Shown here piece after piece: positions 1-64,000 of a DNA stretch of 64,000 nt. The notes below the pieces were generated by a model. It was given only the letters and a program-made list of their open reading frames with translations, had not been told where the DNA came from and did not search any database. The stretch lies in assembly GCA_033182465.1 (NCBI GenBank), contig CP137326.1, positions 1,891,501 through 1,955,500 on the forward strand. The letters run 5' to 3'. The stretch comes from Sanghuangporus weigelae. Its lineage: Eukaryota; Basidiomycota; Agaricomycetes; Hymenochaetales; Hymenochaetaceae. Within the stretch, counting starts at the first letter, position 1. Each line of letters starts with the position of its first letter. A program made the translations under genes and the position numbers.

Positions 1-272
1 TGGCAACAAACTGCAGACTGACTAGCGTCGTAAGCCAAAACGATGGTAATTGCCAGCTCAAAGCTTTCGTCTATAAAGTTCTCTGATACCCAAAGCAAAG
101 CTTCACTGGGATCAAGTTGTTCGACATGAGATCGAGCAATGTACTGCATTTCGTACGGGGCAATGGTTAGAGAGGAAAGGTTCAGGACAGAGAGAAGCCA
201 AGCAGCAAGTGTTACAGGGACTATCAGGTCCTTATATGTATCCATTGCAAATTCGGAAGTTATCAAGATAGC
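1..272 (-). CDS. Partial unidentified gene at the left window edge
   Basis: On the minus strand a frame stays open from about 272 down to the window edge, with an ATG at 245. It reads as plausible protein: a hydrophobic stretch rich in Leu and Ala (VTLAAWLLSVLNLSSLTIAP) followed by an acidic segment containing DPSEALLWVSENFIDESFEL. The sequence just upstream of 272 ends in CAG, so this may be an internal exon with its acceptor there rather than a first exon. The gene continues beyond the window, so its function cannot be judged and I recognise no family. Composition and the absence of stops suggest real coding sequence, but the evidence is only about 80-90 codons. Confidence 0.35.
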
Positions 273-1550
273 CTGTGTACACTGGTTTAAAGAGCTGATG
301 CATACGGGCATCTTACATGATCATCTGATGTATCGAGTATTGATCCAATCCAAAAGTTTGTGCTGTTTATACTGCGTGGTAAAGTTATCTACGACCAGCC
401 AGGTCGATAATGTCCAGTGTGAGCGGAGAGTTGATCCTAGGATATGTCACCACTGCATATGCATTTCCTACCACGCTTGTGTTCCTTGGGATAGTCGATG
501 TGGTCCTAGCATGCAACACATGAAGGTCTGTTGTATTTCCAAGGAGTCGATTATAGAGATTTGAAGAACAGTAGCGATTCAGCCGTAATCTCACCGAGGA
601 TGCAGCTGATTCATGCAAAGACTTTGTGAGAGCTGTCGAGAGTCGCAAAGATCATCATCCAAGGGTTTCGCCAGCATCCAAAGGGCATCTATCTCAAGAA
701 CATCTATCTTCCTATCAAGATCGGACGAATCTCCGCCGTGCATCTTTTTGGTAAACGCACAGAAATGGAAACAGCCAGAGATAAATGCAAGTTCCAATGC
801 AGAGAACCAATCCCTCTTCGAGGTAGCTCCTTCATAAAGTCAGCAAAAAGTAGTGCGGGCTTGCAACGTATAGAATGGAAGCGTCTGTAATGCACATCTA
901 GCCTTGAGACAAGTCAAATCAAGTGCTGCTTTGAAAAGGGCGCCCACGGAAAATCCGTCCTCGTCGCCGTTGAAGTGTCAGATCTTTCGTGGATAGTCCA
1001 GAGCAGAGCAGGAGGGCAATAGCCAGCTCAGTTGGGTGTAGTTGATAGAAGACATGAAATGTCGGAAGTATCAGAACCCGAGCGGCATAATGCAGAAATG
1101 CGTAGGAATCAAGGTTGAATCATGATCGCAGCGTAGCCCAGGCAGTGATAGCAGAACAGGACACATGGATAACTCCGAGATTTGGGGCGGAAGCTGGAAA
1201 TGTGAGAAAACTCTGCTTTATTTGCGATCTGCGACTGCTCGGTCATGATTAGGCATTCCTACTTTCGGCGAAGGACTCACCACAAATATATGCTGAAAGA
1301 TTATTGGGAATGTGCCCTATTAAGTGTCCATGATAGCTGAAAGGATTTGGTACGTTTGCTCGCCAATGTTTACTTGAAAACTGACGATTGTAATTCTAAT
1401 CAGACAGTGCACTTCATCTTGAAAGACCTTCTCACTTCGCTACTTATAACAGGCCTACTAATTTAGTAGATCATTCACGGTCTCAGTCACTGTCCGTGTA
1501 TCTGTTTAAACTCGTCCTAGGTCACAAATGTTCCATCATCCTTGAACCGT
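273..1550. other. No supported gene; possible decayed coding remnants
   Basis: Short open stretches occur on the minus strand at about 385-648 and 591-797, the latter with an acidic DLDRKIDVLEIDALW-like run. They could be upstream exons of the gene at the left edge or relics. None has a recognisable domain and I could not link them with convincing splice sites. From about 900 to 1550 I see nothing coding. Confidence 0.3.
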
Positions 1551-3407
1551 TGTAGCGCACTGGCTCCTCCTGTGCCAGTACACTCATACTATGGCTCCCT
1601 CTTACTGCAGATACCATATCCCAGCACTGCCGACACCTGAGAGTGTGAGGGCACACTCCTATTGCACTCGGGACATCATTTGAGCACGTATCCATTGATT
1701 CCAGCACACGTACTGTACTGCGGCGCCCTCCTATGACCCAAATTGATCCGCCGATGGCTCCCCGACACTCAGACAGGTCCGCCAACGGCTCCTACCCAGC
1801 ACCAGGCACTATAGGACACATCCCTCAGTGACTACATGCCGCCGATCTTATGATTTACCATACGTACAGCCGTGTGGCGACTCTGGATGCCTCCGAGTCG
1901 GCCCCCCTTGGCGCCGATCAATGCGGCGGACACTCAGACATCCTCAGGTACCCTCGCCGACGCCTCCTACAGCTTACCAAGCAGTCCCCCATTGTCTAGG
2001 GAGCTATATATTGTCATATGTGCTTACATGCCTCATTACGACATATCTGCCACCAGTCCGGCAGTCCCCCACAGCACTGCCGCTCCGGCCACTCATATTA
2101 GTCACTAGGGATCGCCCACACTCTGTATTGAGTGCCGCCGATGCATCGGACACCTCAGGGACATCGGCTGATGCGCCCTTTGTCTCATATACGCAATATC
2201 AGCCTCCGATCATCGGTTCCGATGTTTCCTGACTTCCCCCTGACGCGGCGGCCCCCATTAGACCATGTATGGAAGGTAGGCATGTGGTACATCGGCGTGC
2301 CAAGCCACCGACTCGCGCTGCCAAGCCCAACTCCGCTGGCGCCCGTATTATTGCAGATACTTGATATTCCATGCTATTGGACGCCCCCCTCACGTTGCTA
2401 CTCTCAGATTTCACCTGGGCGCTCCGGCAGCGGCCCTTGGTGACCCAGATGACTCAGGAGATGTTGTCAGACAGTATGACGTGTCGGCAACAGCAGTAGA
2501 GTATATATAGAGCTTATACTAGCTTGTAGACGACAGGATTCCAAGCCTAGTGAGGATTCCAAGCCTAGCGAGGATTCCAAGCCTAGCAAGGATTCCAAGA
2601 GCATGTACCAGACCGAGCGCCAGAGTTCGAGATATCCCTCACTCTGAGTCTCCCCTCATGTACTGAGCCTCCCCCTTGACTATATACTATCCTTGACATC
2701 TCCTCTTGTTTGACTCCACATTCTACTTGCCTTCGCCGCCTCCGGTACGCCTCTGCCGCTCTGACGTTCAGTGAGTGAGTAGGGCTCGGGATTTAACCCT
2801 GAGCCTCCTCCCCACACTTTATACCTGTCCGGCGCCCCTCTATTTGACGTCGGCGACCCTTCGGCGACCCAGGCTTCTTATCAGACTCCCCTTCGGCGTC
2901 CTTTCCAGCCTTTCACTCCAGTTTATCCCATATATTGATCTTATACGGTCTTTTCCTCTCATCTATCGCGTTTACGCTACTTCGGCGGATTCCTGCGGCC
3001 TCCCCCTCAGTCCGGCACCCCTCTATTCGATGTCGGCAGCCATCCGACGACCCAGGCATCCTATCAGACGACCCAGCGGCGCCTTCTCCAGCCACTCACT
3101 CCATTTTATCCTTTATATTCATCTTATACGCTTCATACCTTCCTGTGGCTGAGTTTATACCACGTCGGCAGCCTCTTGTGATCCCCCCTTTTGAGCGGCG
3201 GCCCTGTTATCCTATTCCCTTTATCCAGCGGCATCCTTAGACCCATCCATTACGTCTCCGACGGTTCCTGGCACCTGCCGGGTAGTAGGTCTTTGAGAGT
3301 CTGATAGTGTCGGCATCCCATTTTTGGAGGTCCCTTCATACATTCAGCACCCTTAGAAGGACGGACATCTGTAGCACCTTCAGATACGACACTGCCGACC
3401 GACACCG
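1551..3407 (+). repeat. 1.86 kb dispersed repeat, copy 1
   Basis: This segment is repeated in inverted orientation at 26277-28071 with very high identity; translated stretches differ at only a few residues per hundred. It begins TGTAGCGCACTGG and ends CCGACCGACACCG. It has no recognisable transposase or reverse transcriptase. Inside it, at about 2530-2600, is a short tandem array of an ~18 bp unit (GATTCCAAGCCTAGCGAG), present in about three or four units here and fewer in copy 2. Further on, two related ~185 bp blocks begin near 2829 and 3015 and are rich in GTCGGC motifs. High identity implies recent mobility. Ends at copy 1 are ambiguous by a few bases. Confidence 0.85.
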
Positions 3408-3708
3408 TTGCAAAGGCTTCTGGACATTCAAAAGGTATCATTGGCTTCATGTCCGGAAGACTGCCTCCACCGTTTGCGTCAAATTCACTGCTACAGTAAT
3501 GTGGACTCGGATGCCTGAGAATGGCCAATGGAAGCAAAACAAATTGAACAACAAAGCACGTCATAATAACACATAGATAATCTTCCAGAAGAAAAGCAAG
3601 TAGAATAGCACGATTGCAATAACGACGATAAATTCAAGAAGATCCCGAACTAGAACAAAATAGGAGGAAATTGATTCCGTGGTCAGGTCTTTATGCCTTG
3701 CTATTCAG
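3408..3708. other. Flank between repeat and kinase relic; no gene
   Basis: A minus-strand open stretch at about 3410-3560 contains GGGSLPDMKPMIPFECPEAF. The sequence left of the repeat (below 1551) continues plausibly with RFKDDGTFVT before a stop. Repeat copy 1 may therefore sit in an old exon. No family is recognised and this may be chance. Confidence 0.25.
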
Positions 3709-5458
3709 CTAAGGCTCTTGTAACAGATCTGCTGCTGAAGGTCGATCTTCGTGATCCAGATGCATGCATTTCTTTATCAGTGCATTGGCACCCTCGAGAT
3801 CCTCTGCTTGATCCAAAATGCCAAGTTTCTTACACTTCTGTTGCGAGCTCGCTCGCTTCACTGGCATCTTCTTCAGAAGACCTGTTGTTGTTGTAAACAG
3901 AGCCATTCAGCTCTGTGCAAATAACAGGGTCGAAAGGAAGAAAATTCAGTGCTCACCTGTCTGCGAATTGAGGAATTGACTAGCTGTCAACGTACTTCGG
4001 CAAGTTTCTGCTGAGAATTGCTCCCCTGTATAAAGTAGCATCTGATGCAGCATGGACTCAATCAAAGGAAGATCGGAGGATAGTGAGTCAAATAGTTCAT
4101 GGCCGTAAATAAGTTCGAAAAGCTATATTTATTGCATTACAACTCAGTGCCTTGCTTTAGGGCGCCTATAACAAATAAGCGCACTAACCATGCATCCAAA
4201 AGTCCATATGTCGACTTTATGGTTCCAGGGGAGCTCGAGTAAGATCTCTGGGGGCCGACGGTTGCCCGCAATAATATTATCGGATACTTTCATGTCGAGA
4301 AACTGGGCTGGTCCTCTGTTTTAGCGTACAAGTCCATATGAGGCCTGAAGGTATTTTATGCACCATTTCCAAAGTCCCAAATAATGAATGAGCGAGACAA
4401 CTGAGAGTTGGGGGGTGGGAGTGGGAGCGGCTGGGACTTGGCTATGTGAACATACTTGTTTCCTAATGTTCGTTCAGAAGGATGCCTTTCCGATGGGTTG
4501 GCTTTGATGAAAGTCTCGATATCAAGAGTATGCGGGCCAGTTGCTAAGTCCATCATGATGTTTTCAAGTCGCAAGTCTGGTTGGACAATATCACCCGTCA
4601 ATCAAGAGAATACATGAGCACATCTTGGAAACGTACCTATATATACAATACCGAGACTATGTAAATGATGCAGTCCTCCCAATACGTCGAGAAGTATCTT
4701 CTTTAACAATGATATCAAAAACTGCCCTGCTGTAGTTCTGAGGGAAGCAACAGATGGCCCACAGAGATCTATCACCATGCAAAGATGACCCCAGTCTTCC
4801 TTGTCTTTGCTGGGTTGGACAAAATCATCAAGCAAATAAAGACAGTGTGTTCCTCGAGCATCTTTCTTATGATACGAAAGTTCCTCGAGGATATCTGCTT
4901 CAAAAGCGACCCCCATCCTCACCATATTTGTCAAGTATCCAGTCATCGCCTTGATCGCGACAAATTAATTGTTCCTGGGTATAGAATATCATATGCCTCA
5001 GTTTGGACCGAAAGAAACAAATAGAGAAACATACACAGTATCTTTAGCTAGCCATACACTTGATTCTGCTCCCCAGTCAAGTTTCTGAAGTATTTCATAG
5101 CGATTATCCGGACCTATATGATCTCCAAATTCAACTTGTAGATACCCAAATCCGTTTATCGCGCCTACACCAAGAGGCTCCTTGGTAAATTCGAGAGATA
5201 CATCCTCTGAGTCTGCTTCTTTTCTAGAGGTGGATCCCACGAGAGGACAATCCCCCCGTATTTACTCACGCATCTTGTATTCGGCAGGTTCAATTTGGAG
5301 GCGAAAGAGAGATCCAGTCGTAGAGGTGGAGGAGTAGATCTACTAGGAGTATAAACTGACATTGGACGCCGCGAAAAGGCATGAGGCAGATACGGTAACA
5401 TAGAGCACTTGCAAAAAAGGTTCAGGTCCAATAGACGATGCACTGAAAACTTGTGCAT
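3709..5458 (-). pseudogene. SRPK-like protein kinase, decayed copy (kinase 1)
   Basis: This is a six-exon kinase on the minus strand, homologous to the two intact kinases at 17591 and 21219. The N-lobe includes GDHIGPDNRYEILQKLDWG near 5110; the usual glycine loop LGWG has become LDWG. The VAIK lysine is kept near 4945. The catalytic loop reads YIDLRLEN after splicing, with the Asp kept, and DFG is present near 4366. The APE motif is PPE, and the C-terminal ALIKKC block lies near 3790. It looks non-functional: an in-frame TAA falls at the start of exon 2 (about 4968), and the reading frame shifts near 5225 unless an unusual 46 nt intron is used there. The last exon stops at LLQEP, lacking the WLNS tail of the paralogues. 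No small partner gene lies upstream. Confidence 0.8.
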
Positions 5459-5683
5459 GGTAGCTATATGCTGTTGAGATCAAAAGAAGATACGAAGGAC
5501 CGAAGGTAGAAAAAAAGTAAATTATACCGTGGGAACTAAAGTCCGAAAGTGTGACTCTTAGCATTCAAGTCAATGAGACATCAGCAAAATACATTCGACA
5601 GCACTGCATAATGAGTTTACATTAGTGAAGCAGCAGAAACTCAAATATGATAACAAAGAAAAGCGTGTACGAATAATTGTGTC

Positions 5684-6818
5684 CTATACACCACTATTGA
5701 GCCACGAATCTTGCAGAAGTTCCTTTGCTGAAGGGCGGTCCTTAGGATTCAAGCGAAGGCATTTCTTCATCAGAGCGGTCGCGCCATCGAGATCCGCCAC
5801 GCTTTTAAGAGCCCCGATCTTTTTGTTTATCTGATATAAGTCTACATCCATTCGAGGTGGATCATCAATCAACCACCCTTTGCAAGATTTTAGTTGATTG
5901 TTGCTCAGATAGTATAATGCGACTGACCTGTCTCAGGATCGAGTAGTTTCCTCGCAGCTGAGCTATTTCGAATCGTCTCTGCAGGTACCCTCTCGCCGGT
6001 AAGCGCAAGAATCTGGTACATCATGGCCACGTCAAGCGGAAGATCGAGCTCGAAAGTCTTGAAGAGCACTCTCGGTCTTCTTATCAAGAAACTGAGCTGG
6101 TCGAAGGAATAATGTAAAGGCAGATAGGAGATTAAATATTGCGCACCAGTTCCAAAACCAGACAGTATATGGGATCGAGACATGGCAGCCTCAAAAGGCG
6201 GTGGCGGGAATGGCTGAGATCTAGCTACCTGCACATATTTTCCTCCCCAAGTTTCTTCTGGCGGATATTTCTCAGGTGGATGAAACTTGAGAAATGCCTC
6301 GATATTGAGAGAATCTGGTCTGCTTCCTAGATCCATGAGGATATTGGATGGATGGATGCCTGTCGCCTTTGTTAAGTGACAATAGTAATAATGCACAAAA
6401 TCCCCAGACTCACCTGTGTGAACGATTCCGAGGCTATGTAAATGATGTATACCCTTCAGGGTATTTACGAGTAGCTCTTTACGAGTGGTAAAGTGTCTAT
6501 ATCTCCTGGTGCTCTCGCAGGAATAGAAGACAATCCCAGAGGATCAATGACAAGGCAAATATGCTCCTCATCTCGATCATCCTTCACCGGTTGAGTGAAC
6601 TCGTCAAGAAGCGACAAGCAATGCATTTCTCGGAATCCCTCTCCACAAGAAGAGATTTTGCAGAGAACATCTCGTTCGGACAAAAATCCTGCTTTTTCTC
6701 TTTGGGTCGTATACTGGCTCAATGCCTTGATGATGAAAATGCCTCCATCGTTCGATCTAGTCTGATGTGTTGGTAGAGATTTCATGTCTTCGAGAGCAGG
6801 AGCATATAGACGTGTCAC
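5684..6818 (-). pseudogene. SRPK-like pseudokinase (kinase 2) with core motifs lost
   Basis: A second minus-strand copy, upstream of kinase 1 in the same orientation. The N-terminus (TRLYAPALEDMKSLP) matches the intact paralogues, but the sequence then jumps from about residue 25 straight to IFIIKAL. The glycine loop and intron 1 are therefore missing. The frame shifts near 6490. After splicing the catalytic loop reads HTGIHPSN (Asp to Gly) and the DFG motif reads GFG. Most of exon 4, including the APE motif, is absent near 6070-6120, so exon 3-like sequence is followed almost at once by the exon 5 block (VLFKT). The C-terminal exon (GATALMKKCLRLNPKDRPSA, LLQDSWLNS) is well preserved. It cannot be an active kinase. 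It may be a plain pseudogene or, less likely given the frameshift, a scaffold. Confidence 0.8.
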
Positions 6819-7368
6819 TCATCAGCGAGGAAGAGGAGAAACAACAAGTAGCCTACGATATAGGTCAGTTTTGAGAGCTGAGTGCACAGCAAGTCTGTAC
6901 ATGGTAGCAGTTCTGCACAGTGCTGATGATAGATGCAGAGAGATATAAGGTGCGCAGCGTCCGTCACCGAGTTGGCCGTTGATCATACTTATTGATTGTC
7001 TAGCCTAGTTTGGGAGATTCTGTGGGTCCAGTGTCGTCCTCATCAGAACAGTATTGTACGCGAAGACCAGAACTAGCAGTAAATTGATCTATGCAGAGCA
7101 GAAGCAAGGACAGGATCACAACATCGATCTGCAGTCTGGTGTCTCTTAACTAATATTGCGCAATTCAATCGAGCATCTCGAGCGGGAAATCACTACTTAG
7201 CAGGCCCTGACCGAAATGAACGAGTGCTCGTTCTTCCGGTGAAGAAGTAAGATGTGTCTTTTCCGAATAAACAAGTCAGGTCTTTTGAGTAAAGATTACG
7301 TGCCATAGATTCAGCAGAGGCATTGTCAGACTGTCCGTACATATGAGAATTGGTCGCGGTAATAAGAA
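6819..7368. other. Intergenic, no feature recognised
   Basis: This lies between the start of kinase 2 and the CACTA-like element. No coding stretch or clear repeat was seen. No remnant of the small partner gene found beside the intact kinases could be recognised here. Confidence 0.4.
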
Positions 7369-7444
7369 GTTCACAGCGGGCAAACAGTTATTTAGACACG
7401 GACTAAATCCATAACTAGATAACAAATGAAATTTGAAATATAAT

Positions 7445-7692
7445 AATGCATTTAGTCACATAATATATTTGATGTCTTTTCCTTAGTTAAATGCTAAACT
7501 ATATTTGAAATAACAAAAGAGATTTAGATTCGAATTTGGTAAACAAAGAAATAACTATACTTTCTAGTTTTAGTAATTATAGTTATTTCTTTGTGTACTA
7601 AATCTGAATCTAAATCCCTTTTGTTATTTCAAATATAGTTTAGCATTTAGCCAGGGAGCAAACATCAAATATATTATGCACCCAAATGCATT
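7445..7692. repeat. 248 bp fold-back (hairpin) inside the CACTA-like element
   Basis: The left arm (7445-7558, beginning AATGCATTTAGTCACATAAT) is complementary to the right arm (7579-7692), with small mismatches and a loop of about 20 bp. The best-matched inner part is about 70 bp per arm. It could be an internally duplicated subterminal region of the host element or a separate fold-back MITE. Confidence 0.75.
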
Positions 7693-7936
7693 ACAGGCAT
7701 TTACCAGTCCTTTGAACACCCAATACAGATCCACTCGTACACAACACCACAAACATTTAAAAACAAATCTAATTACACATCTGAGTAGTCTGCTATGAAG
7801 GCTATATGCTGAAAATTTTTTGAGCTGTAAAATGTGCAGGAAAAATCAAATTGTATGTGTGAAAAAAGTAGGGTAAATGTCACAAAATTAACTCCTTTGA
7901 ACACCTTGTGACATAAGTGTCATGCTAGTGCATGTA

Positions 7937-8428
7937 CAGTAGAACCTGTGGATAAGAATGCTCCTCGGTGGACATGAAAAGCATTCTTATCGCCAGGTTA
8001 TTCCAAACTGCGACATTATATAATCAAAAAATATTACATCATAGCCAAATCCAGAAATTATCCAGCCTGATTTCTAACCTGACAAGCGAGACAAAGAAGG
8101 GAGGATAAGAGCAACCATTGGAGATCTTGCACTTTAGTCGCTTATGTTGTTAATATTCATTATTTTGGTTGGACAAGAGTCCAAAATTATCAATTACGTC
8201 TAGCGGAGAAAGTACAGGCCTCACATACATACCAAATATGGTAAGAATGCATCACCTGATCACCTCCCATTAGGAATTTCCAAAGAAAAAGTGTATTCCA
8301 TATGCCAACTTAAAAAATATTCTTATTGGACCCTGAATTTTCTGCCTATCGAACCCGTAGTCTTGAAAATCTGTTCTTAACCTTAGGTTATTCTTAATCA
8401 CCGGTATTCTTATGCACAGGTTCTACTG
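7937..8428. mobile_element. pogo/Tigger-like MITE nested in the CACTA-like element
   Basis: The 492 bp insertion has inverted ends CAGTAGAACCTGTGGATAAG (left) and CAGTAGAACCTGTGCATAAG (right, reverse-complemented). TA dinucleotides flank it at 7935-7936 and 8429-8430. CAGT-start inverted repeats with TA target duplication are typical of the Tc1/mariner-pogo group. No transposase is encoded. It inserted after the surrounding element. Confidence 0.8.
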
Positions 8429-9029
8429 TATTTGCAAGATGAGAACTGCCCGATTACATAATAATGTTGATAAGTCTGCCTGTCACGCTTTTCAAGTCAC
8501 CTTTATTGTATGCCTTATATTAATTCATTGGATAGCTCTTTCACCACACAAACTAGGCTGCATGTACTTACAGTAGTGGAGTACTAATATATCTGCTTTT
8601 GAGTCATGCTCAAAGCATGAATGAATAGCAAAATGCATCTGATTCATTGTTTCTCATTGAGTTTCACTGAAATTCAGCAGTAAATAATTTCTCTGTATTT
8701 AACGGGACATGGTAATTTGCTGAAATTTTGCAGCATGACTCATGTATATTCTGTCCACCTATGATAAAAATTTCAAGTTGCAAATTGGAGGTTTGAGTGA
8801 GTAAATGTAGGGTGTTCAAAGGAAGGGTACTGTTTAAAAGTAAATGCATTATCAAATTTCAAATTTCATTTGTCATCTAGTTATGGATTTAGTCCGTGTC
8901 TAAATAACTGTTTCCCGCTGTGGTTGGAAGCCAGGCCGAACGTGAGAAATCAAGTCCATATTCATTTTAGTTTCAAAATTCTTTCCTGCGCCGTCCATCC
9001 ATCCGAGAAGTCACTCAAAAAAAAAAAAA

Positions 9030-10639
9030 ATGCCTGCGAAAATCAAGGCTCACTCAAGATCGTCAAAGAAAACTACGAAATCTTCTGCCACCGCTGTGGC
9101 TAGTTCTTTACCTGTGAAATCAAGAGTGAACGAACCGCGAAAACCTGTACCAAAGCCTGCTTTATCCGGTTCGAAGTCCGAGTCTGAAGAGGAAGAGGAA
9201 GAAGGTCAAGCAAGCGAGATCGAAGACGAGAGGCAGAGCGGCAGTGATCAAAATAGTGACGAGAACGATGACGATGACGATGATGGCGTAGACGAGGAAG
9301 GAATGAAAAGGCTCATGAAAGCTCTCGGAGAGGATGGTCTGGACGACGTCGGTCGGTTGCAGCTCGAAGCACTTCAAGTTGAAGGTGATTCCGAAGAAGA
9401 AAAAGGAGATGACTCCGAGGAACAGGAAGAAAGCGCCTCTGAAGCTGAGGAGGAGACTGGGGAAGAGGACGAAGGCGAAAACGTGTCTGATTCTGAATCT
9501 GAGAAAGAAGACGGGAAAGCAAATATTTCGCGACCCGGGCATCAAGAGGAAGAAGATGAAGATGAAGGTGAGGACGAAGAAATCGCTCTCGAAGACGCAG
9601 AGTCCGTAGACGAGGACGTTGTACCACGACAAAAGATCGTGACTAACAACAAGGTGCGCTTTGTAACTTCCTGACATGTTCAATTCTTTATTTGATATTG
9701 TTTTTATTCTCTCTGAATCGAAATAGATCTCTCTTGAGCGAATTCGCGATACTATCAAACTGGATCCTTCATTACCTTGGACAGAGACGCTGGCCGTGAC
9801 TTACCCCGAAACGATCAACGTGGATGTTGATGACGACCTAAACCGCGAGCTCGCATTGTACGCCTACCTTCTTTTCATCCGTTCTCCTTTTCTCAATTTC
9901 TGATGTTGTGTCTACTCTGAATGTCCTAGCTACAAACAAGCCCTCCACGGGGCCACCACCGCCCGTACACTCGCAGCGCAGCACTCCCTCCCCTTCACCC
10001 GCCCCGCCGACTACTTCGCGGAAATGGTCAAATCCGACGCGCACATGGAGCGCATCCGCCAAAAGCTCCTCGACGAGAACGCTCTGATCAAGCGCTCCGA
10101 GGCAAAGCGTAAAGAACGAGAGGGCAAGAAGTACGGAAAGCAAGTCCAGATTGAGAAAATAAAGGAACGGGAGAGGAGCAAGAAGGATATGGAGGAGAGG
10201 TTGAGGGGGTTGAAGAGGAGTAAGTGGTCGCTCCTTCGCTCTCCTGTACTTTTCTTTTCGATGACGGCTTATGCTGACTTCTTTTCATTGCTATATAGAA
10301 CACAAAGACGCTCTTCCTTCTGGATCCGCCCAAAACGATGATGAAGCTTTCGACGTTGCGGTGGAAGACGCCATCGCCGACCGTCCGTCCAAACGTCCCA
10401 AATCTTCTTCCGCGTCCAAACAACAAAACTCAAAAGGAAAACTATCTCGAAAAGCGCGCGATACCAAATTCGGATTCGGTAGCGGGAAAGGAAGGAGAGA
10501 TAAACAGAACACGAGGGAGAGTACGGAGAAGTTTGATTACGCCGTTGGCGGGACGGGTAAGAAGGTAAGTACGAAGGGGAAAGGTCTGAAGTCGAAGAGA
10601 CCTGGGAAGAGTAAGAGAGCGGCTATGAGGAGTCGATAG
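9030..10639 (+). CDS. EBP2: rRNA-processing protein EBP2 (EBNA1BP2 family)
   Basis: This is a nucleolar factor needed for maturation of 27S pre-rRNA and assembly of the 60S subunit. Exons are 9030-9653, 9727-9857, 9930-10219 and 10299-10639, giving 461 residues in frame. The N-terminal ~200 residues are very acidic (runs of Glu, Asp and Ser), followed by a family-typical core: KISLERIRDTIKLDPSLPW, ETINVDVDDDLNREL, then FYKQALHGA and RPADYFAEMVKSDAHMERIR. The C-terminal third is Lys/Arg-rich (FGFGSGKGRRDKQNTRE, and repeated KGLKSKRPGKSKR), as expected for a nucleolar RNA-binding tail. The start ATG directly follows a run of 14 adenines (9017-9030 includes its first base). It is convergent with CDC37. 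Confidence 0.92.
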
Positions 10640-10928
10640 ACTTCTTGTCTCTGAGTATGTGTATTCTCGACTGGAAGAACATGACTTCTACAACATTTCC
10701 CCCAATATTCATTTGGGCATGGCAGTGCGACGCTGCTACTCTACGATACGAGCAAAAGTTTCTTGGCGAATAATCCTTTGTTATATATGTCGAAAGCAAA
10801 TCAGACAGCGACAATCATGATATTTACATACATTTGCGTATTGAGATCAACGAGTCAGTACAAAGCGGTGTGGTCTTCCAAACTCCAGTTCATTTCTGGG
10901 CCGGATAGTCCCAATTCCCGAATGTCAA
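10640..10928. other. Convergent 3' region between EBP2 and CDC37
   Basis: About 290 bp shared by the 3' ends of two convergent genes. No separate feature was recognised. Confidence 0.5.
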
Positions 10929-12674
10929 TCATGTAGCAACAGTCCTAACCTCCTCCACGTCCGCCTCATCTCCCGATTCCGGTACATCTTCTATCCCCTC
11001 CTCGTCATCAGTAGCTTTATTCCTGCCCGTCTCATCCCTAATCCCACCCTCCGCAAAGCTCAGGATACCCGACTGGTCCAACAGCTGCACCACCTTCTCC
11101 GCCTCCTCCACCGTCATACTCGCCAAAACCTTGTTCACTTCTTCCAATTTCTGGCTCTTCAGCGCCTCCTTGAGGTCGTCCCGGAATCCGTTGAAGACGT
11201 CCCACCGCATCTGCAGCACCCTCCTGACCTGCTCGATGTCCAGGTTCTCCGTCCCGGGGCCTTCGAGCTCGAGGTGCTCAGGGGGCGGTCCGTCCGGTAC
11301 GACGAACGAGATCTGCGTCCCGTCGCCCTCAGCAACGAGCTGGATCTGCTCCTCCCCGCTTCGGTCCATCTCCGCATTCGTCGCCTCCGCACGGCTCTTC
11401 ACGTGCTTATACGTGTTCTCCACGTCCGTCTGGAACACCCTCTCCACGCGCGGGTCGCCCGCGGTCATGCGCTTGAAGAACAGGCGCACGCCGTCCGTGC
11501 CGAGCTGCTCGCAGTACTGGATGAGCAGCGCCTGGTGCACGCATTGTTTGGCGTATGCGTGCCTCCCCTCGCGTTCCGCTCGGAAGCCGGCGACGAGCAG
11601 CGCGTCGGACGCACCTGGGACGTAGACGTCGCGGTGCTCCTGGATGAAGTGGAAGGATTCTTCGTACCCCCGCAGAGGGAGGTGAGAGAACGCTTCGAGC
11701 GAGGGCGTCATTTCGGGGACTTCCTCATCTTCGTCGTCTTCTTTCGTTGCAGCGGCGGCGCTAGAGGAGGAAGAGGGACCTGCAGGAGTGCTTTGCGAGG
11801 CGAGAGCGGCGACTTGGGCATGTTCGACGGCCTTTGGGTTTATCACCTCGATGTCTGTCTTCGTTTCTACTTTTTTCTTCCCGTGTTTGTGAGCACCTTT
11901 GACAGGCTCAGGCTCCGGTATAGGTGGGGCGTACTAGAGAATAACGTTCAGCATAGAATGCTTGACCAGGTTCGCAGAGCACCTACATGAGATTCAAACC
12001 CCTCATGTATATCCTCGCTCGTGATCTTCTTCAACTTCTCCGCTTCCTCCTTCTCAAGCTCCTTCTTGAGTCTCTCGGTCTCATCACCGAGCTTACTCAC
12101 ATGCCCCTTCAAGCTCGCCACAAGGCACTCTCTCAAGCGTTCTTCATTCTCTCCTCCGGCCGTCGTCAACCCCTTCTCCTTCGCCTCTTCAAACACCTTC
12201 AGTAATAAACTCAGAATCATCTCATCGTACGTGATTTTCTTCGGCGCGTTCGATGGCGGTGCGTCTGGAGACGGGTTGGTCTTTAGACGCTCGACGATGG
12301 AGGAGAAATGTGCCGGCCCGTCCGGCGCACCGTGCACTTCCTCCGTAATAGTGCGTAAACGCGGGAGGAGGATCTCATTGCATGCGATCTCGGCTTTGAG
12401 CTGCTCGATTTTGGCGTTCCGCGCTGCACGCTTCTCGCGGATGTCTCGCTGTTTCCAGCTATAAGCGCCCGTTGTTTTTTATATAGTTTTGGGCTGCAAG
12501 TATGGAGAGTGGACGTACGCGACTAGGGAGCGGTGGTCGACGTTCGGGTGACCTTCGATGTCTGAATCATCTGAGACCTATATAACGAGTATCTAGTGGT
12601 TAATCGGGTATGGACTGGACGATGTATGCGACACGTACCTCGAGTTTATCCCATTTTGAATAGTTCAACGGCAT
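10929..12674 (-). CDS. CDC37: Hsp90 co-chaperone CDC37
   Basis: Cdc37 delivers client protein kinases to Hsp90. Exons on the minus strand are 12639-12674, 12519-12577, 11987-12458 and 10929-11933, which join in frame to 523 residues. The start MPLNYSKWDKLE followed by VSDDSDIEGHPNVD matches the highly conserved N-terminus of the family, including the Ser near position 15 in an acidic context that CK2 phosphorylates in known homologues. A helical N-terminal domain follows (KQRDIREKRAARNAKIEQL). The middle Hsp90-binding domain includes GYEESFHFIQEHRDVYV and CVHQALLIQYCEQLG, and the C-terminal domain includes AEKVVQLLDQSGIL. The length is normal for a fungal Cdc37. Its position among kinase genes is notable but probably chance. 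Confidence 0.93.
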
Positions 12675-13397
12675 CCTAATTCAATTCCAGTATTCAATCA
12701 AATATCCAGAGAAATATTTTCCTTATTTTGAGAAATTAGATGAGGAATGGATGAAGCAGAGATGAGAGACGAGTAGATCCTACGCGTTGAGTTTAGTATA
12801 AAAACGAATCGCCACGGATCGGCGCTCGTCCTCGCCGATCATATAAAGGTAGCCTACGCAGAAGATTCCAGAAACAGTACAGCCTTATGCTTATTATGAT
12901 TAGCGCTCTATCTACAATAACACTACAATGCACTGTACTTAAACCACACTATAAATACCAAACCAAAAGCTATTCTACTGTATACAAGTGTTTATTATTC
13001 CCTTTGTTTCCAGTTCTTTGATTAGCACTAACTGCACAGACTCATCTTTATCATAAGGTCCTAGGAAACGTTGTCTGCATAGCTTCCGAACATCCCTTCT
13101 TGTCTAGATTCCATACATATGCTTACAATGTGTTGACAAGCGCTGACTCGTTCGGTTCAATTCCTGCAAGTAAATGTGTATTTGTACAAGCCCCATCTAG
13201 TGGACTCGGGGAAAAGATGTATGTGTAAGTAAAATACGCTTGCATGTGGGTAACAGGCATCATGATGATTGTATGTGTATGAAATTCAAGTAGCATGAGA
13301 ACTAAAGTTTCGTTGTAGTTACGGATGAAGTTCTATAATCTTTATTCGCACAACGATGCCGTAGAGAACCCCGAGCATAGCCCATTAGATTAGTATC
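12675..13397. promoter_or_regulatory. CDC37 upstream region; heme oxygenase 3' flank
   Basis: About 720 bp between the CDC37 start and the heme oxygenase stop, both genes on the minus strand. It must contain the CDC37 promoter and the 3' end of the heme oxygenase transcript. No coding stretch or defined element was recognised. Confidence 0.4.
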
Positions 13398-14604
13398 TCA
13401 CTGGGATCCCAGAATACTCGAGACGTGCTCTCCAACCCAGTTCCACACAGCCTCGAGCTTTCCATACCCACTAGCACCGGTGAACCCATTCGTGACCAAA
13501 AGGAAATGAGTCAGTGTTGCAGCGAGGACGATAGCGACGACCGAGGAGACGGAGAACGATTTCTCAGTCAACTTCTGAGGTCGAATGGACGGGTTGGGTT
13601 GTAGAGGTGAATATTTATCCAACGATGTGGAATGCGCAGTACTCTCTGGGGGTGGTGTTGGTGGGAGAGAAGGATTGCCCAACGGTGCTCTCGCTGGTTC
13701 TTGAGAAGCTGACTTCGAGGGAGGACGGAGGATACTGAACAGACCCATATTCAGCTCGAACGCATAAATGGCCTCTTCCGCAATAGCCTCTATTTGTTTG
13801 ATATTCTTAAGCAAGCGTGAGAAACCATCAGGAAAAGCTTACGTACGCTTTCTGCTCGCATCATCTCCTCCGCCTGCATTCATCCCAGCCCGGAACCAGT
13901 CCTTAATTCGGCGCATGTCTCCCGCGTTCGCAGCTCCGCCGCCGCCCAGCTTCCCGAACACGTAGAATTGTGTGCCTTTTCCCTCTTCGTCCTCGCTCGT
14001 GCCGTACGCCTTTGCGATGCTCCGCCGGATGACCTGCCCACCACTCAAATCCCCGAGGTATCGGACATACGCGTGTGCGAGGAGCGGTGACGGGTCTGCT
14101 GCTTCGTCCGAGAGGTACTTTATCCGTGACACGTATGCGGAGAACGGCTCGGGCGAGGAAGTGACGAGAGCTCGGTGCAGTGGATGGGATTCCCAGGCGT
14201 CCTCGGGAACGGAGAGCAGGTGCGCGATGTCGGACGCGATGCTCGGTGCACGCGCGAGAAGCGTGGGGTTATACGTCGGCGAAAGCGCTGGATGGAAGCT
14301 GTGTTTCTCCAATCCTGCTTCCAAGGCGCTATTCGCACGAAGAGACGCGTCATTACGCGATTATCAGCAAAGCATAGAAATCTCAGGACGAGGACGTGGC
14401 GCCAGTTAATATACACAGTACTCACTCGTAAACATGATATAGCATCATAAGAAAACGGATGTATTCCTCTTTATCGAGTTCGGCACGGGTAAGCCACCCA
14501 GCGCCTAGAGAGTGCTCGGCCTGCTCGTGCGCCGCGGTCGTCGCAACCTTGAGAAGCGTTGCGAGGGGCTGCGTGTAGTCTATGTTCCCGTTCGCCACCG
14601 TCAT
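13398..14604 (-). CDS. Heme oxygenase, C-terminally membrane-anchored
   Basis: Heme oxygenases cleave heme to biliverdin, CO and ferrous iron. Exons are 14426-14604, 13847-14328 and 13398-13789, giving 350 residues in frame. I chose the ATG at 14604 (MTVANGNIDYTQPLATLL); an upstream in-frame ATG at 14718 would add 38 residues. The proximal heme-ligand His is likely in TTAAHEQAEHSLG (about residue 25). The family signature helix is present as YLGDLSGGQVIRRSIAKAYG. A poorly conserved Pro/Ser linker leads to a hydrophobic C-terminal segment (VVAIVLAATLTHFLLV), consistent with a tail anchor in the ER as in animal HO-1 and yeast HMX1. The third exon was placed by frame agreement, with acceptor ATAG before AGGCTATTG. 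Role in iron recycling is inferred. Confidence 0.88.
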
Positions 14605-15006
14605 GTCTTTCAATGATATCCAGAAATCAGCAGCAATTAGAGTGTTTGAGAAGAAATGCGAAGTGATAAGAAGATGGTGGTGGCGAGTCGGCAAGGGAGT
14701 GAAATCCGAGAAGGGCACAGAGCTAAGGCGGCGACCGGTTGCGGAAAGCTTGTAAAGAAAAATGATCTCGCTTATCTGATTATCCTTTTTTGGACAGGAT
14801 CACGGGATGACGAGAGCTTACGTGTACAATCTCCTCTCCGAGTTGCCTGACTCCGATTCGTCCCTGCCTGCAATCGCCATTTCGACTCCGATCCAGTCAA
14901 TCAGACTCGTCCCTACTCACCCTCATCTGCACTCCGTTAGGCTAAGAGCTCTTCCTATCTGATCTGAACTTTTCATTCAGAACTATCCAGTCACTTCCAG
15001 CGCACC
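14605..15006. promoter_or_regulatory. Heme oxygenase upstream region
   Basis: The upstream side of heme oxygenase up to the first copy of the intergenic repeat. No coding stretch or specific operator was identified. Confidence 0.35.
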
Positions 15007-15486
15007 AGATGTTGTGATGTGGCCGTTCAATGACGCGATCGATTGCACAGAAGTAGTGCCGCAACTCTGGTCAAGCGCAGTTGGTCATCTACGGGACTTT
15101 TGCGACTGCGGCTTCTATGTAGTTCAAAGCGTCTAACTCCTAGGCACTTTGATGATCGCTTCCTTTCCACGACCATACGGTGGATCTTTATGTGCTTTCT
15201 TTCATTTTCTCATTAGCAGCGAGGGCTACAGTCTTACCTTTCTCTCAATTGGATTGCACGAGTCATAACCGCAATTCTGGTCGAGTACAGTTGCTCATTC
15301 TCTAGGAGTTCTGCTACTGTGGTCCGCGATTTCTTATACAAAGTGTCTGTTTCACAATGCTCGCAATATTCGTCCGGTCTGCTTTCCGTGCGGAATTAGC
15401 TGCTTCTCTCTCTCTCATATCCCTGTGAAATTTCTAGTTTGATCTATTCCGTTACGTGAAGGCAGACAAACTCCAGCCGGAGTGAT
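15007..15486 (+). repeat. Intergenic direct repeat, copy 1 (start of duplicated kinase unit)
   Basis: About 480 bp from AGATGTTGTGATGTGGCC to CTCCAGCCGGAGTGA, repeated in the same orientation at 19366-19815 with roughly 80-85% identity by eye. It precedes the small gene/kinase pair just as the second copy precedes the second pair, so it marks the left end of a segmental duplication. No coding potential was recognised. Internally two related blocks occur: ATTGCACAGAAGTAGTGCCG and, ~240 bp later, ATTGCACGAGTCATAACCGC, each followed by AATTCTGGTC- or AACTCTGGTC-like sequence. Confidence 0.8.
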
Positions 15487-16417
15487 GTTTCGGCGCGGCT
15501 GGTGTGCCGACTGAAGCAGGGACTGTGCTTGCGGAACCAAACATCGTTCTCTCTGTTTTCTTCGCGTCAGTATTTGACAATTTCTTTGCAACTCTCAAAG
15601 TTAATATTCTAAACTGATCATATCAATTGACATGATGCCGGGACGCAATCGTTCTTCAGGGAGCCTGAGCGCCAGGGAAGGTGATGCTACCGCAAACTCT
15701 GATTCTCTTTCTTATCAGAGCGTAGACGACTTCTTTCTCATCAAAATACTCCTGTAACTGCGATCTCTGCACTGAGAATCTCAGTAACTACGATTGCCTA
15801 CTTTGCTTATAGTCAAGATCTAATGCTATTACGTTAGTCGACCTTCTCCCAAAATATTCCCTGGGCTTCTCTGGAAAGAGTGACATATGGACATTCCTTT
15901 ATAATGTGTTAAGTGTTGAGCTTTTTGATGACCGGAAGCTCCTCGAGATTTGCTAATGATCTTGTGTGACTCTTGGCCGCGACGTACCAGATCCTACGGT
16001 CACCGGAAGGTGGGGATGACCCAGATCAGCGATATGAAGGACCTATCTGTTCATCCGATGTTAATTACGGTGCTAGTGGGCTTTCTCTCTTTTCAGTAGT
16101 GCTTTTATTTATGCATTGTCTTAGGCCGACGTTTCTGTAGTAGAGATCAATATTTTGATATGACTTTCCTCCAGTTCTCTGCGTGTGAATTCAACAGAAA
16201 CATTTGTAGGCTGAAGCGAAACTTTCTTTGAGTAAGATATGGATTGACATCAGTGCTATTCACTATTCACAAGTACAAGACCTTCAAACTCCGGGTAGAG
16301 ACGACCTGCATCTCTTGCATCAGCCACCGACATCATTCCTTCTTTTCCTCTGTCACGACAGGAGACCTGTTACAAGACATTCTCAACTTGAGGCATGTGG
16401 AAAGAGTAAGCTATCAC
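15487..16417. other. Intergenic, no gene recognised
   Basis: About 930 bp between the direct repeat and the 3' end of small gene A. Only short, unconvincing open stretches are present. The corresponding interval in the second unit is about half as long and carries a kinase exon relic. Confidence 0.35.
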
Positions 16418-16922
16418 TTACATATCTTTTATCTCCTTCAAATCTCTGTCATTAGGTTCTGCCAGTCCTTTTAATTTGAGCTCTCCAGGCTTCGGCCAAA
16501 GCGCTTCATCCATATGAATATGGAGCATATTCCAATCTCTATCCGGTCCTGAAAAGATCATTTTCTTCGTGCTATCATTGTAGACTTTGGCTGATATGTG
16601 ATTTCGCCGGTCATTGTCATTGTAATGCTCTCCTCCACTTGACAGTATGGAAAATAAATTAGCAATACAACAGAGCATCATATAGATACACGTGAACTTA
16701 CGATGCTACCACCAGATAGGCACCGAGGTCATCAAGGCCAGTGTCTTTGCAGTATTTCTTGATCTTGTTGCCGAACATCCTGGCCTTCTCCTCTTGCCTG
16801 CTGTATACATTACCAGCAAAAGCAACAGTGTTCACAGGTCGAAAACTGCCTACTCTTGGGTCTATGACCCAAGATCCGATGGCAGGAAATTCGATACAAA
16901 TTCTGCGAAGATTTCGGAGCAT
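16418..16922 (-). CDS. Small unknown protein A, divergently paired with a kinase
   Basis: Two exons, 16702-16922 and 16418-16637, join in frame to 146 residues. I recognise no domain. It is homologous to the gene at 20258-20761 with the same exon number, intron position and size. Shared features are a basic N-terminus (MLRNLRRICIEF here), a Tyr/Arg-containing middle, the sequence GLDDLGAYLVV just before the intron (GLDRLGVYKAIV in the paralogue), and a C-terminal part with a W..(L/I)H(I/V) strand-like segment (DWNMLHIHMDEALWP here, WDRIHVATDESNWYP there). The N-terminus could be a mitochondrial presequence. It starts 668 bp from a SRPK-like kinase transcribed in the opposite direction. Conservation of structure between the duplicates argues that it is a real gene. 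Confidence 0.65.
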
Positions 16923-17590
16923 GACTGATTGCGTTTCACAAGATAGTCAGAAGAGTGCGACGGTGTTGATGAGTATCTGTTGGATTTCATCTCCAGGACT
17001 TGGGAGATCGTCTCTTTAAATACATTTCGGTACGATTGTGGCATAATGGAGGAATATACTCACCAGAAGGTCTCTATCTCGACCATGGCTCTGTGGTTGC
17101 TCGGCCAGCTTTCTAGACTCGATTCTCGAAGTACAGCCGTGATAAGTCGGAAATGCACCGTCCTCAGGGACAAATTTTTAGACCATTTCGGTTCAAATAC
17201 AAGTTTACAGAGATTAGAGATGTGGCAGAATGACCGACCAGTGAGCATGAGCCCCAGTCTTTCAGAAGAACAGGTCTAACAAGACTCGAATCTCAGAAAT
17301 ATAGCATGCTCGAACAAGATTCCAACTATCATGGTGCAAAGTTGTTGTCCAAAACGAGAGTCGTCGGATGTACCATAAAGTTATAAGAGCCTAATTTTCC
17401 TCGAAATGCCAAGGCCACGAGATGAGACCTGACGATATGCATCGTGGAGCATAAGTTAGGCTGTGGCATTGGCATTGGAATTTCGCCGCATGAAGTCGCG
17501 GTCACGGGCTCAGTTTCTATTTTGAGTTGAGTAGACCGGGATTGCGCTTCTTCTTGGCCTTTTACCATCACAAGCTTTCTCGGTTATCCC
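16923..17590. promoter_or_regulatory. Shared divergent intergenic region, pair 1
   Basis: 668 bp between small gene A (minus) and kinase 3 (plus). Parts align to the equivalent region of pair 2: ACAGAGATTAGAGATGTGGC here versus AACTTAGAGATATGGC near 21020. The divergent promoter was therefore copied with the genes. No specific binding site can be named. Confidence 0.5.
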
Positions 17591-19263
17591 ATGCACAGGA
17601 ATGTACTCCGTTTCGTGGCACGACGCTGCAGTCTCAGAGGCCCTCGATGGCCTTATCTTGATCGCCGCACAATCACTCGGCTATGCGCACCCAGTCTCAG
17701 AGACATGCTTGACTCTCTACCGTCAGTGGCAACCCAAACTCAAAAAGGGGACCTTATCCTTGTATATGACAAAAGTCTAGATGTTCAGAAATCCAGTTTC
17801 GTCCATCTAGACTTTGCCGAAGAACCATGTGGTTTCGAGGCAAGCCAAGGACTTGGATTCCTCCAGGTTGAGTTTGGTGATCGCATAGGACCGGATGGTA
17901 GATATGAAATACTCCGAAAACTTGGCTGGGGGATGCAGTCGAGTATATGGCTGGCTAAAGATACTCCGTGCGTCTCATCTGCTCATCTTTTCAAATGATT
18001 TCTAATTTGATTACGCATAGGAATGATCGTTTCGTTGCTATCAAGGCTTTAACTGGGTTCACGACCAGTCAGGTGAAGAAGGGACTCGTCCGTGAACTAG
18101 ATATGCTCCGGCTTCTTTCCTCACGCAAAAATGGATGGAGAGACACGCACTGTCTTTTCCTGCTTGATGACTTCATCCAGCCCGGAAGATATGAATCGGA
18201 TGGCGAACACCTATGCTTTGTAACTGACCCTTTTGGCCCGTCTCTCGCTGCTTTCATGGATGCAGGGTATCGCTTTACAAAACCGCTCATAAAGAAGATT
18301 CTGCTGGACACATTGGCCGGCCTCGATACCCTGCATAGCTTTGGCATCGTTCACACAGGTAAGATCAGGCTTGTGACGTTATGTTCGAGATACGATAGCT
18401 GATGGCGTTTAGACCTCACCTCCTCAAATATCCTGGTGGGCACAGAAAATGATGGGCATAGCTTCGATATCGATTTGTTCATCAAAGCACATCCTTCTGA
18501 GAGACATCCACCAGAACTTACTTGGGGTGGACGGCACGTTCGGGTGGCTAAATCCCAACCATTTCTATCAACATGGAATGCTCCTTCCTCTGTAATTGCT
18601 GACTTCGGCGTTGGTTTGTTTGAATCTCGTAGTATTCCCTTTTTGTTTCTGTCTGATTTTGAGGATAATAGCTCAGTTCTTGACCAACAAGGTTTCTGAT
18701 GATATCTCTCCGCCCGATCAATGTGCCCCTGAGACAATTCTAGGTCTTCCATGGGACGAGAAAGTCGATATATGGGCCTTTGGCTGCATTGTATGAACCT
18801 TCATTTCACGTTTCTCTCTTTTGTGGATCACTGAAGTCGAAGCTAGGCTTTCGGGCTTATAAATAGACAGAGACTCTTCAAAACTACTGTTGGCGATCTG
18901 CCCAAGGAGCTGGCCGTCTTGTATCAGATTTTAGTTTTCACGGAAGAACGATTGCCGCCCGAAACAATCCAAAGCAGTTCAACCGCGATGAAATATCTCG
19001 ACCCAGAAACAGGTTAGTCTTGTCTCGCTCAAAGGCCTTTTGGAAATCTGACAATTCTGTTTGTACAAGGCTGGGTGACCGCGCCTCTGATACCCGTCGA
19101 TATAGACTTGTATCGCATATTCAAGGAAATCGGTGCTCTGAAAAAGCCAGAAGATCTTGACGGTGCGACTGCCTTGATGAAAAAATGCCTTCGAATAAAT
19201 CCCAGGGATCGAGCTTCAGCAAAGGACTTACTCCAAGATCCTTGGCTCAACAGTGAGACGTAG
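17591..19263 (+). CDS. SRPK-like serine/threonine protein kinase (kinase 3)
   Basis: Six exons, 17591-17967, 18021-18358, 18413-18613, 18672-18790, 18847-19012 and 19070-19263, give 464 residues in frame. Motifs in order: glycine loop in GRYEILRKLGWGMQSSIW (about residues 98-115), VAIK lysine, catalytic loop HTDLTSSN, DFG in IADFGVAQFL, APE in CAPETILGLPWDEKVDIW, and a C-terminal block ending DLLQDPWLNSET. HTD in place of HRD and the KLGWG loop are hallmarks of SR-protein kinases. In canonical SRPKs the loop reads HTDIKPEN; here the Lys is replaced by Thr, which may lower activity. An insert of about 50 residues separates catalytic loop and DFG (SERHPPELTWGGRHVRVAKS). The N-terminus is Arg-rich without acidic residues (MHRNVLRFVARRCSLRGPRW), resembling a mitochondrial presequence. 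Substrate unknown. Confidence 0.85.
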
Positions 19264-19365
19264 TAAACGAGTCTTCTTCTGCATTCTTTCTGTAGGTATC
19301 GTTTTTAAACCCCAGCTCAATTTGCCAGTCGTCGTGCTATGTCATCCGCTTTCGTTATTCACATA

Positions 19366-19815
19366 AGATGTTGTGATGTGGCCGGTCAGTGACGCGATTG
19401 ATTACACATCTCTGATCAAGCGCAGTTGGTCATCCTGGGATTTCTGCAGCTGCGGCTTCTATGTAGTTCGAAACGTCTAACTCCTAGGCATCATGATGCG
19501 TGTTTCCACCATACAACGGATTTTTATGTGTTTTCTTTCATTTTCTCGTTAGCAGCGAGGGCTGCAGTCCAATCGTTACTTCGATTGATTGCACAACACA
19601 TTACCGCAATTCTGGCTGAGCACAATTGCTAATCCTCTGGGACTTCTGCTACTGCAGTCTGCGTTTCTCTGCAAAGTATCTGTTTCACGATGCTCGTAAC
19701 GCTCGTCCGGTCCGCTTTCCTTGCGCAATTACCTGCTTCTTTCTCCCATATCCTGTGAAATTTTTAGTCTGATTTATTCTGTAACACGAAAGCAGATAAA
19801 CTCCAGCCGGAGTGA
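19366..19815 (+). repeat. Intergenic direct repeat, copy 2
   Basis: Second copy of the repeat at 15007-15486, same orientation, starting AGATGTTGTGATGTGGCC and ending CTCCAGCCGGAGTGAGG. It begins about 100 bp downstream of the kinase 3 stop codon and marks the junction between the two duplicated units. Confidence 0.8.
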
Positions 19816-19864
19816 GGTCGGTCTTATCACGTTTTCTGAATGAATATAGCTAAAATCCTATGCA

Positions 19865-20025
19865 GGGTGGTTAATCAAGAATCTACCGGGATGGATGAAG
19901 AGTTGCATAAGAATGTTAGAAGCGCGGTTGCTCTGATGAAGAAATGCCTTGGTTCGGATTCTAAGGACCGGGCTTCAGCATAGGAATTATTAGAAGATTC
20001 GTAGCTCAGTAGTGGAGGATAGAAT
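19865..20025 (+). pseudogene. Last-exon relic of a SRPK-like kinase
   Basis: The sequence after a TGCAG acceptor-like site resembles the last exon of kinases 3 and 4, in more than one frame. Recognisable parts are AVALMKKCLGSDSKDRASA (paralogue: TALMKKCLRINPRDRASA) followed by ELLEDS and LSS. It contains in-frame stops and at least one frameshift, and no upstream kinase exons are present. It shows that a further kinase copy once lay here, left of small gene B. Confidence 0.7.
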
Positions 20026-20257
20026 GCTCTCTAGCACACACGCTGTTTCTTAGCGAGGAATTGCCATGCAACACTGTTGAATGCATATGTATTTCACTAA
20101 TTTGTGTCAAGAATAAAATAAAATAAAAACAATGTTACTCGAGTTTGAGTAACATCAAAATGCTGTGATTCAGTCGAGTGAAATGTATAGCACATCACCC
20201 GAACTATTCTCGGCTTCCCTGTTCGAAATTGTCAATATACAAACGGATTATGATTTA

Positions 20258-20761
20258 TCAGAGAACATACATTGACTTTAGCTCCTCTTTTATTTGTTCT
20301 CCTGGATCGACTTTCTTCCAAAGAGAGAAATGATCCTTTGGATACCAATTTGACTCATCTGTTGCGACGTGGATCCGATCCCATGATTGCTTGCCATCCG
20401 TGAACCATATCCAATTCCCATCTTTATCATAGAACTCAACTGTAAGACGGTTGAAAGTCTCTCCATTTCTGTCAGATGGGTTTTCGTGAGCGGGTCCTCT
20501 GTTCATAGAGGATTTTAGACTTGAAAAATAACAGAATATGAACTACATTTGCCTCACTATAGCCTTGTAAACACCAAGTCTATCCAGTCCGACATAGTCA
20601 CAGAATCTGAAGACCTTTCGAGTTAAACCTGCCGCATAGTCTTGCTGATTCTTGTATAGTCCTTTTGCATATGCAAAGCTATGTAGGAGACATACTCTTC
20701 CTTGCGAAATTGCAAAGAAGGGGATAACCGGTCTGAGTGAGATACGAGAAAGCATATTCAA
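20258..20761 (-). CDS. Small unknown protein B, divergently paired with a kinase
   Basis: Two exons, 20547-20761 and 20258-20498, join in frame to 151 residues. It is the paralogue of small protein A (16418-16922), with the intron at the same place, just after the GLDRLGVYKAIV segment. The N-terminus MNMLSRISLRPVIPFFAISQ is basic and hydrophobic, consistent with a mitochondrial presequence or weak signal peptide. The C-terminal half contains FNRLTVEFYDKDGNWIWF and WDRIHVATDESNWYP, suggesting a small beta-rich domain with conserved Trp. No known family is recognised. It starts 457 bp from kinase 4 on the opposite strand. An alternative start is the Met at 20755. Confidence 0.65.
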
Positions 20762-21218
20762 ACTTGGAAAAAGCTGCTTCAGACAGAGATGCGTAGCGAG
20801 TATGTTATGGAACTACTGTGCATGAACGCCCTGTTTTTATACCCCTAGACGACTTTGTGGTTTGAACTGAAAGATAGCATGTTTTGATAGTCAACAGCCA
20901 GCGACTGAGCAGATATTGGGCCATGGTCGCCTCTCGATAGATATCCTAGTGGTTTGCACTTCAGTATCTCGGTCCGGAGAAGCTCTAACCAATTATTCTC
21001 ACAGTTGCGGATGCAAGCTATTAAACTTAGAGATATGGCAAAAGAAAAGGATCGACGCGAAAGGCCACATAGCTGTGGCAAGTTATTGAGGCTGAGCATG
21101 CCCGTAGAGCCCGATGCCCCATAGCACTTCCATTTAAGGTAAAGGCTCTGAGGAGTAAAAAGTAAAACTCGCGATCGAGCGTGCTTGGCTCCTGCCACAA
21201 CCCCTCATCCTCCCAGGC
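20762..21218. promoter_or_regulatory. Shared divergent intergenic region, pair 2
   Basis: 457 bp between small gene B (minus) and kinase 4 (plus), partly homologous to the divergent region of pair 1. No specific site can be named. Confidence 0.5.
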
Positions 21219-22916
21219 ATGCATGCGTCAGTGCTCCGTCTTGCGGCAAAGATGCCTAATGTGCAGAAATCTATTTCTTGCATTCCCCGTCGATGCATTA
21301 CCAGGATGTGTGCGCCTGCCTTTAGAGATATGCAGTCGCTGCCCGTTCTACGAACTCAAGATGAAAATGGCAACCTCATTGTTCTATTCGACAGGTCTCC
21401 GGAAGTCAAAAAAGAAGAGATAAAATGTCTGGACTTCAAAGAAGAGCCATGCGGCTTTAGGGAAAAGCAGGGTTTTGGTTTTCTGCAGGTTCAGTTCGGA
21501 GATCGAATAGGGCCGGGTGGTCGGTATGAAGTGCTGAGAAAACTTGGCTGGGGCATGCAATCGAGTATATGGCTGGCCAAAGATACCGTGTATATCTTAC
21601 TTTCTTTAGATGTGACCGACCGAGATCCAGACTAACGCAGCTTTATGTAGGAAGGATCGATTTGTCGCAATCAAGGCACTAAACGGATACACCACAACGT
21701 TTGTCAAGAATGGGAAGATGCACGAATTAGAGATCTTACGGTGTCTCTCTTCTCAGGGAAAAGGAATGCGCGACACACACTGCCTTGTCTTACTTGATGA
21801 CTTTATAGAGCCCGGGAAGGGCAAAGGTGATGGTGAACACCTATGTACAGTCACTGATGCCTTGGGATCAAGTGTTTCTGGGTTTAGAAGGGCCATTGGG
21901 GGTCTTACGAAGCCGTTGACAAAAAAAATCCTCCGTGATACATTAAAAGGTCTGGAAAGTCTGCATAGTTTAGAAATCGTTCACACAGGTACGACTTGTG
22001 ATATTCCCTCCTTTCACTGGAAGCCTCAAAACTGAATCCCTTACCCATAGATCTGCATCCTTCGAATATCCTGGCGGATCTAGGATACGGACCTCATTCT
22101 TTCGATATAGGGGCATACTTAAATAGTAGCTCGCCTGAAAGACACCCCCCGGAACTTTCTTGGGGTGGTGAATACGTCCAAGTCGCAGTCTCTCAGCCTT
22201 TCCCAACCCCTCCTCCTGAGTCGTGGGAGTCTCTCTCCTTCATACTTGCGGATTTTGGTGCCTGTACGCGAGGTTTTATCCCCCCAATATATGAAGATAC
22301 TGACAAAGTCATAGCCCAGTTTCTGAACAAAAAGACACGAGATCACATTTCACCGATTGACCAACGGGCCCCAGAGACATTCCTCAGACTTCCTTGGGAC
22401 GAGAAAGTCGATATATGGTCTTTCGGGTGTTTAGTGAGTGTTTTCCATCTTGCAGCGAGATCGTGAAGCAAGAAGACGCTGAATTGTTTGCAGGTTTTCA
22501 GGTTTATAAACGATCAAAATCTCTTCAAAACTGACCTCCCTGGTCTTCCGCCGGATTTGGCCATGATGTACCAGATCCTTCTGCACACGGATGATCGGCT
22601 GCCGGCCGATACGATTCGTAGCAGCCCTCTGGCAATGAAATACCTCGATCCGGAGACAGGTCAGCATCTGCAGCTCTCTTCTTTGGTAGTCGTCGTAACT
22701 AACTTCACTGTGTCTATACAAGGATGGTTGACTGTCGACTTGCCCAGAGATCGCATAGACTTGTACGAGATAAATAAGGGGATCGGAGCTTTGAATAAGC
22801 CGTCAGATCTTGACGGGGGGACAGCTTTGATGAGGAAATGCCTTCGGTTAGATCCTAAGGACCGTGCATCGGCGAAGGAACTTCTTCAAGATCCTTGGCT
22901 TAACAGCGACACATAA
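21219..22916 (+). CDS. SRPK-like serine/threonine protein kinase (kinase 4)
   Basis: Six exons, 21219-21589, 21651-21988, 22051-22263, 22315-22433, 22494-22659 and 22723-22916, give 466 residues in frame. Exon phases are identical to kinase 3 throughout. Motifs: GRYEVLRKLGWGMQSSIW, VAIK lysine in FVAIKALNGY, catalytic loop HTDLHPSN (Asp kept, usual Lys replaced by His), DFG in LADFGASQFL, APE in RAPETFLRLPWDEKVDIW, C-terminal ALMRKCLRLDPKDRASA and LLQDPWLNSDT. The fourth intron copy (22264-22314) has no stop when read through, so an unspliced form with an extra 17 residues after DFG is possible. The Arg/Ser N-terminus (MHASVLRLAAKMPNVQKSIS) again looks like a targeting sequence. All catalytic Asp and Lys landmarks of the N-lobe and C-lobe are present, so activity is plausible. 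Confidence 0.85.
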
Positions 22917-23165
22917 TTGCAGGCCTATGAGCGCATCTTTCGTTTGCTATCAACACTAAATCACTGCTCTATCCTCATGTCGCTTTCGACTCGTCCTGCT
23001 ATGTCTTTTGAATTCTTTATTCAACGTGTTATCCGAGCTGCTACCTTACTGCTTTCATCCTTATCTTCGGTAATAACGTATATGTCACGTCGAATGAAGT
23101 CTTTCGTCAAATGTCAATGAAGTGCTTCAGAACACTAGACGGACTACGCTATATCAAAGGTTGGA
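22890..23165 (+). repeat. Kinase 3'-flank direct repeat, copy 1
   Basis: The last bases of kinase 4 and ~250 bp of its 3' flank are repeated at about 24420-24690, same orientation, beginning CTTCAAGATCCTTGGCT (CTTGCAAGATCCTTGGCT-like in copy 2). Matching blocks include TATCAACACTAAATCACTGC and GAAGTCTTTCGTCAAATGTC. This documents another local kinase duplication. Confidence 0.7.
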
Positions 23166-23306
23166 CTTGTTTGTTCATTCGTTTGTGGACTTCCAGAAGG
23201 AATACTAGACGAGTATATCTTGTAATGGCTCCTTAGCGTTTGTCCTCATCGGACATCATCGTGGCTGTGAGGTCCATCATAGCGCTAAGGTGTTCTGAAT
23301 AGACAA

Positions 23307-23507
23307 ATGTTGACGCAAAGACGCAACAAAAGAACTTGCAGGATACAAGAAAATGCTGCAGTTCCGGATCCGGCAGAGAACCCCGAGGGTGCTAATGCAC
23401 TGATAAAGAAATGCTTGCGTCTGGATCTGGAAAATCGCCCCTCAGCCATGCACCTGCTGCGAGATCTTTGGTGGCTGAATAACGAGTCGGAAAGACCCGT
23501 ACCATAG
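23307..23507 (+). pseudogene. Last-exon relic of a SRPK-like kinase
   Basis: An open stretch encodes only the C-terminal block of the family: NPEGANALIKKCLRLDLENR followed by PSAMHLLRDLWWLNNES. The closest match by eye is the last exon of kinase 1 (GANALIKKCMHLDHEDRPSA). No upstream kinase exons are adjacent. It is a fragment rather than a gene. Confidence 0.7.
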
Positions 23508-23925
23508 AATCTGATTCTTCCTCTTCTTTCTGAAGCGTGAAATGTTTGATCAATTTCGCTTACTAGTACTACATTACAGAAATGGTGAAACATAATGATG
23601 TAACTCTCCATCTTATGTCGACGTCTAATTGGTCGAATCCCCGCCCGATTCTGCTGTGAAGAGGATCTCGTTTATTTCAACACCACATACAGATCACATC
23701 TGTAACCCTTCAATATCGTTAGATCGTCTTGGATTGATCCTTTCTTGAGCCGACAGGCGAAACAAAAAATCCTGTACCTCTTCTATTTCCGCCGACCTAC
23801 AGCAAACAACAAGTTATTGCATGGGGCAAATTTCCAAATACGGCAGTGCTAGTCAAGCTGCGTGGTTCTTTTCTTTTTACTATGCCACGGGCCACGCTCA
23901 CAGCTGGTATAAACACCTGCCGATA

Positions 23926-24446
23926 ATGTACAGGCTCACAACGTATCGCTTATTGAACGCGTGCCTCCTTCGCAGACAATCCACATGTTCATTTCTTCGT
24001 CTTACACGCCCAATGTCTCTCCGCACTCCTAGTAGTAACTCCAACACGCAGGCTTTTCAATTGGTCCCCTCGTCCGGCATGCAATATATACCAAGTTCAG
24101 AAGGCGTGAACAAGGACGGACAAATCGTATTTTCGTATGATCCACCACGAGGAGTACTCCGATGGCTCGGCAAGTCCTTGATCCAGATACAGGTGAGCAT
24201 TTCCGAACATTATGAACCAAATCGCTCATGTATGGCCAATGTTTTGAAAAAGGCGGCCTAATAATAAATCCATCGTCGCAGCATGCGGACTTATACCAGA
24301 GATGCAAGGATAGTGGCAGTTTGTATTCAGCAGTGGACATGGAAGGCGCAGTGACGCTGATAAAGAAATGTCTTCATTTGAGTTCCGGAGACCGCGCTTC
24401 GGTGAGAGATTTATTGCAAGATCCTTGGCTCAACAGCGACACATAG
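23926..24446 (+). pseudogene. SRPK-like kinase copy with its catalytic core deleted
   Basis: The N-terminal part (MYRLTTYRLLNACLLRR, later GVNKDGQIVFSYDPPRG) resembles the start of kinases 1 and 3. It then jumps directly to the end of exon 5 (gctcggcaagtccttgatcc, equivalent to the KYLDPETG region) and, after an intron, to the last exon (AVTLIKKCLHLSSGDRASV, LLQDPWLNSDT). Glycine loop, catalytic loop, DFG and APE are all missing, and the two parts are in different frames. It is a pseudogene produced by one large internal deletion plus frame loss. The 3' flank matches that of kinase 4. Confidence 0.75.
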
Positions 24447-24690
24447 TCGCAGATCTTCAGGCGCATCTTCTATCCGGTATCAACACCAAATCACCACTCT
24501 GTCCTCGTATCGCTTTTTAGTTGTCGTACTATGTAAACCGCTTTCTTTAGTTAACGTGTCATCCGAGCTGTCATCTTACCATTTTCATCTCCATCTTCGT
24601 CAATAACATATTGTCAAGCTTATAAATGAAGAGTTTCGTCAAGTGTCAGCGACGCTTCGGAACACTGGACGATCTACGCTCTATCGAAGG
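24420..24690 (+). repeat. Kinase 3'-flank direct repeat, copy 2
   Basis: This matches 22890-23165 in the same orientation, with blocks such as TATCAACACCAAATCACCAC and GAGTTTCGTCAAGTGTCAGC. It follows the core-deleted kinase copy. Confidence 0.7.
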
Positions 24691-25037
24691 TTGAATTTTG
24701 TGTCTGCTCACTTGATTGTAGACTGCCATAAAGAGCAAGACAAAAATATCTTGTAATGTTTCGATTTGATTCTTTTGTCTTTCACTTTTGTCCCTGCAAG
24801 TGGCTGTGACGCCCATCATGAGTAGCATTCGACTTGGCAGCCGAAAGATCACCGAAAAAAGGTTAGCATAAATTTATTAATGTTATGTCCTTATCTATCA
24901 AACGACCTAGGAATTGACTGGAATTGACCGACTGGGCTGGCAAGGATTTCGAAGAAGATATCTTTGGCATCTATCAACCACGTTCCGATCGGGGGCTTTT
25001 GTTCGTGGTCAAGCGACCAGCATCATGATGGAGTGAT
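24691..25037. other. Intergenic between kinase array and LTR elements
   Basis: About 350 bp. No gene or repeat was recognised. Confidence 0.35.
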
Positions 25038-25177
25038 GTTGGAATCCAAATCGACGAAGTAGTCTTGATCTGGGAATATTCTTGGCATATGACCTAATCA
25101 TTTCGTGATGTTGGAATCCAAATCGACGAAGTAGTCTTGATCTGGGAATATTCTTGGCATATGACCTAATCATTTCA
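25038..25177 (+). repeat. 70 bp tandem duplication
   Basis: The unit GATGTTGGAATCCAAATCGA... is present twice (25038-25107 and 25108-25177) with a single visible difference near the end of each unit. It overlaps the start of an LTR-like remnant. Confidence 0.9.
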
Positions 25178-25466
25178 TGTTTCCACTTTGTCTCTGTTAC
25201 TCCTTGTGATGTATTTTATTCGTATTTGCACCTCACGTTTGCATCATCAAAGAAATGTAGAAAGCCTATAAATATATAGTTTATTCCCATGTATTTCTCT
25301 AGTTCCCGAATCAACTAGCTGCGTGCTCGAATACTTCGTTTGCTCCCTTGCTCACAGGTTATAAGCCTTGGCTTTCACTGTGCCTGAGATTCGCTCTGTC
25401 TAGTCAAGAAGAATTCAGATTTCAAAGATGACTACCAATCAGTATGCATACAATTTGCTTACCAGC
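25108..25466 (+). mobile_element. LTR-like retroelement remnant (probable Copia type)
   Basis: TGTTGGAATCC is a common start for Copia-type LTRs. It is followed by a TATA-like sequence near 25267 and an ATG-initiated short frame near 25429. Only this end is seen. It is an incomplete fossil abutting the next element. Confidence 0.4.
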
Positions 25467-25467
25467 T

Positions 25468-28400
25468 GTTAGGACTCGAACATTTTCCTTTTCTTTTATT
25501 GTATCATCATTCATTTTAGTATTTTTCTTTTTACATTACTCATCCGTTTTTACTAATCCCGTTTGCTCCGTCATGGCTTATTCATCTTTACTCATTCACC
25601 ATGACTAAATCTGTTCCTTCCGACTAAGACGCTCACTAATCGCTCCACTCCTTCATCATGTGACCCCCTAATAGAGTAGACCTTTTCCACATCCAAAGTA
25701 TATATAAGTAGCTAGATTGACTCCTTCGTTTCCTTGTCTTTCTATTCTACTTACCTTCACTACGACATAGGTATCTACTCTTGTACTCTAGTATTACTAA
25801 ATAATCTACTTACCTTCACTACGACATAGCTTGCGTCTAGCTCGGCAACTCGCATTTAGCCTGTTGTTTGTTGTTGTGTTGGCCGCCTCGAGATCGATGC
25901 CTGTTAGTCTCGCCGCCTAACACCAGCGCTGTACCGAAGCTCGAACCTTCGGGGGAAAATTGGGCCATCTTTTCATATCGTTTTGAAGACGCTATTCGTG
26001 TCAAACACGTCTGGGGCCATTTCGATGGCACTTCTATTCGTCCTGGGCCTGCAGCAGCGACTGCACCTTCAGGAACACAATTAGGGCCTCAGCAATGGCC
26101 ACCTATGGGGACTGGAAGCGCACTTGGCACAATGCAGCCCCCGGGCACTTCATCCTCGACCCCAGTTGTGCCTCAAGCTCATCGAGCAATGAGATCGCAA
26201 ACCCAAACAGCAACAGCAGCAGCAACAGCCGCTCCAGCTACTCAGACGCAACCCTAAGCGGCTGGAACTGTACCCCAAGCGGTGTCGGTCGGCATGGTGT
26301 CGTATCTGAAGGTGCTACAGATGTCCGTCCTACTAAGGGTGCTGAATGTATGAAGGAACCTCCAAAAATGGGATGCCGACGCTATCAGACTCTCAAAGAC
26401 CTACTACCCGGCAGGTGCCAGGAACCGTCGGAGACGTAATGGATGGGTCTAAGGATGCCGCTGGATAAAGGGAATAGAATAACAGGGCCGCCGCTCAAAA
26501 GGGAGGGATCACAAGAGGCTGCCGACGTGGTATAAACTCGGCCACAGGAAGGTATGAAGTGTATAAGATGAATATAAAGGATAAAATGGAGTGAGTGGCT
26601 GGAGAAGGCGCCGCTGGGTCGTCTGATAGGATGCCTGGGTCGTCGGATGGCCGCCGACGTCGAATAGAGGGGTGCCGGACTGAGGGGGAGGCCGCAGGAA
26701 TCCGCCGCAGTAGCGTAAATGCGATAGATGAAAGGAAAAGACCGTATAAGATCAATATATGGGATAAACTGGAGTGAAAGGCTGGAAAGGATGCCGAAGG
26801 GGAGTCTGATGAGAAGCCTGGGTCGCCGAAGGGTCGCCGACGTCGAATAGAGGGGCGCCGGATCACTGAACGTCAGAGCGGCAGAGGCGTACCGGAGGCG
26901 GCGAAGGCAAGTAGAATGTGGAGTCAAACAAGAGGAGATGTCAAGGATAGTATATAGTCAAGGGGGAGGCTCAGTACATGAGGGGAGACTCAGAGTGAGG
27001 GATATCTCGAACTCTGGCGCTCGGTCTGGTACATGCTCTTGGAATCCTTGCTAGGCTTGGAATCCTTGCTAGGCTTTTTAATCCTGTCGTCTACAAGCTA
27101 GTATAAGCTCTATATATACTCTACTGCTGTCGCCGACACATCCTACTGTCTGACAACATCTCCTGAGTCATCTGGGTCGCCAAGGGCCGCTGCCGGAGCG
27201 CCCAGGTGAAATCTGAGAGCGGCAACATGAGGGGGGCATCCAATCACATGAAATATTGAGTATCTGCAATAACACGGGCGCCGGCAGAGTTGGGCTTGGC
27301 AGCGCGAGTCGGTGGCTTGGCACGCCGATGTACCACATGCCTACCTTCCATACATGGTCTAATGGGGGCCGCCGCATCAGGGGGAAGTCGGGAAACATCG
27401 GAACCGATGATCGGAGGCTGATATCGCGTATATGAGACAAAGGGCGCATCAGCCGATGTCCCTGAGGTGTCCGATGCATCGGCGGCACTCAATACAGAGT
27501 GTGGGCGATCCATAGTGACTAATATGAGTGGCCGGAGCGGCAGTGCTGCGGGGGACTGCCAGACTGGTGGCAGATATGTCGTAATGAGGCATGTAAGCAC
27601 ATATGACAATATATAGCTCCCTAGACAATGGGGGACTGCTTGGTAAGCTGTAGGAGGCGTCGGCGAGGGTACCTGAGGATGTCTGAGTGTCCGCCGCATT
27701 GATCGGCGCCAAGGGGGGCCGACTCGGAGGCATCCAGAGTCGCCGCACGGCTGTACGTATGGTAAATCATAAGATCGGCGGCACGTAGTCACTGAGGGAT
27801 GTGTCCTATAGTGCCTGGTGCTGGGTAGGAGCTGTCGGCGGACCTGTCTAAGTGTCGGGGAGCCATCGGCGGATCGATTTGGGTCATAGGAGGGCGCCGC
27901 AGTACAGTACGTGTGCTGGAATCAATGGATACGTGCTCAAATGATGTCCCGAGTGCAATAGGAGTGTGCCCTCACACTCTCAGGTGTCGGCAGTGCTGGG
28001 ATATGGTATCTGCAGTAAGAGGGAGCCATAGTATGAGTGTACTGGCACAGGAGGAGCCAGTGCGCTACAGTGGCTGGAACTGTACCCCCAGCCCAGATAC
28101 CCTTGCCACCATCGGCTCCATCGACTCCTGTGCCTCCTACTGCAGAAGAAAAGAAGGCTCAGCAAGATTGGGATAATAATGAAGCTTTATCTCAGTACTT
28201 ACTTTCTCAGAGGATTCCCAATTCGACCTTGATGTGCGTTCGTCGATTCCCTACTGTTGCGCAATGATGAACCGCAATTGTCATTGAGTATACAGACAAG
28301 TCCATGTATGCTCAAATGTCCCTAAAGGCCGAATTCCTCGAATCAAAGTGCCCTAAAGGATCAAATGTCAAAAATTTCCTGTCAGATCTTCGTTCGAAAC

Positions 28401-29953
28401 GAGAGACACTCACCCAGTCTGGTGTAACTGTCTCAGATGATGATTTCCGCTCTACCATCATTTCTAGCTTGCCTGGACACCTAGCCAAATTTGCATCAGC
28501 GCAAATAACTTCAGCCGAACTTACTACGAGAAATGCCGCTGCAATGTTCAGTTTGCAGCTGCCCCCAGGTGCTCTTCAGGCCATGCGAACTGTTGATCCT
28601 AATGTTTTGATCTATATTGTTTCGGACGAATCTGAAAGGGAAGCTAAAGAATGCGAAAAGTGCGTTATGAATTGTGATCAGAAGCAGAACATGAACAGCA
28701 AAGTCAAAAACAAAGCACTTACTGTTCAAAGTCGTCCTTGAGATACTCGAACTTGCTATAATTGCAATCAAACTGGTCACATTGCAAAGTTCTGTCGCTC
28801 GCCTCGCAAGGACAGAAGAAATCAGAATGTTTCGAATCTTCGTAATGAAACGAAGAACTTACCAAAGGAGAAGGAATCGAATGAGATGCCTAAGAGCTCT
28901 GCCAATGCAGTTGTAGACTCGGATTCTGAAGATTGGGCTTGTTTGGCTCATGACGAAGGGCCAAACATGGCCATCGACTTACACAGGCACATTGAATGTG
29001 CGCCTGGCTTTGAAGATTGGCTGGAGGAGGAAGAAGATAGTTATGGAAAGAAGAAAGAGATTAGTGTGGTATATCAAACCGTTTTGAAAGTTTTAGACGA
29101 ACCTGATCCCCCAGTTGCAAAGGAGTGTCGTGTTATTCTCGATTCTAGTGCTACGAAGCATATCTCACCGTATAAAGAAGATTTTTTGGACCTTCATCCT
29201 ATTGATCCGAAACCTTTCGATACTCTGAGCAAACCGATCCACGCGATAGGAATCGGAACGCTCGCTGTAGATATGCCAAATGGAGATTCATCATCAAGAT
29301 TGAACATCGAAAATGTTCATTATGCACCTATGTCGCCATACACTTTATTGTCTCAAGGATCTTTCGATCAATCCGGATTTACTTATTCTGGAGGCTGTGG
29401 AACTTGCGTTCTTTACGACTCGAGTGGGCGGTGGGTTGCCACTCTCAATCTGTCAAAAAACGGTTTATATCGCTTCACACATAATCCAATCAGTCAAGAA
29501 TCCGATCATGCGATGGCTATACTTGAAAAACTCACCATGAAATCCCTCCACGCAAGATTAGGACACATTTCTCCTTCCACAGTGTCCCAAATGTTGAAAA
29601 ATGGTGCAGTAACTGGTCTTCAACTTGATGAAGCGGCTCCCTGGGCCAATACATGCGAATCATGCATCTATGGGAAAGCAACTTGAAAGGAAGTTTCGAA
29701 GGTTAGACATGGCGATCCAGTGAAGAAATTTGGTGAAGAAACTCACTCTGATCTTTGGGGACCATCTCCTATCCAATCTCTTGGAGGGAAACACTACTAT
29801 GTCACTTTTACGGATGACGCGACTCGGCACACCGTGATCCAAATCCTACAAACCAAAAATCAAGTACTTACTGCATACAAACAGTATGCAAAGTGGGCTG
29901 AAACCCAACATGGAGTGAAGCTGAAATCACACCATATTTTGTTGTCCATACTT
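25468..29953 (+). mobile_element. Ty1/Copia LTR retrotransposon, broken and incomplete
   Basis: Family and parts, in Copia order: a probable 5' LTR (about 25468-25850, starting TGTTAGGAC), a gag region (about 25868-26259 and 28073-28742), a CCHC zinc knuckle (28752-28800, CYNCNQTGHIAKFC), an aspartic protease region near 29130, a GAG-pre-integrase region (about 29530-29690, HARLGH and CESC), and the beginning of the integrase (about 29715-29930, HSDLWGP). No reverse transcriptase or RNase H region and no matching 3' LTR are seen. It is interrupted in gag by the 1.8 kb repeat at 26277-28071 and has several other breaks. It is an old, inactive copy, older than the repeat inserted in it. Confidence 0.85.
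26277..28071 (-). repeat. 1.8 kb dispersed repeat, copy 2, inserted in the Copia gag region
   Basis: This is the inverted copy of 1551-3407. It is flanked by a perfect 17 bp direct repeat, GGCTGGAACTGTACCCC, at 26260-26276 and 28072-28088, which defines both ends. A duplication this long is unlike those of typical DNA transposons (2-9 bp) or LTR elements (4-6 bp) and is within the range made by target-primed reverse transcription. No poly-A tail, reverse transcriptase or clear Pol III promoter is visible, so the class stays open. It carries fewer GATTCCAAGCCTAGCGAG-type units than copy 1, hence the shorter length. Confidence 0.85.
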
Positions 29954-31276
29954 TGTGACACTACCACTTGCCGACCACTGCTTTAGTCATCCGAGCGGAT
30001 ATCGGCACTCTGAGGCCTGGACCCAGACTCCTGAGGGGACCCTAGGCCTTTCCATCAACGTTTCACACTGTCAGGGACCATTCCGACCTGTTTTGAGGTA
30101 CCAAACGGTCGCATACCTTCACACTAGATGTTCCACGAGGTGTGCTCCATTGTTCGGACATTACCAAAGTGGCCTCCAAGGTTCGGACTCCTGATTGGAG
30201 TTCGCTGATTGGTGTATCCATTTGATCACTCTGTCCGGTTTGTTCGCCAACTTGAGTGCGCTGTTTGGAGGACCCTTCCTGGACAGTTTTCATGTCATTT
30301 CACAGTTTCTTGCAGTCCATCTGACCCTTATCACATCAGTTTCACACTCCTTGCTATGATTTCATCTTCTTTCACAGTTTTCTGTAGTCCACTAGACTTC
30401 TGTATCTTCGGTTTCATGCTCCTTGTTGTGATTTTATTGCGTTTCACCTCACGTCTTGTCACGATCCTCTCCCAGTCCCAGATCAGTTGTTTTGTACATG
30501 TTTTGGACCCACATAGTCTATAAAACCTGTCCAGATGTCGTAGTTTTCAGATAGTGAATACCAGAGATCTGTTCAGCGCACACATCTTTCGTTCCAAAGC
30601 CTCTCAGACTGTCCCGACCGACTTTGTCATTCATAGAAAGTCATAGCACCCACTTTGGGTGTCACGTCTTCTTTGGCTAGACTAGTCCGGATGTCCCAGG
30701 AGTGACTCAGATACTCTCAGCTTGTCTTCTTTCTTCGTTGACTCATCTCCAAGGTGATCAAGTCGCCGAAGTATTCACTCGGTTCACTGCAGCACGTCCG
30801 GATTGGTCTGCCTAGACAATCATTGAGTATCACATCTTTCCTATGTGTATTTGCTCCCCCCCCCCCCTTCTCCCCTTTTTAGATAGGTTCCCGTTGCTCG
30901 GTCACAGAAGTACGGACCTAGATGCTCACGCACATCTCACCCTTCCGACAGTTCACCCCGACCGTTCCAGCCAGAGATATTCCAACTGACCACGGTTCCC
31001 ACAGAGTAGGCCGGAGTCTTGGTCTATCTCAGGGGAGTCTTCCGGATCACCCTTCCTTGTTTGGTTACCCCAATTCATTCTCGCTTGCTCCCTATAGGAT
31101 CGAACACCCTAGCCTACTAGGATCGCACCTATAGACCTAGTCTAATCGTCCACCCACCCTATTGATTATACAGTGTGGTACAGCCAGATGTGGGTAGATA
31201 AGATCACCTCTGCACAACACACCACTGCTTAGGCAAAAGGATCGAACTGGTGTAACCCCAGGCCTACTCCCTAACA
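29954..31276. mobile_element. LTR-like insertion next to a FunK1 relic
   Basis: The sequence begins TGTGACAC and ends CCTACTCCCTAACA, that is TG...CA ends. Its last ~113 bp are the inverted complement of the first ~113 bp of the insertion at 31443. It has a TATAAAA-like sequence near 30521 and an internal imperfect tandem repeat of about 73 bp (30297-30440, TTTCACAGTTT...). A 13-base C run lies near 30857. No coding region is recognised. It looks like a solo LTR or LTR fragment. The left boundary is an inference. Confidence 0.5.
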
Positions 31277-31442
31277 CTTCGCCATTCTGCATATTGAGAA
31301 AGGCCAGATATCAAAATTGATTGGGAAGGACTCCATGTACAATGCCATAGTCATTGTAGTGCACCATCGAGTCATGAAGATTGATATCACTCTGAGGAAT
31401 TTGCCTGCTTATTATTAAATAGAACATGATGAGCTAGCTAAT
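31277..31442 (-). pseudogene. FunK1 kinase relic stranded between two insertions
   Basis: The minus strand resembles the FunK1 catalytic loop region: a frame with INLHDSMVHYNDYGIVHGVL matches ISLHNLMVRYNGPDKIHGVL of the intact gene at 33411-35992. Only about 166 bp remain, with LTR-like insertions directly on both sides. It is the downstream continuation of the relic at 32970-33125. Confidence 0.7.
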
Positions 31443-32964
31443 TGTTAGGGAGTAGGCCCGGGGTTACACCGGTTCGATCCTTTTGCCTAAGCAGTGGTAT
31501 GTTGTGCAGAGGTGATCTTATCTACCCACGTCTGGCTGTACCACGCGGTCCCTTACTAGCCTTCCTAGTCGCGGTCCAAGTTATGGATGCTTTCAGATAC
31601 GAGGTGATAGTAAAGCAGATTGAGATTTTCAAGAGGCGTGATAGTACAAAGCACACAGTAATAGCTCGCTGTAGGGCAAGCTTTACACCAGTGTGTCAAG
31701 AGAATCGAAAGATGGGGAAATGAGGGCCTAATTCTACAGCTATTTATGCTCTCAAATATTCCATTTTCCGTCCTATTTCTTACTCATCCTGTCTCCACTT
31801 TACTCCACTTTTCTCCACCTTTCTCCACTATTACATCTGTTCCTTTGTCATCCTGCTGCGCTTCACTCCACTTTGCTCCAATCTTTGTAAGGTCGTCTCC
31901 ACTATGACAGAATTCTGTGGAGTTGCTGACTGAGACAATAGAGGTGGTGTTCCGATGTGGAATGCGCCACTGTCAGTACTCCATAACGATGTCATTGCCG
32001 TCATTAAGTGGCATCTTTGCCCTTGGAGCGATGTAGGCTGCTCGGTATGTGATTCTTCGGAATTCATCTCGAGGTCCAGCGAGGGTAAGCATAACTCGCA
32101 CGTCCGTGTTAAGGTGTCGGGTCGGTGTAGAGTATGGTCCAAGGCATATCATGAACTGCATAAGCTCTGCTGGCAGGTTCTGCTGGGTTCTGGTGACTAG
32201 CCATGCTTTGCCTTCATATCGTATGTCTCGAATGTAATGCCATATCCTTCGTTGTATAAGGAGTTGTAATTGCTTGGTCTCCAGGTTCGCATCTCTTGGT
32301 AAATAAAGGTTTGCCTGTATCGTAGATGCTGGACATGGTGTGTGCAACTCCGGTCTATACCATCCAATCATTCTCCAAGTTATCGGGTTCGCAGTTCAAG
32401 GGGTCCGAGTTGTGATCGTGAGTTCCTCTCGTTTCTTGGGTACTATTGGGTTTGGTGGATTGGAATGCATTGTATCTTGAAGGTGTCGCTCGGTTTTGAT
32501 GTGACAGTCACGTGTACCAACTGTTGCCGTGCATACTATGTAGTATACTTCATAAAGGACCATGTAAACTCGTGCACAGACTTGACAGTGCTGAAATGCC
32601 AGTGAGGTCTCCATAAACCTTATTAGCCTTTAGCCTTTTAGCGTTTAGGCTTTAGTAGTTGTGCTTCTGGACTTCTAAGAAGTTTGATCGCTTCTTTTGA
32701 TCGAGGTCGCTCTGGTTGCTTGGTCGGCGGCGTTAGAGTGGTAGTCCGCGGTAATAGGCGGTCGGCGGTGTTAGCTGTTAGCGGGATTACGTATCCGCTT
32801 CGGTGCTTCTAGCGCTCGGGTGGTAACGGGTTACTGTTGCCTAGGCCGCTCGATCGCTTGGGCCCGTGATAGCTGGCTTGGTTACCGGTCGCGTTTGGAA
32901 AGCTGATCGTGTGGATCTGCTGATCGCGTCGATCCTGATGCAAGTTTTTGAATGGATCCTTTCA
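31443..32964. mobile_element. LTR-like insertion splitting a FunK1 gene, 5 bp target duplication
   Basis: The 1,522 bp insertion starts TGTTAGGGAGTAGG and ends in TTTCA. The 5 bp CTAAT occurs directly outside both ends (31438-31442 and 32965-32969), as expected for LTR retroelement integration. The first 113 bp are inverted-repeat partners of the neighbouring insertion's end at 31163-31276. A minus-strand open stretch at about 31973-32371 (APRAKMPLNDGNDIV) has no recognised family. No gag-pol parts are recognised, so it is best read as a long solo LTR or a non-autonomous LTR element. The perfect target duplication suggests moderate to recent age. Confidence 0.6.
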
Positions 32965-32969
32965 CTAAT

Positions 32970-33125
32970 ATGCCCATTAGACTCATCTTTACTCAGTATA
33001 TTTCCATACTCACTTTGTATGTTGTCCCCGATCACTTCTTTGAAGTGATCCAGGCTTGTTGCTTGAGATAAAGGATGATTCGATCCCATCATTATTACTC
33101 TGCGTATAAGATCTGCCATCTCAAA
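32970..33125 (-). pseudogene. FunK1 kinase relic, upstream half of the split gene
   Basis: The minus strand reads IRRVIMMG then SLDHFKEVIGDNIQSEYG, matching ICRAIIMELLRP and DLDQFKEAIRDIVLGEYS just before the intron of the intact FunK1 gene. The next expected sequence is found at 31277-31442, beyond the 1.5 kb insertion. It is a dead gene, truncated at its N-terminal side. Confidence 0.7.
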
Positions 33126-33410
33126 GCCCATATAATTCGTGTTTTAGTATGTATGGAAAAACCATAGCATCTCTGTTGGTCAATCTGTACATATGGGATC
33201 CTGAACCCACCAACAAATGCTGGGCAGTACAGCAGGATGATTCAGTAGCTCCAGGCAGTAGCTGTTTGACAACTTCAGCAATCTTTGTCAAGGTGTAAGC
33301 GCCTTGTGTGACAGATGAGGTGTGACGCAACGCGCGTGATGATGATTGGATGCACGTGACTCAAAAGACGAACACGTACACGTGCCGCCAATGCGGCCTC
33401 GCCCTCGTTC
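33126..33410. promoter_or_regulatory. Upstream region of the intact FunK1 gene
   Basis: 285 bp between a FunK1 relic and the intact FunK1 start. An open minus-strand stretch at 33121-33330 has no recognisable domain. No TATA box was identified with confidence. Confidence 0.35.
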
Positions 33411-35992
33411 TTGTTCTCATCCACCATGGCCGACAATAACTTACCGCCTCCTGTAACTCCCAAGAAAGGCAGAATACGCAAGCCTCTTAAAGCATCTGAC
33501 TTCGCAACACCGGCCGGGTATACCGTTTCATCTTATACTAGCTTCGAGGGTTTCATTGCGGATCCTCAAACTGTGGCAAAGTACAAGACGATCGATCTAC
33601 AGCTCGGGAAATTGATTCCTCTCGACGCCTTCCTACTTGGCTTAGGAGTGCCAGAAGAAAGCTTGAAGACGGAGGATCCCTCTATCAGCTCTATCGCATC
33701 GAGTGAAGAAGTTCTGAAGAAGCGGGACGAGTACTGCGCAAAGGTGACCGGAGAGGTGCAACGATATCGGACGTTTTGCGATTACTCGAACTATATTATT
33801 TCGAAATTCGAAACCAAGCGCATTCTTTTTGCTCGAAACGATCCGAGGCTCCTCGAGGGACTATGCTCACTCTCTTTAAAGCCTGACGTTGTCGCCATTG
33901 GCAGCAATCGGCCCGACGTTGCGAGCGGTCAGTGGAGGAACTTTTCCGCTCGAGGACCAGTCAAGAAACAGGTTTCATGGGTGTGGAAGGACGTGAATAT
34001 TGTAGCAGAGTTCAAGAAGCATCATGAAGTGATAGAATGCCCAGAGACAGTAGTCATGTGGACGCTCCATCCCATATCTCATTTGGCCAACGAAACAAAA
34101 GTTTCAGCAGATCAGCACAGGGAGGCTGATTCTCGTGACCATGATATTACTGCTGCAGTTTCGCAATCATCGGCAAGTCGAAGAGGCGTGACTGGTTCTC
34201 ATAACAAGGCTACTCCAGCTGCTCCCACCTTGCATTCGACATCGAAGTCCGGTTCTCGGGATAGCGATAGCGGCGCTATCGGTGTACCAGCAGGACCCGT
34301 GATACCAGTCCCGCCAATGTCGACTTCTATGTCCGTCGCGACCTCAATTTCAGAAGGGAGAAAGAGGATGATAGAAGAAGACGATGAAAGGGATATCGAA
34401 TCTCTAAAAAAGCTTAGACTTCGGCCATCGAAAAAAAAACCCATTATGCGTCATGATCTGATAGTCGACGGTGCGAAGTATGCCTTGGAGCAGCTGTCGT
34501 TCGTGCCTAATCGACGGCACGCACTCGAATTCCTCATATTGGACGGTACATTATTTCTGGCGTATTATGATCGATCTGGACCGGTCTATTCGTATCCCTT
34601 CTACTTCGCCCAAGACATATACCGTTTCGTACTGCTTATGAAAAGGGTCGCCGAAATGAACAGTTGGGAAATGGGCTTCCTCGAGAATTTGAAAGAGGCC
34701 GAAGTCCCAGCAACCGACATCGTTGAGGAGTTATTGTCCCAGGTCAAGAAAGAATCGCCAGCGAGCCCCAGCTCGTCGACATTCTCTCCCGACTCCGCAA
34801 CTGGAGACGTACCTGTCGACATCCTCCAGGCTGTAAATGCCATAAAGTCGGGGGAGCACTTGTTTACACTGAAAATTGACATGATCGTGGTATATCTGAT
34901 ATCAGAAATAGGAGGGCGTCGTCCGTATGGGCTGGTCAGTAGGGGAACGGCAGTGTATCTGTCGTATTTTCCCGAAAGGAGAGCTCTCGTTGCGGTCAAA
35001 ATCAGTTGGCCTGCAGCAAGACGGCTTTCGGAGGTGGAGATATTGAATAAAGCGCGGGCCGTGCTGCGGAAGGTCGATGCGGATCCTAATTTCAAGAAGA
35101 AATACGGTGATAGGAATCTCGAGGACTCCTTGCCTGTCATAATCGGACAAAAGGACATCGACGATCTGAAGAAAGAATTGTCATTCAGATGGGCGACGCA
35201 GGAGTTCTATACGAACTTTGACGAAGCGTGGAATCGAATTTGCCGAGCAATAATCATGGAACTCCTCCGTCCTTTGTTTTCAGTAACGGATCTGGATCAA
35301 TTCAAGGAAGCGATTCGGGATATTGTGCTAGGTGAGTATAGTAGCCATCGGATGATTCTTGTTGAGCTGATGGCCTTTCCTGCCCAGCCCATCATTTCCT
35401 GTTTATCAGCGAAGCCCGAATTCTCCACCGCGATATTAGTCTTCATAACCTCATGGTTCGCTATAATGGTCCTGACAAGATCCATGGTGTTCTCATTGAT
35501 TTTGACCTGGCCTCGTTGGGTTTACCGACTCCCGAAGGACACTTTGGAAGGCGAACGGGAACTCGTCCGTACATGTCAATAGATTTGCTCGAGACAGAAA
35601 CTCCTCTCCATCTTGAAAGGCATGATTGGGAGTCGTTCTTTTACGTCATTTGCTGGATCGCATCCCATTATTCTAACGGCGATCAAGTCGAAACTGAGGC
35701 ATTTAAAGAGTGGAACGAACCCGATGATAATAAGCTCAGATCTACCAAGGAAGCGTTGTTATTCGGGCATAGCAAACCGAACCTGAACGTCCTATTTACG
35801 GAATCCTATAAGCCTCTAATCATGTCGTGGATGGACGACTTTCAGTCGATGTTTCTCTTTGCTGATCAAGCAAGGAAGAAGTTCGAGCGTGTAAAAGCAG
35901 CAAACCCTGAAGATGACTCGCTTGTATTCGATGAGGAGACACTTGGTGGCCATGTTACCTGGGAGAAGTTTTGGGGGATTATAAAACAGTGA
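33411..35992 (+). CDS. FunK1-family (fungal kinase 1) protein kinase
   Basis: FunK1 kinases are divergent protein kinases expanded in Agaricomycetes; their substrates are unknown. Two exons, 33411-35331 and 35388-35992, join in frame to 841 residues; the ATG at 33426 (MADNNLPPPVTP) is an alternative start. The N-terminal ~210 residues form the conserved FunK1 N-domain (LIPLDAFLLGLGVPEES, CDYSNYIISKFETKRIL). A Ser/Arg-rich variable linker follows, with a basic stretch (LKKLRLRPSKKKP) that could be a nuclear localisation signal. The C-terminal kinase part shows the catalytic loop EARILHRDISLHNLMV, the Mg-binding site GVLIDFDLAS (DFD instead of DFG), GTRPYMSIDLL, and HDWESFFYVICWIASHYSNG. The intron acceptor was fixed by comparison with the relic at 37000-37370. 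Neighbouring copies are all broken. Confidence 0.9.
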
Positions 35993-36487
35993 TTTTAGCA
36001 GAGCGACTCTAGTTTCACAGGTTCCTACTTATTTTTATATGAATCTCTTCTCTTTTTTAACCCTTCAATACAACGCGACTCTAATCGCTACCTGTGTATT
36101 TTGTCATCTGCTTTGCTTAACTGTTTTGCATCAGTGTCATGTACTGTACTAATAGAGCATTCCTGTAATATGCATTTCACCCACCGACGACCTGGACACA
36201 ATCTATCTACAATTTTATGTACCATTTGAGTGGTTATACTCGTTTTTTCGACGATCTGAAGTCATTTCGTGATCGAAAACCTCGGGATAGTAGTAATCAT
36301 CCTGTGCATTAGGAACCTTTCAACGCCTGTAGTACGCTTCGGGCCATGCTTTAACATTAATTTCCAGAGATGAAGGGATGCTAAGCGCGCCAATGCTGAT
36401 CGTTCATTAATAAACCGATTGTATCATTATTACTGGAGAATCTCAGTGCCTACGAGTACTACTTCGGATGGCAAAACAGCCTACGAA
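35993..36487. other. Intergenic between two FunK1 copies
   Basis: About 500 bp containing the 3' flanks of two convergent FunK1 copies. No feature was recognised. Confidence 0.4.
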
Positions 36488-37380
36488 TTAAGTACGCGAT
36501 GCAGACAATAAATCCCATCCTACAGGACCCTGTCCACCGCAGTCCACCATCATTTCTCTAAAATCTGCCAGAATTTGTCCCAAGTAACGCGACTTTTCAA
36601 GGTTTGCAGCCTTAGCACGCTCAAATTTCTTCCTTGCTTGGTCGGCAGCGAGAAACATCGACTGCATATCTTGAATCCACATGCAGATTAGTGGCTTATA
36701 GAAGTCTGTGAAGAATAAGATGCCCAAGTTTGGTCGGGAAAGCCCGAATAGCACCGATTGTTTCACTTCACTGAGTGTCTCGTCATCGTCTGCGTCCCAT
36801 GTTTTGAGAGCATTCGTCTGTATTTCGGTGCCATTCGAATAGTGGGTCCAAATCCAGCAAACGACGTAAAAGAACGACTCCCAACCAAACTTTTCGAGGT
36901 GTGGAGGGGTTTCTTTCCCAAGCAGATCTATTGCCATGAAACGACGAGTCGCAGTTTGCCTTCCATGTTGTTCTGCGTCTCTCGCTCCGTTCCCCGACAG
37001 AAGCCAGATCAAAATCAATCAAGACTCCATGTACAGCGCCGTCATTATACCATCAAGTTATGGAGGCTGATATCACGATGGAGAATTCGTGCTTCGCTAT
37101 TGAACAAGAAATGGTGCGCCATTTCGAGGAAACAGTCAAAGTGAGACACCAGACGAGAATTAGACGCACCTCGTACTATGTCCCGGATGGCTTCCTTGAA
37201 ATGATCCAGGTTCGTCAATTCAAATATTGGATGAAGACGCTCCATGACTATTACACGGCAGATGCGATTCCCAGTCTCGTCGAAATCTTTGTAATATTCC
37301 ATTGTTCTGCAATGGAAACACTGTTCTCCCTTCAGATTATCGATCTTTCTCGCTAATTCATCCATCACGAAAGGCTCCGC
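36488..37380 (-). pseudogene. FunK1 kinase pseudogene, convergent with the intact copy
   Basis: The minus strand carries the C-terminal half of a FunK1 kinase: ICRVIVMERLHPIFELTNL, EARILHRDISLHNLMV, GVLIDFDLAS, FMAIDLLGKETPPHLEKFGW and SFFYVVCWIWTHYSNG. The N-terminal domain is absent. After LHNLMV a stop lies in frame, and after FDLAS the reading frame changes near 36980. The intron acceptor equivalent to that of the intact gene appears lost. The C-terminus ends in unrelated residues. It is clearly non-functional. Confidence 0.85.
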
Positions 37381-37506
37381 AAGGCTCTTGTCCTATATTT
37401 GACTACGATCAGGAAGCGTCGAGCTTCAAGAGGTTTTATTTCTGACGAGGAGATATTTGGCAGTGAGGTCACCTGTGAGAAGTTTTCGGCAGTGATAAAT
37501 CAGTGA
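37374..37506 (+). pseudogene. FunK1 C-terminal tail relic
   Basis: The plus strand reads FISDEEIFGSEVTCEKFSAV, then INQ and stop, matching the tail of the intact FunK1 (FDEETLGGHVTWEKFWGI, IKQ, stop). Only the last ~45 codons remain. Confidence 0.65.
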
Positions 37507-37817
37507 TAGTAGCTGAGCAACATCATTATCACATACTCCCAGGATACATAGATTAGGCATAGCAGGTACATTCTCTTCGTCGTTTGAAATATATTTGAAC
37601 TATGCTTTATCCATAGCCTACAGAGAGGAAAGGAGACACAGCTTGCAAGGGGAAAACAAGGATAACATCCCAGGAGGTCATATCCATAAATAAGCCGATT
37701 GCAGCATCTAAGCATCTACGAGTTACAGCTCGAATAACAAGACAACTTCCGAATGATGTGTACGACGCAGACGATATACCCGATCTCCCAAGACCCTGAC
37801 CTCCCTAGTCCACATTA
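37507..37817. other. Intergenic among FunK1 relics
   Basis: About 310 bp with no recognisable gene. Confidence 0.35.
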
Positions 37818-37935
37818 TTGCGCCAAAATATCCCAGAGCTTGTCCCAAATAACATGGCCGCCGAGTGTCTCGTCATCAAAATCCTCAGTATTTGCGTTCT
37901 CAGTCACTTTGGACTCCCACCCTTTCTGCATTTTG
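37818..37935 (-). pseudogene. FunK1 C-terminal tail relic, opposite strand
   Basis: The minus strand encodes NTEDFDDETLGGHVIWDKL then WDILAQ and stop, again the FunK1 tail. Upstream kinase sequence is not present. With the plus-strand tail 300 bp away it records two more lost FunK1 copies. Confidence 0.65.
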
Positions 37936-38523
37936 CATGGTCATATGCTATCTTATTTTAAATCGAAGGAGGCAGGAGAGTTGGATGTGCATGAAAGGAC
38001 CGGTGAAAGGACGGCAAGTGTCAGCGGAACACAACTCACTTGATGACTTCAGGATGTAAATGCGTAGTTCGTTTTTTGGATGGGCCAGTCCATTCCTTAT
38101 GCTTGTGAAGGATTTTCGCGTGTCAACGATATCATACATTGATATTACATTCTTCACACAATGCGGAACAAGAGTATTTGAGAATCACTGTACATGCAAC
38201 AAGAATGTTCTGAAATTATCACAATCGCCTAACGGAGCCAAGACGAATAATAGGCAAGAGAATGGAAGTGCCAGGAAAGAAAATGGTGATGAAATAGGTA
38301 TCACGATTGATTTGTATATGTATCGTATCTATAAACGCGAGGTAATGAAACCAAGAAGAGAAGGGCGCAGTAATTACAAGAATGGCAGGCGAAGTTACTA
38401 GTAGTATACATGGACACAGACATGCATTACTGTTCAACATGAGCAGCGACAGGATTAGATGCGCAAGGAAATGAGAGAATAAGAATACAGACGTGACTAC
38501 TCCGTGCTTTTTGTCAAGGCGAT
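37936..38523. other. Intergenic
   Basis: About 590 bp between FunK1 relics and the CCCH gene. If the last intron of that gene is spliced at 38589, its C-terminus could extend into this region. Otherwise nothing is seen. Confidence 0.3.
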
Positions 38524-40854
38524 TCAGCGGAAAAGATCTATTGGGCTGTTAGAATATGTAACAAAACTCAGAACGCGGATACGCACCATGCCTGGCAGAC
38601 TCAGGGGCGTACTAACAGGAGAAGACGGAGAGGACTTAGCGCGAGCACCGTCAAAGTCTTGGCGAGAGGATGAAGTAAGCACAATTCCCTTCTTCTCGTC
38701 CTTGAAATCAGCTAACTCGTCCTTGCCACCATCATCTCTATCTCCGTGTGCAGCGATGGCTGGAGAGAGATCATTCACAGGGCGCTTGATGTCAGAGTCA
38801 CCAGCATTAGTTGCCTTCGCGATACTGTACGCTTGCAGACTTAGTGCGAGCATCTTGTCTCCGCCTTTCCTTGACAATAACGGCTTAGTCTGATCATTTG
38901 CATGTAAAATGCTCGAAGCAGAGTGCGCTCTGTTCTTCATAACTTCAGCAGCAGCAAGACCAGCATTTTCAGAGTTCGGAATACGCTCTCCGACTGTCAG
39001 AGTAGGGATAAGCTAAGAGAGATACAACCATGCGTATGGGATTCACTGACTCGACTCAAAAGGATTTTTGAAGGATGCTCGTCTCAAGAAGAGAGCAGAG
39101 GTGTCCTCAGAATGACGGCGTTGTTCGGTTTCTAAGTCCAAAGAACGAATGTCAATCAGATTCAAAGATAGTAATTCGAGAGCAAACCTACTTTCAGTAC
39201 CAATCTTCACACCACCTCCGACGACGCGCCAATTTATTGGATAAAAATTGCCCGACTTGGGTTTAGTCTCCTTCGCCTCATTTCTTGGACTACCTCGAAT
39301 GTCGGGTTTATCAAAACTATTCGTTGTCTTCTGCTCTTTCTCGGGTTTAGTAGATCCAGAATATTTCCGAGCTGTCGATGGCGTTTTAGCAGGAGGGTTA
39401 GGCGAAGCGAGTGAGTGACTGCTATGAAATCAACACGGAGGTCGAAGATTTATTCGCTCCTCAGAATCCGAGAGCTACAGGTAAAGAAGAGAAATAACGC
39501 ACAAGTTGCATTCGTCACCTTTCTGACATTTTCCAGTCTCACGGAAGTATTTACACGGTTTGCCTTTTTGTTACAAAGTATCGCATCACTAAGACCTCGC
39601 GTGACGAAATGTGTTTATGAAAGCGCTTACTACGGTATAGAGGACTTTCCGGAGATGTGGGATCGATAGATGCATCAGGCTGGGAGAAGGCCCTCGCTCG
39701 ACCCGGTTGACTCTTTTGCGTATTGACGCTTATACGTCTCGCTGGACTCCGCACCGTACTCATCGGAATTCCAGGGTACACGGGCACTGCGAATGGAACA
39801 TGCACGATTTGCAAGGGTACGGGTGACGTGGGAGAATACATCGACGTTGAGATAGGCGGGCGTGGGGAGAAAGGCATGTTCAAGCTTAGACAGTCAGGAG
39901 ACAGCGGACTGTGGGCCTGAATCTTGGCTGGCATATAGTCGCGAGGAGCACGCGAGTATGCCGATAGAGGAGATAGTGGGGAAAGAGGAAGAGGTGGCGG
40001 AGGCCGCATATTGCCGCGCATAGGTAGGTGTCCGTACACATCGATTCCTGGCGTCGCACAAGGCGATAATGGAGTCGCAGGAGGCCCCTCCGAAAATCCT
40101 GAGGACGCCGTTGAAGGAGTCTGCACATCGGCGCCATCAATATTGAATCGCGTGCGCACTGGTGTCCTAATCTCGGATACTTCAGTATCAAACTCTTCCG
40201 CGTCTGACTCGCCTTTGGGGGCATTTACTGGCGTTGAGGGAGGTGCACGATGAGGTGGTGGAGTCGTTGGGAAGTAAGACGAAATCACTGGCGATGGAGC
40301 CGATACCACATCATTTGCATTTACGGGAGTCTTAGGCGAAGGTAGCACGTGAAGGTAACTACACCGTTCACCGTAGATGCATTTTCCGAGTATGAAGTTC
40401 CGACACGGGCGAGCTTACAAACGTTCCATCACTCAGTACATGCTCAATAATGTGAAGAGGCAAAACAATGCTCACTTCGATACTTCGGATGATCCTCAGG
40501 CTTCGCCTTCCATGTGCCATCTAAATCTCTCACATCTGCATCGTCGTCCGTGCCCTTATCCGAATCAAGCTCGGGTACGTCCTCAAGAAGACTCAAATCT
40601 GATGACTCTCTACTCGTAGCGAACATCTGCGCCGGGTGTTTGAACCGACACCAATACCCATCTCTACATTTCCCGCCAAGAAAGAATCGACACGGTTTCG
40701 TCCGGAGGGTAGCTTGAGGATTCTTCAGCGCCTCATACTGCTCTGGTGTCGCTATAATATGTGCAAAGTCGCATTCGTCGGCTGAGAGTGGACAATCGTT
40801 TGTCTGGAAAAATAGACACGGTTTCGCTGGAGGTATGATGTCCTCAGTAGCCAT
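38524..40854 (-). CDS. Triple CCCH zinc-finger protein, probable RNA-binding
   Basis: Three CCCH fingers (C-x7-C-x5/6-C-x3-H) stand near the N-terminus: CLFFQTNDCPLSADECDFAH, then CRFFLGGKCRDGYWCRFKH, both in exon 1 (40476-40854), and CRNFILGKCIYGERCSYLH at the start of exon 2 (about 39631-40413). Such fingers usually bind single-stranded RNA. After them comes a long Pro/Ser/Thr-rich disordered region (VHVPFAVPVYPGIP, many SPxSP motifs) and then about three further exons (roughly 39192-39420, 39060-39125, 38589-39000). The junction between exons 2 and 3 does not keep frame with the best splice sites, so that part of the model is uncertain; a base error or a weak alternative donor could explain it. 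The C-terminus (SLQAYSIAKATNAGDSD) is unfamiliar. Target RNAs are unknown. Confidence 0.7.
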
Positions 40855-43800
40855 CGATTCGACAACGGGCTTAAGACTGCGGACTTACTATGGCGCTTGC
40901 GGTTGCTCTTGGACATGATGGCCATCGTGTACAACAGGGCTACGAGACGAGCAGCGTGGGGAGGTGTTGTAACGGTCAAGCTACAATAGCTCAAGATCTG
41001 CGAGTTATTAAGCAGGAGCTAACAATGAGCGTCGCTTCTAGATCAGCAGCAGGTAGTATGCATGGGCTAGAGAACCCTGCGCGTACGTTTAAATGAAAAT
41101 GAGTCGCTCTTCAGAACAAGAATATAAAATCGGCCAGAGACAAACAATTCTCCAAGTCAGAACGAGAAGGTAGAGACCAGATCCAGAACGGTCCGTCTTG
41201 CCTCGCTACGCACGCAGACAGAATATGGAGGATGATATGAAACAAGGGGCAAGAGAGAGGACACAAGAGCCAGATGGGCCAGATCTCCCCTGCAGATACG
41301 CGCGGGATGCCCGTCCGACACTGTGTAGTCAGTAGCGTGAGTGCGTATGTGATGGATGGAGAAAGAGAGCGAACATAATAGCGCGGCTAAAGTCCCAATC
41401 ATGAAAAGGGAAAATAAGAACGCCAGGCGGACAGGTCTAATTTAGAAGGCGAAGAAAGCACGGCATGATCTTCATTCTTCCCGCATGCAAATTGATTTCT
41501 AAGGTGCCGCTTGATTCTCGATGCCTTCATCAACCTCGCTTCCATCCTGCCAGAAGTGAGTGCAAAGTCCTAGATAATAACAATACATGTACAACATGCT
41601 TTGACGGTCCCCTGACGTTTCCATAAGGCCAAAGGGAACAGCGACGACTCAGGCGGTCCCAAGGATCAGCACACGATGCGAAAGTTTATCCAGGACAAAG
41701 ATTTCAGAAGAAACGAACACGAGTGAGTAATAATAACAGTAATAGTTCCTTTTGTTGACTATGGGCCGATAGAACAGAACGGAAGCATGGCCAGCAGAAC
41801 TCTTTCAGTGGTGAACAATAAGAACGAGGGAAGCAGACCGGCTATTGTTCAATTTGTTGAGAGCGGGAGTAATCTGCACGTGCCTGTCTGGTGACTTTAG
41901 TGACCGTTTATGGATGTGTCTGAGTCACGCGAAGTCATTGGTGAATCTTTGTCACACAGCACTTCAAGTTATTTTCCAACTGTCATGTCCAGCCAGAGAT
42001 ATTTAATGTTCCTGTATTTCCTCGACAAGGTCACTCTCAAGCTTCCTCTGGTGGGCGCGAAGCAGGCCTTGGTAGTAACTCGGTCTCATCATCGGACCCG
42101 AATTTCACCTGCTCTTGTCATCCATAAGCTTTTTGGAATTCATATGCCATCGCCAATATTCGTCGCCACCGTCGTAGCCATGGATCTTGTCGCGCACCTG
42201 TGCCTCGCAACTACAGCGGATATGAGAAACTCACAAATATAATACGTAGAACCACCGTTCTGAATACGACAAACACGTCTATCATACATTTTTCTGGCTG
42301 ACGTTTCTTTTTGTTTTCAGATGCATGATTCATCCATTTGACTCTTATGGTTCATCGGGAACTGCGCTCTACCGACTTCTGCTAAATCAACTCTATCCGC
42401 ACATTCCGTCAACCGACTTTTCTCGATCTCGCTCGTTTGGTCACTCTCATCTTCGCGATATGAAAACCAGCTATATGTACTAGGCATACCGACTCGAACG
42501 AACGAATCACAGGTAAGAACGCAGCTCATGTGGTGGGACATCATGATCGAATGGTTCACAACGTTACTGTATATACTATGTGTGGAGCGCACGGCGCACG
42601 GGCATCCACTTCCAGATCAGGACAAAATCCAACCCGTCAGCTCCGCGCTTCTCACGAATCATGCGCTATTTTTTTGACAAGGTAAGTATATCCTTTTGTT
42701 TTCAGGATGGGCTTCCCGTTCACTGGTCGTTATTGAGCTCAAGAAAGGCACCAAATCGCCAGAGATCCAACACAAAAGGGAGCAATTGTCGATGAAATCA
42801 AGCAAGAACCTTTGTCTATGTGAAGTAGTGAACCTTCAAGAACATTTCGAGCAAACTCTCAAGTTGCGTACTGACGTAACTTGCGCCAACCGTGGAGCTA
42901 TCAGCTTAGGCTTTTGGCTTGGGCTGCAGATAATCACCCTCTGCGTTCTGCCTCCTGCGAAGACTATCTAGTCATAGCGACGTTGTAGAGTATTCTCGGT
43001 CCGGGAAAGCTGCGTTCTTCCGAGTATGAACATGCATTTCTTCACGCTTTTTCTCCTGTCCTTTACTTCGATTTATTTCTCGATGACAATTGTGTTTTGT
43101 AAATTCCTGATCTCTAGCAACTTGCCTTATCTCAGTGACAAAAGGTTATGCGGTACATGATCCCGCGAAAGAAGGTACATACTATACTTTGCAGAGAATC
43201 GGAGTCGAATTGTTTGACTTGATTCGTGTCCTGAACTGAAATGTGAGCGAGAACGTCTGCATTCCCGTCGTCTCGCACAGATCTCACTATTCTTCAATTC
43301 GCTGGCTACAACGTTCCGGAAAAACTGCGTGTTTCTTTGTGATTCGGCCGAACAGATTCTATTCTATCCAAAAACTACGCAGGCACGTGTCGACCACGAG
43401 GCAATCATAATCAATATTAAAGAATATACAAAAAAAAAAGACTTATAGTTAAGGATTGTCTGCTTATACAACAATGAAAGTAAACAAGGAAAGAAAAAGA
43501 TGGAAGCGGGACTGATAGACAGTGCGACTCGCCGCGGGGACGTGCGGATGCAAATCGGGAGAAGAGAGATGGTTCTTGTGATATGGCTTCGTCGTGGTGA
43601 ACGAGGTGTATGTACGTAGTACGGATGCGGATAATTGGTTGATCGGTTGGTTGATCGGTGTCTGCGGTGCGAGTTCCCTCACTTCGTCGTGGAGGGTTCG
43701 TCCCGCTTGCGTCTTCAGTCTGAAGTCGAAAACGGATGGAAGAGAAAGGGATAGACATAAAACACAGAATGCAAACGTAAAAGATAGGCGGGAAAAGGAT

Positions 43801-43887
43801 GAAGGAATCCTTAGAAGGAGGAAGAAAGAGAGAGGAGAAAATAGAGGGAGTAAATTGACTTGTAATTTTAATAGTTATTCGTGCCGT
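40855..43887. other. 3 kb without a recognisable gene
   Basis: This holds the upstream region of the CCCH gene and the 3' flank of the secreted-protein gene. Short open stretches occur, for example plus strand 42580-42971, but none has a domain, convincing codon use or clear splice sites. A long 5' leader, promoter or non-coding transcript is possible. Confidence 0.4.
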
Positions 43888-45135
43888 CTATCCGTCCAGT
43901 AGTTGAAAAATAAGGAGAAAAAGAAAGAGGAGTCCGAGCGCATGTATGTGTCTATTATGATCTAAAGCGAGAGAAAAGGAGGTAAACGAGAAGCGGTGGT
44001 AAGAGGCAGGCGGAGAACATCGGTGGTAATGTGAGCGAGTGTAACCTGAAACTAATCAGTGAAAAAGCCACTTCGACAGAGACAGGCATCAGGCAGAGGA
44101 ACTTACGTAGATGATGACGTCGCCTGCTGAGGTGCTTGGGTAATCCGAACGGTCATGACAGCAACCAGGCCATCAGCAGCGTTCGAGCTCATGCTCTGGA
44201 AGTGATTAATCCCATCGCTCGTATTCGACAATAACCCCGAGATATATTGCACGGTCGTCTGGTACGAGTAGCCATTATACCCCGTCGTGCCGACATACGA
44301 AGATGAGTTGGTTAGGTTCGCGGTGGGTATGACGGAGTTGGTCGCATTCCCGACGAGCCAATCCCGCCCGAGGTTATACCCGTTGTCGATAATGTCGTGC
44401 TGCTCCTCGAGTGATTTTTCGTACGACACGCCCATGAATACCGCCCCGCTATCCGCCTGGCTACCGTCCTGCACCCAATACCGGAAGTGGTTCCCGCCTT
44501 TGATCGTTTCCTGACACGTTCCCAGCTCAGGATCGCCATACGCCCATCGGATGACAGCGGTCTCATTTACTAATGCGCACAAGGATTTTCTCATCAGCGT
44601 GGAAAGGCGTGGATGAATGAAGATAGAAACTCACCGTAGCCTCTCCCGTCACCGAGATTGGCTTGCTGGTTTGACCCCGAGTGCTGACCGAGACATTCAC
44701 CCGCGAAGCCAAGCGAGATGAAGTAGTTCTGTAAACCACCATTCTCCATCGTATCCACGATGACCGCGGCATCTGAATTCGCAGATAAAATAGCATTTAT
44801 CGGTTCTCCCAGACCCATAGGGTACGTTACAGGTACTCTCTATACACACAAAAGGAAGTTTTCAAAGTCAAAATTGTGAGTGAAGTTGTGATTGGACAAG
44901 AGGCAGCGCGACTTGAACGGAACTGAGTGCGCACCGTAAGATAGCTCCCGCCATTATTACGCGGGTCGTAGTACCCTTCTGGAGGAACATTGGCGCGCCG
45001 TCGGTGTGTTAACGGATCAGGAGGACGTTCGTTCGAGGCACTAGCAAGCGTCGGAAGGCACAACGCAAGGAAGAATAAGGGGAAAGAGAGCGAAGCTGGG
45101 CAGTGCACCAGCCGCCTCCGCGTCGTCGGGGGCAT
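43888..45135 (-). CDS. Secreted, possibly membrane-anchored protein of unknown function
   Basis: The N-terminus has a signal peptide (FPLFFLALCLPTLASAS after a basic start). Exons 44935-45135, 44635-44839 and 44103-44569 join in frame to 290 residues. The mature part contains PPEGYYDPRNNGGSYLT, GEPINAILSANSDAAV, YFISLGFAGECLGQHSG, RWAYGDPELGTCQETIKGGN and several N-x-S/T sites. I know of similar unnamed proteins in mushroom genomes but no function. The TAA ending this model lies inside a strong donor (TAC/GTAAGT at 44101-44106). Splicing there to TTTCAG at 44048 would give a 342-residue protein ending in a hydrophobic tail, LGLLFLFLLIFQLL, stop at 43888. That form would fit a membrane- or GPI-anchored surface protein. 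Confidence 0.75.
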
Positions 45136-46309
45136 TTGAGATTCGTTCCAACGAGTACTGCAGTCGTTGCGTTGCGTTCTTCACGTTGAGAAGATTATGG
45201 CAGATATATTATATGTCTTTGAAGGGATCTGAGTCAAAGAGAGATGAGGAGGAGGCGTGACTGAGCTGAAGAGGGGAAACGAAATAAACACAATGTCGGC
45301 CTGGCCTGATCCAGGGGTATTCCCATATCCAGTAATGATCGACAATTCGCACGGTCCACAGCTTGGTTCAGCCTCACGGGAAAGAGAAACGCTCGGCAGG
45401 TCCTCAGCAACGGTCAACGATGAATGTCGGAAACGAAAGGGAAGACAGAATAAATCATTCCCTAGAGGTATGCACATGATCACATGAGGTCCTCACCAAC
45501 GAGCGCTGGTTGATTTCTTTATTTTTGTTCGCGGCTATCATCGATTAAGATCAAATACATAGTATCAAATCTCGGTCGTAAGGAAATATGAAATGCGGTG
45601 AACTGGAACAACAACAACTGCCAAGCTTCTTCTTTCGCGCCCAGACTTCATGCAGTCGCTCGGCGTGGAGATAATGTTGTACAATATGTTCATATCAAGG
45701 CTTGATCCTTCAACATCTTGCTTGGAAGACAGGAAGACACCGCTCACTGAGTGCTATTCCACTTACTACCTAGACCAGGACTTGCACATGCACACGCACA
45801 CGTCCACCAATCCTTCTTTCGCATGTTCTGTTCACATACCAATCTAAAACTAGTCAAAGTGGCCTACGTATGTACAGTATGTACACGAAATTATATACCA
45901 AAGCGAAATCCACGAGCAATCAGAAGTCTAGTCTACTACTTATTTTACAATAACACGTTCTTTATGGAGAGGGAGAAAAGCAAAAGGGAAGACGCAAGAA
46001 CAAAATGTCGGAACAGGACGAACGTGTGCTCAAGATCAAGAAATACAAATTTAACTCTTTTGATTGTGATAAAACGAGATAGCAACGTTGAGACGAAACA
46101 AGCGGGAAGAAAGGCAGGAGACGAGGCGTGGGAAGCGAGGACGCATGGACGAACAGAGACAAAGCAAGGCGACAAAATCAGAATACAAACGGAAGCAGAG
46201 CGATACGCTGACAAGAAAACAACCGCACGGAAGACTAAAACAGACAGACAGACAGACAGACAAACGGACAAACAAACAAACAGACAGACAGAGTTTATAA
46301 TTCTCGGAT
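45136..46309. other. Intergenic, contains CAGA/CAAA microsatellite
   Basis: About 1.17 kb between the secreted protein and the transcription factor stop codon, both genes on the minus strand. Open stretches are low-complexity. No gene is supported. Confidence 0.45.
46240..46292. repeat. CAGA/CAAA microsatellite
   Basis: A 53 bp tetranucleotide tract of mostly CAGA with interspersed CAAA and CGGA units, just downstream of the transcription factor stop codon. Confidence 0.95.
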
Positions 46310-49246
46310 CTAGACGTATTGCGCATTGAGATTGATGCTCTCGGGACTGAAGCTCGGGTTGGGCAGTATGAATCCGTCTGAAGTCGACCACATCGGGTAC
46401 CCATTGTGCGAGTGACCGTTGAAGCTCAAGGTCGGGCTGTCGATAGGACTGGTGAACGATGCATGGTATCCTCCCGCATGGTGATGCATCTCAGCAGACC
46501 CAGCTGAAACAGGCGTGTCCGGCGGTATACTTGAAGCTATACCCGCGCTCCCTCCTCCTCCGACCGCGCACGTGTCCAAATCAGGCATAGACTGCGGGAC
46601 CCACATATTTCCAAACAAGCTCGATGCTGACGTTGATGGATGGTGGTGCTGGTGCTGGTAGAACGAGTTATTTGTACCCTCATCGTGTCCTGAAAATCCT
46701 TCCATCTGGAAGAACACCTTCGCTTCTTCCTGCGCCGCGGCGGGATCCAAGTTCGCGAACTCGCTTGCCCTGTGCTTTCCCTTGGCTATTCGAGCTTCTT
46801 CGCACAGGTCTTGCAATACACGGAGAACTTGGATAGCTTGCACGACAATCTTCCCGTAGTCTCTCTCACGAAGGGTCTCGAGCAGCTGAATCGTGCGCAC
46901 GAGCTCGCACTGCCATTCCTCCGCTCGAGGGTGGTGTGCGTAGCGCAGGATAGTTACGCCGAGCGTCACAGCCGCTTCGAACATGTACATGCTAATGTCG
47001 AACGGCACCTGGCGTTCCCAGAATTGGTGTACCACTTGGTCCGTCTGAGCATGTAGCACACGGATCGCGTAGTATGCGAGTTGACTCTGATCCCATGCAT
47101 GCTGCGACTGAGCAGCACCACCATACCCGTTCGAAGACGTATTCTGCGACGGCTTAGTATATGCCAGTGCTCGATGATAGAGTAGACAAGAGCACGAGTA
47201 GTACGAGTTGATCGTCATCCGTTGCAAGTATAGCTTCGGATAAATTCCATTGAATGATACGTCCGGAGGTTGATCCAGTTTGTAATACGGGGGCAGACTT
47301 GTTAGCCATTCGCCCATCTTAGCATCAAAGTACGCGTGACCGTCCTCGGGGTCTGGAACGTCGCTCAAGAACTGTAACGAACTCACATCAGCAAAACGAT
47401 GAGCGCAGACGAGCTTTGAGCTCACCCTCTCTTTAGCCTCGCTAACCGCCGTAGTCATCGAAATGAAGTAGTACTGGAAGAGCAACGCAGTGTTCGTGCT
47501 CCCATCCAGAGCGAGGGCTGTCGAAGAAACCTCTGGCTTCTGCACATTGCAATCTCGAGACCGCAGGACAGTTGGCCTTCCAAGAAACAGGGACAAGTAC
47601 CTAAAATAGATGCCTCTAAGAATGACGGACGGATTGACTCGACTTCAAAACCGATCTACCTGTCGAATTCGACACAGAGATGCCATGCAACCAGCATGAA
47701 CGTGCGTTCATCATTACCCAAGTTCTTTGCCTTTCCAGGCGCCAAAAAGCGGTGTAGACCCGCATTTTGGGCATCACGTAAACCACTACCAACCACTCGC
47801 CAGGCCTATAAAAATACACAAATCTGATCAATACAATCGGAATTCTTCCGGGTTATTTTTCACGAACCTCGGCCACTCGGCCCCGGTCTTGAAGATATCT
47901 TGCGAGGAACGCCGTCGCGAGGCATGTATACACCGCGCCCCTGAAATCCGGAGTCGGAGTTGGAGAATCCAGAGAAGAGTATCTATCTTCATCCAATTTT
48001 CTCGCGGTGAGCGCTTGGGTAAAGTAGTTCCTGCTTTCTTCCTCAGTAGCACATGATGGAGAAAAAGCAAAGATTGCGAAGAGCAAGGCTATCCAGTTCG
48101 GGTTGAAGCGCCTCAAGCATGCAGGGTCGGCGCGAAGTTGAGCCCACATCGCTTCGTGTGATTGAAAGAGAACATTGTATGGTATGCCAATGCACCAATT
48201 CACGTGCTCATGAAAGCCCTGGAGAAGCTCTTCGCAGTGCCTGAAAGAGACAAAGGCATGCGAATCAACATCTACAGCAAGCGAACGGGGCATTTCGTAA
48301 TGGCAGCGGATAAACTTACTCTTTATCGGGCAATCTGGGAATGAATGCCTCTGACGAACGGACGACAGTAAAGGATGACTGCGAGAAGGCTGACAGAGGA
48401 ATATCGAAAATCCTCGCCGTCGAGCCAGAGCCAGAAAGCTTCAGATAAAAATTAATTATTATTCCTTTGGTCGCTAGAAGACTTGCCTCCTGAAGTGTGT
48501 AAGCAAGAGAGCCTTCACCCAGCCGATGGTCCTATCAGCCAGTAAGAAACAGGCAATTTTATAATAATGAGGCTGAAATTCAAACCTCTTCTGTCAGTTG
48601 CATGCGAGCCAGCGCCAAAGCCGCCTCTTTGAGGCCCTCATGCGGGTGAACAATCGGACTTAACGAAGTTCGAGAGATTGAACTGGCGAGAGAGGCCTGA
48701 GAAGAGGATGATGGAGACGAGATACCGCCCTTCCAAGGCAGAAGCGCCTGGCTGGACGGACTATTATGGATCGTATATGGCATTGAGGCGTCGCCTCCGG
48801 GGATCTGCTGCCAGTCTGTGATGACACTTGGTGGCTGTCTGTCCTTCCTCGTCCCCGCTCTGCCCGGTGGGCGAGCCGGAGGAGGCCGTGCGTATGGCTC
48901 GGTCTCCCATCTGCAGAGATGTTCGACGCCACGGGTCTTACACAATCCACACGGCTGCTGTCTGTCGCATTTCTAAAGGACAAAATAAAGCACGCGCGGG
49001 GACACATGCACACGCACACCGCGGTGAACAAACAAAGAGCAGAAAAAAGATTTCGAAATCTCCGTTCAGAGCGTTGTTTTTACAAAAGAAAACGCCGAGA
49101 TGAGGAATGATGATGGGACTGCGAGTACTAACCTGACGTCTGCGTGTGCATTCTACACAGCTTACCCGCAATCTCCGGCGGGTCCTCTTCTTAGGAGACT
49201 CTGCTGGCTGCTGGGCGGGCGGTGGGTGATGGTCGACGAAAGACAT
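46310..49246 (-). CDS. Zn(II)2Cys6 fungal transcription factor with Fungal_trans domain
   Basis: Binuclear zinc-cluster regulators bind CGG-type DNA sites. Exon 1 (49133-49246) begins MSFVDHHPPP, has a basic stretch KKRTRRRLRVSC and the first half of the cluster (CVECTRRRQ). Exon 2 (48586-48972) continues KCDRQQPCGLCKTRGVEHLC, completing the six cysteines, followed by Pro/Ser-rich sequence. Further exons carry the middle homology region: FIPRLPDKEHCEELLQGFHE and HVNWCIGIPYNVLF (joined across an intron ending CTTTCAG at 48226), SCATEEESRNYFTQAL, AWRVVGSGLRDAQNAGLHRF, FMLVAWHLCVEFDR and YLSLFLGRPTVL, as in the Fungal_trans family. The C-terminus is Gly/Ser/His-rich. Splice sites near 48300-48540 are uncertain; a GC-AG intron may be used there. 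Regulated genes are unknown. Confidence 0.85.
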
Positions 49247-52200
49247 TGAGCAGGATTGAGGCAGTCACAGCGACGCAAACGCAGAGAAGGATCATTTCTT
49301 GATTGCGGCGTTGTCAGCATCGGCTGTGACACTGTTTATTCCCAGTCCGTTACGCACCTATTCCTTATTAGGAAGGTTCTCTCGCCTTTTTTTCCTTCTG
49401 GGGCACCCGTCTTCCCGCAGAGCATTGTCCGCTGGAGAGAATGGGAGACACTGTGTGAGTGGTCCAGTAACAAATCATCGCCGATCATACCAGCAGAATA
49501 TCCAGCCAGAACTCACGGATTTGCATCCGTCAGGGGTATAAATAAGGCAATTTCGGTCTCGGACTGCATTTTCCGATGATCATTTTTGTCCTTTTCCCCC
49601 TTCGTCCGCCAACAGACATCAAAACGGTGCACCCTCTTTGAAACAGGACACACATCAGTTTTGGCCCGAGTCTTGCTGTTTTTATGCCCTCCGGTGTCTC
49701 ATTTTGGGGCGACTCCTGGTCTGTCGCGTGATTAGCCCTTTCTACTGACAAGATGTCTTCAAGTTCGTGTCGAGCGCGTGGATACGGATCTGGTGGCAAC
49801 AGAGACACAAAAAAATTCGCATACTATACAGAGCGATACGGTCATCGAGGCGCATGATCTAGTCGGGAGAGCAAGCCTGCCACCGACAGTCGTGGCCAAG
49901 TACAAGCGCGGGACAGTAGCATTAGTCAAGCAGTCCAATAAAAGCACCAGCAAGCTCAAGCTCAAGATGTCCCCCTCCTCCCAGCTCTGACAGCATCCGC
50001 GATCGTTCCCATCACGAAGGGAAACGGCGCACGGGACGTACGGAGCGGACGAGAGAACCGAGCAAGCGGGGAAGAAGAAGTAGAGAGCAGCAAGCAGCCA
50101 GAGTATCGGAAAAGAAAGCCCTGCCCTGAGACGTCACAGTTTCATCCCAAGACGCATACAGTAGGCTACGATGCAAGGTCCCACAAACAGCTAAAAGAGT
50201 GCCTCGTGTACTAGTGCTACTGGTATATGAAGCAGCCAGGCGGCCGGAGAGGGGGCTGCTCTCCCTCTGCTTAGTCTCCCTTCCTAGATCGCAGTTAACA
50301 GCCGTTCCAGCTCTCCTTCCGAACCCGAAACATTACCATACCAGGCAGCGCGGCACTGAAAGGGACTTAACCAATCTCCCGGTTAAATTACTCCCTCCCA
50401 TCTGCAGACGAAGGACTGTGCGCACGCTCTTAATATCATAGTGCTTATCTGCGAAACGACACTGCCACTAGCGGAAGGAGAGAAGAGGGTTTAAAATTAC
50501 ACCCCCTCGGTTCTCAATTCTTCTCTGTGGCTGATGACGACGAGTAGATTTGGACCTAGACTTGAACTACGTCGGAGGCGAGGATTCCGTTGAATTCCGA
50601 TGCTTGACCACTCCAAACAACGGAAACAAGAAGCTTCTCTGGCACGTCTACGGAACGAGAAGAAGTCCCACCTTGGCTTCGCGTGGCCAATAATGTTTTT
50701 AGCAAATATAGATCGCAGGTGGCGCTTGGCTTTTCTGTGAGCGTGATTTCTGGCATCTTTCACAGGCGGTGGGTTGGCTCTGAGACGTATCACAGGTCAT
50801 CTCCATTCCCATTAAGTTGCCGGTGGCATCACTATCATCAAGCTTCGCTCACAGCGGTCCGTCCGGCCACCAATATATATTCTACGAAAATCGTCTTTTT
50901 TCCCCTCCCCCCAAGCGCGAGGCGCAATATCTAGCTAAATCTCTAAATCTTCTCGTCTCGGCATCCAGGTATGCGCGCAGAGCTTTTATTATATCATTCA
51001 TCATCAATGCATTATGGACGTGATTCTCTTCCCCACTTCGCAGGCTATAAATAGCCATTTTTATCTTTGTCCGGTCGACAAGGAGTCGTCTTGTCAAGGT
51101 CTCTGCGGCGCATGCGGAGGGAAGCGACGGGAACTTCAGGTCGTGCTAAATGATTATGACAGCGGCAATAGCAGAATTCTCCGGTCAACTCGGGCGAAGC
51201 GGATAACTACAAAGCAACATCGAATTTTTTCCCTTCTTCTTCCTGCGGGACCTGATTTGTCCACCCAGGTCGGACGGATCAGTAGATCAAAGTCGAGAGT
51301 GGAACGTATGGATTGCGAGCTGTTACAGAGTTTCTTGCAAGTATATACCAGGGAAGACAATCTACTCGAATCAAATGGATATTCTCGCCAGAATATCAAT
51401 TGGTCGTCGATTACATAGGAGCTAACGGCGATGCCGCGTTATCCAACGAAGGAAGTCAAGGGACCGACGAGATCTCCGACTCATGGCGAACATCGGACAT
51501 AACATGTTAGGCAAGTAGCGGTCAGGATCGCGTGTTCGATCATTTGACTTGAGACTGATTCATGAAGTTCGGAGAACAAAGATGAAAAGGCAGTGAGTAA
51601 AGTATCAGCTGGCGTAAATAAGTGTGCCTGGATACATGTATACAAGTCATACATGCGCCAATCAGATACTCTTCTGAAGTCCATTACCAAATTCACCACA
51701 CTAGTTTACAGAATTGTATTCGCATTCAAAGTCGATACACTAACTCATCATCAGGCAGGCTTGCCAAGCAAAAAAAATATTTAAAACAAAGGCACAAGTA
51801 CGAAAAGATATGCAAAAATCGGTACTGATATTGCACCATGGCATGGCTTGCAACGGGGTTCGTTCAGGGCTGGATGAAATCGTGTACCACCTAGGACCCT
51901 CAGCGTGCATCATCGAACGAAGGAGAGATACTCAAAAACTTGTTGCGGCTAAGAGCTTGGATGACTTCAATTACAAGGGTCGCGATAGTGAGTAGGAAGA
52001 AGAGGGATTCGGGCCTATCAGTCCATTCGAGTCGATGCAAGCTTAACTCAAGGGAAGGCTAGAGATTATTAGTGGAGAATTCCGAAGTCCGTTAGGAAGG
52101 TGGAAATATCAGCTTCGGCTTCCACAGAAATACACTTATGTAAAACTACAGATGTTCACCTGAGTACGCTTATAGCATTCAGATAAGAGCATTCGCCCCC

Positions 52201-53169
52201 GATGTACCTCGAGATACCGCAAGCGTAAACGATCTGATTCATCTCATTTGTTCTATTAACACAGACATTAATGAAGCTGAACCATAAAGACGGTGTGACT
52301 GAGTGAGAGGAAACAGGAGCTCTGGCATTCACATCGATACAGTTAGGAATCGCACAGACAGACTAACAGGCAGAGACAAATAGGCGACAGGTATCAAAAC
52401 GCGGGTGGGGACAGGGGGATCAAGGGGAGGGAACATATACATATCCAATCAGTCGTGCATAGCCCATACACATATACGGACACTTTCAAATAAGGGACAG
52501 ACAAAGAAAAAGGTTAACCGAGAGGAAGAAAGATTACGGCTCACAGAAGGAAAAGAGAAAGGAGATACTGGGACAAAAGAATGAGGAGGATACGACACGA
52601 AGAGAAAGGATAAGAAAAGGTAAGGAACGAGAACAACAGAACACACACGCACACGAGAGCCCCGGCAGAAGGGGGGTGTTCTTTCAAAGAACTATTTACC
52701 AAAAGGAAAGCTAAGAAAAGGAGATGCGCCGTGTATTGGTAAGCTGGGACAAGACCAGAGACGCAGTTCAAACAGCCAAAAGCACTGATAAGAGTACGAG
52801 GAGAGAGGAGGGAAAGAGAAAATGGTATCGATGCTGTATTGTATTTGAAGGTCCTTGCTTGAATTGAAGACTGATCGGAAACTTGAAGAAAAGGAGGTGA
52901 GGCAACGAGGTCCGTCTCCTGACCCTCGTGGTAATGCTCGATTGCACCTGACGTTCAGCAGGAGAGAAACGGTAGGACACCCGGGGGCAATATCAGACAA
53001 CTCATGATTGATATTGCCACCTCCAGTTCCTATAAGGGAACACCCAAAGTCAATACAAATCTGAAGAAAGGCAATAATAAACTCACATGGCAAACGTACA
53101 ATAATGCCCCGACGGGCTAGCTCTAGAATAACAAACAGAACACACAGAGAGATATAGAGGTTTTCTTTT
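49247..53169. other. 3.9 kb without a recognisable gene
   Basis: This lies upstream of the zinc-cluster gene and downstream of the serine-rich protein gene. Open stretches are short and low-complexity. It probably includes the long promoter of the transcription factor and the 3' end of the next transcript. A GGCTATAAATAGCC sequence near 51043 combines a TATA-like core with a small palindrome, but no transcript can be assigned to it. Confidence 0.4.
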
Positions 53170-56100
53170 CTACGACCTAGTGAACAAACTAGTCACATTA
53201 CTCCTCCGATCACGAGCCGCTCGCGCAGAAAATGTGCCGGCGGTAGCAGCTGCACCACTAGTGGCAGTGGCAGTCGTGGCCGTACTAGCGCTAGTCGCAC
53301 TATCTAGCGAGGCACGCGAGCGACGTTCACGCACGGCTTCGGCGTCCGAGGTATTACGAGTTTGACCTTGCGTTTCAGGCCCCACCACCGAACTGACCGA
53401 CAGCGTCCGTTTTCTCTGTACGTCTCGCTCTATACTCTGTTCCAACCTCGCTGCAGCCACCCCGCCTGCACGCGAAAAGGTGCGTGAAGTCGTGGTGACG
53501 CGCCGAGGACGTTCGGGGGATGCTTGTGTGGTGTTCACCGCAGTGGTTGGCTCTGGTGCACTCGTGAGAGTCGAGAATATCGAAGTAGCGGCACGAACAG
53601 TCGAACCGGACGTCTTAGGACGGGACCGGACACTTGCAGCCTTCTCCGTCGATCGTCGAGAGAGGATGGTCTCAGAAGGGAGCGTCGATAAGGGAGGGGG
53701 AGCTGCAACAGTGTTCGAACGGCGGGCAAGGATGCCATCTCGCCGGGCCGCGGCACCCACTGACGGAGAGTCGATAGGACCCTCGTCGAAAGAGGTATTA
53801 TTCAATTTCAACTCCCGATCCCGATCGAGATGCCGCGCCGTCGCCGTCGTCAACGACAACCTCGCAAGCTTCCGCGAGGCAATGTCATTTTCGTTTATAG
53901 ACTCCGCGACTCTGCTTCCGAGTTCAGCATCCGCGAGTTGCTGCCGCGATATTGAACTCGTTGATACCGACGTTGCAGGGTGACGGAAGGAAGTTGTAGA
54001 AGACGCGCTGTGGAGCGAAGTGAAGGACGTTTGCGTACGGCCAGTATCGCCTGACGAGACAATCCACCGACTCTTCCCATCCAAGCTACTCCGATTTCCT
54101 TCGGAAGAGAAACGTGTGCTTTCCGATCTACGACTCCCATCTCCGTTAGCCGGGACATCAGGGGTGTCATGCCGCCTCCGCGGACTATCATCAATAGATA
54201 GCGTCCGATTGTGCGAGCTCTCGGATGTCGCCTCACGCAGGACCTTCCCAACACCGAGAAGGAAGGACGTCATGGTTCTCACGAGTTCATCGCTTACGCG
54301 CACGCTCTCTCTGTATTCTGCTCCGACATCTCGCCAAAGGCTGACCAGATCAATTGCTCGGCCATCTTCACCAAGCTCAGCGTCAATTTGTTCCTCCAGA
54401 GCGTGCGCCGTCCCTCTTCGAAGCATGTTGCTCATCGCATCGGCAGAGTGAACAATATTTTGTGCAGAGCGAAATAACTCCGGAATCGTTACTGTCGTCG
54501 TGCTACCTAACGACGGTAATCGAGATAATTGAGATTCAAACATGCTCAACGAATCAAGCATCAAACGTGTATGTTCGGGCGTTCCATCACCTGCAGCTGC
54601 GGAAGCTGCATGAAGAGGGCTCGCTGGTGATCGCCTCACCGCTAGAGAAGACCCAGTCCGCTCAGCCGCAGCAGCCGTCGAAATAGCAAAACGGCGTAAT
54701 TCAGAAGACGGACGAGAAGTTAAGTCACCGGTCGGCGGACGGTCTCTTTCCGGTTCGGGAGCTGCATACGTAGATTTGTACGAGCGAAGCGCAGGTGGGG
54801 CAGTCTGTGGTTCGTCACGGTATTTATCCATTGAGGTCAAGGGACGCTCGGTTTTGATGGTTGTCTGAGCATTACGCCGTGCAACAGCATACGGTGCGTT
54901 TGCCGGTGTGCGAGGCTCGACATAACGTTCGGTGTCGGACGCCACCGGCCGCTCACTGAACCTTGTTCCAGGTCTTGCAGAAGTTTCCAATCGGTTCTCA
55001 GAAGGCCGCGCGCCGACGTCACTACTTATACGAAGTCGTCTGCTAGCCTCGGCTCCGCCAAAGACATCGTCACTCTCCTCGCGTAATCTGACCAATCCCG
55101 CGGCACGTAGACTTTCCCCTACAAAATTACGACGCGGACTATCTCCAATATCTACGCGACGGGTTGGTGAATCACCTTGTGGCCCTGTCACATTTTTTAA
55201 AGGCGACAAGTCCTGAGATTGCCACCTAGTCTGATTCCTTCGTGTAATATCCCGAATAGACGAAAATCGCTGAGCCCTTGTCCTAGGGGACATAGGAGAA
55301 TCATGAAGCGTCGCCCGAGACGACGAGGGAGATTCTTGGACCGAATAGGAGCCCGACACTGTGCGCTCGCGTTTAGGGGTTTGAGGTGGATGCCCAAGTG
55401 ACTAAATTAGGAAATTTGTTAATAAGTATTTTTTTGCTCCAATTTCTCTCACTCAAAATGAAGAGTACGTACATCATTGCCTAGGAATTCGCGAGGAAGT
55501 GGTTGTCTGCGTCTTGTCTCCACGGGAGTATCTCGTCGAGATTGTGCTACGGCGGCGAGTGCAGCAGTCTCTATGCTTTCAGCTCGACTTTGAGGTCGAG
55601 AATGCTGAACCAATTCATCTCTCAGGTCTACGGATCTTCCTCGAACTGGAAGTTCTGCTTTAGACTCTGTAACTGCAGGAGGACGTCGTTCTGCCATGCT
55701 AACAGACCGAAAATGAGTGCCGGTCGTTGAGGTCGGTGTTTCGGAAAGGCCCTCAGAATCAGAAGCTCCGTTGTCTACGTTTTCTCGCTCCGTCTCTGAA
55801 CCAGATGCGCGAGATATGGACTCAGAACGTCTTCTTGTTAGACGCGAAGTAGATGCGGTAGAGTTAGCTGTAGAAGGCGCAGGGGAGCGTCGAAGACTAG
55901 TCGTTGGGGAAGAAGTTGCAAGTCGAGAGCCAGAAGAAAGAGAAGCCAGTTTACTAAGGACCTAAGTACAGCTATTAGAGAAATGAAGACTCAAATGAAA
56001 AGAAATATGTACCAATCGATTGCGCTGCGTTAAGCTCTTGACACGCTGCAAAGCAGACTCATTCGAGTTTAGATTATTGCCTGAGTTTGAGTGACGAGGC

Positions 56101-56462
56101 CCGCCAGACAGCCTCGCGGTGTGGTCTTCGTCATCTACACCATCGCCATCGTCACTCGGGGATCTACTCGCGCTCCGGGAATGGGCTTTGGCACGGCTAC
56201 CACCAGCGCCATTGATTGTGTCCTTCATGAGCGAGGCAGGCATGCGGAGGCTTTCGTTGCTCAAGTCACCACCGTTGCTACCGCTTCCGGTCGAATTAGA
56301 CGCAGGTGGTGAAGGCAGACCGGATGATCCTGGGCTGCTGTCTGTACTCGGGGGCTCCGGAAGATCTGGAAGCTGAGCAGGATTGCCGAGGAATATAGCA
56401 GAAAGTGGACGCCTGTGTCTTGTTGTGTTGAGAGGAGGCCGAGAAGAAGAAGCTGAAGACAT
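53170..56462 (-). CDS. Large Ser/Arg/Thr-rich protein of unknown function
   Basis: Three exons, 56013-56462, 55473-55961 and 53170-55401, join in frame to 1,056 residues. Most of it is disordered and rich in Ser, Arg and Thr, with many SP and RRS sites suited to phosphorylation (SPLKNVTG, SPRRNFVGE, SPMSPRTRAQRF). One ordered, probably helical segment of about 110 residues lies in exon 3 (LDSLSMFESQLSRLPSLG through LVSLWRDVGAEYRESVRVSD and FLLGVGKVLRE). A short conserved-looking motif LPREFLGND ends exon 2. I recognise no family; such architecture is common in cell-cortex, spindle-pole or signalling scaffolds, but that is only a guess. It is divergent from the NTF2-like gene, 278 bp apart. 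Confidence 0.7.
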
Positions 56463-56740
56463 TTGAAAGCGCAACAGGTGCTACTGCAAAACGACGCCCA
56501 TGAAGACGTTGTGAAGGAAAGAAGCGTGCGTCGTCAACGACGCTGAGGAGGCGTGGAGAGCGTGCCGGGAGCGGAATGTGGAGTGGTGGTGGTGGTGGTA
56601 AGACGACAAAGGGCGAAATGGGAAGGAGGCGTGGTCGTCGCGCGCCGGCGGTCCACCAAATACCAAATCAAGGCCTAAGCACCCGACCCGGTATCAATCC
56701 CGCTTGTGCTCGTTGTAAAATTAATATTAATACAATAAAA
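56463..56740. promoter_or_regulatory. Divergent promoter region
   Basis: 278 bp between the serine-rich gene (minus) and the NTF2-like gene (plus). A TGGTGGTGG run near 56585 and AT-rich sequence just before the 56741 start are seen. No site is named. Confidence 0.5.
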
Positions 56741-57211
56741 ATGTCCTCCCAACACAGTCAGCTCCTCGCGGCTGCACACGCCTTTTGCGATGCTTTCGCG
56801 GCACAGAAACCGCTCGACGAGATATTAAATCATTTTGCTAATGGCGAGAACACGCTGTGTGTCGAGCACGGCTTGCCACAGCTCGCCCCATTTCTCGGTC
56901 GTCAGTTTGCCGGCCCAGATGGAGTAAAGCGCTACTTCACCATCATCGCCGACTTGCTTTCGTACAACAACATGCATTTCTCCGAGTATTTCACTGATGC
57001 AGAGACACGAATGGTCTCTGTGAAGGGGAGGGCGAGGTTTACGTGGAAAAATACGGGAAAAAGCTGGGACGAGGTGTTCACATATCGTCTCCAGTTCGAC
57101 GACCAGCTCAAGGTGAAGCTGTATGAAGTGTGGGCAGACTCGGGCGCAGCATACCTGGCCAGCAGGGGAGAATTGGTGGGTATCGTCCTTTATTCTGCGA
57201 AAACATCGTAA
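56741..57211 (+). CDS. NTF2-like/SnoaL-type small protein
   Basis: A single-exon gene for 156 residues. The start MSSQHSQLL at 56741 is preferred over an in-frame upstream ATG (56576) because the upstream part is low-complexity and rich in Gly/Arg. The length and pattern fit the cone-shaped NTF2-like fold: an N-terminal helix (AAAHAFCDAFAAQKPLDEIL), a second helix ending before PFLGRQFAGPDGVKRYFTII, then alternating strands (MVSVKGRARFTWKNTGKSW, VFTYRLQFDDQLKVKLYEVW). Members serve as enzymes or binding proteins for small molecules; the role here is unknown. Confidence 0.75.
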   Translation: MSSQHSQLLAAAHAFCDAFAAQKPLDEILNHFANGENTLCVEHGLPQLAPFLGRQFAGPDGVKRYFTIIADLLSYNNMHFSEYFTDAETRMVSVKGRARFTWKNTGKSWDEVFTYRLQFDDQLKVKLYEVWADSGAAYLASRGELVGIVLYSAKTS

Positions 57212-57306
57212 CTAATCCATTAAAAAAAGGAATAAAAATACAGGCAACTCCGATCCATGTTAAATACATCTGAGGTCAAAGAATAAATGTACAACGAATG
57301 TCCATC

Positions 57307-58569
57307 TCAAAGCGCTCTTCCAACCTCCCCATCTGGCGAATTTAAGAGCGTATTCGCACCTCTCGACAACCTCGCCTGGACGTTCTCAAGCCTTGTATGA
57401 AACTTATCAAGCAACGTCTTTTCCATCCTGTGCCTTGTCTCCTGCTCGATCTTCTCGTAAATGTGATCGTACAGCAAGCAGAACCATTTCAATTTCTCTA
57501 GATGTCCCGGGACTGGTCTGTTCATGGACAAAATTAAAGGTGTGCGATTTGAGAGTGGCTGTGGGAGGCGAGCTCACGTACCTTGTGATGAATTCTAGTC
57601 TTTCTTGTGGCGGCAGTTTCATCATCCTGATCAAACGTCTTAGCAGTGGTTCCGGAATTCGAGCAGAACTACACACCTAGCGAGATAATTCATCCTAGCC
57701 ATCTCAGGCGTCAACACCAAACTAGCATCACAATCCAAAGTCTAAGCTCGCTGCAACACGGAAAAAAGGGGGGCTCTCGCCACTCACTTCCTCACATACT
57801 TCCTCGAATTCTCATACCCACAATCCGCCGCATAGTCCAGGATCGCCAGTGTCTGCACGCACTGGTTCGCAAACTCCTGGACGAGCCGCACATGCCGCTC
57901 CTCGAAGTCGCGTCTGAGCAGCCGCTCGAACGTCTTGTACGTCTGCCACAGCATCTTCTCCTTGCACAGCTGGTAGTCGATCGCGTGGTGCGAGTGCAGC
58001 TCTATCCACGCCATGATCGACTCGAAGTCTCCCAATGGGATCTTGGAGAAGGCGAAGAGCTGTTCTTCGAGGTAGGACAGGAGAGCTGCGTTTGTGCTCA
58101 TTCTTGTCGTTGTCGTTGTCGTTGTCGTTGTTATTGCTGCTGGTGCTGTTGCCCTTGTTGTTCTTGTTGGTGGGGCTAGAATTGCTGATGCTATTGACAA
58201 TGTTGGAACACCAGCTGCGGACGCAGACCTAGAATGAGACTTGGACCTAAGCTTGTTTCGATCCGCAGTGCCAGCCAACTCCTCTTTGCGCACTTGCTTG
58301 CCTTGTTTGCTTGCTTTGTCACTACTAGCAGTAGAGGCACTGTAGCTTCTGCTGCGACCAGTCGCACCAGGGCTAGAAGCAGAATTAGAACCAGGATTGG
58401 AGCTTGAACTCATACCCCGATTTGTGGGCCGTTTCTGCACTTCGGATTCAAGTTTTAGTCGCGGGGCAGGACTGTGTCCAGCTCTGACTCGGTCAGGAGC
58501 ACTCTTGGGACGATACAGGGAGAGCGCCATACGAGGGGACCAAGGACGAGCGAGTTCACTAGTTTGCAT
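57307..58569 (-). CDS. Conserved-looking helical protein of unknown function
   Basis: Three exons, 57788-58569, 57582-57668 and 57307-57517, join in frame to 359 residues. The first ~150 residues are Ser/Ala/Thr-rich and disordered, with a run of eight Thr (TTTTTTTT) encoded by a GTCGTT microsatellite. The C-terminal ~200 residues look folded and helical: LLSYLEEQLFAFSKIPLGD, LCKEKMLWQTYKTFERLLRR, LVQEFANQCVQTLAILDY, then RLIRMMKLPPQERLEFIT and WFCLLYDHIYEKIEQETRHR. Intron positions are supported by uninterrupted helix patterns across both junctions. No family is recognised. Confidence 0.75.
58103..58130. repeat. GTCGTT microsatellite inside coding sequence
   Basis: About 28 bp of GTCGTT-type units on the plus strand, coding poly-Thr on the minus strand in the gene at 57307-58569. 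Length changes here would alter the Thr run without shifting frame in six-base steps. Confidence 0.9.
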
Positions 58570-60357
58570 CTGACTATGACCAACTTGGAGCCCGGACTAT
58601 GTACTCCGTACGCGCCACGGCTATCCTGTCCATTCGGGGCATGAGTCTAATATTGCAAATTAGTTCAATCGAAAGAGGTCGGAGGCGTTCTCCATGGCTC
58701 AGCTTGGTGATGAGGTCGCCACACTCATTTGGTTCACAGCTATCGATGTCGTTGCAATATAACAGGAGTTCAATCCGCTACGAAGTGCTCAAGATTCGAC
58801 GTTTTGGCCGAAGGGACCGTCACTGGTGCGGTGCCTATCGAACGCATTTGACATTGATCCACTGATGGCCACACTCGAATTGCCGTTTATTGCACTTTGG
58901 CCGGCGTCGATCATGAACGGGATCATTTCATAGCCTCCTGTCGTTCGGGAAATCGACTGATACCGAGTTCTGAGAGGACCGAATGTATGCGAAGAGGACA
59001 TCTCTATCTCTGTCGTCCTCCTTTGGCGGTCCATCTCTAAGGCTAATATCTTCATCCTGAGTCCTGACTTCCTGTAAGTTTCATCCAGTAGTAACAATGA
59101 GACCAGCCTTTGCGAGACTTGTTGGTAGGGCTTCTTCCAATAGCCTGGACCATGGATAAATCATTGAAGAAGATGTATATCAGCCTGAGATCACGGGAAG
59201 GAAGACGACTAGAGCTTTGACACCGCGCACCTGTGAAGTCATCTCCCACCGTCAGACTTCGAGACGAAACTTGCAACGTAACAACTTTAGATCCAGACGC
59301 AAGTAAACTCCCAATCATATGTATGCTAGTACAAGATCTCTATAGTGATCTTTCACCGATCTCTACTCAAGTATTCTCAAAGGAAAATTTAGAACCGGTG
59401 GTCGGCCTCGTGTTCTTGGAGCGATCGACATTCAAAAAGTCCGTCACGCGAGCCGACACCGATTCAACACCCTCAACACGAGGCATATCAATCTTGGCCA
59501 CAATTCAAAAATATAAAAGCGCCACTTGTTCATCAAGTCGCAGAGCTTATTCTTGTTGAAATGATGGCTAAATGGCTGGTACCTGTGCGCATGATGCACA
59601 CTGAGGAAAAGGAAAATATCATTCAAGTTCTGATTATCGATTTGTTCCGCTCCGTTTCTCTTTGTTTTCTTTCGAGAATGAATGTTGTTGGAGGCTCGTG
59701 GCCTGAGAATGAGGGGACTGGCTATCAAAAATAAAAATTTGAATAGCCGACTGACTCAGAATGACTCGGATGAACTACGATCAGTCGTCAATGCAGCAGA
59801 AAAAGTCCACTAAATCACAAATTCCGAAGACTCGGATACATGCCGTTTCGGAGATAGTCGAAGGCATACCCGAGCATACCATGTTTCCCATACTCCCGAC
59901 CAATAATTCGCAGACAATTCAGAATAAAATCCGCCGAAAAAACTGCGCTGCTCGGTAACACTTGTCAAGACCGGTGCGAACGAAGCGGCGTACATGTACC
60001 TCCTCGGAGTACGTTTTTGCATCCCCAGCTGATGATTCCATTCAATAATCAAATCACGAGTGCCAGCATTGACGCTATTAGGTCAATCTTTCCGACATGC
60101 TGTTGATTTACTCGTTCAAACACTAATCCGTGTGTGTATGTACACTATTATCACAAGATCTTACAGTAGTATGCTTGCTACATATTCGAAGGGATGCCTT
60201 GTTGAAATTTGCAAAGAAAAGCCACTTGAGAAGTGAGCTAAGAAAGTCGCCAGAAGAGAAGAGAAGAGAAGGCAAGGTGAAAAGCGACGAGGAAAAAGTA
60301 AGACGAAAAGAGCACGGCTCTGGTGTTCTGACCCCTGGTCAGACACGTTCGAAGGAG
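58570..60357. other. 1.8 kb without a supported gene
   Basis: Two minus-strand open stretches at 58789-59097 and 59052-59318 could be exons of one small gene (DLRLIYIFFNDLSMVQAIG, later MKILALEMDRQRRTTEIEM), but there is no domain and the splice link is weak. Plus-strand stretches at 59233-59559 are equally unconvincing. Confidence 0.35.
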
Positions 60358-61479
60358 TTAATTCAATGCCCTCCCTTCTTCATACGGATGCAGTCGACAC
60401 CACGCTTTGTGGGACCTCCAATCTCTTCTCTGGTGCGCATCGCCGCAGTACCATGCACCGCGGCATGCTCCACAGGTCTTGGTCGCCTCCAAAGGACACA
60501 GCTCGCATGAACGGTCCCGTGCCGTTGTTGCGAGCAACGTGCGCAATACGCGGAGCTCTGGTCGGTCATTGGGAGATGTAGGAGAGGAGCTTCTGCTCGA
60601 GTTCGGAGCCATCCAGTCTTCGGACAGCCCGAATCGTCGGATGATGGCGCTCTGAGCGGAGGAGGGTTCTTCAAGGCGCTTTGAGCGTATGAGCTGGCGC
60701 GCCTCGTCAGTAAGAGGATGCGGGAGGTGGTACCTCTGGGAGTCGAATTGAAGTCGTAAAGGTGTCGGAACCGGTGTGTATCGTGCGTTCATTAATGCGC
60801 CGATGAACAGATCCTGCTGTACCTGCGCGCTCGTGAATTGATCTGATAAAAGGGGATTCTCGAAAGTCAGAATGGCCCTCGTCGGCGGGGGAGGTAGTGT
60901 ATCCGGCGCAAGCTCAACGTGCGTGATTCTTCCCGTGCCTTTATCGACAAGCAATGCACCAGCAGACAGAAGTCTCGGTGAATCCTCAATGTTTAAGGAA
61001 ATAGATCGAGCCTGCGCGACGGATCGAAAGAACATTCGGAAATCCTTAATCCAACCTGCATGATTGAATTTGTCCGCGCCCGGATGGGCATATGCGAAGC
61101 CACGTAAAACGTGCGCCTCAAGCACACACGGATATGCGTCTTCCCCTTCAAAAAATGCAGCCTGTTCCTCCTCGGTCATCTCTTCGGCATCTCCAGACCC
61201 GCCGGTGACCCAGTGGATGGGTGGGAGAAAGCTAGACATGTACATAAAGTTCGGCGCATGCGAAAGCGTCGTGCGGCGCGTCGTAGGACAATGTAGGACA
61301 ACGACGGTACATGAAGCGACATGATCGGTGCAAGCACCGCGACCGGGGCTTTCTGGTGAGATACGAGCATAGTGATATTGAGTAACACGGATATAGTCCG
61401 TCTTGTGCACCAACACGCCGCCTGGACGGGTAGATAGATCTGCTCGGCTGAGAGTAAGCGACGAGACATTGAGGACCAT
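60358..61479 (-). CDS. MYND-type zinc-finger protein
   Basis: An intronless gene of 373 residues. The C-terminus holds a complete MYND finger, CELCPLEATKTCGACRGAWY followed by CGDAHQRRDWRSHKAWC, with the expected C-x2-C ... C-x2-C ... Y-C ... H-x3-C pattern. MYND fingers bind Pro-rich peptides in partner proteins. The preceding ~300 residues (for example WIKDFRMFFRSVAQARSISL, FTSAQVQQDLFIGALMNARY) resemble the N-terminal parts of unnamed mushroom MYND proteins with no SET domain. No methyltransferase motif was seen. An internal Met at about residue 80 (MYMSSFLPP) is an alternative start. Confidence 0.85.
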   Translation of the reverse strand: MVLNVSSLTLSRADLSTRPGGVLVHKTDYIRVTQYHYARISPESPGRGACTDHVASCTVVVLHCPTTRRTTLSHAPNFMYMSSFLPPIHWVTGGSGDAEEMTEEEQAAFFEGEDAYPCVLEAHVLRGFAYAHPGADKFNHAGWIKDFRMFFRSVAQARSISLNIEDSPRLLSAGALLVDKGTGRITHVELAPDTLPPPPTRAILTFENPLLSDQFTSAQVQQDLFIGALMNARYTPVPTPLRLQFDSQRYHLPHPLTDEARQLIRSKRLEEPSSAQSAIIRRFGLSEDWMAPNSSRSSSPTSPNDRPELRVLRTLLATTARDRSCELCPLEATKTCGACRGAWYCGDAHQRRDWRSHKAWCRLHPYEEGRALN

Positions 61480-61838
61480 TGGAATGATCGGGATTGCTAT
61501 GTGCTGGAGTGGTCTGGGGCACCGAGCTACACTTAAACTATGCTTAAAGCTGAGCTAGCTAGGCTTATTGGCTTTGCCTCGACTACGCTGCACCGCAGGG
61601 TCGCCGCAGGCCCACAAGGAGGACTATGCGAGTGAACATGCGGAGAAAACGTGTTCGCGGGGCTGCACTTAGGTCATCCGTCCGGCTCGGCGGGGTTCCA
61701 AACGAAACGGTTGAAGAACAAGGACTGTAAGAAAGCTTTAGGCAGGTTTTCCGACAGCTCCGCGCCGCAATATTGATCGTCGGCAGATAATGCTCAGATG
61801 CGGCAGAGCACAATTAGGCCGAATTATTTTTTCTTTGA
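61480..61838. other. Intergenic
   Basis: About 360 bp between the MYND gene start and the stop of the hydrolase-like gene, both genes on the minus strand. It presumably carries the MYND promoter. No element was identified. Confidence 0.4.
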
Positions 61839-62722
61839 TCAACAGCCCAGTTCGTCGATCCATCGTTCGAGTGCGAGTAATCTGTTCGGAACATCCCTCG
61901 ACTCCACATTCTCACCAGTACCACCAGGCTGAGTGTCGTCGCGTACCGCCATGTAGTCTGCCCCTTCCTTCACAAGTCTGCTGTTCACTAGCACACCGCC
62001 AGCAGACAGCTCTTCCAAAACAAGAACGGGAAACTTCGGCTCAAATGTGAACTCGGGAAGCGGTAAAGGGAGGCGATCGGCGAGACCAGGCCAGGAAGCA
62101 AGGTTCGCGCACGAGAGCGGCGGCGAATCTAGGACGAGACCATAGAGGGGATGCGAGGAGACGTAAGTTTGCGCTATCAGACATCCGAGTCGCTCTGCAT
62201 ATAGAATTGGTGGGAATGGAATGCCGGTTGACTGGACGAGTGACCGCAAGTCTAAAGGCAAAAGACATTAGTCTAGACAAAAGAACGACTTCTGATCGAA
62301 ACATACGCGAAGACATTCGGTCTAGAATGGACTTTGCCGTGTCGTTTGTTTGTTTTTCGAACGGGAGGTCGAACTGGTAGCACTCAAAACCACGAAAAGT
62401 GAGTTCTTGAGATAGCCTATCGCCGAGTCTACGGCAAATGAATGAATTATGAATCCCTTCGACAAAATATTAATTAAAAGATTGGATCTCACGTCCAAAA
62501 TGTGCCTCTGTCGTTTTCGACAGCAGCAGATCCAACAAAAACGACGGGTATCGGAGCGAAACGAGGAGCCTCGGAGCCAGGTTCATGCTTGACCACAAGC
62601 GCCTTATCCGGATGCAGTTCATTTGAGCTTCCCAATCCAAACGATCGTTTGAATATTGTGTTTCGAGTTTTTGGCAATGATTTGCATGAATTTCTTGCGA
62701 ATATTTGGGTAAGAACGGTCAT
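61839..62722 (-). CDS. Alpha/beta-hydrolase-like protein lacking the nucleophile Ser
   Basis: Exons 62493-62722, 62307-62428 and 61839-62251 join in frame to 254 residues. The order fits a small alpha/beta hydrolase: a strand FAPIPVVFVGSA, helix and strand LSQELTFRGFECYQFDLPF, a nucleophile-elbow-like segment PPILYAERLGCLIAQTYVSS, and the strand LYGLVLDSPPLSC. The elbow, normally G-x-S-x-G, reads A-E-R-L-G, so the catalytic Ser is missing; a late FPVLVLEELSAGGV strand remains. It may be a non-catalytic fold or a different Rossmann-like protein. The N-terminus (MTVLTQIFARNSCKSLPKTR) is typical of a mitochondrial presequence. An upstream in-frame ATG at 62779 would overlap the divergent PNPO gene, so I prefer 62722. 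Confidence 0.65.
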
Positions 62723-62748
62723 CGCAGATTGAGAACAACTCGTAAGCA
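62723..62748. promoter_or_regulatory. 26 bp gap between two divergent start codons
   Basis: Start codons of the hydrolase-like gene (62722, minus) and PNPO (62749, plus) lie only 26 bp apart. Transcripts must therefore start inside each other's coding region, or one gene uses a later start (62848 for PNPO). Confidence 0.5.
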
Positions 62749-63603
62749 ATGCCGCGTCTTGCTCTTGTACCACGACCATCCTCCGCTTCTCTCTCGGCGA
62801 CTACACGTCTCTCTCAGATCCGCGGATTTATTTCGCCGTCGATCAGGATGGATGCTGTTCTGGAGCCATCGGAAGACAAAATACGTGTACTATCGCGTAG
62901 ACAATATGATGCATCCGACACACTCACGCCCTCTACCGTCTTGCCTTCCCCTCTAGACCAGTTTCGACATTGGTTCATCGAAGCACAATCCCATGTTCGA
63001 GAGCCCGAAGCAATGTCTGTCTCAACCGCAACAGCATTGGGCATACCTTCTTCACGCTTCGTTCTTCTTAAAGAGGTTGATTCGCGCGGATTCGTTTTCT
63101 ACACCAACTACAACTCACGCAAGTCTCGCGAGTTGGATGAGAATCCTCATGCTGCCCTGGCATTATACTGGCCCGAGATGCATCGTCAAGTGCGTGTCGT
63201 TGGGCGTGTAGAACGTCTTACCAAGGAAGAGAGCGAAGATTACTACCGCACTCGTCCGCTTGGTAGTCGTATCGGCGCTTGGGCTAGTCCGCAAAGTAGT
63301 GTGGTCGAGGAAGGGGAACTCTCAAAGCGCTTCAACGAAGTAAAGGACGGTTTTGGCGTAAAGGAGGATCAGCTAGAGGCGGATATTCCTTTGCCTGATT
63401 TCTGGGGTGGATGGCGGGTAATACCATTGTATGTTCTGAATCTTATATGCGATATCCTTCTCTTCTCCATGTCTAATATCTACTATTTGAATAGCGAAGT
63501 CGAGTTCTGGGCAGGGAAGCCATCACGACTGCACGACCGTGTTCGATACACACGAGAATTAGATTCCGATGCAGAATGGGAAATCGAGCGCATAGCGCCG
63601 TAG
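62749..63603 (+). CDS. PDX3: Pyridoxamine-5'-phosphate oxidase
   Basis: This FMN enzyme makes pyridoxal 5'-phosphate (vitamin B6 cofactor) from pyridoxine or pyridoxamine 5'-phosphate. Exons 62749-63428 and 63495-63603 join in frame to 262 residues. Signature parts: FRHWFIEAQSHVREPEAMSV, ALGIPSSRFVLLKEVDSRGF, FYTNYNSRKSRELDENP (FMN phosphate site), WPEMHRQVRVVGRVERL, then SRIGAWASPQSS and the C-terminal FWAGKPSRLHDRVRYTRE, which includes the R-x-H substrate-binding motif. The end ERIAP is the usual RLAP-type C-terminus. The first ~33 residues are basic (PRLALVPRPSSASLSATTR), so translation from 62749 could give a mitochondrial form and from the Met at 62848 a cytosolic form. The upstream gene also has a mitochondrial-like N-terminus. 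Confidence 0.93.
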   Translation: MPRLALVPRPSSASLSATTRLSQIRGFISPSIRMDAVLEPSEDKIRVLSRRQYDASDTLTPSTVLPSPLDQFRHWFIEAQSHVREPEAMSVSTATALGIPSSRFVLLKEVDSRGFVFYTNYNSRKSRELDENPHAALALYWPEMHRQVRVVGRVERLTKEESEDYYRTRPLGSRIGAWASPQSSVVEEGELSKRFNEVKDGFGVKEDQLEADIPLPDFWGGWRVIPLYVLNLICDILLFSMSNIYYLNSEVEFWAGKPSRLHDRVRYTRELDSDAEWEIERIAP

Positions 63604-64000
63604 AGATGTCTGTTGCGGGATACCGTCTACAAAAATTTGTTGTGTGAACACTGTATCTGAAACGACCCCCAACTTCGTTATCTGCACCTATCGACCAATA
63701 AATTCAGGACTAGTCGGGCTCCCGTCGGTCAGTAATCGATATCTGAAGACTTTTGATCTTTTCTAAAGTGAGTTAGACGCTAGGACCTGTCGCATCCTCC
63801 GATTAATCCGAGCTTTGGGCAGAAATTGATCTTTAACTACCTTCAGTTCCCGAAGATTCTCGTAACAGCCTCCAGAGATTACGTGTAGGCAATTTTTAGA
63901 CTTCGAAAAGAGTTTCGACAATCTCTAGAACCTTCCTCGTTGCAGACTGTGACGTCTTCAGCAATGCAAAAATAGGAGACTTCCGTGTTTGCGATGGATC
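63604..64000. other. 3' flank of PNPO to window end
   Basis: About 400 bp. No coding stretch or repeat was recognised. Confidence 0.4.

What the first reader, a model, noticed from the sequence alone, without database searches (positions are those of the whole stretch)
15007..22916. Duplicated two-gene module: unknown small protein plus divergent SRPK-like kinase
Two units in tandem share the same layout: ~450 bp repeat, small two-exon gene on the minus strand, divergent intergenic region with partial homology, six-exon kinase on the plus strand. Both genes of each pair kept their exon phases and reading frames, while every kinase copy in the window without a small partner is broken. This suggests that the kinase is kept only together with the small protein, for example as regulator, substrate or antidote. 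The small family matches nothing I know. The functional link is an inference from co-duplication and co-preservation.
Basis: partly seen in the sequence, partly recalled or inferred. Interest (0 to 1): 0.8.

Follow-up and report, generated by a model that had tools for sequence, protein, structure and literature searches.

The report
Kinase and orphan protein gene pair
In a fungal genome, two very old and strongly diverged copies of a head-to-head gene pair, an SRPK-like kinase and a small protein with no recognised relatives, have both stayed intact, which hints at a working partnership but does not prove one.

Summary
The anatomy is largely real. Two units (15007-19263, 19366-22916) each hold a small minus-strand gene (S1, S2) head to head with a six-exon, 469-residue SRPK-like kinase (K1, K2). 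Corrections: the small genes have three exons, not two; the divergent intergenic regions show no homology above shuffles; the ~450-bp repeat (K2P 0.177) is far less diverged than the genes (kinase dS 1.8-3.9; S not alignable as DNA), so it is younger or homogenised and does not date the pairs. S1 and S2 share 28% of aligned residues but keep both introns in the same columns and phase: real, constrained, fast-evolving genes. They are the only S genes detected in the genome, both beside a K. Close kinases without S (KA, KB and their copies on contig C2) are broken, but these are two lineages; KA shows borderline constraint after its duplication, and a more distant SRPK-like kinase reads open without S. 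A functional S-K link is plausible, not shown. The kinases belong to the known fungal SRPK expansion; S has no Pfam or PDB match. Other fungi could not be searched, so the finding's main proposed test remains open.

The parts
15007..15488 (+). Repeat copy 1, non-coding, 482 bp
   Evidence: 79% identical to 19366-19818; two copies in genome; no excess RNA structure, z -0.80 (+) and -0.26 (-)
16333..16922 (-). S1, small orphan gene, three exons 16922-16702, 16637-16422, 16366-16333, 156 aa
   Evidence: gene model; homology to S2; genome search
16923..17590 (.). Divergent intergenic region S1/K1, 668 bp
   Evidence: no homology to its counterpart above shuffles
17591..19263 (+). K1, SRPK-like kinase, six exons 17591-17967, 18021-18358, 18413-18628, 18672-18790, 18847-19012, 19070-19263, 469 aa
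   Evidence: gene model; Pfam PF00069 E 4.6e-27
19366..19818 (+). Repeat copy 2, non-coding, 453 bp
19860..20013 (+). Kinase 3' remnant between repeat 2 and S2
   Evidence: tblastn hits at 19909-20013 (K1) and 19921-20013 (K2); 78% identical over 92 bp to a C2 kinase 3' end
20170..20755 (-). S2, small orphan gene, three exons 20755-20547, 20498-20271, 20218-20170, 161 aa
   Evidence: gene model; genome search
20756..21218 (.). Divergent intergenic region S2/K2, 463 bp
21219..22916 (+). K2, SRPK-like kinase, six exons 21219-21589, 21651-21988, 22051-22272, 22315-22433, 22494-22659, 22723-22916, 469 aa (the 42-bp third intron keeps the frame and could be retained, 483 aa)
   Evidence: gene model; SRPK1 best in PDB, E 1.3e-27
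3691..5458 (-). KA, broken kinase without an S gene (ends approximate)
5683..6902 (-). KB, broken kinase without an S gene (ends approximate)

Best explanation
S and K form an old head-to-head gene pair kept as two highly diverged copies. K is a member of the expanded fungal SRPK-like kinases and keeps most catalytic residues. S is a fast-evolving small protein. The most likely way it works (inferred): S is made together with K, goes to the same compartment (all four proteins start with a basic, acid-poor leader of the mitochondrial type) and binds its own K as regulator, adaptor or substrate, so that each pair evolved its own matched partners. Shown: gene structures, homology, protein-level constraint on both genes, proximity in 2 of 2 cases. 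Inferred: co-expression, targeting, binding, regulation.
For: Same head-to-head layout twice, 668 and 463 bp apart. Kinases: 61% identity over 465 codons, third positions 41.5% identical, dN 0.31, dS 1.8-3.9. S: 28% identity over 147 codons, two introns at identical columns and phase, protein similarity beyond 2000 shuffles (exon 2) while its DNA is not above shuffles. Both S genes found in the genome lie beside a K. First 30 residues: K/R 5, 3, 9, 6 and D/E 2, 0, 1, 0 for S1, S2, K1, K2. K matches SRPK1/SRPK2/Sky1 in the 13 best rows of the PDB listing.
Against: Only two pairs, in one array, so proximity could simply be inherited. KA may have stayed constrained without S (borderline); a C13 kinase reads open without S. 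No expression or binding data. No homologue of S could be sought in other fungi. N-terminal leaders of this kind also occur on S-less kinases of the family (C13), so the kinase's leader is not specific to the pair. Structure models of S were unusable (mean pLDDT 35 and 58).
Confidence: 0.4

Rival explanations
1. Hitch-hiking: S is an independent, fast-evolving orphan gene that happened to lie beside an SRPK-like kinase when the segment was duplicated. Both genes are kept for separate reasons, and the loss of other kinases is ordinary birth and death in a repeat-rich array.
For: One ancestral neighbourhood is enough to give both cases. The array is full of kinase fragments and dispersed repeats, and a whole segment was copied between contigs. 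Effective sample for co-preservation is two against two lineages. Borderline constraint in KA without S; open C13 kinase without S.
Against: Head-to-head linkage outlasted saturation of synonymous sites and loss of all DNA similarity in the intergenic region, in a region where other copies were broken or cut up; both S copies are constrained.
Confidence: 0.4
2. Self/non-self recognition or killer module: S1/K1 and S2/K2 are old alternative haplotypes of one locus (toxin with antidote, or recognition partners), later placed in tandem by unequal exchange. This would explain why a flanking repeat is only 18% diverged while the genes are saturated.
For: Repeat K2P 0.177 against kinase dS 1.8-3.9; the homology starts exactly at the left end of the repeat in both units and no homology is seen to its left. 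The review PMC12881547 (passages seen) says that fungal incompatibility systems can be idiomorphs at one locus or tightly linked genes, and that cell-death pathways often come as two- or three-gene clusters.
Against: Homogenisation of the repeat or a separate later duplication gives the same contrast; homology stops sharply at 15488/19818 instead of fading. No known toxin, HET, NLR or gasdermin domain was found in S or K. No population data.
Confidence: 0.1
3. S genes are not real protein-coding genes (chance open frames).
For: No Pfam or PDB match, no expression data, only two members.
Against: Protein homology at E 5.4e-10 with no DNA similarity above shuffles, and two introns at identical columns and phase.
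Confidence: 0.04

Closest known systems
Fungal SRPK / SRPK-like (SRPKL) kinase expansion (CMGC group; Sky1, Dsk1, SRPK1)
   Same: K1/K2 match SRPK1 best in PDB (E 1.3e-27 for K2); HTD in the catalytic loop and an insert between catalytic loop and DFG as in the SRPK1 alignment. Papers report such expansions in Aspergillus nidulans and Neurospora (PMC3591445, passages) and in Fusarium oxysporum (PMC6001611, passages), with little known about their function.
   Different: The usual lysine after HTD-x is replaced (HTDLT in K1, HTDLH in K2); a basic N-terminal leader is present; a head-to-head partner gene S is present.
Two-gene fungal incompatibility clusters (het-S/nwd2, HELLP/PNT1; het-Q1/het-Q2 as idiomorphs)
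   Same: Compact linked pair, strongly diverged copies, as described in PMC12881547 (passages)
   Different: No NLR, HeLo, gasdermin, protease or amyloid-type domain was matched in S or K by Pfam; no genetic evidence of incompatibility
Spore killer / toxin-antidote elements (recalled, not tested against any sequence)
   Same: A kept pair in a repeat-rich, duplicating region would be expected
   Different: Nothing here shows toxicity or drive; these are only an analogy

Membership tests
SRPK-like kinases (CMGC) | Sequence similarity to SRPK1/SRPK2/Sky1 above other kinases | tested here: met
   K2: 13 best rows of the PDB listing are SRPK1, SRPK2 or Sky1 (E 1.3e-27 to 1.7e-22); the next is a LAMMER-like kinase at 3.9e-19
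SRPK-like kinases (CMGC) | Protein kinase domain | tested here: met
   PF00069 E 4.6e-27 (K1) and 9.1e-26 (K2), above cut-off
SRPK-like kinases (CMGC) | Catalytic residues: VAIK Lys, HTD Asp, loop Asn, DFG Asp, APE Glu | tested here: met
   all readable in both proteins; but the Lys two residues after the HTD Asp is Thr or His; residue roles recalled
SRPK-like kinases (CMGC) | Phosphorylation of RS-domain substrates | not testable with these tools
   biochemistry needed
Any known family for S | Match to a curated profile or solved structure | tested here: not met
   Pfam: only one sub-cut-off match for S1 (E 0.2), none for S2 and none for its exon 2; PDB profile search best E 1.3; bacterial/archaeal and viral contig scans found no relative
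Toxin-antidote or recognition module | Removal or mismatch of one partner harms the cell | not testable with these tools
   genetics needed
Toxin-antidote or recognition module | Old alternative haplotypes in the population | not testable with these tools
   one genome only; the repeat/gene divergence contrast is compatible but has other readings

The most novel reading that the evidence does not exclude
S and K are matched partners of a self/non-self or killer-type system in which an SRPK-like kinase is the active part and S its cognate control. Two ancient alternative haplotypes ended up in tandem, and kinase copies that lost S had to be inactivated.
Probability: 0.08. Interest if true: 0.85.

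Novelty: new variant of a known kind. Interest (0 to 1): 0.42.

Why it matters
The function of the expanded SRPK-like kinases of filamentous fungi is stated to be poorly understood (PMC3591445 and PMC6001611, passages). A dedicated small partner gene would give one branch of them a testable handle: a bait for binding, localisation and substrate work. If the pairing is only hitch-hiking, the case is an ordinary tandem kinase array next to an orphan gene.

Tried and rejected
Two-exon model of S: rejected, because both genes have a GT donor at the same place near the end of exon 2 and an in-frame third exon. Five-exon model of K2: possible, since its third intron is 42 bp and in frame, but splicing makes it match K1, whose 43-bp intron must be removed. 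One recent duplication of the whole unit: not supported. Repeat as structured RNA: no (z -0.80 and -0.26; the two-sequence consensus fold has 112 pairs, 6 with changes on both sides, and carries no control). Repeat as Rfam RNA: no match in the window. Further S copies: none in the genome at E up to 10 beyond S1 and S2. A weak candidate on C13 (L050:4973-5211, +, about 0.6 kb upstream of a kinase on the same strand) scores 58 with S2 exon 2 (1 of 2000 shuffles reach it) but 27 with S1 exon 2 (564 of 2000); it was the best outside hit among 4954 segments, E 2.1, so it is not counted; a genome search with it found only itself. Structure prediction: mean pLDDT 35.3 and 58.0, so no fold search was run. 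Kinase tree: the first version was biased towards K2 by its filter and is discarded; the second (120 columns) is unresolved around K1, K2, KA, KB. Papers on a basidiomycete killer kinase, SRPK in Agaricomycetes, or a divergently transcribed kinase/small-protein pair: searches gave none, 36, 45, 72 and 74 gave kinome and other papers; none of the titles listed names such a module.
Full report
Setting. The window is C9:1891501-1955500 of a genome of 33,870,148 bases in 13 contigs. It is fungal by its content (a FunK1-type kinase match PF17667, short introns); I take it for a basidiomycete, which is inference, and the species was not identified (one search found no paper). No relatives of this genome are held, so everything below rests on one genome.

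Gene models. S1 (minus) has exons 16922-16702, 16637-16422, 16366-16333 and codes for 156 residues; S2 (minus) has exons 20755-20547, 20498-20271, 20218-20170 and codes for 161 residues. Both introns are phase 2 and fall in the same alignment columns. K1 (17591-19263) and K2 (21219-22916) each have six exons and 469 residues.

What K is. K2 matches SRPK1, SRPK2 and Sky1 in the 13 best rows of the PDB listing, best E 1.3e-27, out of 718 distinct matches at E up to 0.001 of which 60 were shown; both kinases pass the Pfam Pkinase cut-off. VAIK, HTD, the loop Asn, DFG and APE are present; the Lys of the usual HxDxK loop is Thr (K1) or His (K2) (motif roles recalled). K is probably an active but atypical kinase; activity was not tested.

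What S is. No Pfam family, no PDB sequence below E 1.3, no relative in bacterial/archaeal or viral contigs. In the genome only S1 and S2 are found at E up to 10. S1 and S2 share 28% of 147 aligned residues, tblastn E 5.4e-10; exon-2 proteins score 82 against a maximum of 56 in 2000 shuffles. As DNA the two genes are not similar above shuffles (275 of 300 reach the score). Protein similarity without DNA similarity, with conserved introns, marks real coding genes under constraint. They evolve faster than the kinases: dN 0.85 against 0.31 (S synonymous sites saturated).

Age contrast. K1/K2 third positions are only 41.5% identical; dS is 1.8 (ML) or 3.9 (NG86) (two other estimators failed, a sign of saturation). 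Intergenic regions, pooled introns and the stretch between repeat and S show no similarity above shuffles (124, 154 and 235 of 300 reach the score), while the 100 bp after K1 and K2 are homologous (0 of 300). The repeat at the left of each unit differs at 70 of 453 aligned columns, K2P 0.177, much like the 81-87% identity of the long matching blocks between C9 and C2. So repeat and genes do not carry the same age. Either the repeat was homogenised or duplicated later, or two already diverged cassettes were put in tandem. The data do not decide.

Other kinases. A K2 search gave 43 matches. Close relatives: KA and KB in the window, and their copies on C2 within a segment matching window 3542-14815 in blocks. 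Each of these four carries at least one in-frame stop in the aligned pieces. In KB the second base of the catalytic Asp codon has changed in both copies, if the splice sites are as in K1/K2 (my reading). A 302-bp piece of K2 exon 1, 89% identical, lies at C2:1923482-1923776 between copies of a dispersed repeat. More distant SRPK-like kinases cluster on C13; one of them (L051 6608-8291) reads open across its exons as far as inspected, with no S nearby at significance.

Is the kinase kept only with S? Open with S 2 of 2, open without S 0 of 4, and the four are two lineages; hand-computed one-sided Fisher values are 1/15 and 1/6. Against the claim, KA copies differ by 32, 30 and 49 bases at codon positions 1, 2, 3 over 315 codons (dN 0.089, dS 0.267), a borderline sign (p about 0.05 by hand) that KA stayed under constraint after duplication without S; KB differs by 43, 36 and 50 over 263 codons, not distinguishable from neutral. 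The tree is unresolved. So co-preservation is suggestive at best.

Targeting. In the first 30 residues S1, S2, K1, K2 have 5, 3, 9, 6 Lys/Arg and 2, 0, 1, 0 Asp/Glu, while the rest of each protein is balanced or acidic. This resembles mitochondrial leaders; no predictor was run. Similar leaders stand on the S-less C13 kinases.

Verdict. A real, old, twice-present head-to-head pair of an SRPK-like kinase and an orphan protein. Partnership (0.4) and hitch-hiking (0.4) are about equally likely on this evidence; a recognition or killer module is a bold minority reading. SRPK expansion in filamentous fungi is known and its function is called little understood (PMC3591445, PMC6001611, passages seen); two-gene recognition clusters in fungi are described in PMC12881547 (passages seen). 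In eight paper searches that ran no listed title names this pair; most subscription papers are not in that library.

Noticed in passing
window 3542-14815 and C2:1941913-1954678: Interchromosomal segmental copy, blocks 81-87% identical, carrying KA, KB, a CDC37-like gene (10929-11846) and a heme oxygenase gene (13.8-14.6 kb); it stops short of repeat 1, and the S/K units are absent from the matched C2 stretch.
   Followed up: partly
window 23926-24446: Two-exon open frame of 143 codons made of a kinase N-terminal exon fused to kinase 3' exons, without a catalytic core; its 3' flank is about 71% identical to that of K2.
   Followed up: partly
C2:1923482-1923776 (L045:5482-5776): A 302-bp piece of K2 exon 1, 89% identical, lying between copies of a dispersed repeat that also occurs at window 29928-31173: possible capture by a mobile element.
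   Followed up: partly
window 1548-3409 and 26280-28069: About 1.8-kb dispersed repeat in opposite orientations on both sides of the kinase array; 54 matches in the genome, a lower bound because only 40 of 286 candidates were scored. No Pfam match in its two longest frames.
   Followed up: partly
L050:4973-5211 (C13:1358973-1359211): Possible distant S-like exon, starting after a phase-2 acceptor, about 0.6 kb upstream of an SRPK-like kinase on the same strand; not significant after allowing for the number of segments searched.
   Followed up: partly
window 33411-35582: Long frame with a FunK1 (Pkinase_fungal) match, E 1.1e-13.
   Followed up: no
window 25033-25176: A 72-bp unit repeated twice in tandem, 100% identical.
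   Followed up: no
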